In this document: positions 1 to 63,551 of the stretch, one piece after another
How the letters are laid out: every line of letters starts with the position of its first letter
Numbering within the stretch: the stretch's first letter is position 1
Assembly: GCA_946615865.1 (NCBI GenBank)
Contig: CAMOIJ010000010.1
Span: 1 to 63,551 of the forward strand
Source of the DNA: an uncultured Lachnospiraceae bacterium
GTDB taxonomy: Bacteria > Bacillota > Clostridia > Lachnospirales > Lachnospiraceae
Direction of reading: 5' to 3'
Length of the DNA stretch: 63,551 nt
Translations under genes and position numbers: made by a program
Notes under the pieces: model-generated
Databases searched by the model: none
Told to the model about the DNA's origin: nothing
The model's input: only the letters and a program-made list of their open reading frames with translations

Positions 1-590
1 ACAAGGAAGAGAACCCTGCACTGGGCTTCAGAGCGATCCGCATCTGCCTGACCAGAAAGGAATTCTTCAAGAAACAGCTCAGAGCCCTTCTGCGTGCATC
101 CGCATACGGCAACATGGGCATCATGTTCCCCATGATCATCTCCAAGTGGGAGCTCATGGAAGCTAAGGCTCTCCTCGAGGAGTGCAAGGCTGAGCTCGCT
201 AAGGAAGGCCAGAAGGTCGGCAATTATCAGCTCGGTATCATGATCGAGACTCCTGCTTCTGTCCTTGTAGCTGATGACCTGGCAGAAGAAGTTGATTTCT
301 TCTCCCTTGGCACCAACGACCTCACTCAGTACACCTGCGCGATCGACCGCCAGAACGCGAAGCTGGAGAGATTCTCCGACACGCATCACCCGGCAGTCCT
401 CAAGGCCATCCAGATGACCATCGACGCCGGCCACAGGCACAACACATGGGTAGGCATCTGCGGCGAGCTCGGCGCAGATCCGACTCTGACGGAGACCTTC
501 CTGCGCATGGGCATCGACGAACTCTCCGTCAACGCGAAGTCCGTCCTTCCTCTGCGTAAGATCATCCGCAGCGTAGATCTGAGCAAATAA
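1..590 (+). CDS. ptsI: PTS enzyme I (PEP-protein phosphotransferase), C-terminal part
   Basis: Cytoplasmic enzyme I of the sugar phosphotransferase system; it takes phosphate from PEP and hands it to HPr. Only the last 195 or so residues are present: the frame is open from base 3 and the start lies left of the window. Visible motifs are NPALGFRAIRICL, IMIETPA, FSLGTNDLTQY (the Asn-Asp pair contacts PEP in this family) and GICGELGAD, whose Cys is the family's catalytic acid. The related pyruvate phosphate dikinase shares the fold but normally reads GEHGGDP at the last motif, so enzyme I is the better call. The gene ends at a strong hairpin terminator. A PTS IIB gene lies 0.9 kb downstream on the opposite strand. 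Confidence 0.93.
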   Translation, partial: KEENPALGFRAIRICLTRKEFFKKQLRALLRASAYGNMGIMFPMIISKWELMEAKALLEECKAELAKEGQKVGNYQLGIMIETPASVLVADDLAEEVDFFSLGTNDLTQYTCAIDRQNAKLERFSDTHHPAVLKAIQMTIDAGHRHNTWVGICGELGADPTLTETFLRMGIDELSVNAKSVLPLRKIIRSVDLSK

Positions 591-612
591 TCCTATAGCC
601 TTTGTATTTGAT

Positions 613-648
613 ACCCCCGGGCGCCTTTGGCGGCCGGGGGTGTTTTTT
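613..648 (+). terminator. Intrinsic terminator of ptsI
   Basis: A GC-rich hairpin (left arm ACCCCCGG-GCGCC, right arm GGCGGCCGGGGGT) is followed by a run of six T. It begins 23 bases after the ptsI stop codon. Confidence 0.85.
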
Positions 649-654
649 GCTTGT

Positions 655-762
655 GGATCTTGGGGTTGCCGGGGATCTTGGGGTTGTCGGGACACTTGGG
701 GTTGTCGGGGATCTTGGGTTTGTCGGGACTCCTGGGTTTGTTGGGATTCTGCTGGTTTGCGG
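655..762. repeat. 18-bp tandem repeat, six copies (outer part of left arm)
   Basis: Six successive 18-bp units begin at 655, 673, 691, 709, 727 and 745. The clearest copy reads GGATCTTGGGGTTGTCGG; later copies drift. On the minus strand the unit would encode a six-residue Pro-Asn/Asp-Lys repeat, but no ribosome binding site supports translation. Its mirror position beyond the right array (5100-5205) holds a similar C-rich, CAACAAGCC-type tandem repeat. Confidence 0.8.
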
Positions 763-774
763 CGACAAACTTTC

Positions 775-1245
775 CGCCTATTATCGGTTTCGACAAAATT
801 GGATGGTGTGAAAAAGCTTGTTGTGTGCTTGCCCTACATCCATTCTCGGTCTCGACTGAATTCGATGGTGTGTTCATGGCTTGTCGGGCACAAGCTCTAC
901 ATCCGATTTCGGCCTCAACTAAATTCGATGGTGTGTTCATGGCTTGTCGGGCACAAGCTCTACATCCATTTTCGGTCTCGACTGAATTCGATGGTATGAA
1001 AAAAGCTTGCCTGGCACAAACTATACATCCAATTACGCCTTCAGCCATATCCGATGGAGCACCTGTTCAGAAACGCTCAAATTCGCTACATCCATCTGCG
1101 CATTTGACTAAATCCGATGGTGCATCTTCCAGAAACGCTCAAATTCACTACATCCAACTACGCTTTTGGCCATATCCGATGGAGCATCTCTCCAGAAACG
1201 TTTAAATTCACTACATCCATCTGCGCACTCGGCCAAATCCGATGG
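775..1245. repeat. Left array of 63-nt tandem repeat, eight cores
   Basis: Cores of 32 nt lie at about 775-806, 837-868, 900-931, 963-994, 1026-1057, 1089-1120, 1151-1182 and 1214-1245, separated by linkers of 30-31 nt, so the period is 62-63 nt. Each core is an imperfect palindrome with arms CATCSAATTT and AAATTSGATG around about 12 central bases. Linkers fall in two families. Type I (first four) holds a hairpin of the form GCTTGT-CGGGC-ACAAGC. Type II (last three) contains CAGAAACGCTCAAATTC. The linkers at 869-899 and 932-962 are identical, which points to a recent unit duplication. The function is unknown to me. Linkers resemble each other, so this is not a CRISPR array. Confidence 0.9.
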
Positions 1246-1372
1246 AACGCCTGCATATGAAGGACCAAATCTGATGGAACGCCCGCATATGAAGGACCAA
1301 ATCCGATGGAACGCCTGCATATGAAGGCCAAATCCGATGGGGCGCCCGCATAAGAACGACTAAACCCGGTTG
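1246..1372. repeat. 32-bp degenerate tandem units, four copies
   Basis: Directly after the last 63-nt unit, the array continues as four shorter units starting at 1246, 1278, 1310 and 1341. They share AACGCC(T/C)GCATATGAAGG and end in the half-core CCAAATCCGATGG. They look like units that lost the left palindrome arm and most of the linker. This extension has no counterpart at the inner edge of the right array. Confidence 0.8.
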
Positions 1373-1384
1373 AACGCCCGCAAT

Positions 1385-1424
1385 TTAAAAAACTTCCGGC
1401 CCCAGGTATCCCCAGTGCCGGAAG
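1385..1424 (-). terminator. Terminator of the PTS IIB gene (minus strand)
   Basis: Read on the minus strand, the arms CTTCCGGC and GCCGGAAG enclose a 16-base loop and are followed by TTTTTTAAA. It lies 35 bases after the stop codon of the IIB gene. Confidence 0.7.
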
Positions 1425-1458
1425 CAAGACTTCTTACCATCAGTTACAAATCAATTCA

Positions 1459-1755
1459 CTATCTCAGATCAATTTCGCAATTTTCCAAAGCTTCTGTCAT
1501 CTCGACTTGTGCCATGACATTATTGAGCCCGAGAACTACGGTTCCTTTGGCAGCCGCATCCTCAAACATATCAACATAATTGATAGGACACAGCACAATA
1601 TCGTACTGCGCGGCAATTTTTCTGCCCTCCATGATGGAATTGATAGCATCTTCCTCCACCTTGAAACCGCAGATTTCGATCACCTTGTCCAAAGTCATTT
1701 TCATCATGAGCCCGGTGCCATAACCATTTGCGCTGCAAGCTAAAATCTTAGCCAT
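1459..1755 (-). CDS. PTS sugar transporter subunit IIB (ascorbate/lactose-type fold)
   Basis: A 98-residue soluble phosphocarrier. IIB proteins accept phosphate from IIA on a Cys near the N-terminus and pass it to the sugar held by the membrane subunit IIC. Here MAKILAC puts Cys at residue 7, followed by the phosphate loop SANGYGTGLM, as in the small IIB proteins of the ascorbate (Ula/Sga) and related groups. The length is normal for a stand-alone IIB. A GAGGGG stretch about nine bases upstream of the ATG can serve as ribosome binding site. No IIA or IIC gene is in the window, so the sugar cannot be named. Its closeness to ptsI may be chance or a relic of the inversion. Confidence 0.8.
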   Translation of the reverse strand: MAKILACSANGYGTGLMMKMTLDKVIEICGFKVEEDAINSIMEGRKIAAQYDIVLCPINYVDMFEDAAAKGTVVLGLNNVMAQVEMTEALENCEIDLR

Positions 1756-1829
1756 AATTTCTGCCCCTCACCTGTGAAATCATAATGGAACTTTCATTAC
1801 ATTTAATTTTATCTTCTGCGCAGGATTTG

Positions 1830-1933
1830 TCAAATTCAGCTCCCCGGCTTTCAAATTCAGCCAATCGCCAGCCGCGCATCCTCAAATTCAGCTCCCCAGC
1901 TCTCAAATTCAGCCAATCGCCAGCCCGCGCGCC
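1830..1933. repeat. 52-bp tandem repeat, two copies plus part of a third
   Basis: The phrase TCAAATTCAGCTCCCC recurs at 1830 and 1882, with TCAAATTCAGCCAATCGCC in the second half of each unit, so TCAAATTCAG occurs four times. It fills the gap between the IIB gene and the stop codon of the nuclease-like gene. The word CTCAAATTC also occurs in the type II linkers of the flanking arrays. Confidence 0.8.
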
Positions 1934-1934
1934 C

Positions 1935-2729
1935 TCAAAGAAAGTAATGCTTCACCGTATTCTCTATCACGGCGGTACTAATGGGCTGGGATTCGGACTC
2001 GAATGTCAGTATCAGAGTTTCGCCGATGATATAGCCCAGCTTGAGATATCCATTGATCTTGCGCAGGTTACGCTCCACGTAGGCCGGGTCGCCCATTTTC
2101 CCCAGGTGCTCCCAGATGATGGTTCTGCGGTTTTTGATATCGAGGACGAAGAAATCCGGATTTGCAGTTCCATACCCCGGAAGCCGGATCTCGCACTCAA
2201 ATAGGTAATCCACGCCATACCCATACAAAGTGTTGGCGATCAGGACCTCCGACTTAGAGCGCACACGTTCTCCACGTTTGGTGTAAAATTCAGGATCATT
2301 CTCGCCAAAACCGAGCAGGCAGGAGGGCTGTTTGTTCCATCCCTCCCGGAACTCATCATCGGAAGGCCTCACCGGTTCGATCAGAAGCTTCCTCCCCTCA
2401 GGACAATTATCATACGCCCCGTCAATTGCATTTGCTTCGCATGTCTTGATCAACTTGCTTATAAGTTCTTCTTCCTGCCTGGCAAGCCTCAGGACTTTCT
2501 CATCATAGCTCTTCTGCGCCAGCGCAGCCGCGAATTTCCGATTCTTTTTGGGAATATAACTGTAGCGCACGGCTCCCGGCGCTTTCCAATAGTAATCCAA
2601 GGTGTTCTTCCTTCGTCCGTACTTCAGGATTCCGTCCGGCGCTCTTTTGACAGACGCTTCTGCCTTCTTAATGATTTTTCTCAGTTCATTCCTTCTCTTA
2701 CGCAGTTTGTCCAAAAGCAAATACTCCAA
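1935..2729 (-). CDS. Hypothetical protein with PD-(D/E)XK nuclease-like C-terminal domain
   Basis: A 264-residue protein from the chosen start. The N-terminal half is Lys/Arg/Glu-rich and probably helical. The C-terminal half (about 155-262) has RSKSEVLIANTL, then NPDFFVLD, then IIWEHLGKMGD. This Glu, Asp, Glu order is what nuclease-fold (PD-(D/E)XK or Vsr-like) domains show. The usual Lys after the last acid is replaced by His, so catalysis is uncertain. Start choice: TTG at 2729 has AAGGAG five bases upstream, while an in-frame ATG at 2843 has no good ribosome site and adds 38 poorly ordered-looking residues. I cannot name a characterised homologue; the nuclease assignment is inference from motifs. 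Confidence 0.6.
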   Translation of the reverse strand: MEYLLLDKLRKRRNELRKIIKKAEASVKRAPDGILKYGRRKNTLDYYWKAPGAVRYSYIPKKNRKFAAALAQKSYDEKVLRLARQEEELISKLIKTCEANAIDGAYDNCPEGRKLLIEPVRPSDDEFREGWNKQPSCLLGFGENDPEFYTKRGERVRSKSEVLIANTLYGYGVDYLFECEIRLPGYGTANPDFFVLDIKNRRTIIWEHLGKMGDPAYVERNLRKINGYLKLGYIIGETLILTFESESQPISTAVIENTVKHYFL

Positions 2730-2959
2730 TGCCGCTCCTTTCCGGGCCACCGGCCCTGTTCGGCCAAAACATAGACCGGCGCAGCGCTCCCGCTCATCGG
2801 CCGCCGAAATGCTGCCAGTCAGCCATAGCAGAAAAAGAGACATGCCCCGTCGTATGAATCAGCCATTTTCAGTTTCTGATTTGTTGGGATACTATTCACC
2901 GTCCATTCAGACCGCGGGCGGCGAACAACCAGATAGAACTCTGGATTTGAACATCTTTT

Positions 2960-2988
2960 ATTATAGGAGCAGTTGGAGGTGTTTGCAA
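2960..2988 (-). promoter_or_regulatory. Candidate promoter for the nuclease-like gene (minus strand)
   Basis: On the minus strand TTGCAA (2988-2983) and TATAAT (2965-2960) are separated by exactly 17 bases. It would give a 5' leader of about 220 bases to the TTG start at 2729. It overlaps the end of the murG terminator, which fits an independent transcription unit. Confidence 0.5.
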
Positions 2989-3024
2989 ACAAAGAAATCC
3001 CGCCCTGACAGAGCAGGACGGGAT
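2985..3024 (-). terminator. Terminator of murG (minus strand)
   Basis: Read on the minus strand, ATCCCGTCCTG pairs with CAGGGCGGGAT around a six-base loop and is followed by TTCTTTGTTT. One G-T pair interrupts the 11-bp stem. It begins 28 bases after the murG stop codon. Confidence 0.8.
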
Positions 3025-3052
3025 AAATTCTTCATAGTTGCCCGGCAGGCGC

Positions 3053-4129
3053 TCACTTCTGCACTTCTTCCAGAAGGCCCATGATGATCGGGATCGCGTC
3101 GGTCTGGTGACTTGATTTGATGGCCTCGGTATATTTTGCCCGGTTCTCGTAGAGGGCGGTGACTTTGGCGACGATCTGGTCTGTGGCCTTTTCATCCTCG
3201 AGGACTTCGCTGAAGCCCTGCTCCGCGAAGGAGTTCGCATTGAGGATCTGGTCGCCGCGGCTGCCTTTGGTGGGCAGGGGAATGAGCAGGCTGGGCTTGC
3301 CGAGAGCGAGGATCTCGCAGATCGCGTTGGCGCCCGCGCGGGAAACCAGCAGGTCGGCCGCCGCAAAGAGGTGTTTGAGGTCGTCCTTGACGTACTCGAA
3401 TTGGCAGTAGCCCTCGACGTCCTTCAGATTCTCGTCAAAATGGCCTTTGCCGCACAGATGCACGATCTGGAAAGTCTCGAGCAGCTCGGGCAGGTTGCCG
3501 CGCACTGCGCTGTTGACGGAGACGGAGCCCTGGCTGCCGCCCATGATCATGAGCACGGGCTTGTCCGCAGTGAAGCCGCAGATCTCCAGGCCGCGCGCCT
3601 TGTCGCCGGTGAAGAGCTCGCCGCGGATGGGGGTGCCTGTGAGGACTGCTTTGCCCTTGGGGAGCATTTCCAGCGTCTCAGGGAAGTTGCAGCAGATCTT
3701 CTTGGCCGCGCGGAAGCAGAGCTTGTTGGCCAGGCCCGGCGTCATGTCGGACTCGTGGATCACGCACGGAATGTGGAGCGAACCCGCCGCGCGCACTACC
3801 GGCACGCTGACAAAGCCGCCCTTGGAGAAGACGACGTCCGGTCTGTATTTTTTGAGGAATTTGCGGGCCTCCCGGTAGCCGTTGATCACGCGGAAGGGAT
3901 CCGTGAAATTCTTCACGTCAAAATATCGTCTCAGCTTTCCCGTCGAGATCCCCACATAGGGCAGCCCGAAATCGGCGATCAGATTCTTCTCGATCCCCTT
4001 CTTGGATCCGATATAAGTGACCTCATAACCCGCTTCCTGCAGATAAGGCAGGAGCGCAATATTGGGCGAAACATGGCCGGCAGTCCCGCCGCCGGTCAGA
4101 ACGATTTTCTTCTTGGGTGTGTTTTCCAT
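3053..4129 (-). CDS. murG: UDP-GlcNAc:undecaprenyl-pyrophosphoryl-MurNAc-pentapeptide GlcNAc transferase
   Basis: MurG makes lipid II from lipid I on the inner face of the membrane, the last cytoplasmic step of peptidoglycan precursor synthesis. The 358 residues match the usual length. The N-terminus has the family signature GGTAGHVSPNIAL, then GGFVSVP and HESDMTPGLAN. The C-terminal domain has MIMGGSQGS, the nucleotide-sugar segment SRAGANAICEIL and LIPLPTKGSRGDQ. GGAGGAAACC precedes the ATG. It is normally in the mra/dcw cluster or solitary; here it sits between an orphan nuclease-like gene and a TSCPD gene inside the block bounded by mirrored repeats. If that block inverts, an essential gene would change strand and perhaps promoter context. 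Confidence 0.96.
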   Translation of the reverse strand: MENTPKKKIVLTGGGTAGHVSPNIALLPYLQEAGYEVTYIGSKKGIEKNLIADFGLPYVGISTGKLRRYFDVKNFTDPFRVINGYREARKFLKKYRPDVVFSKGGFVSVPVVRAAGSLHIPCVIHESDMTPGLANKLCFRAAKKICCNFPETLEMLPKGKAVLTGTPIRGELFTGDKARGLEICGFTADKPVLMIMGGSQGSVSVNSAVRGNLPELLETFQIVHLCGKGHFDENLKDVEGYCQFEYVKDDLKHLFAAADLLVSRAGANAICEILALGKPSLLIPLPTKGSRGDQILNANSFAEQGFSEVLEDEKATDQIVAKVTALYENRAKYTEAIKSSHQTDAIPIIMGLLEEVQK

Positions 4130-4237
4130 GGTTTCCTCCGTGCTGATGCGCTTTGTTGCGAGCGAATGTCTGTTTGGCGGGCGCCTGGCTTGCCTTCTGG
4201 CAGTGGCGTTTCGCCTGCCTCCCGGCGCGGGCCCTGC

Positions 4238-4483
4238 TTACTGCCCGATGGCCTGTTTAAGTGCCTTGGAAAGCTGGTCGGGACATGAAGTGTTCTTAAA
4301 GCCGCAGCGGATCCCTTCGATCTTGGGGATAACGTCCTCTGCGCGCTGGCCGATCACAAGCTTGCTGATTCCCTGAAGGTTGCCGTTGCAGCCGCCGGTG
4401 AAATGAACATCCTGGATTACGTGATTTTCATCCAGTGTAAGGTTGATCATTGTGGAACATGTTCCTCTGGTTCTATATTGCAT
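4238..4483 (-). CDS. TSCPD domain-containing protein (TIGR03905-type)
   Basis: An 81-residue protein of the small TSCPD family that occurs as single-domain proteins in many Clostridia. The sequence has the ordered segments FTGGCNGNLQGI, GIRCGFKNTSCPDQL and four to five Cys, including the TSCPD motif that names the family. The same domain is found at the C-terminus of some B12-dependent ribonucleotide reductases, where it may bind metal; the role of the free form is unknown. AGGAG lies seven bases upstream of the ATG. It is upstream of murG on the same strand with a 108-base gap, so the two could be cotranscribed. Confidence 0.85.
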   Translation of the reverse strand: MQYRTRGTCSTMINLTLDENHVIQDVHFTGGCNGNLQGISKLVIGQRAEDVIPKIEGIRCGFKNTSCPDQLSKALKQAIGQ

Positions 4484-4608
4484 GATAGTTCTCCTTATGA
4501 TTTGTTGTTTGTTGTTCGCGGAATTTTGGTGAATCCCGTCTATAGTCTAAACTATTCTAGCAGAAGAGGAAGAAATTATCTACTGGAAGTGGTGGGGTGA
4601 TGGGCACT

Positions 4609-5080
4609 CCATCGGATTTGGTCGAGAGCGTAAATGGATGTATTGAATTTGAGCGCGTCTGAGCAGATGCACCATCGGATTTGGCTGAGAGCTTAGATGG
4701 ATGTATTGAAATTGAGCGTTTCTGAAAAGTGTACCATCGAATTTAGATGAGAGCGAAAAAGGATGTATTGAATTTGAGCGTTTCTGAACAGACATACCAT
4801 CGGATATGGCTGAGACCGAAATTGGATGTATAGCTTATGCCGAGCAAGCTTTTTCTATACCATCGGATTTAGTCGAGGCCGGAATTGGATGTATAGCTTG
4901 TGCCAGACAAGCCATCGACATACCATCGGATTTGGTCGAGATCGAAATTGGATGTATAGTAAGTGCCAGGCAAGCATTTTTCACACCATCGAATTTTGTC
5001 GAAACCGATAAAAGATGGAAAGTTTGTTGCAACAAACCAGATGCACACCATCGGATTCAGTGAAAGCCAAGAATAGATGG
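4609..5080. repeat. Right array of 63-nt tandem repeat, eight cores, inverted relative to the left array
   Basis: Cores lie at 4609-4640, 4672-4703, 4734-4765, 4797-4828, 4860-4891, 4923-4954, 4986-5018 and 5048-5080. They read as the reverse complement of the left array (start CCATCGGATTT, end TTGGATG). Linkers come in the mirrored order: three type II (with GAATTTGAGCGTTTCTGA) on the inner side, then type I (such as GCTTGTGCCAGACAAGC). The core at 4797 matches the left core at 1026, both holding GGATATGGCTGA, and the outermost linkers also match. The arms are therefore collinear as an inverted repeat and differ by about one unit in copy number. Confidence 0.9.
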
Positions 5081-5120
5081 AAAGCAAATGCCAGCCAATG
5101 GCAAGTTGGAGAAGCCACTT

Positions 5121-5182
5121 AAGCTCAACAAGCCACTCAGGCCCCCCAACCAAGCTCAACAAGCCACTCAGGCCCCCCAACC
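5121..5182. repeat. 31-bp perfect tandem repeat, two copies
   Basis: Two identical 31-bp copies (5121-5151 and 5152-5182) start with AAGCTCAACAAGCC and end with GGCCCCCCAACC, followed by a degenerate partial copy. They are the right-hand counterpart of the 18-bp G-rich repeats at 655-762, seen in reverse complement. Confidence 0.85.
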
Positions 5183-5258
5183 ATGCCCAACAAGCCCCCC
5201 AACCTCCACTTCTCCATCCCCGCAATCTATAAATCCATCCCGCATTTTAAGACTGCTA

Positions 5259-5267
5259 TGCTATAAT
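5259..5267 (+). promoter_or_regulatory. Extended -10 promoter candidate for pyk
   Basis: TGCTATAAT is a perfect extended -10 element. No convincing -35 is seen, as is common for extended -10 promoters. It lies 69 bases before the pyk start codon. Confidence 0.55.
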
Positions 5268-5335
5268 AGATAAAATGCATAAAAAACACCGGCACTAACC
5301 AAATAACCCACTGCACACCAAACGGAGGAAATAAA

Positions 5336-6748
5336 ATGCGCAAGACAAAGATCATCTGCACGATCGGCCCTGCCAGCGAGAGCGAGGAGATGCTCAGGAA
5401 ACTGATCGCAGCAGGCATGAATGTAGCGAGATTCAATTTTTCACACGGGACACATGAAGAGCACGAGGCCAAGTTCCGCAGGGTCGTGCGCCTTCGCCGC
5501 GAACTGGGCGTGCCGGTGGCGACGCTGCTGGATACCAAGGGACCGGAGATCCGCCTGCGCGATTTTGAGGGTGGGAAAGTAGTGCTCGAGAAGGGACAGA
5601 CTTTCACGCTGACGACAGAAGAAGTAATGGGCACCAGCGAGAAAGCGTCAGTCACTTATAAGGATCTGCCGATGGATGTGAGTGTTGGCGGCATGGTTCT
5701 GATCGACGACGGCCTGATCGGGCTGCGCGTGGATTCCAAGACAGATACTGATGTGGTCTGCACGGTCATCAATGGAGGCCCGGTATCCAACCACAAGGGC
5801 GTGAACCTGCCCGGCGCCGATCTGTCGATGCCTTTTATCAGCAAGCAGGACCGCTCCGATATCGAGTTCGGATGCAGGATGGGATATGATTTTATCGCGG
5901 CTTCTTTCACCCGTACAGCGAAGGACGTCAACGAGATCCGCGAGATCCTCAATGCCAACAACAGCCGCATGAAGATCATTGCCAAAATAGAGTCCGTCCA
6001 GGGTGTCAACAATATTGAGGAAATCCTGGAGGCAGCGGATGGCGTAATGGTAGCGCGTGGTGACCTCGGCGTGGAAGTGCCGCTTGAGGAAGTGCCTGTC
6101 ATCCAGAAGCACATCATCAAGAGAGCTGTCCAGCTGGGCAAGATCGTTGTCACAGCGACTCAGATGCTCGATTCCATGATGAAGAATCCCCGTCCCACAA
6201 GAGCAGAGGCGACCGACGTCGCGAACGCGATCTATGACGGAACGACTGCGATCATGCTCTCCGGCGAGACGGCGGCAGGCAGCTATCCCGAGGAAGCGGT
6301 CAGGACCATGGCGACCATCGCGGAGCGCGCTGAGAAGGATATCCACTATAAACAGCGCATGAAGCTGCTTGAAGACGATAAGACTGATATCACGACTGCG
6401 ATCTCCCACGCTACCTGCACAGTGGCTGAGGACATCGGAGCCAAAGCGATCATCACAGTCACGATCTCCGGATTTACGGCGAATCGTCTCTCCAGATATA
6501 AACCCACCTGCCCGATCATTGCGTGCACCATCAGCGAGTCTGTAGCATGCCAGATGAACGTGCTCTTTGACGTCTATCCGCTCAACATTCCTCAGGAGGA
6601 CAGAGAGGAGATGCTCTTTGATGCAGCGGTTGACGCAGCCAAGAAGGCCGGTTATGTGGAGAAGGGAGACAACATCGTCCTGACAGCAGGCGTACCGCTG
6701 GGCGTTGCCGGCAACACGAACATGACAAGAGTGATCGAAGTGTGGTAA
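5336..6748 (+). CDS. pyk: Pyruvate kinase
   Basis: Cytoplasmic glycolytic enzyme converting PEP and ADP to pyruvate and ATP. The 470-residue length is the short bacterial form without the extra C-terminal PEP-utiliser domain found in Bacillus. Motifs run in order: ICTIGPASES, RFNFSHGTHEEH, DTKGPEIRLR, the active-site segment IIAKIESVQGVNN, MVARGDLGVEVP, TATQMLDSM with RPTRAEATDVANAI, and the C-terminal regulatory domain. GGAGGA precedes the ATG. The last 27 bases are duplicated just downstream, next to the start of gmk. Confidence 0.97.
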   Translation: MRKTKIICTIGPASESEEMLRKLIAAGMNVARFNFSHGTHEEHEAKFRRVVRLRRELGVPVATLLDTKGPEIRLRDFEGGKVVLEKGQTFTLTTEEVMGTSEKASVTYKDLPMDVSVGGMVLIDDGLIGLRVDSKTDTDVVCTVINGGPVSNHKGVNLPGADLSMPFISKQDRSDIEFGCRMGYDFIAASFTRTAKDVNEIREILNANNSRMKIIAKIESVQGVNNIEEILEAADGVMVARGDLGVEVPLEEVPVIQKHIIKRAVQLGKIVVTATQMLDSMMKNPRPTRAEATDVANAIYDGTTAIMLSGETAAGSYPEEAVRTMATIAERAEKDIHYKQRMKLLEDDKTDITTAISHATCTVAEDIGAKAIITVTISGFTANRLSRYKPTCPIIACTISESVACQMNVLFDVYPLNIPQEDREEMLFDAAVDAAKKAGYVEKGDNIVLTAGVPLGVAGNTNMTRVIEVW

Positions 6749-6795
6749 TCTCTGAGAGATCCACAAAAATGACAAGAGTGATCGAAGTATGGTAA
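6722..6795 (+). repeat. 27-bp direct duplication of the pyk 3' end
   Basis: The last 27 bases of pyk (6722-6748, starting ATGACAAGAGTGATCG) recur at 6769-6795 with a single change, GTG to ATG near the end. The copies start 47 bases apart. The substitution creates the ATG used as the start of the following gmk gene. Confidence 0.9.
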
Positions 6796-7400
6796 AACGG
6801 GAGGGAACCGGGCGGCACAGAATATTTTGCCTGATGGGCAAGAGCGGCACCGGGAAAGATACTATATACAGAGAATTGCTGAGTGACGGGGCGCTTCCAT
6901 TTGAGCGCCTCGTTCCCTGTACGACGAGACCGATCCGGGCCGGCGAGCAGGACGGGCGGGAATATCATTTTTACAGCGTGGAGGAGTTTCGGGCGCTGGA
7001 GCGGGCCGGCAAGATTGTTGAGTCGCGCTGCTATGAGACGGTGCACGGGCCGTGGTATTACTTTACGGCGGACGACGGGCAGATTGACCTGGCGCGGCAC
7101 AGTACACTGATGATCGGGACGCTGGAGTCCTGCCTTGCGCTGCGCGCCTATTATGGGGCGGACAAGGTGGTGCCTGTTTACATTGAGGTGGAGGACGGCG
7201 AACGCCTGCAGAGGGCCCTTGACCGCGAGCGCTCCGAGAAGATGCCAAAATATCGCGAACTCTGCCGCCGCTTCCTTGCCGACTGCGAGGACTTCTCAGA
7301 GGAGAAGATCGCGGAGGCGGGAATCACGAAGCGGTTTTATAATGATGACCTGCAGCGGTGCAGGCGGGAGATCGAGGAGTACCTGGCGGAGATGATGTGA
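6789..7400 (+). CDS. gmk: Guanylate kinase family protein
   Basis: Phosphorylates GMP to GDP in nucleotide metabolism, in the cytoplasm. The 203 residues fit the family. The P-loop is GKSGTGKDT at about 17-25. It is followed by VPCTTRPIRAGEQDGREYHF, the GMP-binding segment, and a C-terminal lid with NDDLQRC. The start ATG sits inside a duplicated copy of the pyk 3' end and has no clear ribosome binding site; no better in-frame start precedes it, because the P-loop follows closely. Translational coupling to pyk is possible. It leads the conserved group holB-ricT-trmN6-rsmI. The domain is well recognised, though some clostridial paralogues of this type have not been tested for GMP use. Confidence 0.85.
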   Translation: MVKREGTGRHRIFCLMGKSGTGKDTIYRELLSDGALPFERLVPCTTRPIRAGEQDGREYHFYSVEEFRALERAGKIVESRCYETVHGPWYYFTADDGQIDLARHSTLMIGTLESCLALRAYYGADKVVPVYIEVEDGERLQRALDRERSEKMPKYRELCRRFLADCEDFSEEKIAEAGITKRFYNDDLQRCRREIEEYLAEMM

Positions 7401-7423
7401 GCGCGGAAAGGCGTGGCGCAGGA

Positions 7424-8497
7424 ATGCGGAAATTTTCAGATATAATCGGCCAGAAGGCCATTATAGAGCATTTGTATAATGCCCTGAGAACGGGCAGTAT
7501 TTCCCATGCCTATATCCTCAGCGGAGACGCGGGTTCGGGGCGGAAGACTATTGCGTCGATCTTTGCGGCAGCGCTGCAGTGTGAGGACCTGCAGGAAGAG
7601 GAGACGGAGGAACCGGAGCAGATCATGTCCGGAACAGGCAGGCAGGCGCCCCGCATGCGGAAGAAGAAACTCCTGGAGCCCTGCGGCAGGTGCCTCTCCT
7701 GTATTCAGGCCCAGAGCGGCAACCAGCCGGACATCATTACCATCAGCCACGAGAAGCCTAACAGCATCAGCGTGGGCGAGATCCGCAGAATGCGCGCGGA
7801 TCTTCAGATCAAGCCCTATTCCAATGCGCGGAAAGTCTATATTATTCCCGACGCGGAGAAACTGACGATACAGGCGCAGAATGCGCTGCTCAAGACGCTG
7901 GAGGAGCCGCCGGAGTACGCGGTCATTATTTTGATCGCGAATGGTTTGTCGGCTTTTTTGCCGACGATACTGAGCCGGTGCGTCGTGCTGCAGACACGGG
8001 CGGTGGAAGAGGCACAGATCGCGCGCTTTCTGCAGCGTGAGAAGGAGCTTCCCGAGGACCAGGCGATGATTCTGGCGAGGTTTGCGGGCGGAAATCCCGG
8101 ACAGGCGCTTCTTCTGACGGATGACAAGGAGTTTCTGGAACTGCGGGACCGGACCGTGGACTTTCTGGCGCACCTGAGCCGGTCGGACGCGGTGCAGATC
8201 AGCGAGTTTTCATCAGGTATAGACGCGGGACGGCGGGATGAAGTGCTGAGTTTTGTCCTGATGTGGTTTCGCGACGTCTTGCTGTATCACAGTACGCAAA
8301 ACAGCGGGAACTTGATTTTTCAGGAGGACATACAGTATATTATAGAAGCCGCAGGTATGCTCGGTTATGAGCGGCTCGGCAGGATCCTCGACGAGATCGA
8401 CACGGCGTCGCGCCGCCTCAGATCCAATGTGGCAGCAGACTCAGTGTTCGAGATCATGTTTCTGAAGATCCGGCAGCAGTACCTTCGCCGTGTCTGA
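7424..8497 (+). CDS. holB: DNA polymerase III delta' subunit
   Basis: Part of the clamp loader that places the sliding clamp on DNA. The 357-residue protein starts MRKFSDIIGQ. An in-frame ATG at 7358 inside gmk would add 22 residues that do not look like the family. The AAA+ P-loop is degenerate, GDAGSGRKT, as usual for delta'. A zinc site is formed by the Cys in LQCED and the cluster CGRCLSC, with an unusually long Glu/Arg/Lys-rich insert of about 30 residues between them. Sensor and arginine-finger motifs follow: NALLKTLEEPPEYA and PTILSRC. It lies 23 bases after gmk and 71 before ricT, the same neighbourhood as in other Firmicutes. Confidence 0.92.
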   Translation: MRKFSDIIGQKAIIEHLYNALRTGSISHAYILSGDAGSGRKTIASIFAAALQCEDLQEEETEEPEQIMSGTGRQAPRMRKKKLLEPCGRCLSCIQAQSGNQPDIITISHEKPNSISVGEIRRMRADLQIKPYSNARKVYIIPDAEKLTIQAQNALLKTLEEPPEYAVIILIANGLSAFLPTILSRCVVLQTRAVEEAQIARFLQREKELPEDQAMILARFAGGNPGQALLLTDDKEFLELRDRTVDFLAHLSRSDAVQISEFSSGIDAGRRDEVLSFVLMWFRDVLLYHSTQNSGNLIFQEDIQYIIEAAGMLGYERLGRILDEIDTASRRLRSNVAADSVFEIMFLKIRQQYLRRV

Positions 8498-8533
8498 CCC
8501 CGGCATTTATGGTGCCTGACCCCGGCACTTATG
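8494..8533 (+). repeat. Short direct repeat across the holB stop codon
   Basis: Two 18-bp copies, 8494-8511 and 8516-8533, share CTGACCCCGGCA and TTATG and differ at one base. The first contains the holB stop codon. GTGCCTGACCCC-type words are common short interspersed sequences in many genomes; no hairpin is evident here. Confidence 0.7.
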
Positions 8534-8568
8534 TACCTGACAAAGCAGTTAGACAGGAAAAATTACTA

Positions 8569-9894
8569 ATGGATACCATAAAATATACAGAAATCGAAAA
8601 AGAAAGCACCAGAGTCGAGATCCACGGAGATAACGTGGAAGTCATCGATGTCGCGAGAGCGGAAGTGCGCAAGGTCGAGATCGTGGCTGCCGCGCAGGCG
8701 AAAGCGATTGCCATGAAGGAGCCCACGGCAGCAGGGGAATTCGCTGCAGAAGAAGAACCGGCTGTGGCAGAGGAACCCGCTGACGAAGAGGAACTCCTGA
8801 CAGAGGAACCCGCGGCAGAGGAGGAACCGGAAGAAGGATCTGCAGAAGAGGAGCCCGCAGAGTGCAGGATCCCCGCTGAAAACAGCGACGAAACCGTGCA
8901 TGTGATCGGCGTGCGGTTCAGGACAGCCGGCAAGGTTTACTTTTTTGACCCGGGACAGTGGGAAGTCAGACACGGCTGCCATGTCATTGTTGAGACCGCG
9001 CGCGGCGTCGAGTACGGCACTGTGGTCGGCCTGCCCATGGACGTCAAGGCAAGCAAGGTGACCCAGCCCCTCAAGGAGGTCATCCGCGTAGCGACTCTGG
9101 AGGACAACGAGACCGAGCGCCGCAACCGCGCCAAGGAGAAAGAGGCTTACCGCATCTGCCAGGAGAAGATTCTGGCTCACGGCCTGGAAATGAAGCTCAT
9201 TAACGCGGAGTACACTTTTGACAACAGCAAAGTGCTGTTCTACTTTACGGCGGACGGGCGCGTGGACTTCCGAGACCTGGTCAAGGATCTCGCGAGCGTT
9301 TTCCGCACCCGCATCGAGCTGCGCCAGATCGGCGTCCGCGACGAGACCAAGATTCTGGGCGGATACGGCATCTGCGGAAGACCTCTATGCTGCCACACCT
9401 GGATGAGCGACTTCATCCCGGTTTCCATCAAGATGGCAAAAGAGCAAAACCTCTCGCTCAATCCCGGCAAGATCTCCGGTGTCTGCGGCCGTCTGATGTG
9501 CTGCCTCAAGAACGAGGCGGACACCTATGAGGAGCTGAACCGGAACCTTCCCAAGGTCGGAGACGAAGTGCAGGGAAATGACGGCCTCAGCGGCCAGGTG
9601 GAGAGCGTCAATGTGCTCCGCCAGACAGTCCGCATCCTCGTGGAGGTGGACGACGAGAAAGAATTCCACGAATATCACGTGAGTGATCTGACCGTCCTGC
9701 GCAGAAGACGCAGGGGCGGCAACAGAAGCCGTAAGGACAATGCGGCCGACTCCAAGGAAGCGCAGGAACTCGAGAAACTCGAGAGCCAGGAGCGCCAGGA
9801 ATCCCGCGGCGATGGCAAAAACCGCGGCAGTAAGAACAAATCGAACCGGAACAAGAACCGCCGCAGACAGGAGAACAATAATAATGCACAGTGA
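8569..9894 (+). CDS. ricT: PSP1-domain protein RicT (YaaT)
   Basis: RicT is a cytoplasmic protein that in Bacillus subtilis works with RicA and RicF as an iron-sulfur-containing complex affecting RNase Y maturation of mRNA. The 441-residue protein has three parts. First is an acidic Ala/Glu/Pro-rich stretch (about 50-105) not typical of the short family members. Then comes the PSP1 core with conserved Cys motifs GICGRPLCCHTW and GVCGRLMCCLKNE. Last is a basic Asn/Arg/Lys-rich tail. Start: ATG at 8569 with AGGAAA nine bases upstream; an in-frame ATG at 8509 lies in the short repeat. It overlaps trmN6 by 11 bases. Confidence 0.92.
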   Translation: MDTIKYTEIEKESTRVEIHGDNVEVIDVARAEVRKVEIVAAAQAKAIAMKEPTAAGEFAAEEEPAVAEEPADEEELLTEEPAAEEEPEEGSAEEEPAECRIPAENSDETVHVIGVRFRTAGKVYFFDPGQWEVRHGCHVIVETARGVEYGTVVGLPMDVKASKVTQPLKEVIRVATLEDNETERRNRAKEKEAYRICQEKILAHGLEMKLINAEYTFDNSKVLFYFTADGRVDFRDLVKDLASVFRTRIELRQIGVRDETKILGGYGICGRPLCCHTWMSDFIPVSIKMAKEQNLSLNPGKISGVCGRLMCCLKNEADTYEELNRNLPKVGDEVQGNDGLSGQVESVNVLRQTVRILVEVDDEKEFHEYHVSDLTVLRRRRRGGNRSRKDNAADSKEAQELEKLESQERQESRGDGKNRGSKNKSNRNKNRRRQENNNNAQ

Positions 9895-10663
9895 CGACAG
9901 GATCCCGGAATCGCAGTTAGTGCGCCCCGGGGAGAAAGTCGACGACCTTCAGCGAAGCGGGCTGAGGATCATTCAGGATCCGGCGAGATTCTGCTTTGGC
10001 ATGGATGCGGTGCTTCTCACCGGGTTCATTCAGGAAGGGATCGGCGGACGCTCCATGGCGCGCGAAGATATGCTGGATCTGGGTACCGGCACGGGGATCA
10101 TTCCGCTGCTCATGTCGGCCAAATCGGACCTGCGGACGCTGACTGGCCTGGAGATCCAGCCGGACAGCGCCGATATGGCGAGAAGGAGTGTACAGCTCAA
10201 CGGGATTGGGGACAGAGTCCGGATCCTGCAGGGAGATATCAGAGAGGCAGATACGCTTTTTGCGCCTGCCTCTTTTGGCATTGTGACCAGCAATCCGCCC
10301 TATATGATCGGCGGGCATGGCCTTCAGAATCCGGACAGCCCCAAGGCGATCGCGAGACACGAGGTCCTGTGCGATTTTGACGACGTGGCGAGGGCGGCGG
10401 AGAAGCTGCTCAAGACGAGCGGCCATTTCTATCTCGTGCACAGGCCCTTCAGGCTTGCCGAGATCATGACGACCCTGCGGGACCACGGCCTCGAGCCCAA
10501 GCGGATGCGCCTTGTCTACCCCTTTGTCGACAGGGAGCCCAACATGGTCCTTTTGGACTGCGTGCGCGGCGGCCGGCCCCGGCTGACGGTGGAGAAGCCG
10601 CTGATCGTCTATAAAGAGCCCGGCAAGTACACGGACGAGATCTACGAGGTGTACGGCTACTAG
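9884..10663 (+). CDS. trmN6: tRNA1(Val) (adenine37-N6)-methyltransferase
   Basis: SAM-dependent methyltransferase expected to methylate N6 of adenine 37 in a tRNA. The 259-residue protein has the SAM loop LDLGTGTGIIPLL and the catalytic N6-adenine motif NPPY (VTSNPPYMIGG). The C-terminal half shows PFRLAEIM and EPNMVLLD, typical of the TrmN6/YfiC family. The start is the ATG at 9884, with GGAG ten bases upstream, inside the end of ricT. rsmI follows after 17 bases, so these genes are probably translated from one mRNA. Confidence 0.93.
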   Translation: MHSDDRIPESQLVRPGEKVDDLQRSGLRIIQDPARFCFGMDAVLLTGFIQEGIGGRSMAREDMLDLGTGTGIIPLLMSAKSDLRTLTGLEIQPDSADMARRSVQLNGIGDRVRILQGDIREADTLFAPASFGIVTSNPPYMIGGHGLQNPDSPKAIARHEVLCDFDDVARAAEKLLKTSGHFYLVHRPFRLAEIMTTLRDHGLEPKRMRLVYPFVDREPNMVLLDCVRGGRPRLTVEKPLIVYKEPGKYTDEIYEVYGY

Positions 10664-10680
10664 AATACAGGAGCAAAACA

Positions 10681-11583
10681 GTGAAAGAGACGGATAAATC
10701 ATTAATCATAAACAGCGAAGCGGAGCCGGAAAACCGCATCTGCGCGGAGCCCGGAACCCTCTATCTCTGCGCCACGCCCATCGGCAATCTGGGCGACATC
10801 ACGGAGCGCGCGCTGCGCACACTGGAGTCGGTGGACCTGATCGCGGCGGAAGACACCCGCAACACACTGCGCCTTCTCAATCACTTCGGGATCAAAAAGC
10901 CGCTCACCAGCTATCACGAATATAATAAGTACACAAAGGCCGAAGAGCTGATCACCAAACTGCATCGCGGCGCCAGTATCGCGGTCGTGACGGACGCAGG
11001 GACACCCGCGATTTCCGATCCCGGCGAAGTGATCGCCGCTATGTGCCTCGAGCAGGGAATCCGGGTGACTTCACTGCCCGGCGCCTGCGCCCTGATCACT
11101 GCTCTGACCATGTCCGGGATGCCCGCCAGAAGATTCTGCTTTGAGGGATTTCTGCCGGGGGACAAGAAGGAGAGAAGGTATATTTTGACACAGCTGCAGA
11201 GAGAGGAGCGCACGACGATCCTCTATGAGGCGCCCCATCACCTGCGGGGGACGCTGCAGGAACTGTATGAGGCCCTGGGCGACAGGAAGATCACCCTCTG
11301 CCGGGAGCTGACCAAGAAATTCGAAGAGGCTTTGCCGATGACCTTGGCTTCCGCAAACGTATATTATAATGAGAACGAGCCGCGCGGGGAGTACGTGTTA
11401 GTCCTGGAGGGGGCCAGCCGGGCGCAGCTTGAAGAGAAAAAAAGGAAGTCTTTCGAGGAGATGACGCTGGAGGAGCACATGGCGCTGTATACAGACCAGG
11501 GGCTCAGCCGCAAGGAAGCCATGAAGAAAGTGGCGGCGGACCGCGGCGTGTCCAAGAGGGATATTTATAAGGAATTGCTGTGA
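10681..11583 (+). CDS. rsmI: 16S rRNA (cytidine1402-2'-O)-methyltransferase
   Basis: RsmI methylates the 2'-OH of C1402 in the decoding centre of 16S rRNA. The 300-residue protein starts at GTG with AGGAGC upstream. It has a tetrapyrrole-methylase fold: LYLCATPIGNLGDIT, LIAAEDTRNTLRLLNHFGI, VVTDAGTPAISDPG, LPGACALITAL and GFLPGDKKER, then ILYEAPHHL and LCRELTKKFEE, and the C-terminal helical domain ending SKRDIYKELL. It is the last gene of the housekeeping run. No strong terminator is seen after it. Confidence 0.96.
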   Translation: MKETDKSLIINSEAEPENRICAEPGTLYLCATPIGNLGDITERALRTLESVDLIAAEDTRNTLRLLNHFGIKKPLTSYHEYNKYTKAEELITKLHRGASIAVVTDAGTPAISDPGEVIAAMCLEQGIRVTSLPGACALITALTMSGMPARRFCFEGFLPGDKKERRYILTQLQREERTTILYEAPHHLRGTLQELYEALGDRKITLCRELTKKFEEALPMTLASANVYYNENEPRGEYVLVLEGASRAQLEEKKRKSFEEMTLEEHMALYTDQGLSRKEAMKKVAADRGVSKRDIYKELL

Positions 11584-11743
11584 CCAATGGCCACAACTAT
11601 TGATGTTTACACAAGGGGGGAGATGTCACTGTTTTGACGATATCTCATTTATTGTGCGCCAAAATATCGTTTATAAAATGCTCAATTTAGACACTTTAAA
11701 CAAACAGTAAAAGGCAATTTGTTGATTTTTGTCCTATAGATGT

Positions 11744-11769
11744 ATAAACTTATATATGTAAAAGTTTAT
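11744..11769 (+). promoter_or_regulatory. Inverted repeat upstream of the giant surface-protein gene
   Basis: ATAAACTT (11744-11751) and AAGTTTAT (11762-11769) form an 8-bp dyad around a 10-base AT-rich centre, 38 bases before the ATG of the giant gene. It could be an operator or a weak leader hairpin. Several TATA-like words are present (TATAAA, TATATA) but no promoter with a good -35 can be fixed. The rest of the 220-base gap is AT-rich with no other feature seen. Confidence 0.35.
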
Positions 11770-11806
11770 CGTTTTTTTGACCAACTGGATTATTAAAGGA
11801 ATAAAC

Positions 11807-14800
11807 ATGGAATTTTTGCGCAGGCTGATCGCGAAGATCATGAATGAACACAGAAGACTTAGACGTTTTTACAGAGTTGTCTCTGTATTGGCGTGTATTG
11901 TCGTGTTCGTAACTACTTACGCGATGATCCTGCCTGCGATCACTCTTGAGAGCGGGACTGCGCGCTCCATGCCCGGCATAAGCTGGCTCGCCTCTGATAC
12001 AGATCTGTATACGACCGGCGTGCCAAGCGCAGAGGTTGCGAACGAGGAGGAGCCCGAGCCTGAGAGCACAGAAGCAGAGACGACGGAAGAAGCAAATCCC
12101 GACGACAGTGCCGCGCAGGAAGAGCTCTCTGCGTCTGAAGAAGGCAAAAATGAACCTGCCGAGTCTGAAGAAGGCGAAAATGAGCCCGCAGCAACTATGG
12201 CGACCACAGCCCAGGTTGCGCTCGTAGAAGAGCCCGAACTGATCACGGAGGACACCGTACTCACTGCGAGCGGCAGCGATTACACGGTTTACGTAACAGT
12301 GACCGCGAAGTCACTGCTTCCCCAAGACACAAAGCTCGAAGTCCGCGAGATCACCGAGGAGAGCGACCCCGATGAGTACCGCAAGTACTACGAGAAGGCT
12401 CAGGAAGAGCTCCGGAACCAGTATGACGACAAAACAAATCTGTCTTTTGCCAGATTTTACGATATCAGTTTCACATCCGGCGGTGTCAAAATAGAGCCCG
12501 CCGACACCGTAACCGTCCGCATCGAGTACGACAGCGCGGTGAAGATGGATGCCAACGCGTCCGTTGACACAATTCACTTTGACGAGAAGAAGGCGGAACA
12601 GCCCGAGCTGATCGAGTCCGAGATGAAGATGGAGGACGGCCAGAAGGTCAGGACCAAGTCCAGTGATGAAGCGGGCGAGCACAATGTCGCAAAGGAAAGC
12701 GCGGCTGACGGCAATGCTGTGCATGTCAGCGAGGTCGAGTTTGAATCCGGGAGCTTTTCCGTTTACGGAATCGTCGGAACGACCATCGAAGAGGTCGTGC
12801 TGGCCAGCGACGGCAACAATTACGAGATCTCTGCCACTTACGGCAGCGACACAGGCATCCCTGTGGATGCCAGACTTGAGATCGAAGAGATCACCGAGGA
12901 TTCTGAGGGCTACGCCGATTACGTCGCCCGGACAGAGAGCGCCCTCGGTATGGAAGAAGGCGCCGCGAGCTACATCCGCATGTTTGACATCAAGATCGTG
13001 GATCCTGATGACAGCAGCGTCAGATACCAGCCCGCAGACGGCACAACTGTAGATATGAAGATCGAGCTGGCTGACGCGAAGAGCGAAGGCCTCAGTGTTG
13101 TGCACTTCGCGGACGACAGCGATGAAGGTGATATAGTCGATAATACAACGGAGAGTGGGGAGAATGGACCGGTCGTGGCGTTTGCGGCGGATGGGTTCTC
13201 GGTGTATGTGGTGGCGGATCACGAAGACGGAGAGATCATAACTCCGCGTGTGACCTTCCACTTTATCGGAGAAGATTACACAGAAGATGTCAGCAGTTCA
13301 GGATATACCTACAGTGCTGCACCGTACGAGTTCGTAAATAAAAACGGTGAATATCAAACTACGCAGATCCTCAAGAACGGCGAAGGCCTTGAGATGATCG
13401 CCAATCCGAGAAACAAGGAGGACAGCGTCTTTTACGGATGGTATGTGGTGAATTCTGATTCTGCACCGGATGACGCCCCTATTGTCTACACCTGGACAGA
13501 GAATCCTGCACAGGTTCTCTTTGAGACCCCGGTCGAGATATCTTTTGACGGAACTACGGTGAACTGGACCCTGGGAGAGGCCTCCGGAAGCGGAACCGTG
13601 GATGAGGACGGATGCACACATGTTTACCTTGCACCGATCTATGAAGATTATTATTTCGTGAATTTCCACCTTGGTCCCATTGATGACCCCGGACTGGCGG
13701 GCAGCCTTATGACCCGCAAAATGATCGTTCTTGGCAGCGACGGAGAAGCGGAGATCCGGATCGGCAACGTGCAGGCGCCGAGCCCTGATGCCGTACACAA
13801 GATCTTTACAGGCTGGCAGACTGCTAAACCCGGTGAAGATGGGTTGATGCCAGACGTTAGTTACATAACACTGGATCTCGAAGGCAACGAGATCAACCAT
13901 CCGGATGGAAAGACCGGATATTATATTACAGCAACAGAAAAAAAGGACATCGACCTGTACCCCGTGTTCGCAGAAGCGCGCTGGGTCTATTTCCACACGG
14001 GTAAAAGCGGAAATAATGCCACTTACGTCGGGGCAAAATATCTCCTTACGAGCGATGATATCGTAGAAGACGAAGAGAATCCTTACTATTTTGACTCACT
14101 GCCCGTGAGCCAGAGAAACGGTTATAGCTTTGAAGGCTGGTTTACCGAAGAGGATAGTGAGGAGAACGGGACCGGCGATATGATCGCGGATCCGGAAGGA
14201 AATCTTGTCAATAGTTATGTTAAATATGACACTGACGGAACGACGAAGCTGTATGAGATCGTTGACGGAAAACTGTATTTCTACAAGGCGATGGAGGATC
14301 TGCACCTCTATGCGAAGTGGGTGGAAGTGCCGGATACATCGTATTCGGTGATCATCTGGAAGCAGAAGGTGACGGACGATGTGGACGCATATTCTCAGGA
14401 AGAATATGACGCATGGGTCGCCTTGAAAAAGGCTGAAAATCCGAGCATTACAGAGGCAGAACTGAGAGCGGCAGCTGAGGCGGCGGGTATTACAGTTAAA
14501 GATTATGATTTCGAAGCCTATGACACGGTAGATGGCTACTCAGGAAAAACTCTGGACGAACTTGATCTGAGTACTTATCAGAATAATTCATACGAAGGGT
14601 TCCACTATGGAACAACGACTATGAGCACGGAGACCGTAAAAGGTGACGGCACGACAGTCGTCAATGTGTATTATGACCGCAATGTGCATACGCTTCGTTT
14701 CTATGACAGTGGCAGAGGGTATACATATACAGCTACAACAAGTGATACAGGCACTCAATATGGGTTTGTGGACGGTGAACCGGTTCTGTTGACGAGAAAG

Positions 14801-17800
14801 TCAACGGATGAAAAGACAGTTTGGTATTTCCAGTATGTGTATACTGCGAATAATCGGGGAGATTATAGAATATATAGTGACACAAATACTTATGTTTCCA
14901 GATGGAATGCTTCAGGTCAGAGGTATAGCCGATCTAACGGCAATTCAACAAATAATGTTTACACCGGAACCAGATACACGAGAAGCGGAACCAGTTACAC
15001 AAATTACAGCTACACCCAGACAGAATCCGAATCCGGAGACCAATTCGGAATTGACGGCAACGGCGCGTATGTCGAATTAGCTAAGGAAACAATCGGTACG
15101 TACATTTGGACATATGAAGATTCCAACGGCGTAACACGTGAATATACCGGAACAAGGTACACAAGGAGCAATAACCAATCGACAGGTACGAATGTTCTTG
15201 TTTATGCAATTTCCGCTCTTTACGGCCAAAACATCGGCAATATATTCCCGATCGTAGGAACCAACGGGACGACATATGACAGTGGCGAGAGATGGGATCC
15301 TCAAGACAGCGATATATATGACGAAGTACTGGTATTTCTTGACGCTATGCCGGACGAAGATATCAAGTTTAATGTGAATACCTCGTCAAATGGCCTTAAA
15401 ACATTGACATATTATGTCGAGGTACTTCCGGGAGATACCGTAGAGCAGGTAAGAAACGGAGTAAGTTATAAGACATATCATGTAACAAATGCAAGATATG
15501 GTTACTTTACTGAATCAGAAGACTTTTTTGATATTACCGGCTATACAAAGAAGGAGTCAAATCCGGTATTCGTAAATGGCGAAGCCAGAAATACCAACAC
15601 GATCGATCTGTATTACACCCGCAACTCCTACACCCTCACCTTCGACTCCAACTACCCTTTGGACAAGGTGATCTATTTTGACGGCGAGCAGTGGGATCAG
15701 ACCTACGATTCAACGATCGTAGAAAACGAAGAACACACACTGCTGTACGAGACACCGCTCAGCAGCTACAGCAGCACCGGCGATGATTATTGGGAGCCGA
15801 AGACACCGGATCACTATACCTTTGGCGGCTGGTATGAGGACGCCACCTGCACAGTGCCCTTCAATTTCAACAGTACTATGCCTTCGGCCAACAAGGTGAT
15901 CTACGCCAAGTGGGTGCCGGTCAGTTACCGAGTGCATATCAATCCTAATGGAGCGGAGATCGACCACATCGACCATGCCGGAGACCCCACTTTCAGGCCC
16001 GGTACGACGCACCATGAAGATAAGGCCACTTACATCAACGCCGATTATGGCACGACGATCGCCGAGTACACGCTGACCCGCGATTATGTGCCGATCTCAG
16101 ACGCAGTCGCGGCGACGATGGATGAGGACGATGTTTATTACTATATTTACACCAAATACTATGAAGACACTGGAAGAGGCCTTCCGGCTGACCTGCGAAA
16201 TGCGCTTTATGTGACAGAGGACGAGCTGGACGATTATTACGATTACTATGTGGCCCTCATCAATGTTAAAAAAGCGGAAGACCCGGAGCGTTACGGCGAA
16301 GTGACCATCCTTGGTCCCGCGGCATGGCGCAATGCATATGTGTCCACTCAGAAATATCGCCAGAAGTACCCCAATGAGACCTATGTGTTCCTGGGGTGGT
16401 ATAAAGACGACGAAACGATGCCTTACAACTTCTCCGATCCGGTGGATGAGTCCTTCACACTGACGGCTCATTGGAGACTGGACGGCGGCTATACTGTCAT
16501 GTACATGCCGGAGTACACGATGCCCGACGGCACACTGATCAACGGTAATATTGATACCTGGCAGGATCCGGGGGCCGGCGCCACATACGCTGACCAGGCG
16601 ACGACGACGATCCAGCAGCAGCCGACTGATCTGACGGCAAATGGAACGGCAGTCGATGACGATTCTTATATCTTCCGTGGCTGGCAGGTCGTTACTGTCG
16701 GCGGAACAGTGGATGATCCGACTTACACGCCTCTCGAAGAGGGCGTCTATTACCAGGAAGGTGATGAATTTGTAATTGAGGCAAAATATGCCAACGAGAG
16801 CGGTCTCATTTATCTCCAGGCTGTCTATGAGGCCAAGGAGTCTTCCTACCGCAGACCTGAGATCGCGAATCTGACACTGGATGCAAATACCGGTTATATC
16901 ACCACTGACGGCGAGACTGAACTGGATACAGATCAAAATCTTGATCAGCTGGGCGATGTAGGAACAGTGGCACTGGATGCGGGCGCAGATGAGATCATCT
17001 TCGGCGATATCCAGAGCAATATTGCAGTCCATGTGGAGGATTATGCGGTCAATCCCAATTACTTCAAACATCCGAACGGGTATTTCCTGTTAGGATTTGA
17101 CGATGAACCTGATGAAAAAGACTATGTTGCAACCTACGCGGCAGACAGCATCATCTCCGTTCAGCGAACTGACGAGGAGACGATCTATGCGGTGTGGGAG
17201 CCGATGGTCTACATCAATTTTGTAAATGATACGGGCATAGGTGATGTGATCTTCAACCTGAGCTCTACTGAGGATACAGCATTATATGTTGTAAATGCAG
17301 CAGAGGGAACTTATGAAAGAGTGCCGATCAGGGATCTGACAAATATTAAAGTGCCGAAGGGAGAGACCCTGAGACTTGCGATCCCGAGGGGCGCAGAAGA
17401 AGGGATCACGATCAGCGGCACCAATACATTGGGAGCCGGACAGGTGCTGGTCTGGAATTCCAAGGTGACAATTGATGACAATACCTATGACACAGCGGAT
17501 GGAAGCACGACAAGCTATACGCATACCGTGGACGGTGACACCCATAACCATTCGCTGGCGAAAGGTCAGTCGGAAAATAATGAGGCGTTCTCATTTGATG
17601 AGACACTCATTGTGAATGAACAAGGTTTAACGGTGACTTTTACCTCCCTCCAGCATGACCGGACGCTTGTGCTGCATGACAATTATCGTGATAACACGCA
17701 GGAGATCTATTTTGCTAATCCACTTACAACCGGTGGATATGATCTCCCTACGCCGAGCACACGTCTTGGCTATGAGTTTATCGGCTGGGATACGGAACAG

Positions 17801-20287
17801 CTTCCCGATAATACAACCGAAACACCGGATTATCCGATCGGCAGCGGACTCACAAATGTGAGCGATTTCTTCGGGGAAGACCAGGTGAAAACTCTGTATG
17901 CGGTCTGGAAGGCCAAAGCAGAGCGCGGTGAGACTTTCGTCTATAAGACGGTTCCTGAACCGGGCGATCAGAATAAAGAATTTACTTTTACTGTGTCGAT
18001 CAGCGGACAATATAAACGGGACAGCAATAATTATACGTATGATTTATCCGGTAATACGTCCGGTAACATAATGACGCATTACTTCACTCTGAAGCACGGA
18101 CAGTTCCTCAAGGTAACGACTTCTAAAGATGTCGGAACTGCAGGAGAGTATGGAAGACCCTGGATCCAGGCGGTCGTAGAAAAATACGACAGTGAAGAGG
18201 CGCAGACGGCCTCTGAAACGGTGACGCTCAGGTGGCAGCCGAGTTCTAACATCTACGGAACTGTAACTTTTGACAATTACGCGTTTATAAATGTCACAGA
18301 GAACGACTATAGTGCGGACTATTATGATACGGCGCTTGAAAAAGCAGCTGAAACGCAGACGGATATTCTGACACTCACGCAGGATGAACGAAAGGTCAGC
18401 TGGACCAATACGGATGCCGGCGGAACCGTGTTCTACACGAACACAAGGCAGACGGCGGATGTGGCGGTTAAGAAGAATCTCGTCAGTAATTCGGCTGTCG
18501 GTGCATTCACATATACGGCGAGTTACACGCTTGGCGAAGAAACGAAAGATCTTGGTACCTTTACGGTTAACAGTACATCTGAGACGGGCTATGTTTTGAC
18601 AGAGATTCCCGTGGGAGCATCGTTGACCATAACAGAGACCGAAGATAACAGTTATTTGGTAGGCACTGCGTTTGCTAACGGATCAACTGACACGAATGCA
18701 GCAGACAATGTAGTCGCGTTCAGCGTGCCGAACGGCGGAGAGACGGTAACTTATACCAACACCTTGAAATCCTATCCTGTGAAGATCGTCAAGGTCGATC
18801 AGAACGGAGATATCGGAGTAGAGGCGAGGTTTGACCTGTCGCAGGACGGCTCCGGCATCATCAGCGGGAAGTACACAACGCCGACGGACAATGTGATCTA
18901 TAACAGTAATCTGTACGTCGGAACGTATACGCTGACTGAGACATGGACACAGCCCGGATATCTTGGGCTGAGCGCACCTGTCACACTGACTTTGAGCGGT
19001 GATGGAACACTTAGCTTGGATAACAGCGGTGCGACTGTCACCGGAAACGCCAATGATGGATTTACAGTCACTGTTGTGAACCACGCAACTAAGAATGTCA
19101 CAGTGAAAAAGGTTCTGAGTGATCCGCTCGCATCGCAGAGGACATTTAGTTTCACGGCTTCTTATGAAGTAAATGGCGTGCAGGAGTCCTTCCCCGCATT
19201 TTCAATTACCAGCACGGCTGCTACGGCCGGAAGCTATATTTTGACAGTGCCTGCAGGTGCGAACCTGACAGTATCGGAGGACACATCTACAAGTGCGGCA
19301 ACCTATGACACGACAGTAACAATTGGTGAAGGTGCTGCGGCAGAGGAAAGCACATGTACGCTCAGTAATGTGCAGGAAGATACGCAGATCACTTTCACAA
19401 ATACACGCAAAACAAGCGAGATCACAGTTGTAAAGGAAATGTCAGACACGACAAGTACTGAATCCTTCCCCTTTACAGCGACACTGAAGAATGGTGCGAT
19501 CCCACTGAACGGCTATCTTGTGTTTACAACGCAGGAGAGCGGAAGCACAGTAGAGCACAGAACAACTGCTGACGGACAGGTCACATTTGATCTGTCACAC
19601 GGAACCTCACAGAAGCTTACAGTTCCGGTCGGTACAGTGCTTGTGATCAGTGAGGCATCCGAGGAATATATTGCTACAATAACTTCCGAAAATGAAACGC
19701 CGGACGGCGATTCAGCGGATAACAGCTTCACCTTTACGGTAAGTGGCAGCGATACGATCACATTCCTGAACAAGCCCCAGGGTGTTCCGGTCATTCTCAA
19801 GAAAGTCGGATATGACAACACTGACGGATCGACCTGGAACCTTGAGGGAGCAACATTTAAGATCTACAGCGATCAGGATGGAACAATTCCCGTTGTACTT
19901 GACGGGGAGAGCGAATTCACATCGGATGGGAACGGAATACTCTACGAGGGAAAGATTCCTGCCGGAACATATTACCTTAAGGAAACCGTCGTTCCGGATG
20001 GCTATTACGGCGGCACAGGAATGTATATTCTAAGTGTTTCTCCGGAAGGTGTGACTCTGAACAGTACAAGTACTATTGGATCGCCAGATCTTAGCGCATG
20101 GATAACGAGTTCGACTGAACCGACCACAAATGTAACCACTTACACTGTGGCGATCAGAAACACTATCGGTTATGCCCTTCCCAGCTCCGGAGGTCCCGGA
20201 ACCCGGATGCTTACGGTGATCGGTTCCGCTCTCGTGATCGGCGCAGTGGTGCTTCTGGTTTCCAAGAAAAGAATGTCTGATCGCTGA
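11807..20287 (+). CDS. Giant LPxTG-type surface protein with InlB-type and Cna-B-type repeats
   Basis: A 2826-residue secreted, wall-anchored protein, probably an adhesin or matrix-binding stalk. ATG at 11807 has AAAGGA upstream; an upstream TTG is less likely. Residues 16-47 hold the export segment RRLRRFYRVVSVLACIVV, typical of large clostridial surface proteins. An acidic linker follows (75-130) with SEEGxNEPA twice. Two related beta domains (about 148 and 330) come next. A long middle part to about 2020 has repeated InlB/Flg_new-like units (FGGWYEDATC, FEGWFTEE, FLGWYKDD). From about 2040 there are Cna-B/SpaA-type domains (DVAVKKNLVSN, NVTVKKVLSDP, EITVVKEMSDT, VPVILKKVGYD). The C-terminus has LPSSG at 2791-2795, a membrane span and SKKRMSDR. 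A Tyr/Ser/Thr/Asn-rich, AT-richer stretch around 14700-15600 differs from its flanks. Confidence 0.9.
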   Translation: MEFLRRLIAKIMNEHRRLRRFYRVVSVLACIVVFVTTYAMILPAITLESGTARSMPGISWLASDTDLYTTGVPSAEVANEEEPEPESTEAETTEEANPDDSAAQEELSASEEGKNEPAESEEGENEPAATMATTAQVALVEEPELITEDTVLTASGSDYTVYVTVTAKSLLPQDTKLEVREITEESDPDEYRKYYEKAQEELRNQYDDKTNLSFARFYDISFTSGGVKIEPADTVTVRIEYDSAVKMDANASVDTIHFDEKKAEQPELIESEMKMEDGQKVRTKSSDEAGEHNVAKESAADGNAVHVSEVEFESGSFSVYGIVGTTIEEVVLASDGNNYEISATYGSDTGIPVDARLEIEEITEDSEGYADYVARTESALGMEEGAASYIRMFDIKIVDPDDSSVRYQPADGTTVDMKIELADAKSEGLSVVHFADDSDEGDIVDNTTESGENGPVVAFAADGFSVYVVADHEDGEIITPRVTFHFIGEDYTEDVSSSGYTYSAAPYEFVNKNGEYQTTQILKNGEGLEMIANPRNKEDSVFYGWYVVNSDSAPDDAPIVYTWTENPAQVLFETPVEISFDGTTVNWTLGEASGSGTVDEDGCTHVYLAPIYEDYYFVNFHLGPIDDPGLAGSLMTRKMIVLGSDGEAEIRIGNVQAPSPDAVHKIFTGWQTAKPGEDGLMPDVSYITLDLEGNEINHPDGKTGYYITATEKKDIDLYPVFAEARWVYFHTGKSGNNATYVGAKYLLTSDDIVEDEENPYYFDSLPVSQRNGYSFEGWFTEEDSEENGTGDMIADPEGNLVNSYVKYDTDGTTKLYEIVDGKLYFYKAMEDLHLYAKWVEVPDTSYSVIIWKQKVTDDVDAYSQEEYDAWVALKKAENPSITEAELRAAAEAAGITVKDYDFEAYDTVDGYSGKTLDELDLSTYQNNSYEGFHYGTTTMSTETVKGDGTTVVNVYYDRNVHTLRFYDSGRGYTYTATTSDTGTQYGFVDGEPVLLTRKSTDEKTVWYFQYVYTANNRGDYRIYSDTNTYVSRWNASGQRYSRSNGNSTNNVYTGTRYTRSGTSYTNYSYTQTESESGDQFGIDGNGAYVELAKETIGTYIWTYEDSNGVTREYTGTRYTRSNNQSTGTNVLVYAISALYGQNIGNIFPIVGTNGTTYDSGERWDPQDSDIYDEVLVFLDAMPDEDIKFNVNTSSNGLKTLTYYVEVLPGDTVEQVRNGVSYKTYHVTNARYGYFTESEDFFDITGYTKKESNPVFVNGEARNTNTIDLYYTRNSYTLTFDSNYPLDKVIYFDGEQWDQTYDSTIVENEEHTLLYETPLSSYSSTGDDYWEPKTPDHYTFGGWYEDATCTVPFNFNSTMPSANKVIYAKWVPVSYRVHINPNGAEIDHIDHAGDPTFRPGTTHHEDKATYINADYGTTIAEYTLTRDYVPISDAVAATMDEDDVYYYIYTKYYEDTGRGLPADLRNALYVTEDELDDYYDYYVALINVKKAEDPERYGEVTILGPAAWRNAYVSTQKYRQKYPNETYVFLGWYKDDETMPYNFSDPVDESFTLTAHWRLDGGYTVMYMPEYTMPDGTLINGNIDTWQDPGAGATYADQATTTIQQQPTDLTANGTAVDDDSYIFRGWQVVTVGGTVDDPTYTPLEEGVYYQEGDEFVIEAKYANESGLIYLQAVYEAKESSYRRPEIANLTLDANTGYITTDGETELDTDQNLDQLGDVGTVALDAGADEIIFGDIQSNIAVHVEDYAVNPNYFKHPNGYFLLGFDDEPDEKDYVATYAADSIISVQRTDEETIYAVWEPMVYINFVNDTGIGDVIFNLSSTEDTALYVVNAAEGTYERVPIRDLTNIKVPKGETLRLAIPRGAEEGITISGTNTLGAGQVLVWNSKVTIDDNTYDTADGSTTSYTHTVDGDTHNHSLAKGQSENNEAFSFDETLIVNEQGLTVTFTSLQHDRTLVLHDNYRDNTQEIYFANPLTTGGYDLPTPSTRLGYEFIGWDTEQLPDNTTETPDYPIGSGLTNVSDFFGEDQVKTLYAVWKAKAERGETFVYKTVPEPGDQNKEFTFTVSISGQYKRDSNNYTYDLSGNTSGNIMTHYFTLKHGQFLKVTTSKDVGTAGEYGRPWIQAVVEKYDSEEAQTASETVTLRWQPSSNIYGTVTFDNYAFINVTENDYSADYYDTALEKAAETQTDILTLTQDERKVSWTNTDAGGTVFYTNTRQTADVAVKKNLVSNSAVGAFTYTASYTLGEETKDLGTFTVNSTSETGYVLTEIPVGASLTITETEDNSYLVGTAFANGSTDTNAADNVVAFSVPNGGETVTYTNTLKSYPVKIVKVDQNGDIGVEARFDLSQDGSGIISGKYTTPTDNVIYNSNLYVGTYTLTETWTQPGYLGLSAPVTLTLSGDGTLSLDNSGATVTGNANDGFTVTVVNHATKNVTVKKVLSDPLASQRTFSFTASYEVNGVQESFPAFSITSTAATAGSYILTVPAGANLTVSEDTSTSAATYDTTVTIGEGAAAEESTCTLSNVQEDTQITFTNTRKTSEITVVKEMSDTTSTESFPFTATLKNGAIPLNGYLVFTTQESGSTVEHRTTADGQVTFDLSHGTSQKLTVPVGTVLVISEASEEYIATITSENETPDGDSADNSFTFTVSGSDTITFLNKPQGVPVILKKVGYDNTDGSTWNLEGATFKIYSDQDGTIPVVLDGESEFTSDGNGILYEGKIPAGTYYLKETVVPDGYYGGTGMYILSVSPEGVTLNSTSTIGSPDLSAWITSSTEPTTNVTTYTVAIRNTIGYALPSSGGPGTRMLTVIGSALVIGAVVLLVSKKRMSDR

Positions 20288-20295
20288 TCGGAATC

Positions 20296-20520
20296 ATGAG
20301 AGAACCTGATAGCACTAGGTCAAAAAATACAAATGCGTCCGCCTTGGCCGTGGGTGCCAAGGCGGGCAGTGCTCGAAAGAGCAGAGGAATCTCGGATCGC
20401 CTGATCACTGGGATTCTTGTGGCGGCTATGGTCCTTGGCATCGCTCTTTTGGCATATCCTTCGTTCTCGGATTACTGGAACTCCTTCCATCAGTCGAGAG
20501 CAGTGCTGACGTACGCATAA
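20296..20520 (+). CDS. N-terminal fragment of a class C sortase (ends at an in-frame TAA)
   Basis: A 74-codon reading frame starting 8 bases after the giant gene. It has a basic N-terminus, one membrane span (ITGILVAAMVLGIALLAYP) and SFSDYWNSFHQSRAVLTYA, which is the usual N-terminal anchor and neck of class C sortases. It stops at TAA (20518-20520). The next sortase segment continues in the same reading frame right after it (H V S D, then MNTEEYDKILEEARAYNK). A single base change from a CAA, GAA or AAA codon explains the break. I read it as the first part of one interrupted gene, unless the stop is read through. Confidence 0.75.
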   Translation: MREPDSTRSKNTNASALAVGAKAGSARKSRGISDRLITGILVAAMVLGIALLAYPSFSDYWNSFHQSRAVLTYA

Positions 20521-20532
20521 CATGTCTCGGAC

Positions 20533-21942
20533 ATGAACACGGAAGAATATGACAAAATATTGGAAGAGGCGAGGGCTTATAATAAAAGCCTGGCCGAAAT
20601 CGGCCTGAACTGGCACATGACGGACGAAGACAGGGCTGTGTACAACAGGACCCTCAACATAGATGCCTCCGGGGGCATGGGCTACATCAAGATCCCAAAG
20701 ATCGATGTGACGCTCCCTATATACCACAGCACGGATGAAAATGTCCTGCAGACCTCGATTGGTCACATGGAGGAATCCTCGCTGCCGGTGGGCGGCGAGA
20801 GCACGCACTGCCTGTTGTCGGGGCACAGAGGGCTCCCTTCCGCGAGGCTGTTTACAGACCTCGACAAGCTCCGTGAGGGCGACACCTTTACCATGACGAT
20901 CCTGAATGAGACGCTGACTTATGAAGTGGATCACATCTGGATCGTAGAGCCGTCGGATCTGTCTCATCTGGCGATCGAGAAGGGCAAAGATTACTGCACG
21001 CTGATCACGTGTACGCTTTACGGCATCAATACCCACAGGCTTCTGGTCAGAGGACACAGGACCAAAAACGCAGACGGAAACGCCATGATCGTCGCGGACG
21101 CGATTCAGATCCGTCCGGTGTTCATTGCGCCCTTCCTGGCGATTCCTATTTTGGCGCTGCTTCTCGTGTATCTGCTGATCAGCACGAGCGCGAATCGTCG
21201 CAGGAAACGGGACCTCAAGGCGGAATACCTGAGCGAGCATCGGCTCAAAGAGGTGGCGCTGGCGTTCTGCCTGCTGCTGATTCTGCCTTTTCTTGCGCCG
21301 ATGACAGCCTCTGCGGCGGAAGATGCTGAGTTTCCGGATCCGGACAGGACCGGTTCTGTTTCAGCAACCTTTACTTATTACGATGAAAAGTCCGGAAAGA
21401 CATATCCGGTGACGGGCGGCAGTTCCGTCGGGCTCTATAAGGTGGCGAACGTAGTTGTCGACGACGGCTTTAAATTTGTGGTTGACGAGCGATTTGCGGC
21501 AGTCGGAGAGATTCCGGCTACGGACGAGGAGCTCGACAAAGCAAACGCGGAGCTTGCCGAAAAAATGGCGGCGATCGCTTCCGGCTATGAGTTTGATGAG
21601 GCGCCGCAGAAAATGGATTCGGAAGGCAGAGTGAGTTTTGGCGGACTTTCGATCGGTCTCTATCTTGTGATGCAGGCGGAGAAAGGGACGGGCGATAAGG
21701 AATTTACGATCACTCCTTTCCTGGTATCGATCCCTTATCGAAATGCAGACGGATCCCTCCTCTACGATGTGGACGCCTCTGCGAAGCCGACCACGGTTAC
21801 CAAGCATGATACTACACCTCCGCCGCCGCCTCCGCCGAAGCGCATTCCGCAGACGGGGCAGCTGTGGTGGCCCGTGATGGTATTGGGAATCGCCGGCGCG
21901 CTGTTCGTGCTGGCGGGTGTGGCCGCCAAAGTAAGAAAGTAG
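20533..21942 (+). CDS. Class C sortase fused to a pilin-like protein with IPQTG signal (main part of an interrupted gene)
   Basis: Numbering is from the first in-frame ATG after the TAA. Residues 1-185 are a sortase catalytic domain: His98 in LLSGHRGLP, Cys160 in TLITC and Arg173 in HRLLVRGHR. A membrane span (about 197-216) and basic loop follow. With no stop between, there is then a second hydrophobic, signal-like segment ending MTASAAED (240-265), a pilin-like beta domain (SVGLYKVANV, GLSIGLYLVMQAEKG), a poly-Pro stretch and the sorting signal IPQTG (438-442) with a membrane span and KVRK. So one chain carries both the enzyme and a potential substrate. The ATG lacks a ribosome binding site, which supports a broken or read-through gene rather than an independent start. 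Confidence 0.85.
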   Translation: MNTEEYDKILEEARAYNKSLAEIGLNWHMTDEDRAVYNRTLNIDASGGMGYIKIPKIDVTLPIYHSTDENVLQTSIGHMEESSLPVGGESTHCLLSGHRGLPSARLFTDLDKLREGDTFTMTILNETLTYEVDHIWIVEPSDLSHLAIEKGKDYCTLITCTLYGINTHRLLVRGHRTKNADGNAMIVADAIQIRPVFIAPFLAIPILALLLVYLLISTSANRRRKRDLKAEYLSEHRLKEVALAFCLLLILPFLAPMTASAAEDAEFPDPDRTGSVSATFTYYDEKSGKTYPVTGGSSVGLYKVANVVVDDGFKFVVDERFAAVGEIPATDEELDKANAELAEKMAAIASGYEFDEAPQKMDSEGRVSFGGLSIGLYLVMQAEKGTGDKEFTITPFLVSIPYRNADGSLLYDVDASAKPTTVTKHDTTPPPPPPPKRIPQTGQLWWPVMVLGIAGALFVLAGVAAKVRK

Positions 21943-21978
21943 GCAGCATTATAGTTAAATCACAAAACGTTAATCAGG

Positions 21979-22010
21979 GAAGACAGGGCGAATGCCCTGT
22001 CTTCTTTTTG
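21979..22010 (+). terminator. Intrinsic terminator after the sortase-pilin gene
   Basis: Perfect 11-bp stem GAAGACAGGGC / GCCCTGTCTTC with loop GAAT, followed by TTTTTGGTTTTT. It separates the adhesin-sortase unit from the second pilin gene. Confidence 0.9.
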
Positions 22011-22061
22011 GTTTTTGTGCAGTCGTAACTGCTCGGAAGCCCCTTGCAAACTTGTAAAGAA

Positions 22062-22101
22062 TCTCCTGAAATGCTATTGTTATAAAAGATGTTTCAGGAG
22101 A
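22062..22101 (+). promoter_or_regulatory. Inverted repeat that covers the ribosome binding site of the second pilin
   Basis: TCTCCTGAAA (22062-22071) is perfectly complementary to TTTCAGGAGA (22092-22101). The right arm contains the AGGAG ribosome binding site of the pilin starting at 22108. If transcribed, the hairpin would hide that site. A TGTTATAAA extended -10-like element (22078-22086) lies in the loop, so the dyad could instead be a protein operator over the promoter. Confidence 0.6.
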
Positions 22102-22107
22102 AAAACG

Positions 22108-22788
22108 ATGAATCCAATGCAGCAATTCTCTAATACAATAAAGATTTTGCTCTGCGCACTGTTGCTCTGCGCTTTTTTGGCCGGTACTTTATTGACCGGC
22201 GGAGCGACCGCAAAGGCGGCCGAGCCGACTGCCAATGAGCAGACCATCCCGGATCTTTCGCAGACCGGTTCGTTGACGGTCGCTTTCACAAATGAGGCCG
22301 GCGAGCCCGACAAATTCGGCAACAAAGTGGGGCTCTACAAGGTGGCGAACCTGCAAGTCAAGGACGGATTCAGCCTCGTCTACGACGAGCTGTTTGAGTC
22401 GGTCGGGGAGCCGCCGCGCAGGGATGCCCAGCTGGGCGCGGACCTCGCGCAGAAGCTGAACGAGACCGCGGAGATCAAGGGGATTTCCCTGGATGCGCCC
22501 TCCGAAGAGATCTGGTCGGACGGGACTGTCACATTTAAGGGCGTGGACGCCGGGCTCTACCTGGTGGTGCAGACCTACAGGGTCTCGGACAGCGAAAAGG
22601 CCGTGATCGAGCCTTTTCTGGCGATGATTCCGGAGAGACGGGCGGACGGAACACTGAACTACGATGTCAAAATATCGTCGGCCGGTGCCTCTGACCGCAA
22701 AGCCGGTTCTGAGAGCCAGAATAAGATGCTGTCAGAGATTACGCCTGACTCGAAGCTACCTAATACGGGCGGATTCTTTTGGGAGTGA
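22108..22788 (+). CDS. Pilin-like secreted protein ending at LPNTG without membrane anchor
   Basis: A 226-residue protein starting at the ATG preceded by TCAGGAGAAAAACG; an upstream in-frame start at 22015 would add a Cys-rich stretch that spans the regulatory dyad. It has a signal peptide (about 10-36, ending ATAKAAE) and a domain clearly paralogous to the pilin part of the preceding fusion: TGSLTVAFTNEAG, KVGLYKVANLQVKDGF, VDAGLYLVVQTY, EPFLAMIP and DGTLNYDVK. The C-terminus is SKLPNTGGFFWE and then a stop. The hydrophobic span and basic tail of a sorting signal are missing, so it may be secreted rather than wall-linked, or be a 3'-truncated gene. Confidence 0.8.
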   Translation: MNPMQQFSNTIKILLCALLLCAFLAGTLLTGGATAKAAEPTANEQTIPDLSQTGSLTVAFTNEAGEPDKFGNKVGLYKVANLQVKDGFSLVYDELFESVGEPPRRDAQLGADLAQKLNETAEIKGISLDAPSEEIWSDGTVTFKGVDAGLYLVVQTYRVSDSEKAVIEPFLAMIPERRADGTLNYDVKISSAGASDRKAGSESQNKMLSEITPDSKLPNTGGFFWE

Positions 22789-22830
22789 AATCTGTTTGGA
22801 CGGGGGCTTTTTTGGCTGAGGAGTGGGACT

Positions 22831-23397
22831 ATGAAAGCGTTTGATTATGATAACACACTGTATCGCGGGGAGAGCTCGCTGGATTTCTCGCTCTACATGA
22901 TCCGGACCAACAAGAAGATCCTGCTGTATCTGACGGTAATCCTGACAAATACGGTCAAGTACAAGCTGTGCCTTGTGGACCGGGAGGAGCTGGGCGATAC
23001 GATCAACAAATACATGAAGATCCTCATCCGGGACAAAAGAGAGCTCCTGTCGCTGGTGGGGAAATTCTGGAAGATGCACGCCGACCGCCTGAATGCGGAC
23101 ATGTTGCGGCGCGTCGGGCCGGACGACCTGATCATTACAGCCGGGCCGAGCTTTCTGCTGGACGGGATCCGGGACCGCCTTGGCACGCAAAATATCATTG
23201 CTTCAGAGGTTGACCTTGACAAGAGGGAGATTACGCATTTTAATTTTAAAGACAATAAAGTGAAAAAGTTCAGAGAACTGTACGGCGATGCAAAGATTGA
23301 CAGTTTTTATACGGATTCTTACAATGACCGGGCCGTGATGGATATTTCGGAGAAAGCTTTTCTGGTTAAAAACGGAAAAATAAGACGGATCAAATAG
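22831..23397 (+). CDS. HAD superfamily hydrolase (HAD-IB type)
   Basis: A 188-residue soluble phosphatase-like protein. It has the DxDxT nucleophile motif FDYDNT at residues 4-9, a helical cap, LIITAGPSFLL with the motif II Thr, and a motif III/IV region FYTDSYNDRAVMD. HAD-IB members include phosphoserine phosphatase-like and PGP phosphatase-like enzymes; the substrate is not deducible here. GAGGAG precedes the ATG. It begins 42 bases after the truncated pilin gene, and the join between the two may be the edge of a deletion. Confidence 0.85.
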   Translation: MKAFDYDNTLYRGESSLDFSLYMIRTNKKILLYLTVILTNTVKYKLCLVDREELGDTINKYMKILIRDKRELLSLVGKFWKMHADRLNADMLRRVGPDDLIITAGPSFLLDGIRDRLGTQNIIASEVDLDKREITHFNFKDNKVKKFRELYGDAKIDSFYTDSYNDRAVMDISEKAFLVKNGKIRRIK

Positions 23398-23452
23398 TAT
23401 CGGAACGGCTAAGGGAACAGGAAATACAATAGTGTATAAAGGAGACAAAATC

Positions 23453-23713
23453 ATGACAGAGAAAGAATTACTCAAGCTCAAGAAGTCGGAACTGCTGGAG
23501 ATCATGCTTGCGCAGAGCAAGGAAATCGACTCCCTGCGTGAACAGCTCGCAAAGGCAAAGGCAAAGCTGAAAGATAAAAAGATTGCCATTGACGAGTCCG
23601 GCTCCATTGCGGAAGCCTCGCTGAGGCTCACGAAGGTCTTCGAAGAGGCTCAGAAAGCCGCGGATCTCTACGTCGAAAACATAAAGAGAAGAGCAAATCA
23701 GGAGCAGGACTAA
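23453..23713 (+). CDS. Small coiled-coil protein of unknown function
   Basis: An 86-residue, Lys/Glu-rich helical protein: MTEKELLKLKKSELLEIM, then LREQLAKAKAKLKDKK, which is heptad-like. A second helical part follows (IAEASLRLTKVFEEAQKAA) and the tail is basic-acidic. AAAGGAG lies ten bases upstream of the ATG; a longer start at 23432 is less likely because it includes the ribosome site. Similar small proteins occur in Clostridia, but I cannot name a function. It is followed by a terminator. Confidence 0.75.
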   Translation: MTEKELLKLKKSELLEIMLAQSKEIDSLREQLAKAKAKLKDKKIAIDESGSIAEASLRLTKVFEEAQKAADLYVENIKRRANQEQD

Positions 23714-23774
23714 TACATACAAACGAGTGAACTACCCACCGCCACTCGCCGCCACCCATGGTAAAAACTGACGA

Positions 23775-23801
23775 AAAAATCCCCATAAAAAGGGGATTTT
23801 T
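23775..23801 (+). terminator. Intrinsic terminator upstream of pckA
   Basis: AAAAATCCCC pairs with GGGGATTTTT around a seven-base loop. The symmetry (A run before, T run after) would make it work in both directions. Confidence 0.75.
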
Positions 23802-23825
23802 CACATTCTAGCCAAATATTTCAAT

Positions 23826-23853
23826 TTGATTGAATTTTAACAAATTTTATGCT
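23826..23853 (+). promoter_or_regulatory. Candidate promoter of pckA
   Basis: TTGATT (23826-23831) and TATGCT (23848-23853) are separated by 16 bases, in an AT-rich stretch 63 bases before the pckA start. Confidence 0.45.
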
Positions 23854-23916
23854 AACGTCATTATGAATGATGTGAAAAACACAATCCAAATACCATCGTA
23901 AGAAAGAGGTAGAATT

Positions 23917-25530
23917 ATGGCAAAAGTAGATTTAACAAAGTACGGTATCACCGGAACAACTGAGATCGTCTATAATCCCAGTTATGAAGAGCTGTTCGAA
24001 GCTGAGATGGATCCCAGCCTCGAGGGCTATGAGAAGGGCCAGCTGACCGAGCTCGACGCAGTTAACGTTATGACCGGTATTTTCACCGGCCGTTCTCCTA
24101 AAGACAAATATATCGTCATGGATGAGAACTCCAAGGACACCGTTTGGTGGACAACTCCCGAGTATCCCAATGACAACCACCCGCTCTCCGAGGAGAACTG
24201 GGCAATCCTCAAGGACATTGCCAGAAAAGAGCTCTCCAATAAGAAGCTCTATGTAGTGGATGCTTTCTGCGGCGCCAACAAGGACACCCGCATGGCAGTT
24301 CGTTTCATCGTTGAGGTTGCCTGGCAGGCACACTTCATCAAGAACATGTTCATCCAGCCTACCGCGGAAGAGCTCGAGACCTATGAGCCCGATTTCGTCG
24401 TTTACAACGCTTCCAAGGCGAAGGTTGAGAACTACAAAGAGATGGGCATGAACTCCGAGACAGCTGCTGCTTTCAACATCACAAGCCGCGAGCAGGTCAT
24501 CATCAACACATGGTACGGCGGCGAGATGAAGAAGGGTATCTTCTCCATGATGAACTACTACCTTCCTCTGAAGGGCATCGCTGCTATGCACTGCTCCGCA
24601 AACACAGATATGGAAGGCAAGAACACAGCTATCTTCTTCGGTCTGTCCGGCACAGGTAAGACCACTCTGTCCACAGATCCAAAGAGACTGCTGATCGGCG
24701 ATGACGAGCACGGCTGGGACGACGAAGGCGTATTCAACTTCGAGGGCGGCTGCTATGCAAAGGTCATCAACCTGGACAAGGAATCCGAGCCCGACATCTA
24801 CAACGCCATCAGAAGAAACGCTCTTCTTGAGAACGTTACCGTAGATAAGGACGGCAAGATCGATTTCGCTGACAAGAGCGTCACCGAGAACACTCGTGTT
24901 TCCTACCCGATCGAGCACATCGAGAACATCGTCAAGAAGGTCAGCCCCATCTCTGCAGGCCCTGCAGCGGATAACGTGATCTTCCTTTCCGCGGATGCTT
25001 TCGGCGTACTGCCTCCCGTCTCTATTTTGACACCTGAGCAGACCCAGTACTACTTCCTGAGCGGTTTCACAGCAAAGCTGGCAGGCACAGAGCGCGGCAT
25101 CACAGAGCCCACTCCTACCTTCTCCGCTTGCTTTGGCCAGGCGTTCCTGGAACTGCACCCCACCAAGTACGGCGAGGAACTGGTCAAGAAGATGAACAAG
25201 AGCGGCGCAAAGGCGTATCTTGTAAACACAGGCTGGAACGGAACCGGCAAGCGTATCTCCATCAAGGATACCCGCGGCATCATCGACGCGATCCTCAATG
25301 GCGACGTTCTCAAGGCTCCCACCAAGAAGATCCCTTACTTCAACTTCGAAGTTCCCACAGAGCTTCCGGGCGTTGATCCCGCAATCCTCGATCCTCGCGA
25401 CACCTATGCAGATGCCGCACAGTGGGAAGAGAAGGCCAAGGATCTGGCAGGCCGCTTCGTCAAGAACTTCAAGAAGTATGAGACTAACGAAGCAGGCAAG
25501 GCTCTTGTAGCTGCAGGCCCTCAGCTGTAA
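23917..25530 (+). CDS. pckA: Phosphoenolpyruvate carboxykinase (ATP)
   Basis: Interconverts oxaloacetate plus ATP and PEP, CO2 and ADP. In anaerobes it often runs toward oxaloacetate to feed succinate or propionate formation. The 537 residues are the expected length. Motifs: [14 protein letters not shown], the kinase loop [11 protein letters not shown] (about 245-255), [23 protein letters not shown] where the Asp residues bind metal, and the C-terminal [26 protein letters not shown] precedes the ATG. It stands alone between two terminators and uses the codon set of a highly expressed gene. Confidence 0.97.
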
Positions 25531-25593
25531 TTCGCAGCAAGACCTGCCAAAACAGCGCGGTGGATCGGCTGCAATCGCAGTAAAATGACAACT

Positions 25594-25640
25594 AAGGCAG
25601 TGAAGAAATGATTTTTCGTTTCTTCACTGCCTTTCTTTTT
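25594..25640 (+). terminator. Intrinsic terminator of pckA
   Basis: Perfect 15-bp stem AAGGCAGTGAAGAAA / TTTCTTCACTGCCTT around ten bases, followed by TCTTTTTGCTCTTTTTT. Confidence 0.92.
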
Positions 25641-25692
25641 GCTCTTTTTTATTGATGAATATTATAATACAATCATTTTGAGGAAGTATGTT

Positions 25693-25721
25693 TTGACAAT
25701 TGGGCAATAAGCGCCTATTAT
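25693..25721 (+). promoter_or_regulatory. Near-consensus promoter of the polysaccharide cluster
   Basis: TTGACA (25693-25698) is followed after exactly 17 bases by TATTAT (25716-25721). It lies 29 bases before the first gene of the 35-kb polysaccharide cluster and directly after the pckA terminator. Confidence 0.85.
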
Positions 25722-25750
25722 AGTCGGATGGAACGAGTAATGGAGGCATC

Positions 25751-27064
25751 ATGATGAATAAATTTTTGAACAATCCCGCCTTTGAAGGGATCGAACCGTT
25801 TGAATCCAAGTTGTGGCTGTCGTCTCCCACGATGCACGGCGACGAGCAGAAATGGGTGGACGAGGCGATCCAGACGAACTGGGTCTCTACTGTTGGGAAG
25901 AATATAGATGAAGTTGAGCAGCAGATCGCTGAGTATGTAGGCGTGAAGTACGCGGTCGGCCTTTCCTGCGGCACATCCGCGCTGCATATGGCCACTAAGC
26001 TCGCGGGAGAGAAACTGTACGGACAGGCGAAGCCCAATCAGGGCACGCTGCAGGGACACAAGGTTTTCTGCTCGGATTGCACTTTTGACGCCAGCATCAA
26101 TCCCGTCGCTTATGAGGACGGCGAGGCGGTCTTTATCGACACGGAGTACGACACCTGGAACATGAGCCCGGAGGCGCTGGAGAAGGCCTTCGAGATCTAC
26201 CCGGACGTCAAACTAGTCATCATCGCTCACTTGTATGGCACGCCCGGCAGGATGCAGGAGATCAAGGAGATCTGCGACAGGCACGGCGCGCTGATCGTGG
26301 AGGACGCGGCCGAATCCCTGGGGGCGAAATACAGATTGAACGGCCAGTGGGTCGAGACCGGAACACTGGGCGATTATAACGCGATCAGCTTCAACGGCAA
26401 CAAGATCATCACCGGATCTGCCGGCGGAATGTTCCTGACCAACAGCCAGGAAGACGCGGAGAAGGTCCGCAAGTGGTCCACGCAGAGCCGCGAGGACGCT
26501 CCCTGGTACCAGCACGAGGAGATCGGCTACAACTACCGCATGAGCAACATCATCGCCGGCGTGATCAGAGGCCAGATCCCATATCTGGACGAGCACATCG
26601 CGCAGAAGAAGGCGATCTGGGAGAGATATGAGAAGGGGCTTGATGATCTGCCGATCAGCATGAACCCCTGGGACAGGAAGAACGCGCAGCCCAATTTCTG
26701 GCTCAGCTGCATGCTGATCGACGAGTACGCTATGGCGCCCGCGGTCAGAGGAGAGAAGGACTATCTCTACAAGAGCATGAGCGGAAAGAGCTCCCCTCAC
26801 GAGATCCTTGAAGCGCTGGCTGCTTTTAACGCCGAGGGACGCCCGATCTGGAAGCCGATGCACTTGCAGCCGATCTACAGGATGAATCCTTTTATCACTG
26901 TAGAGGGCAACGGACGCGCGCGCAGCAACGCCTATATCGCAGGCGGCGGGATCGACGTCGGCGCCGATATCTTCAGGCGCGGACTCTGCCTGCCCTCGGA
27001 CAACAAGATGACGCCCGAGCAGCAGGATATCGTCATCGACATCATCCACAGGTGCTTTAAGTGA
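25751..27064 (+). CDS. DegT/DnrJ/EryC1/StrS family sugar aminotransferase
   Basis: PLP-dependent aminotransferase that adds an amino group to a nucleotide-linked 4-keto sugar. The 437-residue protein has SCGTSALHMATKLAG (PLP phosphate contacts), VEDAAESLGAKY and the Schiff-base lysine in SFNGNKIITG at about residue 218. A second ATG lies three bases in; GGAGG precedes both. It is the first gene after the near-consensus promoter. Together with the CapD/PglF-type dehydratase at 40.5 kb it could form UDP-4-amino-4,6-dideoxy-GlcNAc (bacillosamine precursor) or the galacto isomer AATGal. Which sugar is made cannot be told from the sequence. Confidence 0.9.
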   Translation: MMNKFLNNPAFEGIEPFESKLWLSSPTMHGDEQKWVDEAIQTNWVSTVGKNIDEVEQQIAEYVGVKYAVGLSCGTSALHMATKLAGEKLYGQAKPNQGTLQGHKVFCSDCTFDASINPVAYEDGEAVFIDTEYDTWNMSPEALEKAFEIYPDVKLVIIAHLYGTPGRMQEIKEICDRHGALIVEDAAESLGAKYRLNGQWVETGTLGDYNAISFNGNKIITGSAGGMFLTNSQEDAEKVRKWSTQSREDAPWYQHEEIGYNYRMSNIIAGVIRGQIPYLDEHIAQKKAIWERYEKGLDDLPISMNPWDRKNAQPNFWLSCMLIDEYAMAPAVRGEKDYLYKSMSGKSSPHEILEALAAFNAEGRPIWKPMHLQPIYRMNPFITVEGNGRARSNAYIAGGGIDVGADIFRRGLCLPSDNKMTPEQQDIVIDIIHRCFK

Positions 27065-27101
27065 CGCGGCGGCTTGCTGAGCGGCATAGAAATCGGAGAA
27101 T

Positions 27102-28010
27102 ATGAAATCTTATAAAGACTTGATGAATTCCCTCACTGACGACGACATCCTTCGCCAGATGACGGATGAAGAAATAAAAGAGCTCAGGGGCGTTTTCCTG
27201 CAGACTTACATAGATCTCGCGGACTGCTGCAAACGGAACGGCCTCACAGTCATGCTGCTGGGAGGCTCGTGCCTTGGAGCTGTGCGCCACAAGGGTTTTA
27301 TTCCCTGGGACGATGACCTGGACGTTGCTATGCCCAGGAAGGATTTTGACCGGCTCAAGGAGATCTTTGACCGGGAACTGGGGGACAAGTATATTTTGTC
27401 CTCTCCGAATTATAAGGGAAACGCCAAGAACCGCTTCCCCATGATGCTCGTAAAGGACACCATGATGATCGAGGCGGGCGACAACCCGGAGGAGGAGACC
27501 AACAAGATCAAGATCGACTTCTTCATGCTGGAGAATATTCCCGAGAACGCGGTCGTAAGGACCCTTAAGGGGCTCTGGTGCACGGCTCTCATGTTCATGG
27601 CCAGTTATGAGGAGACTTACGAGAAGAACGACGAGTACCTCAGACGCTACATGTGCAAGACGCCGGAGGGAGAGCGCGAGTACAAGAGGAGAATGTTCCT
27701 GGGAAGATTCTTCTCTTTCAATAAATTCCAGAAATGGGCGGACATCGTGGACAAGGCCTTCCAGTATCCCAGGGAGACAAGACTTCTGGGGATCCCGTCG
27801 GGGCGCAAGCACTATTTTGGCGAGATCCTGCCCAGAGAGGCCTATGTGCCGGTCTCCAAGGGCGAGTTTGAGGGTATGACTGTGGATCTGCCCGGCAATA
27901 CGGACATGTACCTGTCCAATCTCTACGGAGACGACTACATGACGCTCCCGCCCGTGGAAAAGAGGGAGCGGCATCTGATCATGGACGTCGTGTTCGCGCC
28001 AAAAAAGTGA
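27102..28010 (+). CDS. licD: LicD family phosphotransferase (1)
   Basis: LicD proteins move phosphocholine from CDP-choline to a sugar of a surface glycan; the wider family also handles other phospho-substituents. The 302-residue protein has the signature LLGGSCLGAVRHKGFIPWD with the metal-binding DDDLDVAM, and IDFFMLENIP further on. The C-terminal half is variable. It sits 37 bases after the aminotransferase gene. Choline transport, kinase and cytidylyltransferase genes are present further down the cluster, so phosphocholine is the likely cargo. Confidence 0.9.
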   Translation: MKSYKDLMNSLTDDDILRQMTDEEIKELRGVFLQTYIDLADCCKRNGLTVMLLGGSCLGAVRHKGFIPWDDDLDVAMPRKDFDRLKEIFDRELGDKYILSSPNYKGNAKNRFPMMLVKDTMMIEAGDNPEEETNKIKIDFFMLENIPENAVVRTLKGLWCTALMFMASYEETYEKNDEYLRRYMCKTPEGEREYKRRMFLGRFFSFNKFQKWADIVDKAFQYPRETRLLGIPSGRKHYFGEILPREAYVPVSKGEFEGMTVDLPGNTDMYLSNLYGDDYMTLPPVEKRERHLIMDVVFAPKK

Positions 28011-28089
28011 GCGATTCCGGTTATGGACGCCCTGTGCAGGCGCAAAAATGTTCCGCACATATACAGACTCTTAAGGAGACAGCCAAGTT

Positions 28090-29172
28090 ATGAATTACTA
28101 CATTCGGGAAACGGTTTTTAGCGAGGACGTTAAGCAGACAGCCGGCTCCAAGGCCAGGGAAGACATCAACGAGATCGCCGAAAAGATGGGCTTTATCCCC
28201 ATCGAAGTGGAATACGACTATTCCCTGAGAAATAAAAAAGGGTTCCTGACAGCGCTCGCGCAGCTGTCCGAGGACTGGAGCAAGGCTCTTGCCCAGGTTG
28301 GGGAAGGCGACACTGTTTTGATCCAGTATCCGCTCAACCACCATCCGGTGGGCGTTCCGGGAATGCTGAAAAAGCTGCAGAAGCGCGGCGGTAAGGTGAT
28401 CATCCTGATCCACGACATCGACTACATCCGCATGAACAAAAACAAGACCCCTTTGGACAAGCTCAAGATCGCCAAGGTCAAATACGAGGATCACTCTACC
28501 ATCAAACGCGGCGACGCCGTTATAGCCCACAACCGGAAGATGATGAAGTTCCTCCTGGGCATGGGCGTAGAGAGAGAGAAGATGATCTCTCTGAGGATCT
28601 TCGATTACCTGATCCATCAGGATTTTGACTATGTCTCAAGAGATATGAACGAGCCTGTGATCGTAGCCGGCAACCTCAGAAAGCATAAGGTCGGCTACGT
28701 CTACTCACTGCCGGACAACCAGGAGTTCAACCTTTACGGCGTAGATTTCGAGGACGAGGGAAGAGATAATGTCCACTATATCGGCGCTTTCGATCCCGAG
28801 GAGCTGACCCGGAAGATGCAGGGAAGCTTCGGCCTTGTATGGGACGGCACGACCTGCGATACCTGCGACGGACTGTCGGGAAACTATCTCAAGATCAACA
28901 ATCCCCACAAATTCTCGCTTTATCTCTCTTCAGGCCTCCCTGTCATCGTATGGGACCAGGCCGCGGTTGCTGACTATGTTAATAAAGAAAAAGTCGGCAT
29001 CACGGTCAGCAGGATCAGCGAGATCCACGATGCGATCGCGAATATGAGTGAGAGCAGCTACAGGGAGATGGAAGCGAACGCAAGAAGGATCTCCCGCAGG
29101 CTGATCGGGGGAAGTTACACGAAAAAGGCGCTTGCCAAGGCTCTGGATATGGTTTCAGGGCAGAAGGATTAA
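28090..29172 (+). CDS. Glycosyltransferase (Gtf3/galactofuranosyltransferase-like)
   Basis: A 360-residue cytoplasmic GT-B-type transferase. It opens with MNYYIRETVFSEDVKQTAG. LIQYPLNHHPVGVPGML and ILIHDIDYIRM are typical of the Gtf3 / beta-1,6-galactofuranosyltransferase group. The C-terminal donor half contains NLYGVDF, FGLVWDGTTCDTCDG and NNPHKFSLYLSSGLPVIVW. AAGGAG precedes the ATG. It lies between two licD-type and polymerase genes. The sugar donor is inference only. Confidence 0.82.
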   Translation: MNYYIRETVFSEDVKQTAGSKAREDINEIAEKMGFIPIEVEYDYSLRNKKGFLTALAQLSEDWSKALAQVGEGDTVLIQYPLNHHPVGVPGMLKKLQKRGGKVIILIHDIDYIRMNKNKTPLDKLKIAKVKYEDHSTIKRGDAVIAHNRKMMKFLLGMGVEREKMISLRIFDYLIHQDFDYVSRDMNEPVIVAGNLRKHKVGYVYSLPDNQEFNLYGVDFEDEGRDNVHYIGAFDPEELTRKMQGSFGLVWDGTTCDTCDGLSGNYLKINNPHKFSLYLSSGLPVIVWDQAAVADYVNKEKVGITVSRISEIHDAIANMSESSYREMEANARRISRRLIGGSYTKKALAKALDMVSGQKD

Positions 29173-30486
29173 ATGAATTCAAGGATTTTCGACATATATC
29201 CAAGAATACCGCTGTTCACGACGTTATTGTTGTTTACAATAACGTTCTTTGTGTACGACGATTTCGGGATCAGGATGATCCTGGGGTACGCTGTCCTGAT
29301 GTATGTGACCCTGATGTATCTGGTTTTCAGGAACAACAGTATCCGCCTCACAAGGATGAAACTGCTGTATCTGCTCTTCGCGTCGAATCTGTCTGCACTG
29401 ATACTGATCGGAAAGACGGACGCCTCCAGCATTACTTTTGTGCTCAGCATTGTGCTCTGTGCTGTTGCCGCAGTGATCGGAGACATCAGGCGGACGGAGC
29501 TGAAAGCGGCGTATTGGATTCTGGCAATCTTTTCGATCCTGTCCACCGGCTATGTGATCGCCGTCAGGGTTTATCCGCCTCTGTACACTAACGGGACCAG
29601 GCGGCTCATTTCTTCTGCTTCCAAGCTTATGAACGATGAACTGCTCAAGCAGGGATATGGCATCTCGCTCGGGGGAAATGTAGTCTTTATCGACTATATC
29701 CTGATGCTGTTCGGCCTTCTGACTTTCAATATCATAATGGCCTATAAAAAAGAACTGAGACACAAGCTTTTCTATTGGGGCTGTCTGGCAACCTGCGCGG
29801 TGGGAATGCTCTTTGTCAACAGAAAGAGCGAACTTTTGTCATTTCTGATCGCCCTGGCTTTCTGCTATCAAATACAAATGGGAATAAGCACCAGGAAAGA
29901 AAAGAAGAAGGCTGTGAAGATCACAGCTGTCATAATCATTATGGCCGCAGTGGGGCTGGTCTTTTTGGGAGCATCCGGTTTCCTGGAAAGATATATGACC
30001 TTTTTTGAGAGACTGATCGGAAATATGGGAGGCGCGGAGACCAAGGTCGATCTGACTTCAGAGAGAGGCGTCCTGTGGGCTCTTGCATTCTCGCTCTTTC
30101 AGGAACATCCGATCCTCGGGATCGGATGGGGGCATTTCCATGAGCATCTCCCTGAATCATTGAACCATCTTGATAATGTACATAATAACTACCTGCAGCT
30201 GTTGTGCGAGACAGGGATCGTGGGATTCTTGCTAGTCGTGATCCCTCTTATTTTGGTGCTCAAAGAGACGGTAAGATCGATCAGGGCAAACAGAAGGAGA
30301 ACAAACAGAGAGCCGATGCTGATGGCCTTAAATATCACATCTTTCGGGATGCAGATCGCCTTTCTTGTACTCAGTTTTCTTGACCCGTGTCTGTACAAAA
30401 TGCTGTTTTGGGCGATCTTCGCTATCGTGGTCATGCTGGCTGACAGTACGGAAGGCGCCCTGAACGAAACGCTGCAAATCTCTTAA
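29173..30486 (+). CDS. O-antigen polymerase/ligase family membrane protein (1)
   Basis: A 437-residue polytopic membrane protein, about 10-12 spans, starting directly after the stop of the previous gene with AGAAGGAT as ribosome site. It has the Wzy/WaaL-type large loop and the PF04932-like motif LFQEHPILGIGWGHFHEHL followed by LDNVHNNYLQLLCETGIVGF. Such proteins join undecaprenyl-linked repeat units or attach chains to an acceptor. Two other polymerase-like genes are in the cluster (42529, 54623), so which of them is the polymerase for the main glycan is open. Confidence 0.85.
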   Translation: MNSRIFDIYPRIPLFTTLLLFTITFFVYDDFGIRMILGYAVLMYVTLMYLVFRNNSIRLTRMKLLYLLFASNLSALILIGKTDASSITFVLSIVLCAVAAVIGDIRRTELKAAYWILAIFSILSTGYVIAVRVYPPLYTNGTRRLISSASKLMNDELLKQGYGISLGGNVVFIDYILMLFGLLTFNIIMAYKKELRHKLFYWGCLATCAVGMLFVNRKSELLSFLIALAFCYQIQMGISTRKEKKKAVKITAVIIIMAAVGLVFLGASGFLERYMTFFERLIGNMGGAETKVDLTSERGVLWALAFSLFQEHPILGIGWGHFHEHLPESLNHLDNVHNNYLQLLCETGIVGFLLVVIPLILVLKETVRSIRANRRRTNREPMLMALNITSFGMQIAFLVLSFLDPCLYKMLFWAIFAIVVMLADSTEGALNETLQIS

Positions 30487-30499
30487 AAGAAGGTAAGAA

Positions 30500-31417
30500 A
30501 TGGTAAGTCTTAAGATCAAACTGCCGGAGGGCTATCTGGACGAGGAAGTCCGGGACGACTTTACTGTCACTAAGGAGCAGAAAGAAATATGGGCAGTTGA
30601 GCTTGACCTGCTCGCGGAGCTGAACCGCGTCTGCGACCAGTATGGGCTGACTGTCTACGCGGACAGCGGGACGATGCTCGGCGCAGTCCGCCACAAGGGC
30701 TTTATTCCCTGGGACGACGACATCGACCTGACCATGAGCCGGTCGGACTATGAGAAACTGTGCGAGGTTGCGCCGCAGGAATTCAGGCATCCCTATTTCT
30801 TCCAGACAGAAGAGACAGATCCGGGATCGGGACGCGGTCACGCCCAGCTCAGGAACTCGGAGACGACGGGAATCCTCAAAAAAGAGCAGGAGGTCCGCTA
30901 TACTTTCAATCAGGGAATCTTCATCGATATTTTCCCCTATGACAACGTGCCGGACGACGTCGAGAGACGCGATGAGATGGTCCGCAGGATCGAGGAACTG
31001 CGTAATAAATCCGTCAGTTACGCCAAACTGTTTTATTCGAAGAACCCCGGAATCGGATTCCGGTGGTATGTCGCCCATGCGCTGCAGATCGCGATCAAAA
31101 TAGTGCATGCGAAGTACAACAACAAGTACTTCAGGGAAATGGAGAAGGCCAAGCTTGCCTGCAGGAACGAAGACACGCGATATATCGCCAATCTCTACCG
31201 CCTCTGGGCCGACGACCCGGAAGCCTGCGTATGGGATAAGTCGTGGTATAAGGAAGCGATTGAGGTTCCCTTCGAGTTTATTACGATAAAGATACCCGCG
31301 GGGTACAACGAGTACCTGACAAAGACATACGGGGAATGGCAGAAATTTGTGGTAGGAAGCTCGGACCACGGAGATATCATCTTCGACACCGACCGCTCTT
31401 ACAAGGAATACCTGTAG
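30500..31417 (+). CDS. licD: LicD family phosphotransferase (2)
   Basis: A 305-residue paralogue of the protein at 27102. It has DSGTMLGAVRHKGFIPWDD and DIDLTMSRSDYEKL, then a longer C-terminal region with FIDIFPYDNVPDD. The N-terminus has an additional helical segment preceding the core (KEQKEIWAVELDLLAELNRV), which is the common form in Firmicutes. Two LicD proteins suggest two decorated positions or two different acceptors. AGAAGG lies upstream of the ATG. Confidence 0.9.
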   Translation: MVSLKIKLPEGYLDEEVRDDFTVTKEQKEIWAVELDLLAELNRVCDQYGLTVYADSGTMLGAVRHKGFIPWDDDIDLTMSRSDYEKLCEVAPQEFRHPYFFQTEETDPGSGRGHAQLRNSETTGILKKEQEVRYTFNQGIFIDIFPYDNVPDDVERRDEMVRRIEELRNKSVSYAKLFYSKNPGIGFRWYVAHALQIAIKIVHAKYNNKYFREMEKAKLACRNEDTRYIANLYRLWADDPEACVWDKSWYKEAIEVPFEFITIKIPAGYNEYLTKTYGEWQKFVVGSSDHGDIIFDTDRSYKEYL

Positions 31418-31441
31418 ACCGAAAATTGGAGGATAGGATCA

Positions 31442-32350
31442 GTGAAAATTCTGAAAACCGTGAGCATAGTCGTGTTCATAGTATCGGTTATTCTTTTTGG
31501 AGGATATCTGGCTAAAGAAAACTCTCAGGATCAGGCTGGACCGGAGATTTCTTTAGATTCAGATCACATACAGGTCAGTGTGAAAGATGATAAAGAGGCT
31601 CTTCTGGCGGGCGTCACTGCGTCGGACGCCGGGGACGGAGACCTTACCGGAGCTGTTTGCGTGGAGTCCGTGGGACCCTTCGACGAGGAGGGAAACAGAG
31701 TTGTGAGATATGTGGTCTTTGATTCGGACGGCCACGTCGCCCGCGCATTCAGAAAGATGAGCTATACGGACTACACAGCCCCTGTTATTGAAATATCAGG
31801 ACCTCTCACCTTTTCCACCGACAGCACAAACCTGGTGGAAGGAATTACTGTGGTGGACTGCCTCGACGGAGATATTACAGGCAGCGTCCAGATAATTTTC
31901 GCCGACGACACGAAAACGACCCGGCCCGGGATATATCCCGCAAGGCTCAAGGCAAGGAACAGCGCCGGCGGCACGGCAGAGCTCCCTGTAACTTATGAGA
32001 TCTACGATCCCGCGGAGTACAACAGACTTCCCAGACTGACGCTCAATAATTATCTACTGCGCCTGAAAAAAGGGGACAGCTTTAACGCGGCTGATCAACT
32101 AAGCTCAGTGGTGATCGGCAGCACGGAGTACCAATTTGTCAGGGAGAACGGAACTTACGGCGCTTCAGGGGAAACCGCCGATATGTCAAAACATACAATA
32201 GACCAAAGCCTCGTCACCATTACCGGCGAAGTGGATACCAATACAGCCGGGTGCTATGAAGTCGACTATTCACTGAAAGACGATGTTTTCAGTACGGGAA
32301 CAGGGACAGCCAGACTGTACGTTGTGATCTCGGAAGGAGGAGCGGAATAA
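31442..32350 (+). CDS. Membrane-anchored extracellular protein with Ig-like (DUF5011-type) repeats
   Basis: A 302-residue protein starting at GTG with GGAGG upstream. One N-terminal span (about 4-22, VSIVVFIVSVILFGGYLA) puts the rest outside the cell. Two related beta modules can be seen: LLAGVTASDAGDGDLTGAV at about 60-80 and NLVEGITVVDCLDGDITGS at about 130-150. Both fit DUF5011/HYR-like bacterial immunoglobulin domains. It overlaps no gene, and the co-polymerase gene follows after one base. It may cap or organise the polysaccharide machinery; the function is not known to me. Confidence 0.75.
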   Translation: MKILKTVSIVVFIVSVILFGGYLAKENSQDQAGPEISLDSDHIQVSVKDDKEALLAGVTASDAGDGDLTGAVCVESVGPFDEEGNRVVRYVVFDSDGHVARAFRKMSYTDYTAPVIEISGPLTFSTDSTNLVEGITVVDCLDGDITGSVQIIFADDTKTTRPGIYPARLKARNSAGGTAELPVTYEIYDPAEYNRLPRLTLNNYLLRLKKGDSFNAADQLSSVVIGSTEYQFVRENGTYGASGETADMSKHTIDQSLVTITGEVDTNTAGCYEVDYSLKDDVFSTGTGTARLYVVISEGGAE

Positions 32351-32351
32351 A

Positions 32352-33773
32352 ATGCAGGAAAACAATGGCGCATCCGGACGCATTCCCAGAGAGGAATTCA
32401 GGCTGGATCTGTACAGCGTGCTGAGCGATATAAAAGAGCAGTGGATAGCGATCCTGCTGCTGACTGTTTCAGCGGTCCTTCTTTCTTATGTTTTGCTCTC
32501 AGCTGACGCTAAAAATACTTATACAACTACGGCTACCGTCGCTGTCCGCTACGCGGATGAGAATCCTGACGTCAACAACGCCACCGTGCCGGATATAAAT
32601 TCTGCTCTGAAATACGCAGGAGACTGCGCGAAGACGCTTGCGACGGTCCTCAGCAACGGCAGTATCAGAGCTACTGCAGCCAAAGAAAGCGAATTGGCGG
32701 GCTTTAGCGGAAGCATCACAGCAGCGGCCATTGCGGAAACCAATCTTTTGGTGATCAGGGACACTTCGGGCTTGCCGACCGCATCTCTCAAGGAAACGGA
32801 AGCATTACTGAATTATCTGCTGAAATCTGAAGATCAGCTCCTCGGAGGGATCAAGGTCACTGTGGTGCAGCAGCCCCATCTGAGGAAAAACGCAGTCGAC
32901 AAAGGAAAAATAGTAAAGCAATCGATCGCCATGGGAATCGTTTGTCTGTTTTTCCTCTGCACTTTACTGGGATGGCGTTCTTCTTCCAGATACACGGTTC
33001 GAAAGAGCTCGGAAGTTAAGGCCAAAACCGGCGCGGATCTACTCGCGGTGATCCCGCGCGAAAAGAATGGGAAAGCCGGACTTCTGATCACGGATCGTTC
33101 CATCGCGAACGCGTTTGGGGAAGAGACTCGCAGTCTTGCAGCTCGCCTGATCAACGAAATGGAGAGAGACGGCCGGAAGGTGCTCCTGGTTTCGAGCGCA
33201 GCTGAAGGAGAGGGAAAATCGACAGCGGCAGCCAACATCGCTCTTGCCATGTCTGAGATGAACAGAAGGGTAATCCTGGCGGATCTGGATTTCCGGACCC
33301 CTGCTTTGGCCAAAATATTGAATATGAAGGATAATGAGTCCGCGGATCTGATGCAGTTCCTGGCAAACGGAGCGAAGGATACCGGCTCTGCGGACCTTGA
33401 CGGACTGATCAGATCTGTGCCCGGAACCGGGCTGTTCGCGGTCCTTAACAGCAAAGCCGCGCCGCTTGCAGTGGACAGGTATGCTGTCCAGATCAGAAAG
33501 TGTCTGGAACTTCTCAGGGACAGAGCTGATTTTGTTATTATCGACACGTCCGCAGCGAAGGCTGTATCCGATACGGAAGCACTGGCCTCGATGGCGGATG
33601 CATCGGTCATTATCGTCCGTGAAAACTTCGTGGAAGTGGCAGATATCGAAAAGACAGTCACAGTCCTTTCAAAAGGCGGCCATATGATCGGGTGCGTGTT
33701 CAACGACGCGCGCAAAAACGCCATTTCTGCCGACGCCGCACAACTGAGCAACGGAGGTCGATATGCAGGATAA
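32352..33773 (+). CDS. Wzz-type co-polymerase fused to a BY-kinase-like domain (1)
   Basis: A 473-residue inner-membrane protein that in homologues sets polysaccharide chain length. Two spans (about 35-53 and 196-214) flank an extracytoplasmic Wzz domain. The cytoplasmic part is a bacterial tyrosine kinase-like ATPase: Walker A AEGEGKSTAAAN (about 284-295), Walker A' VILADLDFRTPA (about 306-317) and Walker B DFVIIDTSAAKA. The canonical IDTPP is changed to IDTSA, and there is no C-terminal Tyr cluster, so autophosphorylation of the usual kind is doubtful. GGAAGGAGG precedes the ATG. It overlaps the next gene by 11 bases. Confidence 0.88.
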   Translation: MQENNGASGRIPREEFRLDLYSVLSDIKEQWIAILLLTVSAVLLSYVLLSADAKNTYTTTATVAVRYADENPDVNNATVPDINSALKYAGDCAKTLATVLSNGSIRATAAKESELAGFSGSITAAAIAETNLLVIRDTSGLPTASLKETEALLNYLLKSEDQLLGGIKVTVVQQPHLRKNAVDKGKIVKQSIAMGIVCLFFLCTLLGWRSSSRYTVRKSSEVKAKTGADLLAVIPREKNGKAGLLITDRSIANAFGEETRSLAARLINEMERDGRKVLLVSSAAEGEGKSTAAANIALAMSEMNRRVILADLDFRTPALAKILNMKDNESADLMQFLANGAKDTGSADLDGLIRSVPGTGLFAVLNSKAAPLAVDRYAVQIRKCLELLRDRADFVIIDTSAAKAVSDTEALASMADASVIIVRENFVEVADIEKTVTVLSKGGHMIGCVFNDARKNAISADAAQLSNGGRYAG

Positions 33774-35130
33774 TACAGTACAAATCGATAACAAAATCGA
33801 TAATAATGAGGAGATCGTTGTCAACCTGTTCGTCCTCGCGCGCAGGGTCTTTAAAGAACTGCGCCGCAGCGCGCTGATCATTCTCCTGCTGATGGCGCTG
33901 ACAGGTTCGGCGTGCTATTTTGGCGCAAGAGCCTCCTATAAACCCGTTTACGCGGTGAGCGCGACATTTTCGATCGACAGGGTCTCAAACCTCAGATACA
34001 GGTCGGGCGGCGATAAGTACCTGATCATAAACAAGTTAGGAACGTGGTTTCCCTTTTTCCTCAGCAGCGACGCCATGAAGAGCGCGGTTATGGACGATCT
34101 GGAGTTCCATGACGCAGAGGATTTTGATGTCGAAATCGCGGCGAGCGCCGGATTTGCCACCAACCTGATCGAACTGGTGGTCAGATCGAAAGACCCGCAG
34201 CTGGCGTACGACGCGCTTCAGTCAGTTCTGCGTAAATTCCCGACGATCACAGAGCATTCGATCGGTGAGGTGGATTTCAAACTGATCAACGTGGGCGGAG
34301 TTCCCACTTCGCCGTCCGTGAGGCCGACAAATAAGAAAACGGCAGTCATCGGAATGATCTTTGTTCTTGCTGTTGCTTTGATCTGGACCATATTCAAATG
34401 TGTGTTCATTAAGAATATTGTGAACGGTGAAGCCCTGTCCAAAGTCCTTGATTCAGAACTGCTGGGAACGCTGCCTCATGTTAAGTGCCCGCGCGGGAAA
34501 AAGCCTGCGGCGATTGATTCTGTGGATTGCCCTCCTCAGATGGCAGACGCAGTGCACACCATCCGCCTTCGCCTGGAGAGAATCGCGGGCGAACGAGAGG
34601 CGAAAACAATCCTGGTAACCAGCACGCTCAGCTCAGAGGGAAAGACCACAACCGCGGCAAATCTTGCCATCAGCCTTGCAAGCCATCAGCATAAAGTACT
34701 GCTGGCAGAAGGAAATCTTCGGAATCCCTCCGTCCTTGCCGCTTTGGGCATGCCTCAGGCGGAGAAAGGAATGGCGGATCTTCTTACCGGGAGCTGCGAA
34801 GCGGACGAGGTAATGATCCCTTACAGCAACGACGCCAACCTGACGGTGATTCCCGGAGGAACTCTGAACGGACTGCCTGCCGCGCTGTGGAGCAGACCTG
34901 AAGCAGAGAAACTGTTTAAAGAGTGGAGAGAACGCTTCGACTACATTATTATTGATTCTGCGTCGGCAGCTTCCTGCTCAGAGAGCGGGCTCATCGCCCG
35001 TCTCGCGGACGGATGCATCTATGTGGGACAGGAAGACCGTGAACTGGCTGACGATGTCCGAAGGGGCGCGGAAACGGTCGTTTCTGCCGGATGCGGGATC
35101 CTCGGATGCGTATATAACGCCGGCCATTGA
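33763..35130 (+). CDS. Wzz-type co-polymerase fused to a degenerate BY-kinase-like domain (2)
   Basis: A 455-residue paralogue overlapping the preceding gene by 11 bases. The same layout is seen: span at about 38-58, extracytoplasmic domain, span at about 200-220, then a P-loop ATPase domain. Walker A is STLSSEGKTTTAAN and still intact. Walker A' reads KVLLAEGNLRNPS, lacking both aspartates of the usual IDADLR. Walker B is YIIIDSASAAS. No Tyr-rich tail is present. It may bind ATP without acting as a kinase and pair with the first protein. A hairpin follows about 110 bases downstream. Confidence 0.86.
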   Translation: MQDNTVQIDNKIDNNEEIVVNLFVLARRVFKELRRSALIILLLMALTGSACYFGARASYKPVYAVSATFSIDRVSNLRYRSGGDKYLIINKLGTWFPFFLSSDAMKSAVMDDLEFHDAEDFDVEIAASAGFATNLIELVVRSKDPQLAYDALQSVLRKFPTITEHSIGEVDFKLINVGGVPTSPSVRPTNKKTAVIGMIFVLAVALIWTIFKCVFIKNIVNGEALSKVLDSELLGTLPHVKCPRGKKPAAIDSVDCPPQMADAVHTIRLRLERIAGEREAKTILVTSTLSSEGKTTTAANLAISLASHQHKVLLAEGNLRNPSVLAALGMPQAEKGMADLLTGSCEADEVMIPYSNDANLTVIPGGTLNGLPAALWSRPEAEKLFKEWRERFDYIIIDSASAASCSESGLIARLADGCIYVGQEDRELADDVRRGAETVVSAGCGILGCVYNAGH

Positions 35131-35184
35131 GCGGTTTTGCCGCGGTGCGCGACCGCGCGGCTTGGAGCAGAACTGCGATTACAG

Positions 35185-35213
35185 TTGCAGCCGGGCACAA
35201 GATGATGTATGAT
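35185..35213 (+). promoter_or_regulatory. Candidate promoter upstream of the licC-licA fusion
   Basis: TTGCAG (35185-35190) and TATGAT (35208-35213) are separated by exactly 17 bases. Transcription would start near 35220, ahead of the hairpin at 35243-35269. Confidence 0.55.
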
Positions 35214-35242
35214 TAGGAAAGTTAAAGAACCGATATGAACTT

Positions 35243-35275
35243 AAGGGGACGGGTCTTTTCCGTCCCCTTCATTTA
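35243..35275 (+). terminator. Terminator or leader attenuator before the licC-licA fusion
   Basis: AAGGGGACGG pairs perfectly with CCGTCCCCTT around GTCTTTT, followed by CATTTAAA. The T run is weak. It could end the upstream co-polymerase transcript, or act within the leader of the transcript from the promoter at 35185. Confidence 0.6.
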
Positions 35276-35313
35276 AACACTGATGTTCACCAAATACACA
35301 CACTGGAGGGTTC

Positions 35314-37236
35314 ATGAATTTATTTGAATCGGAAATACTGAATAAACTATATTTTGAACCGTTCGTAAACCAGAGGATCCTGGCTGAGACGACCGGATGC
35401 AGCGTCGGAGCTGTCAATAAGGCTCTGCGGCAGCTGACGGAAGCGGGCTATCTGGACGGACAGACGCAGCTGACGGATAAAGGACGACAGGAAGTCCGCG
35501 GCAAAATGCCGAAGAGCGCGATCATTCTGGCAGCAGGCTTCGGAATGCGGATGGTCCCGATCAACACGTCGACCCCCAAAGCACTCCTCGAAGTCAACGG
35601 AGAGATCCTGATCGAGCGGACGATCCGCCAGCTCCACGAGGTCGGAATCACGAACATCACTGTGGTGGTGGGCTTCATGAAAGAGAGCTTTGAGTACCTG
35701 ATCGATGAGTTCGGCGTCGACCTGGCGGTCAATTCGCAGTATTCGAAGAGGAACAACCTCCACTCCCTCGCCTATGTCGCGGGCAGGATCGACAACTCCT
35801 ACATCATCCCCTGCGACATTTGGTGCGCGGTCAATCCCTATTCCCGCACAGAGCCCTATTCCTGGTATATGGTCAGCGATAAGATGGACGAGGACAGCAC
35901 TGTCCGGGTCAACCGCAAGCGCGAGCTTGTGATGGTCTCCGAGAAAGAAGCTGGAAACGCCATGATCGGCATCGCTTACCTGACAGGGAGAGAGGCCCAG
36001 ATCGTCCGGGAGAATCTCCGCAGGATGGACACGGATGAGGACTTTGACGACGAGTTCTGGGAGAGAGCGCTTTACGGAGGCGGTTCTGCCGTGCAGGTTC
36101 CTGGCGGTTCTGCCGCGCAGGCTTCTCCCGATTTCTCAGGGAAACCCCGTTTCCAGAGAGACCGCATGATCCTTCAGGCCAAAACAGTGAGCGCCTCCGA
36201 TTTTGTCGAGATCAACACTTATGAGCAGCTCCGTGAGCTGGATTCAGGCTCCAACCATCTTCAGTCCGACGCGATCCATACGATATGCGGGGCTCTGGGG
36301 TGCAGCGTAAGCGATATTACAGACATCAGCGTGCTCAAGAAAGGCATGACCAACAGAAGTTTCCTCTTCAGTGTGAAGGGATCCAAGTACATCATGCGGA
36401 TCCCCGGCGAAGGAACAGACAAGCTTATCAACCGCCGGCAGGAGGCGGATGTGTACAGGGCGATCAGCGGTCTCGGCCTCTGCGACGATCCCGTCTACAT
36501 CAATCCGGATAACGGGTATAAGATCACGGCTTTTCTGGAAAATGTGAGGGTCTGCGATCCTTCCAGCGAAGAAGACCTGAAGCGCTGTATGAAAAAACTT
36601 CGGGGATTCCACGAGATGCGAATTTCTGTGGACCATACCTTCGATATATGCAGGCAGATCGAGTTCTACGAATCTTTGTGGGACGGAGCGCCGTCCATTT
36701 ACAGGGATTACCTGCGGACTAAGGAGAAAGTGCTGAGTCTGTGCGATTATGTGGAGAGTCTCGACCATGATTGGTGTCTGACACATATCGACGCGGTGCC
36801 TGATAATTTCCTTTTTTATGAAGATTCTGGCGATTCTTCAGACGAGCGGCTTCAGCTGACCGACTGGGAATACGCGGGGATGCAGGATCCGCATGTGGAT
36901 ATCGCTATGTTTTGCATCTACAGCCTGTATAACCGGCAGGAATGCGACCGGCTGATAGATATTTACTTTGACGGGCAGTGCGACCGCGAGACGCGGACCA
37001 AGATTTATATCTATATTGCGATGTGCGGGCTTTTGTGGTCGAACTGGTGTGAATATAAGAGGAAGCTCGGCGTTGAATTCGGAGAGTACAATTTGAGGCA
37101 GTATCGTTACGCGAAGGATTTCTATCGGGCGGCCAGGGAGTTGATGGAGGCGACGGAGTCGTCAGCGTCGTTTGAGTCGGCGTTGGAGTTGTCAGCGTCG
37201 TCGGAGTCGCCAGCGTCAGCGTCGTCGGAAATCTGA
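35314..37236 (+). CDS. HTH-LicC-LicA fusion: phosphocholine cytidylyltransferase and choline kinase
   Basis: A 640-residue three-part protein. Residues 1-62 look like a winged-helix DNA-binding domain (LAETTGCSVGAVNKALRQL). Residues 68-300 are a LicC-type nucleotidyltransferase: AIILAAGFGMRM, TPKALLEVNGEIL and CDIWCAVNP; they include a GGS-rich insert at about 255-275. Residues 310-600 are a LicA-type choline kinase: GMTNRSFLFSVKGSKYIMR, HIDAVPDNFLF (catalytic) and LTDWEYAGMQDPHVDIA. The last 25 residues are Ser/Ala/Glu repeats from a GTC-rich simple tract. It should phosphorylate choline and activate it to CDP-choline for the LicD proteins. The HTH might let it regulate its own pathway. GGAGGG precedes the ATG. 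Confidence 0.88.
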   Translation: MNLFESEILNKLYFEPFVNQRILAETTGCSVGAVNKALRQLTEAGYLDGQTQLTDKGRQEVRGKMPKSAIILAAGFGMRMVPINTSTPKALLEVNGEILIERTIRQLHEVGITNITVVVGFMKESFEYLIDEFGVDLAVNSQYSKRNNLHSLAYVAGRIDNSYIIPCDIWCAVNPYSRTEPYSWYMVSDKMDEDSTVRVNRKRELVMVSEKEAGNAMIGIAYLTGREAQIVRENLRRMDTDEDFDDEFWERALYGGGSAVQVPGGSAAQASPDFSGKPRFQRDRMILQAKTVSASDFVEINTYEQLRELDSGSNHLQSDAIHTICGALGCSVSDITDISVLKKGMTNRSFLFSVKGSKYIMRIPGEGTDKLINRRQEADVYRAISGLGLCDDPVYINPDNGYKITAFLENVRVCDPSSEEDLKRCMKKLRGFHEMRISVDHTFDICRQIEFYESLWDGAPSIYRDYLRTKEKVLSLCDYVESLDHDWCLTHIDAVPDNFLFYEDSGDSSDERLQLTDWEYAGMQDPHVDIAMFCIYSLYNRQECDRLIDIYFDGQCDRETRTKIYIYIAMCGLLWSNWCEYKRKLGVEFGEYNLRQYRYAKDFYRAARELMEATESSASFESALELSASSESPASASSEI

Positions 37237-37268
37237 GGAGCGCGCTGCTGGTTAATGAGAGTGCTGAT

Positions 37269-37343
37269 TATTCGAAATCTCGTTGATTCAGAGGAGAGAG
37301 TGTTGGGTATTCGAAATCTCGTTGATTCAGACGAGAGAGTGCA
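37269..37343. repeat. 39-bp tandem repeat, two copies
   Basis: The unit starting TATTCGAAATCTCGTTGA occurs at 37269 and 37308 and continues with GAGAGAGTG. The two copies are nearly identical. They lie just after the licC-licA stop codon, at the left edge of an 800-base gap. Confidence 0.85.
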
Positions 37344-37352
37344 ATGAATATT

Positions 37353-37839
37353 TATGCAGTTTTCTGTATGAGGCATATACCTTTGTCAGAACCCTTTATT
37401 CTATTGAATCCGGAATTTTTAAAAAAATATGCATAATATACAGAATTTTCCTGGCTTATGCAGGATATATGCATAAACTATGGGGATCGATATTTTGATT
37501 ATTTAAGCAGGGAGGCTCTCCGAGGGCTCAGGGCGCTGCCCTGAGAACCCGCAAGGGACCAGTCCCTTGACCCTTTGCCCGGGCGCTGCCCGGACCCGTC
37601 CTCGCCGGAAGCAGGAAAGGAGCAGGGCTCCTTTCCGGGACAAGAGGATGATCCGTGAAGCTTATGTCAAGGGACTTTCGCGGCATATCCTCACAGGCGG
37701 CTCCGCCTGTCCCGACAGGTGGCTCCGCAGATGCGCGAAGACGGCTCCGCCTGCTGTTCCGGTATTCCACGGTTCCCCTGACAACGCTTCCGCTCCTCGG
37801 CTGCGATGAGTTTATGCAAAAAATATGCAACGTTATGCA
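37353..37839. other. Cluster of TATGCA words flanking the hairpin array
   Basis: TATGCA occurs at 37353, 37428, 37457, 37468, 37813, 37824 and 37834. Two of these are extended palindromes TATGCATA. They form one group left and one group right of the hairpin cluster at 37527-37710. The density is well above what random sequence would give in 490 bases, so a repeated protein-binding site is possible. Confidence 0.5.
37527..37710. repeat. Run of five short perfect hairpins in an intergenic GC-rich island
   Basis: Perfect stems of 6-8 bp follow one another: CTCAGGGC-GCT-GCCCTGAG (37527-37545), CAAGGGAC-CA-GTCCCTTG (37552-37569), CCGGGC-GCT-GCCCGG (37579-37593), GGAAAGGA and TCCTTTCC (37614-37636), and ACAGGCGG-CT-CCGCCTGT (37693-37710). 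No coding frame is convincing across them. The flanks are AT-rich. This kind of hairpin-rich island resembles dispersed palindromic repeats of Clostridia. The remaining bases to 38036 show no gene. Confidence 0.75.
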
Positions 37840-38036
37840 GGAAGAGAGAATTTTCGTAAAGATTTTCGAATAAAGGGTTTTTCATAAGGGCATATACGAA
37901 ACTTGAGAGTGAATATTCTGAATAATTTGTGTATATTAGGGGATTCGTGAGGCGATAGGAAAGCGCGGCGGACCAGAAGGTGAGAAGAAAGCGCGAGCGG
38001 ATAATAAGACAGTGAGACAGCAAGGAGGCACAGCAG

Positions 38037-38819
38037 ATGTGTGAAGAGAATCATATTGTGAAGCGGGCCATCATAATGGCGGCAGGTTTTGGCAACAGGA
38101 TGCACCCGCTGACGCTGACGACTCCGAAGCCGCTGGTGAAGGTCAACGGCGTGCGGATGATCGACACGGTGGTGGACGGCCTGAGGAGCAACGGCATCAC
38201 GGAGATTTATGTGGTGGTGGGGCACCTGAAGGAGCAGTTCTACGAGTGGGCTGCGGAGCGGCATGCCGAGTGGGCGAAGGAAGAGACGTGCGAATGTGCG
38301 AAGGAGCAGCCCGGAGTACAGATCATTGAGAACCCGGACTACGCGACATGCAACAATATCAGTTCGCTGTATGTGGCGAGGGAGCATCTGGGGGAGTGCA
38401 TTATTTTGGACGGGGATCAGATTATTTATAATAAGGAGATCCTGGATCCGCACTTTACGCTGTCGGGGTACAACGCTGTCTGGTGTGAGGGCGAGACGAA
38501 AGAGTGGCTGATGGACGTGGAGGACGGCGTCGTGAAGTCCTGCTCGAGGACGGGCGGGCGGCACGGATGGCAGCTTTACAGTATTTCGCGGTGGACCGCG
38601 GAGGATGGGGCGAAGCTGCGCAGACACCTGGAGCAGGAGTTTGAGAGCGGGAACAGACAGATTTTCTGGGACGATGTCGTGATGTTCTGTCATTTTGATG
38701 AGTACAGGCTGGGCATCAGGGAGATGCAGGCAGAGGACATTATCGAGATCGACGGGATTGATGAGCTGGCACAGGCCGATCCGAGTTACAGAACGTATCT
38801 GGACAGCCTGGACGGATGA
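38037..38819 (+). CDS. licC: LicC-type phosphocholine cytidylyltransferase (stand-alone)
   Basis: A 260-residue nucleotidyltransferase. The N-terminus has AIIMAAGFGNRMHPLTLTTP, the sugar-phosphate nucleotidyltransferase signature, then KPLVKVNGVRMIDT. CNNISSLYVAREHLG and ILDGDQIIYNKEIL are LicC-like metal-binding segments. It is a second CTP:phosphocholine cytidylyltransferase-type domain besides that in the fusion at 35314; it carries a Glu/Ala-rich insert at about 72-92. AAGGAGG precedes the ATG. The choline-type transporter gene follows after 69 bases. Confidence 0.88.
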   Translation: MCEENHIVKRAIIMAAGFGNRMHPLTLTTPKPLVKVNGVRMIDTVVDGLRSNGITEIYVVVGHLKEQFYEWAAERHAEWAKEETCECAKEQPGVQIIENPDYATCNNISSLYVAREHLGECIILDGDQIIYNKEILDPHFTLSGYNAVWCEGETKEWLMDVEDGVVKSCSRTGGRHGWQLYSISRWTAEDGAKLRRHLEQEFESGNRQIFWDDVVMFCHFDEYRLGIREMQAEDIIEIDGIDELAQADPSYRTYLDSLDG

Positions 38820-38888
38820 GTGCCGGCAGCCGGGAAGGCAGATGTCGGATGAGTGCCGGCGGAAAGCCGGAAATGGAGGTTCAATATT

Positions 38889-40421
38889 ATGAGCAATAAC
38901 ATGGTAACTGCTGACAGCAAGAGAATCGACTGGATGATCACACTGGTGCCGTTCATTCTGATCATGGCGCTGGCGGTGTATCTGTTTATTTTCCCGGAGC
39001 AGGCGAATGGAGTGATTTCGCAGGTGCGCTTCTTCTTCGGCGATACGGTGGGACTGTATTACCTTGTGATCGGCGTGGGAGTGCTGCTGGTGTCGCTGTT
39101 CCTTTCGTTCTCCAAGTACGGGGATATTGTGCTGGGAGAGCCGGATGAGAAGCCGCAGTACAATTTCTTTACCTGGGGTTCTATGATGTTCACCTGCGGT
39201 CTGGCGGCGGATATTCTGTTCTATTCTTTTGCGGAGTGGGTCATGTACGCGACGAATCCGCACATCGCGGAGATGGGATCGATTGCGGAGTGGGCAGGCG
39301 TTTTCCCGCTGTTTCACTGGAGCTTCATTCCATGGGCCTTCTATCTGGTACTCGCGGTGGCGTTCGGTTTCATGCTGCATGTGCGCAAGCGCAACAGGCA
39401 GAGATACAGCGAGGCGTGCAAGCCTGTGATCGGTGAGAAGAACGCGAACGGGCTGCTGGGACGTGTTATTGATCTTTTCGCGCTGTTCGCTCTGCTGGCC
39501 GGAACGGCGACCACTTTTTCGGTTGCTACGCCTCTGATGGCGAGTATTATCGTCAAGCTGTTCAATATCAGCATCAGCCGGACGGCTGTAACGATCATCA
39601 TTCTGCTGATCACTTGCGCTGTTTATACTTATGCAGTGCTTCATGGTTTCAAGGGAATCAGTTTCCTGGCAAAACTTTGCATCTATCTGTTTTTTGGCCT
39701 GCTGGCAATCGTGCTGGTCATCGGCGGACAGGGACGGTTCATCGTGGAGAACGGATTCCAGAGCCTTGGAAAGATGTTCCAGCACTTTATCGAGCTGAGC
39801 ACTTATACGGATCCGGCGCGGACCAACAACTTCCCGCAGGACTGGACGATCTACTACTGGGCTTACTGGATGGTGTGGTGCATCGCGGCTCCGTTCTTCA
39901 TCGGCAATATCAGCCGGGGCAGGACGATCCGGCAGACTGTGCTGGGCGGCTATGTGTTCGGCGTAGGATCGACTATTGTCAGCTTCATTATTCTGGGCAA
40001 CTACAGTCTGGGACTGCAGATTGAAGGAAAAGCGGACTTCATCGCGCAGTACGCGGCAAGCGGAGACCTTTACCAGCTAATCCTCGACATTGTGGATACC
40101 ATGCCGGGCTCGTCATTTATACTGGTGCTGACTATGTTTTGCATGATCGCGTTCTATGCGACCAGTTTCGACTCGATCGCTTACACAGCGGCTTGCTACA
40201 GTTACAAGAGGCTGGAGGAAAACGAGAAGCCCCACACGATGATCACTCTGCTGTGGTGTCTGCTCCTGATCGTGCTGCCGATCGCGCTGGTCTTCTCGGA
40301 GAGCAGCATGAACAATATCCAGAGTGTGTCGATCATAAGCGCTTTCCCGATCGGCATTATCATGATCGTCATGATCTGGAGCTTTATTAAGGACGCTAAG
40401 GCCTATATGGAGGGAAAATAA
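38889..40421 (+). CDS. BCCT family choline/betaine transporter
   Basis: A 510-residue, 12-span secondary transporter of the betaine/choline/carnitine family. It shows the Trp-rich substrate-site segments LFHWSFIPWAFYLVLAVA and DWTIYYWAYWMVWCIAAPFF. ATG at 38889 has TGGAGG ten bases upstream; a longer start at 38853 is less likely. Its place directly after licC and near the licC-licA fusion suggests choline import for phosphocholine addition, the role that LicB plays elsewhere. Osmoprotectant uptake remains an alternative. Confidence 0.9.
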   Translation: MSNNMVTADSKRIDWMITLVPFILIMALAVYLFIFPEQANGVISQVRFFFGDTVGLYYLVIGVGVLLVSLFLSFSKYGDIVLGEPDEKPQYNFFTWGSMMFTCGLAADILFYSFAEWVMYATNPHIAEMGSIAEWAGVFPLFHWSFIPWAFYLVLAVAFGFMLHVRKRNRQRYSEACKPVIGEKNANGLLGRVIDLFALFALLAGTATTFSVATPLMASIIVKLFNISISRTAVTIIILLITCAVYTYAVLHGFKGISFLAKLCIYLFFGLLAIVLVIGGQGRFIVENGFQSLGKMFQHFIELSTYTDPARTNNFPQDWTIYYWAYWMVWCIAAPFFIGNISRGRTIRQTVLGGYVFGVGSTIVSFIILGNYSLGLQIEGKADFIAQYAASGDLYQLILDIVDTMPGSSFILVLTMFCMIAFYATSFDSIAYTAACYSYKRLEENEKPHTMITLLWCLLLIVLPIALVFSESSMNNIQSVSIISAFPIGIIMIVMIWSFIKDAKAYMEGK

Positions 40422-40446
40422 TAAAGTTTTGGTGGAAAAAAAACTC

Positions 40447-40475
40447 TTGATAACATACAATAAGTACATTATGAT
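40447..40475 (+). promoter_or_regulatory. Internal promoter upstream of the CapD/PglF-type dehydratase
   Basis: TTGATA (40447-40452) and TATGAT (40470-40475) are separated by exactly 17 bases in an AT-rich gap of 90 bases. It would drive the second half of the cluster from 40512 onward. No terminator is seen between the transporter gene and this promoter. Confidence 0.7.
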
Positions 40476-40511
40476 AGACAAGTTGTGCGATGATGTTAAA
40501 AGAGGCATATA

Positions 40512-42518
40512 ATGAATATTAATGACAGCGATTTGGAAATAACGCAAAATGAGGCGAGCGAAGGCCCGAACGCACGGGGCGGGCTGCTGAGAGGCCACTG
40601 GCGCACAGTGGCGGTCCTTCTGAATATCTATGATATCGCGGCAGTTAACCTGGCTTATTTTCTGGCCCTCTGGCTTCGCTTTGATCTGAAATTTTCTTTG
40701 ATCAGGCCTGATTTTCTGGACGCCTGGATGAGGTTTGCACCGATCTACACAGTCTTTTGCATTGCTGTGTTCTGGGCTTTCCGTCTCTACAGGAGTCTGT
40801 GGAAATTCGCCAGCTATTCGGAACTGATGCACCTGATCGCGGCGACGGGCGTGACCGGGATTTTCCACACGATAGCGATCACGCTCATTTTCCAGCGTAT
40901 GCCGATTTCATACTATTTGATCGGTATCACGCTGCAGTTCATCTTCATGGCGGCGATCCGCTTCTCCTACCGGTTCTATATTTTGCTGAGCAGTCAGATG
41001 AAATCGGACAGCAACGAGGCGAGGGTCATGCTGATCGGCGCGGGAAACGCAGGGCAGAACCTTATTCATGACATTATGCGCTCCAAGGAGCTCGATGAGA
41101 AGGTGTGCTGCGTTATCGATGACGATCCCAACAAATGGGGGCGCTACATCGACGGAATTCCGATCGTCGGCGGAAGAGATACGATCATTAAGAACGCGGA
41201 GAAGTTCAGGATCGATAAGATCTATCTCGCTATACCCAGCGCTTCGGCGCAGCAGAAAAGGGACATTCTCGATATCTGCAAGGAGACCAACTGCGAGCTG
41301 AAGAACCTGCCCGGCATGTACCAGCTGGTGAGCGGCGAGATCACGGTGAGCAAGATGAAGAAGGTTTCCGTGGAAGACCTTCTCGGCAGAGAGCCGATCA
41401 AGGCCGATATGAAGGAAGTTTTTGAATTCATCAACGGCAAGAGGGTCATGGTGACCGGCGGAGGCGGCTCCATCGGAAGCGAGCTCTGCAGGCAGATCGC
41501 GGCGCATGATCCCGCGATGCTGATCGTCTTCGATATCTACGAGAATAACGCGTATGATATCCAGATGGAGCTGAGGGAGAAATATCCGAAGCTCAACCTG
41601 CAGGTTCTGATCGGCTCGGTGCGCGACAGCCGCAGGATCTTCAGCGTATTTGAACAGTACAAGCCGGAGATCGTCTATCACGCGGCGGCTCACAAGCATG
41701 TCCCCCTGATGGAGGACAGCCCCAACGAGGCGGTCAAGAATAACGCGATCGGCACCTATAAGACTGCCTACGCGGCAATGGTGAACGGCTGCAAACGCTT
41801 CGTTCTGATCTCTACGGACAAGGCGGTCAATCCCACCAATATCATGGGAGCTTCCAAGCGCCTGTGCGAGATGATCATTCAGAGTTTTGACGCCAAGATC
41901 AAGGCCGGAAAGGCGAACGAGATCCCGCAGCTGTTCACGCACTCGGGTATCGAGAACGCGGATAAGGACGGCACGGGAGAAGTGTTCCGCAATGTGAAGA
42001 CGGAGTTTGTGGCGGTTCGCTTCGGAAACGTTCTGGGAAGCAACGGCTCGGTCATTCCGCTCTTCAGGAAAATGATTGAGAACGGCGGACCCGTCAAGGT
42101 CACTCACCCTGAGATCATCCGCTACTTTATGACAATTCCGGAAGCGGTAAGCCTGGTGCTTCTCGCGGGTACTTACGCCAAGGGCGGCGAGATCTTCGTC
42201 CTGGATATGGGAAGCCCGGTCAAAATAGATACGCTCGCAAGGAATCTGATCCGCCTGTCGGGCTACAAACCTGACGTGGACATCAAGATCGTCTACACCG
42301 GACTGCGCCCCGGCGAGAAACTCTACGAAGAGAAGCTGATGGCTGAGGAGGGACTGACTAAGACCGAGAACGACCTCATTCACATCGGAAAGCCGATACC
42401 GTTTGACACCGACGAGTTCCTGGCGGAACTCAGAAACCTGATGTTTGTGGCCTACACCAACAGTAAAGACATCCAGGAGCAGGTCAGGAAGATGGTATCT
42501 ACGTACCATCCGGAGTAA
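40512..42518 (+). CDS. Membrane-bound nucleotide-sugar 4,6-dehydratase (CapD/PglF/WbpM type)
   Basis: A 668-residue protein. Four N-terminal spans (about 30-145) are followed by a Rossmann-like domain (RVMLIGAGNAGQNLI) and the extended SDR domain with VMVTGGGGSIGSELC, AAAHKHVPLMEDSP and LISTDKAVNPTNIMGASKR. The long membrane form removes water from UDP-GlcNAc to give the 4-keto-6-deoxy sugar. A DegT aminotransferase (25751) and a PglD-type acetyltransferase (47763) are in the same cluster, so it may start bacillosamine or AATGal synthesis. AAAGAGG precedes the ATG. Confidence 0.93.
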   Translation: MNINDSDLEITQNEASEGPNARGGLLRGHWRTVAVLLNIYDIAAVNLAYFLALWLRFDLKFSLIRPDFLDAWMRFAPIYTVFCIAVFWAFRLYRSLWKFASYSELMHLIAATGVTGIFHTIAITLIFQRMPISYYLIGITLQFIFMAAIRFSYRFYILLSSQMKSDSNEARVMLIGAGNAGQNLIHDIMRSKELDEKVCCVIDDDPNKWGRYIDGIPIVGGRDTIIKNAEKFRIDKIYLAIPSASAQQKRDILDICKETNCELKNLPGMYQLVSGEITVSKMKKVSVEDLLGREPIKADMKEVFEFINGKRVMVTGGGGSIGSELCRQIAAHDPAMLIVFDIYENNAYDIQMELREKYPKLNLQVLIGSVRDSRRIFSVFEQYKPEIVYHAAAHKHVPLMEDSPNEAVKNNAIGTYKTAYAAMVNGCKRFVLISTDKAVNPTNIMGASKRLCEMIIQSFDAKIKAGKANEIPQLFTHSGIENADKDGTGEVFRNVKTEFVAVRFGNVLGSNGSVIPLFRKMIENGGPVKVTHPEIIRYFMTIPEAVSLVLLAGTYAKGGEIFVLDMGSPVKIDTLARNLIRLSGYKPDVDIKIVYTGLRPGEKLYEEKLMAEEGLTKTENDLIHIGKPIPFDTDEFLAELRNLMFVAYTNSKDIQEQVRKMVSTYHPE

Positions 42519-42528
42519 ACTGTAATAT

Positions 42529-44145
42529 ATGGACAATACTAAAGGCACTCACTTGAGAATGCTCCAGAGTGCATACAGAGAAGGGCTCCGATGGGGCTGC
42601 ATCATTCTCACCGAGTTCTTTATAGCATGGACTCTGATGCAGTACGTGGTGAAAGAAAGGGAGTACCTTAAATACCAGAAGTGGATCGGCGTTGCGATAT
42701 TAACGGCAGCGCTGATTTACGTGGTTATAGCGGTTTTTACAGACAGAGAAGAGCTGAGGCGGATCGGCGCGTTCCTGAAGAGTATGTGCAGTTTTGAGCA
42801 GATCATGCTGATACTTATCATGCTCTGGTACATACTGGGGTGCGCGGTGAGATCGCGTCTCGACAAAGTTCCCCTGTTTTCTTTCAACGACAACCGGCTG
42901 TTCATGTTCACAATGACAGTATTTTTGTTCTTTCCGTTTGTAAACCTTATGGGGAAGCGCACAGGGCGCGTGATCGACGGAATGATCCACTTTACTTTGC
43001 CGGCTTATTCGATATTTTTAGCCTGGTGCATCGTAAAGTTTTACAGGGTGGAACTGATCTACTTCCCGTCCGGACTCAAACTGACCCTTTGGAGAAAGGG
43101 CGTTTCCATGACGATCGGCGGGAATATCAATATCACCGCTGCAGCTTCTGTGATCCTGTTCGGACTGTGTCTGTATATGATCCTGACTAAGAATAAGATC
43201 ATCCGGATCATTTACATCCCGGCAGCTGTCATTCAGTTCATGACGGTGATCCTAACGGGTTCCAGGACCAGTTTCCTGGCCATTACATTTATATCGATGG
43301 GTGCAGCGATCCTGTTTACATGGGATGTCCTGCGGGACAGGGAATTACGCATACGGCTGGCAGTGACGGTTCTGTCGGCGGTTCTATGTGCGGCAGCCAT
43401 TTTGGCAGCACAGCGCGTTCTGATCAAAATGTTCGAACACGTTTATCCTGAAAGCACGAAGTATGATGTAAAGATCGAGAAGCCGGAAACCGAAGAAAGC
43501 GCGGAGCAGGCTGCTCAGATCATTGACCAGTCGATGTATGGCGCGAAAGCGCGCGAACTGCTGCGGCAGGCAACAGGTTCACAGTTCATCAGGCAGAGAT
43601 CATCAGATATTACAGTCCGGGCCGCAGGGAATCTGCCCGGAAAAGGCTTAGCCGGAGAAACGGGCAGCGGCGATATTGAAATGGAAGAGGGTCCAAGAAA
43701 GATGAACGACCTCAGTTCGAGGACGAGCATTTGGAAGTGCGCGGTACAGATCATGCTGTCAAGCCCCGGACATTTTCTCTTCGGCGTGTCGCCGTGCTAT
43801 ACAGCGAAACGGCTTCAGGAAGCGACAGGGCTCGGAAACGAAATCACCCACGCCCACAACGGGATCCTGCAGATGGGAGTCGGGCTGGGCGTTCCCGCGA
43901 TGCTGCTCTTTATATTGTTTGAGGCCTCGCTCGTCATCAGGTGTCTCTCCATTATACTGGGGAAGAGGGCAGGCCTGATCCGCGGCTGCTGGATCATTCC
44001 GGTCGTCATACTGGGAATTCTGGTGATCGAACTGGTCGAAGCGATGCTGTTCGCCATGCCCCGCTTTAATATCCCTGCTTTCTACATGCTGGCGGGATGC
44101 TGCGTCATGATGGACAGGAAACGGAAGCTTGCGCTCAAAAAATAG
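42529..44145 (+). CDS. O-antigen ligase/polymerase family membrane protein (2)
   Basis: A 538-residue polytopic protein with about 10-12 spans. The conserved late loop has LGNEITHAHNGILQMGVGLG preceded by SRTSIWKCAVQIMLSSPG. A large insert between the last spans (about 305-390) is charged and contains many Gln/Glu. The ATG at 42529 has a poor ribosome site; an ATG at 42559 is a possible alternative. It is probably translated with the dehydratase gene, which ends 10 bases upstream. It differs strongly from the polymerase-like protein at 29173. Confidence 0.82.
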   Translation: MDNTKGTHLRMLQSAYREGLRWGCIILTEFFIAWTLMQYVVKEREYLKYQKWIGVAILTAALIYVVIAVFTDREELRRIGAFLKSMCSFEQIMLILIMLWYILGCAVRSRLDKVPLFSFNDNRLFMFTMTVFLFFPFVNLMGKRTGRVIDGMIHFTLPAYSIFLAWCIVKFYRVELIYFPSGLKLTLWRKGVSMTIGGNINITAAASVILFGLCLYMILTKNKIIRIIYIPAAVIQFMTVILTGSRTSFLAITFISMGAAILFTWDVLRDRELRIRLAVTVLSAVLCAAAILAAQRVLIKMFEHVYPESTKYDVKIEKPETEESAEQAAQIIDQSMYGAKARELLRQATGSQFIRQRSSDITVRAAGNLPGKGLAGETGSGDIEMEEGPRKMNDLSSRTSIWKCAVQIMLSSPGHFLFGVSPCYTAKRLQEATGLGNEITHAHNGILQMGVGLGVPAMLLFILFEASLVIRCLSIILGKRAGLIRGCWIIPVVILGILVIELVEAMLFAMPRFNIPAFYMLAGCCVMMDRKRKLALKK

Positions 44146-44165
44146 AAATGGTGGGAGATTTGTAT

Positions 44166-44813
44166 ATGAAACATAAACCCTACGGACCATATGAGAGATT
44201 TGTAAAACGCCCTCTGGACTGCTTGCTGGCTTCATCCGCTTTGATCGTGTTAAGCCCTGTCATGCTCACTGTTTCCGTGCTTGTGAGAAAAAAACTCGGT
44301 TCCCCGGTCCTTTTCACGCAGGATAGACCCGGGAAAGATGAAAAGATATTCAAACTGTATAAGTTCCGGACGATGACTGACGAAAGAGATGAAAACGGAG
44401 AACTGCTGTCCGACACGATCCGGCTGACGCCGTTCGGGCAGAAGCTTCGCGCCACCTCGCTGGATGAACTGCCTGAACTTCTCAATATAGTCAAGGGAGA
44501 TATGGCTATTATCGGGCCAAGGCCTTTACTTACGCAGTATCTTCCGGCATATACAGAAGAAGAGAGGCATCGCCATGACGTCCGGCCCGGGCTGTCAGGA
44601 CTCGCGCAGGTCAACGGCAGAAACTTCGTGCCGTGGGATCAAAGGCTCGCTTATGATATTGAATATGTAAATAAGATCACGTTCCTGGGCGACGTTAAGA
44701 TCGTAATAAAGACGATTAAAAATGTCTTGGCACAGGACGATGTCGCGACTAACACGGAAGAAATTGATGAGGGTTATCTGGACGAAATAAGAGGTGTTCG
44801 AGGAAGAGGTTAA
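44166..44813 (+). CDS. Initiating sugar-1-phosphate transferase, PglC type (1)
   Basis: A 216-residue monotopic phosphoglycosyl transferase that loads the first sugar-1-phosphate on undecaprenyl phosphate. One N-terminal membrane helix (LLASSALIVLSPVMLTVSVL) is followed by the catalytic segments [40 protein letters not shown] and GPRPLL, then [15 protein letters not shown]. The short form lacks the four extra spans of WbaP. ATG at 44166 has GGGAG upstream; an in-frame start at 44148 overlaps the ribosome site. It is paralogous to the protein at 47131. Confidence 0.9.
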   Translation: MKHKPYGPYERFVKRPLDCLLASSALIVLSPVMLTVSVLVRKKLGSPVLFTQDRPGKDEKIFKLYKFRTMTDERDENGELLSDTIRLTPFGQKLRATSLDELPELLNIVKGDMAIIGPRPLLTQYLPAYTEEERHRHDVRPGLSGLAQVNGRNFVPWDQRLAYDIEYVNKITFLGDVKIVIKTIKNVLAQDDVATNTEEIDEGYLDEIRGVRGRG

Positions 44814-44814
44814 G

Positions 44815-45855
44815 ATGATTACAGTCTACACACTTAATGACTTTGAACAATGGGATAATACCGTTCGTTCCTTCAAGGACTACGATGTATATTGGCTTAA
44901 CGGATATGTGAAAGCATTTCATATCCATGGAGACGGGGAGCCTCTGCTCATATTATATGATGACGGAGCGACCCGCGGCATCAATGTGGTCATGAAGCGG
45001 GACGTCGCTAAAGATGAGCGCTTTAAAGGCTGTATCCCGGAAAATCGATATTTTGACATTTCAACACCTTACGGTTACGGCGGCTGGATCATCGAGGGAG
45101 ATGATACAGATAAGCTTTTTGCGGCTTATGAGAACTGGAACAGAAGAAACGGGATAATCTCGGAGTTTGTCCGTTTCCATCCCCTGATAAGGAACTATGA
45201 AAAGTGTAAGGATTTCTATGAGGTGATCCAGCTCGGTAAAGTTGTTCACATGAACCTTGATGATCCGAAAGTGATCTGGGACAACATTATCAGCAAGAAC
45301 CGGAATATGATCCGAAAAGCCATCAAGAACGGCGTCAAGGTTTATAACGGACGGTTTCCCGAGATCTATGAGAAGTTCCGCGTCATCTATAACGAGACCA
45401 TGGACAAGGACAACGCAGAGAAGTATTACTACTTCAAACCGGAGTTCTATGCGTCGCTTCTGAATGACATGCAGGACAACGCGCAGGTTTTCTGGGCGGA
45501 AAAGGATGGAAAAGTCATTGCCGCGTCGATCATGCTGCATGCTAACGGCCGCATGTTCTACCATCTGTCGGGTTCCATCAGAGAATACGGGACGTACGCG
45601 CCTACCAATCTGATCCTGTACCGCGCAGCCATGTGGGGATGCGCGAACGGATGCAAGATCTTGTATCTCGGCGGAGGACTGGGAGCCGGCGTTGACAGCC
45701 TGTTCAAGTTCAAGAAGGCGTTCTATAAGGGCGATGATCTTCACCACTTCTACGTCGGAAGGAAGATCCATGATCCCGAAGTTTATGAAGAACTGAAGAA
45801 AATACGCGAAGAAACGATCGAGAACGCTAATTTCTTCCCGGTCTATCGGGGATAA
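44815..45855 (+). CDS. FemAB-like / GNAT-fold acyltransferase
   Basis: A 346-residue cytoplasmic protein. It has a double GNAT-like layout: STPYGYGGWII in the first half, ISKNRNMIRKAIKNGVKVYN, and the second-half signature VFWAEKDGKVIAASIMLHAN followed by YAPTNLILYRAAMWGCANGC and LGGGLGAGVDSLFKFKKAFY. Such proteins (FemAB, BioF2-like) transfer amino-acyl or acyl groups; in a glycan cluster it may add an amino acid to an amino sugar. ATG at 44815 has GGAAGAGG upstream and starts one base after the previous stop codon. Confidence 0.8.
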   Translation: MITVYTLNDFEQWDNTVRSFKDYDVYWLNGYVKAFHIHGDGEPLLILYDDGATRGINVVMKRDVAKDERFKGCIPENRYFDISTPYGYGGWIIEGDDTDKLFAAYENWNRRNGIISEFVRFHPLIRNYEKCKDFYEVIQLGKVVHMNLDDPKVIWDNIISKNRNMIRKAIKNGVKVYNGRFPEIYEKFRVIYNETMDKDNAEKYYYFKPEFYASLLNDMQDNAQVFWAEKDGKVIAASIMLHANGRMFYHLSGSIREYGTYAPTNLILYRAAMWGCANGCKILYLGGGLGAGVDSLFKFKKAFYKGDDLHHFYVGRKIHDPEVYEELKKIREETIENANFFPVYRG

Positions 45856-45914
45856 CGGGATTCCATGCCGCATATACCGCGGCCGCATGATCTTTCAAGG
45901 GACAGAAGGTGGAT

Positions 45915-47117
45915 ATGATGGATGTAGTCATCATCTCAGAGTTCTGTGAGGACTTTTCAAAATCGGATAATGAAAGATTCTTCTATATCGCGAAGATGCT
46001 GTCGAGAGAATATGAGGTGGAACTGGTCGTCAGTGCTTTCCGGCATACGACAAAGCGTCACCGCTATGCGCCGGCAGACGAATGGCCGTTTAAGATCACA
46101 TTTATCGATGAACCCGGATACCCCAGAAATGTCTGTTTAAAGCGGTTTTACAGTCATTATACCTGGGGGAAGAATATAGAAGAGTATCTTAAGAAGCGGA
46201 AGAAAAAGCCGGACGCAGTCTACTGCGCTGTACCGGGACTGACAGCCGCCAACCTCGCGGCAAAATATTGTGAGCGGGAAAAGATTCCTTTTATTATCGA
46301 CATTCAGGACCTGTGGCCGGAAGCCTTTCAGATGATAGTCAATGTACCGGTACTAAGCGATATCGCTTTTTCTCCGTTTAAAGTTATCGCAGACGGGATC
46401 TACAAGCGGGCGGACGCCATATGCGCAGTATCGGACACATATTGCGGGAGAGCCGCAAGGGTCAATAAAAAAGTGAGCGGGACTACCACAGTGTTTCTGG
46501 GAACCGAACTGGCTGTTTTCGACCGCTACGCCGCCGAAAAGCCCATACTCGAAAAGAGGAACGGTGAGGTCTGGCTGGCCTATTGCGGAACCCTCGGAAG
46601 TTCCTACGACCTGACCTGCGTCATTGACGCGCTGGACCTTATGAAGGAGCCGAACCTCAAGTTCATCGTTATGGGCGACGGTCCCGACAAAGAAAAATTT
46701 GAGAAGTACGCAGCACAGAAGAAGGTAAACGCCGCTTTTGTGGGACGGCTTAAATATAACGAGATGTGCAGCCTGCTTAAAGCCTGCGATATTACGGTAA
46801 ATCCGATCGCCCATATGGCTGCGCAAAGTATTATCAACAAACACGCGGACTACGCGGCTTCCGGGCTGCCTGTAGTAAGCACGCAGGAGAGCGAAGAATA
46901 CAGAAATCTGATCGACTCTTATCGCATGGGATTCAATTGCGGGAATAATGACAGCAAGGATCTTGCCGGTAAGCTGCAAATACTGGTGAAAGATGAGAGT
47001 CTGAGAAAGCAGATGGGTGAAAACGCAAGGCGCTGTGCCGTGGAGAAGTTTGACAGAAGCAATACTTACAAGCTTCTCGAAGAACAGATCCTGCGGACCG
47101 TGAAGGAAAAGCTTTGA
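45915..47117 (+). CDS. Glycosyltransferase family 4 protein
   Basis: A 400-residue GT-B glycosyltransferase. The N-terminal acceptor half has [16 protein letters not shown] and [11 protein letters not shown]. The C-terminal donor half has [48 protein letters not shown] and the retaining-type ending [23 protein letters not shown] at 45915 has AGAAGG upstream; the frame is open from a GTG at 45909. It stands before the second initiating transferase. Donor and linkage are unknown. Confidence 0.85.
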
Positions 47118-47130
47118 GCGAGGAGAAGCT

Positions 47131-47766
47131 ATGGCGCATAAGAAGGGATTTTATGAAAAATACATCAAGCGCCCGCAGGATTTCCTGTGTGCGTCGGCGG
47201 CACTTGTGGCCCTGAGCCCGGTCATGGCAGTGACTGCGCTGTTGGTCAGACAGAAGCTGGGAACCCCCGTACTGTTCACACAGGACAGACCCGGGCTGGA
47301 CGGCAAGGTATTTAAGCTTTACAAGTTCCGGACAATGACGGACGAAAGGGATGAGGAGGGGAATCTGCTGCCGGACGAGCAGAGGCTTCCGGAATTCGGA
47401 AAGAAACTCCGCTCCACTTCACTGGACGAACTACCGGAGCTGTTCAATATTTTGAAAGGCGATATGAGCGTTGTGGGGCCGAGACCGCTTCTGGTCCGAT
47501 ACCTTTCAAGATACAACGCGCATCAGGCCAGAAGGCACGAAGTCAGGCCCGGTTTTACAGGCCTCGCGCAGGTGAACGGAAGAAACGCGATCTCGTGGGA
47601 GGACAAGTTTGACTGGGATGTGAAGTATGTTGATAACGTTACTTTTCTCGGGGATTGGAAGATCGTGTTTGACACGATCGGAATTGTCCTCAAACGCGAG
47701 GGAATAAGCTCAGAGAACTCCGCTACGATGGAAGAGTTTGAGGGAAATCAGGAGGGTGCTTTATGA
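47131..47766 (+). CDS. Initiating sugar-1-phosphate transferase, PglC type (2)
   Basis: A 211-residue paralogue of the protein at 44166. It has [53 protein letters not shown] and [19 protein letters not shown]. The C-terminus ([16 protein letters not shown]) is very close in pattern to the Campylobacter PglC, which uses UDP-diacetylbacillosamine. The acetyltransferase gene overlaps it by 4 bases, mirroring the pglC-pglD pairing. GAGGAG precedes the ATG. Confidence 0.9.
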
Positions 47767-48413
47767 AAGATCTGATCATTATCGGAGCCAGCGGATTCGG
47801 CCGTGAAGTAGCGTGGCTGGTGGAACGGGTTAATAAAGTGTCGGAGACGTGGAACCTGATCGGCTTTCTGGATGATAACAAGTCGCTTCAGGGGACCGAT
47901 GTCAACGGGTATGAAGTGCTGGGAACAACGGATGACGCAGGACGATTCCCGGACGCTTACTTTGTTTGCGCGATCGGAGCAGCCAGAATCAGGGAAAAGA
48001 TCATTCAGAAAGTCACAGAGATTAATCCGAACATAAAGTTCGCTATTCTGATCGATCCCTCAGTGGTAAAATCCGATCTGGTAGAAATCGGGGAAGGCTC
48101 GATCATTTGCGCGCACACGATCATTACAGTCAATATAAAGATCGGCAAGCACGTGATCATCAACCTCGACTGTACAGTTGGACATGACGCTGTGCTCTAT
48201 GATTTCGTTACTCTGTATCCGAGCGCCAATATATCCGGAATCACAGAGATCGGTCCGTGCAGTGAACTGGGAACCGGCATGCAGATCATACAGGGCAAGC
48301 GGATCGGCGCGTATACTATTGTAGGAGCCGGCGCTGTCGTAGTTAAGGATATCCCTGATGCAAGCACGGCAGTCGGAAACCCGGCTAAGCCTATCAAATT
48401 CCACACAATTTAA
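47763..48413 (+). CDS. NeuD/PglD-type sugar O- or N-acetyltransferase
   Basis: A 216-residue protein of the NeuD/PglD family. An N-terminal Rossmann-like segment ([16 protein letters not shown]) is followed by a left-handed beta helix of hexapeptide repeats ([40 protein letters not shown]), with the catalytic His in TVGHDAV and the usual ending [20 protein letters not shown]. PglD acetylates UDP-4-amino-sugar to UDP-diacetylbacillosamine using acetyl-CoA. The 4-base overlap with a PglC-like gene supports this role, though other acetyl acceptors are possible. Confidence 0.9.
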
Positions 48414-48431
48414 ACATCAGAGAGGACGATT

Positions 48432-49652
48432 ATGAACATTCTGGTTACCGGATCAGCAGGTTTTGTGGGACGCAACCTGGTTGAAAATCTGAAAAATATC
48501 CGCGATGGAAAGAACCACACGCGCCCCGGCATTCAAATTGACAACATCTATGAGTACGATCTGGGAAATACTAAGGAGCAACTGGACGAGTTCTGCAAAG
48601 ACGCAGGGTTTGTATTTCATCTGGCAGGCGTGAACCGCCCGAAAAACCCGGAAGAGTTCAGACAGGGCAATTACGGCTTTTCCTCTGTGCTCCTGGAGAC
48701 ACTGAAAAAGCATGGGAATAAAGCCCCTGTTATGTTGTCCAGCTCCATCCAGGCAACGCTCGCCGGACGCTTTGGCACATCAGAATACGGATTATCCAAA
48801 AAAGCGGGAGAAGAGCTGTTCTTCGACTATGCAAAAGAGACAGGCGCGAAGGTATTGGTGTACCGTTTCCCGAATCTGGTCGGGAAGTGGGTGCGTCCCA
48901 ACTACAATTCCGCAGTCGGAACTTTCTGCAACAATATCGCAAACGATCTTCCGATCACAGTGAATGATCCGAGCGTGGAGCTGGAAATGCTCTTCATCGA
49001 CGATCTTGTAGAAGAGATGTTTGACGCGCTGGAGGGGAAAGAACACCACTGCGAGTTCGAAGGCGTAGAGACGATCCCCGATGAAAACGGCCGCTACTGC
49101 TGTGCGCCCGTGACTCACAAGGCGACGCTGGGCTACATTGTTGAGTGCCTTCACACATTCCACGATCAGCCGGGAACCCTGATCATGCCTAAGATCGCAC
49201 CCGGTTCCTTCGAGAAGAAGTTATACTCCATGTATCTGTCATATCTGCCCGCAGAAAAGGTCGCGTTTGACCTCAAGATGAACTGCGATGACCGGGGAAG
49301 CTTCACTGAGCTTCTTAAAACCGTCGATCACGGGCAGTTCTCCGTGAATATCTCGAAACCAGGAATCACGAAGGGACAGCACTGGCACAACTCCAAATGG
49401 GAATTCTTTATTGTCGTAGCAGGACACGGACTGATCCAGGAACGCAGGATCGGAACAGATCCGCAGACCGGAAAGCCCTATGAAACGATCGAATTCGAGG
49501 TCAGCGGAGACCGCATCCAGGCGGTGCATATGCTTCCCGGATACACACACAATATTATCAATCTCAGCGAGACAGAGAACCTTGTCACGGTCATGTGGGC
49601 GAACGAGATCTTCGACCCCTCACATCCGGATACATTCTTTGAAATAGTCTGA
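48432..49652 (+). CDS. capF: UDP-FucNAc synthesis reductase CapF (SDR plus cupin)
   Basis: A 406-residue bifunctional protein, second enzyme for UDP-L-FucNAc. The N-terminal SDR domain has MNILVTGSAGFVGRNLVENL, FVFHLAGVNRPK and the catalytic YGLSKKAGEE. The C-terminal cupin domain (about 285-405) has the metal-binding segment GQHWHNSKWEFFIVVAGHG and LPGYTHNIINLSE. CapF epimerises C3 with the cupin and reduces the 4-keto group with the SDR domain. Its partners are CapG (49710), next door, and CapE (57547), 8 kb downstream. AGAGGA precedes the ATG. Confidence 0.94.
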   Translation: MNILVTGSAGFVGRNLVENLKNIRDGKNHTRPGIQIDNIYEYDLGNTKEQLDEFCKDAGFVFHLAGVNRPKNPEEFRQGNYGFSSVLLETLKKHGNKAPVMLSSSIQATLAGRFGTSEYGLSKKAGEELFFDYAKETGAKVLVYRFPNLVGKWVRPNYNSAVGTFCNNIANDLPITVNDPSVELEMLFIDDLVEEMFDALEGKEHHCEFEGVETIPDENGRYCCAPVTHKATLGYIVECLHTFHDQPGTLIMPKIAPGSFEKKLYSMYLSYLPAEKVAFDLKMNCDDRGSFTELLKTVDHGQFSVNISKPGITKGQHWHNSKWEFFIVVAGHGLIQERRIGTDPQTGKPYETIEFEVSGDRIQAVHMLPGYTHNIINLSETENLVTVMWANEIFDPSHPDTFFEIV

Positions 49653-49709
49653 GACAGGCGCAACATAGCGGAGACGCAAGCAAGAAGCCTATAAGGAAAG
49701 GACGGGCGG

Positions 49710-50888
49710 ATGAGCAAATTTAACGCAGCTTGGAAAGAAAACGGGAAGCTTAAGCTTCTGATCATTGTCGGAACCAGACCGGAGATCATCCGTCTGGCAG
49801 CGGTGATCAAGAAATGCCGGAAATATTTTGACACGATACTTGCCCACACCGGACAGAACTATGATTACAACCTGAACGGAGTCTTCTTCCACGACCTGGA
49901 ACTGGATGATCCCGAAGTGTACCTGAACGCTGTCGGAGCTGATCTGGGCGAGACAATGGGAAATATCATCGCGAGCAGCTATCAGCTGATGGTAGAACTC
50001 AAACCGGAAGCGGTTCTGGTACTCGGCGATACTAACTCCTGCCTGTCCGTGATCGGCGCTAAACGCCTTCACATCCCGATCTTCCACATGGAAGCGGGAA
50101 ACAGATGCAAGGATGAGTGCCTTCCGGAAGAGACAAACCGCCGTATTGTCGACATCATCTCTGACGTCAACCTGGCATATTCCGAACACGCGCGCAGATA
50201 TCTCGCCGACTGCGGGCTGCCCAAGGAGCGCACATATGTGACCGGCTCCCCGATGGCAGAGGTCCTGCACGCCAATCTTGAGAAGATCGAGGCTTCCGAC
50301 GTACATGCGCGCTTAGGGCTCGAAAAAGGAAAGTATATCCTCCTCTCCGCGCACCGCGAGGAGAATATCGACACGGAGAAGAACTTCGTGTCCCTGTTCA
50401 CTGCGATCAACGAGATGGCTGCAAAATATGATATGCCGATCCTCTACTCCTGCCATCCGCGCTCCAGAAACAGACTCGAGGCGTCAGGATTTAAGCTGGA
50501 TCCCAGAGTGATCAGGCATGAACCCCTGGGGTTCCACGACTATAACTGCCTGCAGATGAACGCGTTTGCGGTCGTATCAGATTCGGGAACGCTGCCGGAA
50601 GAGAGCAGTTTCTTCACATCGATCGGCCATCCGATCCCCGCAGTCTGCATCAGAACTTCTACGGAGAGACCGGAAGCGCTGGATAAGGCGTGCTTTATCC
50701 TCTCCGGAATCGACACGAAGGGACTTCTCCAGGCAGTCGATACGGCTGTGGAGATGGTAAGGGATGAGAAAGACGGCGGCGCTATCCCGGTTCCGGACTA
50801 TACAGATATAAACGTCTCGGACAAGGTCGTAAAGATCATTCAGTCCTACACAGGCGTAGTTAACAAGATGGTGTGGAGAAAATACTGA
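49710..50888 (+). CDS. capG: UDP-N-acetylglucosamine 2-epimerase family protein (CapG type)
   Basis: A 392-residue non-hydrolysing epimerase of the WecB/CapG family, which turns UDP-acetamido-talose into UDP-L-FucNAc as the last step. Motifs: LLIIVGTRPEIIRLAAVI, VLVLGDTNSCLSV, IFHMEAGNRCKDECLPEE, YVTGSPMAEVL, LSAHREENID and VSDSGTLPEESSFF. Position directly after capF favours CapG over the ManNAc-forming WecB. AAAGGA lies upstream of the ATG. Confidence 0.92.
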   Translation: MSKFNAAWKENGKLKLLIIVGTRPEIIRLAAVIKKCRKYFDTILAHTGQNYDYNLNGVFFHDLELDDPEVYLNAVGADLGETMGNIIASSYQLMVELKPEAVLVLGDTNSCLSVIGAKRLHIPIFHMEAGNRCKDECLPEETNRRIVDIISDVNLAYSEHARRYLADCGLPKERTYVTGSPMAEVLHANLEKIEASDVHARLGLEKGKYILLSAHREENIDTEKNFVSLFTAINEMAAKYDMPILYSCHPRSRNRLEASGFKLDPRVIRHEPLGFHDYNCLQMNAFAVVSDSGTLPEESSFFTSIGHPIPAVCIRTSTERPEALDKACFILSGIDTKGLLQAVDTAVEMVRDEKDGGAIPVPDYTDINVSDKVVKIIQSYTGVVNKMVWRKY

Positions 50889-50945
50889 TACCTGATACGT
50901 TCAGGATGAAGCCGCAGACGGCTGGTAAATAAGGAAAAGGATAGT

Positions 50946-52163
50946 ATGAACGTACTGTTTTTAACGCTTCTGGAATTTGAGACATTAAATGAGAGAACAC
51001 TCTATACAGATCTTCTGCGTGAATTTGTCAAAGACGGTCATTATGTCTATGCGGTTTCTCCCATTGAGAGAAAAAAGAAGAAAAAGACATATCTCTTAGA
51101 GGAGGATCACGCGAAGATCCTGCGCCTCAAGATCGGCAATCTGCAGAAAACGAATTTTATTGAGAAAGGAATCTCTACACTGACGGTCGATACCTTGTTC
51201 AAGGCGGGGATCAACAAATACTTCAAGGACGTCAGATTTGATCTGGTCCTTTACTCCACGCCTCCGATCACGCTGGTAGAGACCGTTAAATATGTTAAGA
51301 AAAGAGATCATGCATTCACTTACCTGCTTCTCAAGGATATCTTTCCGCAGAATGCGGTCGATATGGGATTGCTCAGCACAACAGGCGCCAAGAGCGTGCT
51401 CTACAACTATTTCCGGAGGAAAGAAACAGAGCTGTATCAGTGCTCGGATAAGATCGGATGCATGTCTGAGAAGAACAAGGAATATGTGCTCATTCACAAT
51501 CCGGAAATCCTGGAATCCAGGGTGGAGGTGTGCCCGAACAGCTTTGATGTGATCGATAAGAGCGTCGATCCCGAGACGCGAAACGCGATCCGGGAAAAAT
51601 ATGAGCTTCCGCTGGATAAAAAAGTATTCATTTACGGCGGAAATCTCGGAAAGCCGCAGTGCATTCCCTTTATCATAGCGTGTCTGAAAAAATGCAGCCG
51701 TATTGACGATATCATGTTCCTGATCATCGGAACGGGAACAGAGTACGGCACGCTGGAGAAATATGTCAGAGAACACCCCGGCAATGTGAAACTGATGAAG
51801 TACATTCCCAAGGAAGAGTATGACACTCTGGTCGGGGCCTGTGACGTAGGAATGATCTTCCTAGATTTCCGGTTCACGATTCCCAACTTCCCTTCCCGGC
51901 TTCTATCCTATATGCAGGCTAAGATCCCGGTTCTCGCGGCAACAGACGTCAACACAGATCTTCGGCAGGTCATTGCAGACGGCGGATTCGGCTGGTGGTG
52001 TGAGAGCAGAAGCGCCGGCGATTTCTATAAAACAGTGAAAAAGGTACTTGCAGAAGGCACAGAGGGTATGGCCGAAAAGGAATGGGCGTATCTGTGTGAC
52101 CATTACAGTTCTGCCATTTCGTATGGGATCATAAAGAACAGCATTCAACAACACTTACTGTAA
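50946..52163 (+). CDS. Glycosyltransferase family 4 (WbuB/FucNAc-transferase-like)
   Basis: A 405-residue GT-B protein. The N-terminal part has LRLKIGNLQKTNFIEKG and LVLYSTPPITLVETV, segments typical of the WbuB/CapL group that accompanies fnl/cap FucNAc genes. YLLLKDIFPQNAVDMGLL and the donor part GGNLGKPQCIPFIIACL, FLIIGTGTEYGTLEKY, and FTIPNFPSRLLSYMQAKIPV follow. Its position after capF-capG and family resemblance suggest that it transfers L-FucNAc; this is inference. AAGGAAAAGGA precedes the ATG. Confidence 0.85.
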   Translation: MNVLFLTLLEFETLNERTLYTDLLREFVKDGHYVYAVSPIERKKKKKTYLLEEDHAKILRLKIGNLQKTNFIEKGISTLTVDTLFKAGINKYFKDVRFDLVLYSTPPITLVETVKYVKKRDHAFTYLLLKDIFPQNAVDMGLLSTTGAKSVLYNYFRRKETELYQCSDKIGCMSEKNKEYVLIHNPEILESRVEVCPNSFDVIDKSVDPETRNAIREKYELPLDKKVFIYGGNLGKPQCIPFIIACLKKCSRIDDIMFLIIGTGTEYGTLEKYVREHPGNVKLMKYIPKEEYDTLVGACDVGMIFLDFRFTIPNFPSRLLSYMQAKIPVLAATDVNTDLRQVIADGGFGWWCESRSAGDFYKTVKKVLAEGTEGMAEKEWAYLCDHYSSAISYGIIKNSIQQHLL

Positions 52164-52188
52164 ATACCTACAGAGAGGAAACAAAGAC

Positions 52189-53367
52189 ATGAACGAACGG
52201 ATGCGGTATTACTCAAAGATCGGGATGCTGGCCGCACTATCTCCGCTAAGGATGCAAAAAATACACAGAAACAGGGTGATCCTCAACAACTGTCTGGCTC
52301 ATAATTACGCGGATAATATTAAACCTATCGCGGATCTTCTCGCGAAAGAGTATCCCGGTAAATTTGAGATCTATGTGGCAGTGAACGATCCTGAGAAGTT
52401 TGACTTCTTAAAAGAAAAAGGGATCACGCCAATCCAAATCGATTCCTTTGAGTATTATAAAGTCGCGATGTCTTCCGCTTTCTATGTCACAAACAGCGGA
52501 GGCTACTCTTTTCTCCCGCTCCGGAAAGGGCAATACGTGATCAACACCTGGCACGGAGGAGGGGCGTATAAAAAAATCGGAATGGACGCCTACAAGGTCG
52601 GGAAATACTATGAAAAAGATCTGAAACTGACAGCAAAAAAGACGAGTGTGTTCCTTGCGTCAAGTAAAATGTTCGCGGATCTTCTTTCACCTGCCCTGCT
52701 GATCCCGAGAGAGAAGTTCAAAGAAGTCGGTCTGCCCAGAAATGACATTCTGGTGAAGAGTGATCCTGAGCAGATCAGGTCGATCAGACATAAACTGGGC
52801 ATTTCCGAGGATGAAAAGCTTGTTCTTTACGCTCCGACCTATCGCAGACCGAATGATGACTCATTCGGACAATCCATTGCGATCGATTACGGCATTGATC
52901 CGGAAAGAGTCTGCAAGGCAATGTCTCAAAGATTCGGTGGCAAATGGCGTTTTGCCATGAGGCTTCACCCTCAGATCAAGGAAACGGTGGGATTAGATTC
53001 GGAGAGCGTTCTCGACCTGACTAAGTACGACGACATGCAGGAACTTCTGTTAGCCGCGGACGCTATGATCAATGACTTCTCATCATCGATGTGGGATTTC
53101 ATGCTGACCGGCAAGCCCAGCTTTTTATATGCGAAGGATCTGCAGCATTACATTGAGACTACAGCCGTTTACACGCCTGTTTCAGAGTGGCCTTTCCCGA
53201 AGTCGACCAACAACGATGAACTGGAAAAGAGCATCCTGGAGTTTGACGAGGAGAAATACCGCAAGGATTGTGACTCACATTACAGTCTGCTGGGAGGCTG
53301 CGAGACGGGCAAGGCGGCAGAGTATGTCTGCAGGTATATTGCCAAAAGAGCGAAGGTCACTAAGTAG
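52189..53367 (+). CDS. CDP-glycerol glycerophosphotransferase family protein (TagF-like)
   Basis: A 392-residue protein of the teichoic-acid polymerase family, which transfers glycerol-phosphate or ribitol-phosphate from a CDP-polyol. Motifs: VINTWHGGGAYKKIGMD (the family's TWHG), SSKMFADLL, YAPTYRRP, FAMRLHPQIKE and MINDFSSSMWDFMLTGKPSF with the catalytic His and Asp-Phe-Ser segments. No CDP-glycerol or CDP-ribitol synthesis gene is in the window, so the donor must come from elsewhere. It implies polyol-phosphate in the polymer or in its linkage. GAGAGGAAAC precedes the ATG. Confidence 0.9.
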   Translation: MNERMRYYSKIGMLAALSPLRMQKIHRNRVILNNCLAHNYADNIKPIADLLAKEYPGKFEIYVAVNDPEKFDFLKEKGITPIQIDSFEYYKVAMSSAFYVTNSGGYSFLPLRKGQYVINTWHGGGAYKKIGMDAYKVGKYYEKDLKLTAKKTSVFLASSKMFADLLSPALLIPREKFKEVGLPRNDILVKSDPEQIRSIRHKLGISEDEKLVLYAPTYRRPNDDSFGQSIAIDYGIDPERVCKAMSQRFGGKWRFAMRLHPQIKETVGLDSESVLDLTKYDDMQELLLAADAMINDFSSSMWDFMLTGKPSFLYAKDLQHYIETTAVYTPVSEWPFPKSTNNDELEKSILEFDEEKYRKDCDSHYSLLGGCETGKAAEYVCRYIAKRAKVTK

Positions 53368-53379
53368 AAAGGTTTATTG

Positions 53380-54615
53380 ATGAATATTGCATATTGCAGT
53401 TTACTCCTTCCGGAGGAAAAGAAGATCGCAGAGAGATCGAAAGGACATCTGAGCGGCGTATCGCTGCACAAGTTCTCGAGATGCTGTATAAAGGGACTCG
53501 ATGAGAATCTTGACAGCCCGGTCAAAGTGTTTAATATCATTAATACACTCAATTACCCCAAATTTCCGGAGCTGGTCTTTCCCAATGAGATCTGGTCTCA
53601 CGCGGAAGGGGCTGATGACCGTCATATCGGTTATATCAATATTTTCGGCATCAAATATATCACGCAGGAGAAGAATCTGTACGCCGCGCTTTGCAAGTGG
53701 ATCGACTCGCTGCAGGGAGAACGGTGCGTCATCTGTGTCCATCATATCTATTACCCGATGATGAGAGCAGCGCTCCACGTTAAAAAGAAATACGGGGACA
53801 GAGTCGTGACCTGCCTCTTTACAGGGGATATGCCGGGCCTTCTCGGATTAAAAGCGCAGTTCAAGGACAATCTGAAGCAGAAGATGATCGACAGGATGAA
53901 CGACAAGATCCTCGCGATGGCGAAGGAGTTTGACTGCTTCATTTTCCAGACCAAATATATGGCGGAAGGATTTGGCGTCGAGGATAAGCCTGTCTATGTT
54001 TTGGAATGCGCTTATACTGCGCCGGAATATAGCGTTTCTGATAAGTGGAAGACCTATAATCCGGACAAGAAAAAGGTGGTATTCTACGCCGGTTCTCTGA
54101 GAAGAGAATATGATATCCTGCACCTGATCAGGGCAGCGGGACTTATAAAGGACAGCGATTTCGAATTCTGGGTAGCCGGAGGCGGAAACGCGGTGGAAGA
54201 GATCAAGGCAACTGCAGCTAAGGACAGCCGGATCAAGTATCTCGGTTTTATCACGCCGCAGGAAGTATTGGACAGACAGGAAGCTGCTACAGTTTTGGTC
54301 AGTCCGCGGACCTCGGCACATGATTTTGTCAAATACAGCTTTCCGAGCAAGACGATGGAATGCCTTGCCTCCGGCAAACCGTACATTGCGCATAAGCTTC
54401 CCTGCGAGCCGGAAGAATACCGGAACTATATCCAATACCCGGACGATGAGTCAGACGAAGCGCTTGCGAGAAAGATCGAAGAAATCTGCGGCCTGAGCGA
54501 GGCAGAGAGAAAAGAACTCGGAGACAGGGGAAAGAGATTTATCGAGGAGGAGAAGGACCCCAAGGTGATGTGCAAAGGCATCGTGGAACTTTGGGAGTCC
54601 ATGCTGGAGAAGTAA
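53380..54615 (+). CDS. Glycosyltransferase family 4 protein
   Basis: A 411-residue GT-B glycosyltransferase. The acceptor half has CVICVHHIYYPMMRAALHVK and LFTGDMPGLLGLKAQFKDN. The donor half has VVFYAGSLRREYDILHLIRA, FWVAGGGNAVEEIKA, YLGFITPQEVLDRQEAATVL and FSFPSKT-like YSFPSKTMECLASGKPYI. ATG at 53380 is preferred; an in-frame TTG lies just before it. It follows the TagF-like gene by 12 bases. Donor sugar unknown. Confidence 0.85.
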   Translation: MNIAYCSLLLPEEKKIAERSKGHLSGVSLHKFSRCCIKGLDENLDSPVKVFNIINTLNYPKFPELVFPNEIWSHAEGADDRHIGYINIFGIKYITQEKNLYAALCKWIDSLQGERCVICVHHIYYPMMRAALHVKKKYGDRVVTCLFTGDMPGLLGLKAQFKDNLKQKMIDRMNDKILAMAKEFDCFIFQTKYMAEGFGVEDKPVYVLECAYTAPEYSVSDKWKTYNPDKKKVVFYAGSLRREYDILHLIRAAGLIKDSDFEFWVAGGGNAVEEIKATAAKDSRIKYLGFITPQEVLDRQEAATVLVSPRTSAHDFVKYSFPSKTMECLASGKPYIAHKLPCEPEEYRNYIQYPDDESDEALARKIEEICGLSEAERKELGDRGKRFIEEEKDPKVMCKGIVELWESMLEK

Positions 54616-54622
54616 ACCGAGG

Positions 54623-56038
54623 ATGAAACCGGATAGTAAGAAATTCTTATATCTGCCGGTCACAGTGATCGCCGCATATCTGGCTTTCACATTGATCCTG
54701 TATGTGGCCGGACCGTTTAAGTGGGTGACCTATCATCCGCTTCTGTTTTGGAGCCTTCAGGTTCTATACATCGCTGCGCTCCTCTACGGATGGATGATCG
54801 GGATCAGGACAACCGTCTCCGACCACCGGTGGGAGGCTTGGGATAACAAAAGATGCGCGGAAATGATCAGTCCACTGATCACCGTAAATTTCCTGTATGA
54901 GCTGATCAATGCGCTCCGGCGCTTCTCAATCACAACCTTTGATATCCGGAAACTGCTCCAGGCTATCCTGACCGGCGCAACCTCTATGGGCAGCGCATAC
55001 AACACCCTGCAGGCAGGCGTCGATCAGACAAGCGCAGGCGCGCTGGGCGGCATGGCCGTAACACTGTTTAACCTGTTCTGGGCCTTTTTTGCGTTCAATG
55101 TGTTCATTCTGGGATTTATCCTCTTTAAGAACCTTTCAACGTACAGTAAAGCAGTTCAGCTTCTGACGACCGGGCTGATCATTGGGGAGTATCTCGGCAC
55201 AGGAACCAATATCGGCGTTTTTCGCGTGATCCTGATCTTTGTGATCCTGTATCTGATCCGCGTGATCCGGAAAAACAGAGCTTCTCTTCCATCAGGAAGC
55301 AATACCAGAAAGAAGAACAATACCTATAAAGTATTCATCTTCGCGGCAGTGGCAGCGGTCTTCGTACTGGCACTGTTCAGCAGGATCATGCAGAGCAGGG
55401 GAGGCATTCTTCTCTGGCAGTCGAACACATATAATGTCGGAGGTATTTACCTCAATAAAGATTCTGTCTTTTTCAAGATCCTGCCTTCAGGGCTCTATAT
55501 ACTCCTGATCGCGCTGAGCGGCTATCTCTGCCAGGGATATTACGGAATGTCTCTGTGCATGAGAGTTCCGTGGGAACCCGGGGCGGGCATCGGCCATTCG
55601 ATGGCGCTGATGAACCTTTTTGACCGCGTATCACCGGTTGCCCACGTCAGCAGTTATCAATACAGAATCGCTGAATTATTCGGCTGGGAAGAAGGGGTGA
55701 GATGGCACTCCATGTACAGCTGGATCGCGAATGACTTCACGTTTTGGGGCGTGATCCCGATCATGTTCTTCATCGGAATGCTATACGCGATGGCGTACAA
55801 GGACGCGGTCATCACCAACAACCCTTACGCGAAAGTCGTGACCTACTATTTCACACTGCTGAGCATTTTTATTCCCTGCAATAATCAGCTGTTCCAATCG
55901 ACCTATACATATTTCGCATTTGTCTCCGCGCTTATATTCTGGCTTGGGACCAGAGGAAGAAAGCAATTCAGAATTGTGCTTGGAAGGAGAAACTATTGGA
56001 GAAAGGAAGCCAAAACAGAACAAAATACAGTATGCTGA
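54623..56038 (+). CDS. Wzy-like repeat-unit polymerase
   Basis: A 471-residue polytopic protein with about 10-12 spans. The large periplasm-side loop ends VSSYQYRIAELFGWEEGVRW and is followed by WIANDFTFWGVIPIMFFIGM, the pattern of oligosaccharide repeat-unit polymerases rather than WaaL ligases. It lies directly ahead of the flippase gene and overlaps its start, so it is the best candidate polymerase of the main glycan. The ATG follows the previous stop by seven bases. Confidence 0.8.
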   Translation: MKPDSKKFLYLPVTVIAAYLAFTLILYVAGPFKWVTYHPLLFWSLQVLYIAALLYGWMIGIRTTVSDHRWEAWDNKRCAEMISPLITVNFLYELINALRRFSITTFDIRKLLQAILTGATSMGSAYNTLQAGVDQTSAGALGGMAVTLFNLFWAFFAFNVFILGFILFKNLSTYSKAVQLLTTGLIIGEYLGTGTNIGVFRVILIFVILYLIRVIRKNRASLPSGSNTRKKNNTYKVFIFAAVAAVFVLALFSRIMQSRGGILLWQSNTYNVGGIYLNKDSVFFKILPSGLYILLIALSGYLCQGYYGMSLCMRVPWEPGAGIGHSMALMNLFDRVSPVAHVSSYQYRIAELFGWEEGVRWHSMYSWIANDFTFWGVIPIMFFIGMLYAMAYKDAVITNNPYAKVVTYYFTLLSIFIPCNNQLFQSTYTYFAFVSALIFWLGTRGRKQFRIVLGRRNYWRKEAKTEQNTVC

Positions 56039-57534
56039 ACGCGCTGTCCGCAATAGCCCTCACACTGGTCAACGGTATCTTCGGTATCGTTGTCACGAGG
56101 CTTGTGATCAGCAGGTTCGGTTCTGATTTCAACGGTCTTAACTCTACTGCGAATCAGATCATCAATGTGCTCCTGATCCTGGAAGGCGGCTTTACGCTGG
56201 CCTCCAATGTGGCGCTGTTCGCGCCGATGAGCGCCGGAGACTACGGCACTTCCAATTCGGTCTTAAAAGCGACCAGGGTAAAATTCAAGAAGATCGCGGT
56301 GATTTTCCTGGGAATCGGCACTATGGTTGCGTTTCTCTACAGCCTGGCCGTTAAATCAGCACTTCCCAAAGAATTTGTATTCACGGTGATCCTGATGGCA
56401 GTCGTGCCGCAGGCCTTTAACCTGTATTACACGACTACCTATAGGGTGCTGCTGCAGACCCAGCAGCATGAATTTGTCATCAGCGGTTTCACCGCGCTCA
56501 CCATCGGGTTAGGGCATATTACTAATATCATCCTTATCACCCACGGCGGAAAGATGTTCATGGTACGCCTTGTCACCATGATCTTCGCGATTCTCAACTG
56601 CTTCCTGATCACAGGATACACAAAGAGAAAGAACCGGTTCCTGGATTTCTCCGTAGAAGCCAGACCGGAGCTCATAAAGGGAACCAACGACGTAATGGCG
56701 CAGAAGATCACAGGCGTGATCTACACATCCTGGCCGATCGTATTTTTGTCGATCTCACCGAGCGGCGGAACAATGCTGGCCAGCGTATACGCAGTCTACA
56801 ACAATGTTTTCGTAATGCTCAAAGCCCTCCTGCACGGCGTTATTGACGCCCCCAGGCTGGGATTCGGGCAGATGCTCACAGAGAGAAAGCGGGAAGAAGT
56901 CTGGGGAGCGTTCAAGGAATATGAGTTTGTGGCAGTATTCTTTACTTACATCGCGCTGACCACAGCCTATGCTCTGATCCTGCCCTTTGTCGCAATCTAT
57001 ACAAGGGGAGTCTCGGACATCAACTACTATGACACCACGATCGCCTTGCTCATGGTCATAATCGGCTCGGTAGAGATGCTTCACATTCCCAGCGGCCATA
57101 TCATCAACATGTCGGGAAATTTTAAGGTCAGTAAGAATTTCCAGATCCTGGCCTGTGTGGTTCTGATCATATCGATGTCCGTGCTGGGCACGGTCCTCGG
57201 CGTATACGGTATGCTGGGATCCCTCCTTCTTGTAGCCATTCTCCTTGCAGTGCTGGAGATCGGATGGGTTCACACTAAATTTTTCGAGGGCAAAACAGCG
57301 GAGTATATTCTTATGGGCCTTCCCTTTTTGCTCTGCGGCGCTCTGAGCGCTTTCGCGGAGAGCTTATTGACAAAGGGAATGAGCAGTGTAAGAGGATTCC
57401 TGCTGTATGGCGTTGTGCTGACGGCACTGAACTCCGCGGCTGCACTGGCAATCGGATTACTGTTTAGCAGAAATGAAACAAAGAGACTCTTCCTAAGAGT
57501 TTCCGGATTAATAAAAAGGTTTACGAAATCATAA
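55996..57534 (+). CDS. Polysaccharide flippase (Wzx/MATE-like)
   Basis: A 512-residue protein with about 12-14 spans, expected to flip the undecaprenyl-linked repeat unit across the membrane. N-terminal LSAIALTLVNGIFGIVVTRL and FNGLNSTANQIINVLLILEG are typical of the oligosaccharidyl-lipid flippase group, as is the central NDVMAQKITGVIYTSWPIVF. Start: TTG at 55996 has AAGGAG six bases upstream and overlaps the polymerase gene by 43 bases. The next ATG, at 56032, has no ribosome site. It is the only flippase seen in the cluster. Confidence 0.87.
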   Translation: MEKGSQNRTKYSMLNALSAIALTLVNGIFGIVVTRLVISRFGSDFNGLNSTANQIINVLLILEGGFTLASNVALFAPMSAGDYGTSNSVLKATRVKFKKIAVIFLGIGTMVAFLYSLAVKSALPKEFVFTVILMAVVPQAFNLYYTTTYRVLLQTQQHEFVISGFTALTIGLGHITNIILITHGGKMFMVRLVTMIFAILNCFLITGYTKRKNRFLDFSVEARPELIKGTNDVMAQKITGVIYTSWPIVFLSISPSGGTMLASVYAVYNNVFVMLKALLHGVIDAPRLGFGQMLTERKREEVWGAFKEYEFVAVFFTYIALTTAYALILPFVAIYTRGVSDINYYDTTIALLMVIIGSVEMLHIPSGHIINMSGNFKVSKNFQILACVVLIISMSVLGTVLGVYGMLGSLLLVAILLAVLEIGWVHTKFFEGKTAEYILMGLPFLLCGALSAFAESLLTKGMSSVRGFLLYGVVLTALNSAAALAIGLLFSRNETKRLFLRVSGLIKRFTKS

Positions 57535-57546
57535 GGAGGACATAAA

Positions 57547-58587
57547 ATGTCAGCATTCAACGGGGCAACTTTAATGATCACAGGCGGAACCGGCAGTTTT
57601 GGAAATACTGTATTGAAGCATTTCCTGGCTACCGATATCGGGCAGATCCGAATCTTTTCACGCGACGAGAAGAAACAGGATGATATGCGCCATGAACTTC
57701 AGGCAAAATATCCCGAACACGCAAATAAAGTGAAGTTTTTCGTCGGTGATGTGAGAGATCCCAGATCTGTTGCAGACGCTATGCCCGGCGTAGATTTCAT
57801 CTTCCATGCAGCTGCTCTCAAGCAGGTTCCCTCCTGTGAGTTCTTCCCGATGCAGGCTGTAAAAACGAATGTTGAGGGAACTGACAACGTACTGCACGCG
57901 GCGATCGACGCCGGCGTCAAGAGGGTTGTCTGTCTCTCGACTGATAAGGCAGCTTATCCGATCAACGCCATGGGTATTTCCAAGGCAATGATGGAGCACG
58001 TTATTTTCGCGAACGCGCGCGTTGCCGCAGAGAGAGGCAATACTGTGATCTGCTGTACGCGCTATGGAAATGTTATGTGCAGCAGAGGCTCCGTAATTCC
58101 GCTGTTTATCGATCAGATCAAAGCCGGAAATCCGATCACGATCACAAATCCCGATATGACCAGATTCCTTATGAACCTCGATGAAGCGGTTGAACTTGTC
58201 CGCTTTGCTTTCATGCACGCGAATCCGGGCGATCTGTTCATCCAGAAGGCAGACGCTTCCACCATCGGCGACCTCGCTAAGGGCGTACAGCGCCTGTTCG
58301 GCGATACCGGTACCAGCATTATCGGCACACGCCACGGAGAGAAGCTGTATGAGACCCTTATGACGAGAGAAGAGCGTCTCCGCGCAGAGGATATGGGCAA
58401 CTATTTCCGTGTATTCGCTGATAACCGCGACCTCAACTACGACAAGTATTTTGTCCAGGGCAAGGTTATGACAGAAGCAGAAGAGAGCTACACCAGCCAT
58501 AACACCAAGCTTCTCGATGTTGATGGAGTGGTCAAGAAGATCCTTACTACGGATTACGTCCAGGAGCAGCTCGGAAATCTGAAGTGA
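57547..58587 (+). CDS. capE: UDP-GlcNAc 4,6-dehydratase (5-inverting), CapE/FnlA
   Basis: A 346-residue soluble SDR enzyme that starts UDP-L-FucNAc synthesis from UDP-GlcNAc. Motifs: LMITGGTGSFGNTVLKHF, FFVGDVRDPRSV, FHAAALKQVPSCEFFPMQA, CLSTDKAAYPINAMGISKAM and YGNVMCSRGSVIPLF. The short form without membrane spans and the VPSCEF segment identify CapE rather than the membrane CapD type at 40512. Its two partner enzymes are at 48432 and 49710. AAGGAGGAC precedes the ATG. Confidence 0.95.
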   Translation: MSAFNGATLMITGGTGSFGNTVLKHFLATDIGQIRIFSRDEKKQDDMRHELQAKYPEHANKVKFFVGDVRDPRSVADAMPGVDFIFHAAALKQVPSCEFFPMQAVKTNVEGTDNVLHAAIDAGVKRVVCLSTDKAAYPINAMGISKAMMEHVIFANARVAAERGNTVICCTRYGNVMCSRGSVIPLFIDQIKAGNPITITNPDMTRFLMNLDEAVELVRFAFMHANPGDLFIQKADASTIGDLAKGVQRLFGDTGTSIIGTRHGEKLYETLMTREERLRAEDMGNYFRVFADNRDLNYDKYFVQGKVMTEAEESYTSHNTKLLDVDGVVKKILTTDYVQEQLGNLK

Positions 58588-58600
58588 GAAGGGATTGACC

Positions 58601-59614
58601 GTGAACTCAAATTCCATCAGTAAGGAACCGAACTGCCTGAATCTGATACGAATAGCGGCAGCTTTTCAGGTCATGTTCGGTCATACGATCACACACTTGA
58701 AAGTCCCGATCAACCAGACACTATTCAGGGCGACATATTTTTTGAGAGGCGTTCCGATCTTTTTTGCTATGAGCGGACTCCTGATCTGGCTTTCCGTGGG
58801 AAGATCGAAGTCATACAGACAGTTCCTGACCAAAAGATTCCTCAGAATCTTCCCGGAGCTGTGGGTATCTGTACTCGCCGATATTTTGGTGATCATGGCC
58901 CTTTATCGCGGCTGGACGGCTAAAAGCCTTATACTGTTCGGGATCGGACAGGGAACTGTACTGCAGTTCTGGACTCCGAGTGCATTGCACGGATATGGAG
59001 TGGGAACGCCGAACGGGGCGCTCTGGACTATGGGAGTGATCATTCAGTTCTATATTGTGGTGTGGTTCTTCTATAAGATCATGAAGGGGCGCACGATCAG
59101 GCAGTGGCTGATCGGATTTGCGGCGTCGTTCATCATCAGTTTCGGAACGGATCGCTTCTTCCACAATATTGTGGGCGGTACGATCGCAAACCTGTATGAA
59201 CAGACTATTGTAAGATATTTCTGGATCTTCTACATAGGGATGTTTATTGCGGAATTCGGGAACACACTGCTCCCGGTGCTTAAGAAATACTGGTGGGCGT
59301 TTCTCATAGCTGCCTTTGTCTTCTTCTGGTCAGGAGTTGATATTATTTCGGGGTACTACCTGTTCTGGAGCCTGTTCCTCGTATTCGGACTTACCGGATT
59401 CGCGTACAGGTATCCCAATATATACAGGTTTACAGATATATCTTACGGCGTGTTCCTGTATCATATGATCGTCGTGAACGCGTTTGTTACTTTTGGCCTG
59501 ACCGGAAAGTGGTCGTTTGCAATCTGTTCCGGAGCGCTGTCGCTTCTCCTCGCTTACTTATCGACCGTGGTTGTAGGAAAATGGGCAGCCGGAATAAAAA
59601 GAAAGCTAACATGA
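58601..59614 (+). CDS. Acyltransferase 3 family membrane O-acyltransferase
   Basis: A 337-residue, about 10-span membrane protein of the OafA/WecH-type family that O-acetylates surface glycans. Motifs: LIRIAAAFQVMFGHTITH with the conserved His, FLRGVPIFFAMSGLLIWL, and QFLTKRFLRIFPELWVSVL. GTG at 58601 has AAGGG seven bases upstream; an in-frame TTG at 58595 is too close to that site. It follows capE by 13 bases and probably modifies the repeat unit. The exact acyl group is unknown. Confidence 0.87.
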   Translation: MNSNSISKEPNCLNLIRIAAAFQVMFGHTITHLKVPINQTLFRATYFLRGVPIFFAMSGLLIWLSVGRSKSYRQFLTKRFLRIFPELWVSVLADILVIMALYRGWTAKSLILFGIGQGTVLQFWTPSALHGYGVGTPNGALWTMGVIIQFYIVVWFFYKIMKGRTIRQWLIGFAASFIISFGTDRFFHNIVGGTIANLYEQTIVRYFWIFYIGMFIAEFGNTLLPVLKKYWWAFLIAAFVFFWSGVDIISGYYLFWSLFLVFGLTGFAYRYPNIYRFTDISYGVFLYHMIVVNAFVTFGLTGKWSFAICSGALSLLLAYLSTVVVGKWAAGIKRKLT

Positions 59615-59636
59615 GGGCTACAGAAAGGATGTCTTT

Positions 59637-61208
59637 GTGGAGAGTAAAGGAATTATTGAATTAAACGCTAAGGATATGCTCTATCAGCTGTGCAGGAAAT
59701 GGAGAACTCTGCTGATCTGCGCGTTGTGCGGGATCATTCTCATGGCAGGTCTGAGCTGGACGCGCCCGATCGTGATCATGGGCGAATCTTCCGGCAAAAC
59801 GCTGGACAGCAATTTTGATCAGCTGGCACAGCTCAAGGAAAAACTGTCGGGCAGGGAACTCAATGAAGTGAGAATGACGGTAGAGTCTTATCTGACTTTC
59901 CGGAGACTGCTGTTATACAACGGAGAACGCAGTGATGATTCTATCCTGCTCAAGCTCAATCCCCACATGATGCCGTCACTTTCCCGTTCCTATGCGATCA
60001 GCAACTATGAGACAGGAAATGATTATCCGACAGATGGAAAGGATATCTGTGACAACATTGCGGAGATTTACAAAAGAGAGATCCGCAGCAGCAGAGTTGT
60101 AGAGGATATCAGACATGCCCTGAATGACAGCATTAACGCGGCCTCCATTCAGGAGATCCTAAATGTGACAAAAGACGCAAAGAGTATTGTGTCTATCAGA
60201 GTATATGGAACAGACCGGGAGCAATGTGAAACGATCATGTCTGTGATCGATAAGTATTTTGACGACATCACGAAGAAAGCTCAATCTATATACAGCTTTG
60301 ACATTGCTCTGATCAACGACCTCTTTGAAGAGACAGAAAACACAGACCTGTATGAAGCGCAGCAAGACCAGGCGAATAATACGGCCAATATACAGAGGAA
60401 CCTGATGGCTTTACCCGACAAACTTGTCGAAGGGCAGAAGACATATTACGATACCGCCGTCTCCGCTGCGGAAGAATTACTTAGTGACGGAACTATGTCG
60501 GAAGCAGCAGTGCTTGAACTCCTGTTCCATCCGGAAGACTACAAATCAGAAGCAGATTCCGGAGAAGCGAAAAACGCGGAAGTACAGGCCCTCAGAGTGA
60601 TCCGCCCCAAGTATCTGGTGGTCGGAGCATTCCTGGCACTGTTCCTGGCGGCGGCCTGGATCCTGTTCCGCTATATCGTATCAACGAAACTTAAGAACAA
60701 GGATGAGGTCAGATGGGTCCTGGGAAGTAATGTCCTGGGCGTCGTTAAAGCGGACAGCCTTAGCGGCAAGAAGAAACCGCTGCAAGCGGTGGACGAAGCG
60801 ATCGACAAACTGTTCCTGAGCGAAAATGACAGGCTTGAACCCGATAAGAGTATTGAACTGATCTGCAATGAAGCATACTGGTGGGCGGTAAAGAATAACG
60901 CCTCAAGGATCCTTGTGACCGGTTCCTTCTCAGATTCTGTGACAGAGGAAATCAAACGACGGATCTGCTCAGCACTTAACGCGCTGAGCGAGAGTAAGGG
61001 CATGGGACAGGCTGACAGAAAACCTGTTGAAGCCTTTATGTCGGAAAGCGTGATCCGCAGCGTAGACGCCAAAGAAAAATACACAGAAGCAGACAGCGTC
61101 ATTTTCGTCGAGCGCGTAAACGGTTCCCATTTTAATGATATAGGCGAGGAGATCGAACTCTATAAGAGACATGACATTGCAATTATCGGAACAGTGGTTG
61201 TGTCTTAA
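59637..61208 (+). CDS. Wzz-type co-polymerase with remnant ATPase-like C-terminus (3)
   Basis: A 523-residue membrane protein, start GTG with AAAGGA upstream. Span at about 23-41 (TLLICALCGIILMAGLSW), a long extracytoplasmic helical domain with QAQ/coiled segments, span at about 325-345, then a cytoplasmic domain. The part that corresponds to the kinase P-loop reads ASRILVTGSFSDSVTEEIKR: the strand is kept but the glycine-lysine loop is gone. The C-terminus (VIFVERVNGSHFNDIGEEIE, IAIIGTVVVS) still resembles the end of BY-kinases. It probably sets chain length without ATP use. It is the last gene of the cluster. Confidence 0.82.
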   Translation: MESKGIIELNAKDMLYQLCRKWRTLLICALCGIILMAGLSWTRPIVIMGESSGKTLDSNFDQLAQLKEKLSGRELNEVRMTVESYLTFRRLLLYNGERSDDSILLKLNPHMMPSLSRSYAISNYETGNDYPTDGKDICDNIAEIYKREIRSSRVVEDIRHALNDSINAASIQEILNVTKDAKSIVSIRVYGTDREQCETIMSVIDKYFDDITKKAQSIYSFDIALINDLFEETENTDLYEAQQDQANNTANIQRNLMALPDKLVEGQKTYYDTAVSAAEELLSDGTMSEAAVLELLFHPEDYKSEADSGEAKNAEVQALRVIRPKYLVVGAFLALFLAAAWILFRYIVSTKLKNKDEVRWVLGSNVLGVVKADSLSGKKKPLQAVDEAIDKLFLSENDRLEPDKSIELICNEAYWWAVKNNASRILVTGSFSDSVTEEIKRRICSALNALSESKGMGQADRKPVEAFMSESVIRSVDAKEKYTEADSVIFVERVNGSHFNDIGEEIELYKRHDIAIIGTVVVS

Positions 61209-61226
61209 AGAAATGATCAACAATAC

Positions 61227-61258
61227 AAAGGCCCTGAGCATTCAGCTCAGGGCCTTTT
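61227..61258. terminator. Bidirectional terminator between the polysaccharide cluster and the symporter
   Basis: Perfect 13-bp stem AAAGGCCCTGAGC / GCTCAGGGCCTTT around ATTCA. An A run before and T run after let it serve both convergent genes. Confidence 0.9.
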
Positions 61259-61305
61259 ATAATAGGAAGAAACTCACTGTTTTCCGACTATAAATACACG
61301 AAACC

Positions 61306-62748
61306 TCAGATGTTCAATATCCCCGCCGATGTCAGGAAGAGGATAAACATGATCACCGGCACGACATACTTGATCATGACCCGGTAGAGGCCCTTGAGGC
61401 CGAACTTGCGTCCGCCGTGCTCGACTTCCTCGACGATCCAGTCCGGGCCGACAACCCAGCCAATCAGAATCGCGGACAGCATCGAGATGAAGGGCATCAT
61501 GAAGCTGTTGCTGATGTAGTCCATCAGGTCCAGAAGCTGGCCGATACTGCCGTTGGGCAGCGGGAGCTCAATGTAGAACTTGCTGTAGCCCAGCGCGATA
61601 ATAACTGAAGCGGCGGTGTAGATCATGGTAAGCGCGATCGTCGTAGGCTTTCTCTTTACGTGGAAGATTTCCATGCAGTTGGCCGTAATCGTCTCCAGGA
61701 CCGACACGCAGCTGGTCAGCGCCGCGAAGGCCGCCATCAGGAAGAAAGCGAGTCCCACAAACCTTCCCAGAGTCGGCATAGAGGCGAAGACTTTGGGGAG
61801 GGAGATGAACATCAGGCTGGGGCCGGCTTTCATGCCTTCTACGCCCTCAAAAACGAAGATAGAGGGGATTATCATCATGCCGGCGAGCAGCGCCACGCCT
61901 GTGTCAAAAAACTCAATTTGGTGGATGGACGCGTTCACATCCACGTCTTTCTTGATGTAGGAGCCATAGGTGATCATAATGCCCATGGACACGCTCAGAG
62001 AGAAGAAGATCTGGCTCATGGCGTCCAGCAGGATCTGCAGAAAGCGCTTGATAGTCAGTCCCTCGAAGTTGGGCGTCAGATAGACGGCCAGTCCCTGAAG
62101 TCCTGTGCGGGTCACGCCAGCCTCATCTGTGTGGGTGAGCGTCAGCGCAAAGATGGCGATCGCCACGATCATGACCAGCATGACGGGCATCAGGATTTTG
62201 GAACACTGCTCGATGCCCTTCTCGACGCCGTTGAAGACGATCCAGGCTGTCAGCAGCATGAAGGTCACCGCGTAGAGAGTCGACTGGCCCGGCGAGGTGA
62301 TGAAATCCGTGAAGAAGCTGTCCTGCGCGGCCAGATGGTTCCGACCGGTCAGATAGACCACAATGTATCGCGTGATCCAGCCGCCGATGACCGCGTAGTA
62401 GGTCATGATCAGCACCGGAACCAGGAATGTCAGGATTCCCAGGAAACTCCACTTGGGGCTCATTTCGGCGTAGGCCTTGATGGAATTCTTACCGGTCCTT
62501 CGGCCGATCGCGATGTCGCTGGTCAGCAGTGTGAAGCCGAAAGTGAAAGTCAGGATAAGATAGATCAAAATAAAGAGGCCGCCGCCGTCTTTGGCTGCCA
62601 GGTAGGGGAAGCGCCAGAGATTGCCGACGCCGACCGCGCTGCCCGCGGCCGCCATGACGAAGCCGATTTGGCCGGTAAAGCCGTGTTTCTTGTGGGAGTG
62701 GTGGCCATGGGAGCCGCCTGCTGCAGGTTGGGTGTTGTGTTCTGCCAT
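61306..62748 (-). CDS. Sodium-dependent transporter, NSS (neurotransmitter:sodium symporter) family
   Basis: A 480-residue, 12-span sodium symporter of the LeuT fold, probably for an amino acid. The first membrane helix has the family signature GSAVGVGNLWRFPYLAAKDG with the unwound sodium/substrate site. GWITRYIVVYL and SLSVSMGIMITYGSYIKKDV follow. The cytoplasmic N-terminus is His-rich (GGSHGHHSHKKHG), which is unusual and could bind metal. AAGGAAACACT precedes the ATG. It is convergent with the polysaccharide cluster and shares its terminator. Substrate unknown. Confidence 0.93.
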   Translation of the reverse strand: MAEHNTQPAAGGSHGHHSHKKHGFTGQIGFVMAAAGSAVGVGNLWRFPYLAAKDGGGLFILIYLILTFTFGFTLLTSDIAIGRRTGKNSIKAYAEMSPKWSFLGILTFLVPVLIMTYYAVIGGWITRYIVVYLTGRNHLAAQDSFFTDFITSPGQSTLYAVTFMLLTAWIVFNGVEKGIEQCSKILMPVMLVMIVAIAIFALTLTHTDEAGVTRTGLQGLAVYLTPNFEGLTIKRFLQILLDAMSQIFFSLSVSMGIMITYGSYIKKDVDVNASIHQIEFFDTGVALLAGMMIIPSIFVFEGVEGMKAGPSLMFISLPKVFASMPTLGRFVGLAFFLMAAFAALTSCVSVLETITANCMEIFHVKRKPTTIALTMIYTAASVIIALGYSKFYIELPLPNGSIGQLLDLMDYISNSFMMPFISMLSAILIGWVVGPDWIVEEVEHGGRKFGLKGLYRVMIKYVVPVIMFILFLTSAGILNI

Positions 62749-62971
62749 AGTGTTTCCTTATTGAATTTGATTTATTGTAGTGTTTGTAATTCGCTTTACT
62801 AGGGTATCACAGCAAAGAGGGTTTTTCTACGACAAAAAAGATCAGTTAAAGAGGTTAAAAAACATCAAATAAACTGCACGGTCAGAAAGACTCCTTCAGA
62901 TCTCGGAAACTCATATACAAATTTTCTAGTCCAGGCGGCAGCTTTTTTTGTCGGCATACACCTTGCAAAAA
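62749..62971. other. Non-coding region upstream of the symporter gene
   Basis: AT-rich sequence between the symporter start and the palindromic repeats. I see no gene, no recognised riboswitch (in particular no glycine riboswitch pattern), and no clear promoter, although minus-strand TTGTCG and TGATAC could form a weak one. Confidence 0.4.
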
Positions 62972-63176
62972 CCCTTTACTGGCGGAAAATCCGCCAATAA
63001 AGGGCAGAGCAAACACATACCTATAGTCCTAGAGGGTACGAGATACCGTTTACAGAACCCTATATTGGCGGAAATCCCGCCAATAAAGGGTCGAGCAAAA
63101 GGGTACTGATAGTCCCTGAATGTACGAGTATTCGTTTACGGAACCCTATACTGGCGGAAAATCCGCCAATAAAGGG
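62972..63176. repeat. Three 33-nt palindromes spaced exactly 86 nt apart
   Basis: Palindromes lie at 62972-63004, 63058-63090 and 63144-63176. The first pairs CCCTTTA and TGGCGGA with TCCGCCA and TAAAGGG. The 53-base stretches between them are also partly conserved (GAGCAAA, ATAGTCC, GTACGAG, CGTTTAC), so it is an 86-bp tandem repeat with a hairpin core. It resembles REP/PU-type elements. It is not CRISPR-like in size and has only two spacers that resemble each other. Confidence 0.85.
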
Positions 63177-63188
63177 CGGCGCAAACAC

Positions 63189-63407
63189 CTAGACAAGTAT
63201 GAACTGACGGGCTTTTTCATGTAATCCGATCTGCTCATAGATCCGGAGCCAGAGGTCATACCCAGACACCGCCGTAGGCGGCTTGCCTTTGACATCCAGT
63301 CGGAAAGAATCGCTACAATGAAGTGCGCGACGGTTATACAACCTGATCTGCTCATGAGTCCATCGCCGTCGGTACAGGCCGTCCAGCGATTCTTGGAGCG
63401 ATGTCAA
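63189..63407 (-). CDS. Doubtful small ORF, possible remnant
   Basis: A 72-codon frame starting at TTG on the minus strand, with no clear ribosome site; the frame stays open a further 20 or so codons upstream. The peptide (RRRWTHEQIRLYNRRALHC, DLWLRIYEQIGLHEKARQF) contains two related Glu-Gln-Ile helices. I do not recognise a family. It may be the tail of a decayed mobile-element protein or a chance frame. Confidence 0.2.
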   Translation of the reverse strand: MTSLQESLDGLYRRRWTHEQIRLYNRRALHCSDSFRLDVKGKPPTAVSGYDLWLRIYEQIGLHEKARQFILV

Positions 63408-63504
63408 AGGTGTCGTCCGGTTGTTGAAAATCTTAGAAGAGTGTCTAAAAATCTTATATATGAATCCTAATTATGCTTAAATAAGCAAGTTAGCTTAGTC
63501 AGGA

Positions 63505-63547
63505 CCACCGGCTTAGCCGGTGGCCTGCTCAGTCCCTATAAGGGACT
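63505..63547. repeat. Two adjacent perfect hairpins at the window end
   Basis: CCACCGGC-TTA-GCCGGTGG (63505-63523) and AGTCCCT-ATA-AGGGACT (63531-63547). Such paired small-loop hairpins are seen in dispersed palindromic repeats and at ends of IS200/IS605-type elements. The window ends four bases later, so the context cannot be judged. Confidence 0.6.
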
Positions 63548-63551
63548 ATTC

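Follow-up and report, generated by a model that had tools for sequence, protein, structure and literature searches.

The window, by which we mean the whole stretch of 63,551 nucleotides that was analyzed, stems from an uncultured Lachnospiraceae bacterium (genome G000) and carries murG and three further genes between two arrays of short repeats, with ptsI on one side and pyk on the other (Table 1). By open reading frame and Pfam analysis the four enclosed genes lie on the minus strand, just as the original prediction had it. The accompanying statement that all neighbours up to 61 kb are on the plus strand holds for ORFs with a Pfam match, the first of which on the minus strand past the block is found at 61306-62748, but our survey of 42 mechanically picked ORFs of the window also returned long minus-strand ORFs without a Pfam match at 9917-10702, 27057-28058, 30431-31369 and 37833-39785. 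Within the left array, three linker-A units on the PTS_IIB side are followed by linker-B units and a weakly matching terminal unit (762-806). The 18-nt G-rich tandem behind ptsI is also present in the related genome G003.

Table 1. Genes and repeats at the murG locus (positions in the window).
Feature	Position	Strand	Basis or remark
ptsI, 3' part (PEP-utilizers_C)	114..590	+	Pfam
18-nt G-rich tandem past the ptsI terminator	655..745	+	repeat separate from the array units
Left array, units of 62-63 nt	762..1245	-	array sense is minus
Half-unit repeats of 31-32 nt, 5' end of left array	1233..1382	-	
PTS_IIB protein	1459..1755	-	Pfam
ORF without Pfam match	1935..2843	-	shared with G041 and G043 (IIB-murG interval)
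murG (Glyco_transf_28 N and C domains)	3053..4129	-	Pfam
TSCPD-domain protein	4238..4483	-	Pfam
Right array, units of 62-63 nt	4609..5098	+	array sense is plus; unit 1 starts at 4609
31-nt C-rich tandem, 3' of right array	5121..5196	+	
pyk (pyruvate kinase)	5336..6748	+	Pfam

The repeat unit of the family is 62-64 nt long and contains the inverted and well-kept 4-mers CATC and GATG at a distance of 27-28 nt, together with linkers of two main classes. Unit finding in several of our scans requires CATC by design, and the counts for units picked by their linker are the fairer ones. Among 121 units picked by linker B alone, GATG stood just upstream in 112 and the distance from CATC to GATG was 27-28 nt in 102; sites picked by CATC had GATG at +27/28 in 261 of 284 cases. 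When the 3' partners were slid, the paired cells fell from 75% to at most 47%. Spacings were 62-64 nt in 200 of the 215 that lie between 45 and 80 nt. The bases after GATG are variable, and the mean column identity of the units is 66% (46 units), with linkers in recurring classes. Alignment A1 comprises 46 of 98 distinct units, chosen by hand, and its count of CATC and GATG (183 of 184 cells) is partly built in. A CRISPR array was rejected, as near-identical repeats with unique spacers were not seen.

The two arrays of the window do form a mirror pair, as had been claimed, with two linker classes whose order and orientation are reversed between the sides. Positions 837-1251 and 4603-5017 are inverted arms of 415 nt that are 79% complementary without a gap, and the array cores align locally with a score of 406, whereas none of 100 mononucleotide shuffles scored above a maximum of 28. 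The further claim that the outer G/C-rich repeats correspond was not borne out: their best local score is 19 (shuffle mean 18.7, sd 3.6, 500 shuffles), and they differ in kind, the left one being an 18-nt and the right one a 31-nt tandem. Identity between the left array (L) and the right array (R) is 77%, and comparison with two other arrays, s19 and C59, gave 80% for L and C59, 78% for R and s19, and 85% for s19 and C59. L and R are not each other's closest relatives; other arrays match each of them about as closely as they match each other. A paired origin of L and R, for instance by a staggered-break duplication, was rejected because they resemble one another no more than other arrays do.

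We searched for the unit (62-64 nt) with a sequence profile, R1. As 150 candidates were scored in each genome, the unit counts are lower bounds. R1 found at least 101 units in 24 places of G000, 20 of which hold two or more units, and at least 43 units in G003, and returned zero units in 32 other relatives (23, among the 150 candidates scored per genome, and 9 more). A pattern scan yielded 21 stretches, 19 of them in four Lachnospiraceae metagenome-assembled genomes (MAGs), one of which is apparently G003; single pattern matches in other phyla (L153, L166) were taken as chance, as R1 gave a single half match of 16 bits in L153 and nothing in L166. The array-bearing set found so far consists of five closely related uncultured Lachnospiraceae genomes, the MAGs G000, G003, G041, G042 and G043. 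A phage or plasmid origin was rejected as far as searched, the pattern being absent from viral contigs and blastn giving no match among phages or plasmids. Among open-access titles and abstract openings, no publication on this family came up. The arrays represent a mosaic repeat family that is new, restricted to one clade and similar to bacterial interspersed mosaic elements (BIMEs), which are built of REP palindromes; the mirror arrays of the window are two of about two dozen dispersed intergenic copies rather than a private pair. From the 24 places in G000, 16 arrays at 14 loci (counting the window) were viewed against crude ORF picks: all lie between ORFs, and 12 lie between co-directional genes, seven in the sense of these genes and five against it. 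These arrays follow no rule of direction relative to genes.

Between genomes, array orientation was kept in 30 of 30 comparisons at 14 sites, out of 32 rows of which two had no matched array (the first array of L024 in L154, and L031 versus L158, the latter beyond the distance limit). The first array of L024 has no counterpart in L154, and this array and the one of L031 both match L165. One G000 array is absent from the corresponding site of G041. Over the greater part of their flanks L025 and L104 are 97.6-97.8% identical, with 90.6% in one 1-kb stretch adjoining the array, but the array pieces are only about 77% identical, and in G041 units at two different loci are 92-98% alike. Array content turns over, and similar units are common to different loci of one genome.

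We consider it probable, at about 0.75, that a dispersed BIME-like mosaic repeat family explains the mirror arrays and that the murG block does not act as a switch. Copies of entire arrays and of individual units would have entered many gaps between genes, in either orientation. This orientation would be fixed for each site, as it is at the sites compared, and units would be gained, lost and traded between arrays; unequal exchange and gene conversion would be the simplest route, as the sharing of units suggests. The mirror layout at murG would then stem from two insertions, one at either end of an operon whose direction was already opposite to that of ptsI. No enzyme that copies array units was identified. 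As to function, conserved and evenly spaced sites that lack clear covariation would agree somewhat better with a protein binding to double-stranded DNA than with an RNA or hairpin.

A tentative alternative, to which we assign a clearly minor share, is that the arrays are binding sites for some architectural or regulatory protein, spaced by whole turns (63 bp being six turns) and kept by selection. The retention of GATG and of its distance to CATC in linker-B-picked units, the fixed position of GATG in CATC-picked sites and the narrow range of spacings all speak for it, as do several odd spacings (52-54, 71-74) near whole turns. Helical phasing is only weakly supported, however: in the phase test a period of 9.5 nt scored 0.71 and thus higher than 10.5 nt with 0.65, double spacings from missed units included. 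The array missing from its site in a relative likewise argues against such sites. The indel control is weak: a length difference of no more than 1 nt was seen in 0.82 of random unit pairs, versus 0.51-0.63 expected, with only lengths being compared and random-pair gap counts inflated by permissive penalties. In a broader form that we hold to be slightly less likely again, clade-specific phased 63-bp (six-turn) inverted-site arrays at operon boundaries would be bound by some nucleoid or regulatory protein and homogenised by inter-locus exchange, and may once have guided inversion of the murG block.

It appears doubtful that the arrays are genuine REP/BIME elements mobilised by a REP-associated tyrosine transposase (RAYT). 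In PMC2817692, BIMEs are described as intergenic inverted-repeat units in tandem mosaics with linker classes, and the arrays resemble them in their imperfectly palindromic, intergenic unit of high copy number (about 100 found) and in the way motifs alternate with classed linkers in tandem mosaics. Y1_Tnp genes are present in G000 as well, three in number, and the frame of one is open over 276 aa. However, a scan by R1 and motif over a few kb around each of these candidate RAYT loci in the 88% complete assembly found units beside none of the three, and no cognate RAYT flanked by palindromes; open frames over 200 aa occur in Y1_Tnp genes of array-free relatives too. There is no fixed GTAG/GGAG-type tag at the foot of the stem, nor clear covariation.

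We regard it as quite unlikely that the arrays act as long inverted repeats between which homologous recombination inverts the murG block, reversibly or occasionally. The inverted arms are present, but an identity of 79% across 415 nt makes them a poor substrate for such recombination, which counts against this. The block with both arrays occurs in three genomes, and G041 and G043 retain the orientation seen in the window (3/3); the G003 and G042 assemblies gave no murG match, and the count thus refers to the other three array-bearing genomes. The G003 contigs that carry ptsI and pyk each stop no more than about 250 bases from the respective gene, and the sequence there is unlike that of the window. 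The constant orientation in the 30 array comparisons points the same way, and Pfam recognised no recombinase domain in the block (PTS_IIB, MurG, TSCPD and one ORF without match), which is flanked by ptsI and pyk.

The genome G023, sister to the array clade in the MurG tree, does favour inversion: ptsI, TSCPD, murG, PTS-IIA, PTS-IIB and pyk all lie on one strand, the block is flipped with respect to the window, and the breakpoints fall in the two gaps that hold the arrays in the window. Yet R1 found no array in G023; an array-mediated flip followed by array loss in that lineage is possible. Twelve array-free relatives carry murG and ptsI on a single contig, and in 11 of them (G001, G004, G005, G008, G009, G010, G011, G013, G017, G018, G022) the two genes are on opposite strands, as in the window; G023 is the sole exception. 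Relative to pyk, murG is opposite in five array-free relatives (G004, G008, G010, G011, G014) and in the same direction in five (G012, G015, G018, G019, G023). This variation lends inversion some support; it also indicates that rearrangements here are not rare and leaves the ancestral state on the pyk side uncertain. In the orientation comparison proposed for ptsI, murG and pyk, the relatives are nearly uniform on the ptsI side and mixed on the pyk side. Of the past or ongoing inversion envisaged in the original prediction, a block inverted between lineages is retained, its tie to the arrays is not, and an ongoing murG switch gains no support from the array-bearing genomes or from the relatives.

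Least probable, and rejected, is a role of the arrays as attenuators or as structured RNAs that are transcribed. Three array folds were somewhat more stable than those of shuffles (z -2.2 to -2.7), and of seven units folded singly two showed a strong excess (z -3.2, -3.6), but the covariation score of 0.125 versus 0.110 for shuffles was reached in 32 of 500 shuffles, four of five pairing measures were at shuffle level, Rfam gave no match at arrays in the stretches searched, and the 16 arrays viewed follow no direction rule.

The dispersed repeat family that we favour implies that where long mirror arrays enclose an essential gene, they can represent a pair of insertions of such a family and not a switch. 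It further provides a BIME-like family in Lachnospiraceae for which no units were found by a Y1-type transposase gene, and whose turnover and sharing between loci can be traced across five close genomes. Like invertible DNA switches, the murG block is flanked by long inverted arms; unlike them, it has no recognised recombinase domain and a single orientation in the three array-bearing genomes compared, and arrays also stand alone elsewhere. With VNTRs or minisatellites the arrays share tandem units, copy-number turnover and local homogenisation, but here the unit family occupies about two dozen places, with similar units common to different loci. The likeness is to BIMEs in the intergenic position, the number of inverted-repeat units, the classed linkers in tandem mosaics, the narrow host range and a length that differs between relatives. 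What sets the arrays apart from BIMEs, beyond the lack of units beside a Y1_Tnp/RAYT-type gene, of a fixed tag and of clear stem covariation, is a very regular period of 62-64 nt and an internal order that is common to several arrays.

The mirror-oriented pair of arrays with 62-63 nt units described in the original prediction is present in the window: the longest ungapped inverted pair between the arrays reaches 79% over 415 nt, and their core alignment scores 406, as compared to at most 28 in 100 shuffles. As was also stated there, all genes between the arrays (PTS_IIB, an ORF without Pfam match, murG and a TSCPD protein) are on the minus strand, while the flanking genes, pyk and ptsI (3' end), are on the plus strand. 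The alleged correspondence of the outer repeats was not borne out, as an 18-nt and a 31-nt tandem match no better than shuffles. The pair is also not singled out by closeness, since its 77% identity is equalled by other array pairs (left array with C59 80%, right array with s19 78%, s19 with C59 85%), and the unit order from linker A to linker B is common to five arrays, both window arrays, C25, C59 and C8. With a probability of roughly three in four, the two belong to a dispersed mosaic repeat family, mirror-oriented at the operon ends, with the direction of the operon relative to ptsI seemingly predating them.

A BLAST search with the right array gave 18 matches in its own genome, G000. R1, a sequence-only profile built on 46 typed units, detected at least 101 units there (a lower bound, from 150 scored candidates) in 24 places grouped by hand from the match list, 20 of which hold two or more. 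Among 24 relatives searched alongside (E 0.001) only G003 matched, and none of nine further genomes of the genus did (E 0.01), a search that contained no positive, with the identical model detecting units in G000 and G003. When GTDB contigs were scanned for the unit pattern, 21 stretches came up, 19 of them in four Lachnospiraceae MAGs, RUG13037, UBA6998, RUG12657 and RUG14002 (the RUG series being presumably of rumen origin); two single matches in other phyla received no support from R1. The unit pattern had no match in viral contigs, nor did the right array in phages or plasmids.

Orientation in relatives, by which the original prediction was to be judged, is mostly window-like on the ptsI side even without arrays, but evenly divided on the pyk side. 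Twelve array-free relatives carry ptsI and murG on one contig, and in 11 the two genes lie on opposite strands (G001, G004, G005, G008, G009, G010, G011, G013, G017, G018 and G022, with strands in G009 and G011 read from coordinates), G023 being the exception. Where pyk and murG share a contig in array-free genomes, they are opposed in G004, G008, G010, G011 and G014 and on the same strand in G012, G015, G018, G019 and G023, which slightly lowers our confidence in the overall reading given above. Thus the opposed arrangement of murG and ptsI looks ancestral, and the pattern is most simply explained by one inversion along the G023 branch; on the pyk side, the genus has seen repeated rearrangement. 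In G023 the block is flipped, ptsI, TSCPD, murG, PTS-IIA, PTS-IIB and pyk all being on one strand; the stretch upstream of the TSCPD gene that in the window leads up to the right array is conserved there, and a search for arrays found none. The MurG tree, a single-gene tree with several inner forks open, places G023 as sister to the three array-bearing genomes having MurG (98/97). It is possible that arrays mediated this flip and were lost afterwards; inversion breakpoints and arrays both sit at operon boundaries, so that their coincidence is not surprising. Unlike the window, G023 has a PTS-IIA gene between murG and IIB.

These comparisons lend no support to an invertible murG switch, as array orientation is kept in 30 of 30 between-genome comparisons at 14 sites (two further rows matched no array), and G041 (RUG13037) and G043 (RUG12657) retain the block with an array at either end in the window orientation.

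Among 121 units picked through linker B alone, GATG stands at most 10 nt upstream of the linker in 112, and a CATC..GATG pair, 27-28 nt apart, occurs in 102. In an alignment of hand-chosen units 75.4% of cells are paired and at most 47.1% once the partners are slid, so that the inverted symmetry is real. Shuffling hardly changed the paired share (74.8%), four of five pairing measures stayed at shuffle level, and the covariation score was 0.125 versus 0.110, with 32 of 500 shuffles reaching 0.125. Whole arrays fold slightly better than shuffles, single units (n=7) strongly in two cases and not in five. Sixteen arrays lie between co-directional (12), convergent (2) or divergent (2) genes; by eye, from crude ORF picks, seven of the 12 run in gene sense and five against. 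Such mixed directions favour an element acting at the DNA level over a transcript-borne role. Spacing is regular, with 200 of the 215 spacings in the 45-80 nt range measuring 62-64 nt; indel-constraint and helical-phase tests gave weak results.

Flanks of the stretches L025 and L104 are 97.6-97.8% identical across 6 kb, with one array-adjoining 1-kb stretch at 90.6% and the array pieces themselves at ~77%, whereas the arrays of L026 and L101 are almost unchanged. G041 has units at 92-98% common to its TSCPD-pyk and s22 arrays, and four pairs of loci in G000 share units at 92-95%. For 284 units from unevenly sampled loci, the nearest relative belonged to a different genome in 138 cases at the orthologous site and in 52 at some other site, and to the unit's own genome in 54 cases within the same array and in 40 at a different locus. 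Descent in place is thus the most frequent course, and exchange is indicated for a smaller share of units. In G003, a 63-nt array belonging to a divergent subfamily (L110) occupies a site at which the window has no array, and the two sites have no clean empty junction in common. Further unrelated short tandem repeats adjoin G003 arrays on L105, L103 and L101, such that these intergenic gaps collect several kinds of repeat.

Coordinates of individual features in the window and in compared genomes
Feature	Location	Remark
52-nt tandem	window 1785-1939	between PTS_IIB and ORF without Pfam match
ORF, 2836 aa	window 11777-20287	apparently surface-protein-like, hydrophobic C-terminal anchor (impression from translation)
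Site of the G003 L110 array	window 62871-62969	
86-nt tandem repeats	window 62871-63185	
G000 array	L024:4132-4361	no counterpart in G041
RRXRR + HNH gene with HEARO RNA (RF02033)	G023 L073:4832-6395	between PTS_IIB and pyk; we take the gene to be IscB-like

Bacterial interspersed mosaic elements (BIMEs; PMC2817692) are the nearest known kind; although a flanking RAYT gene and a fixed tag were not found here, the array family resembles BIMEs in layout and turnover.
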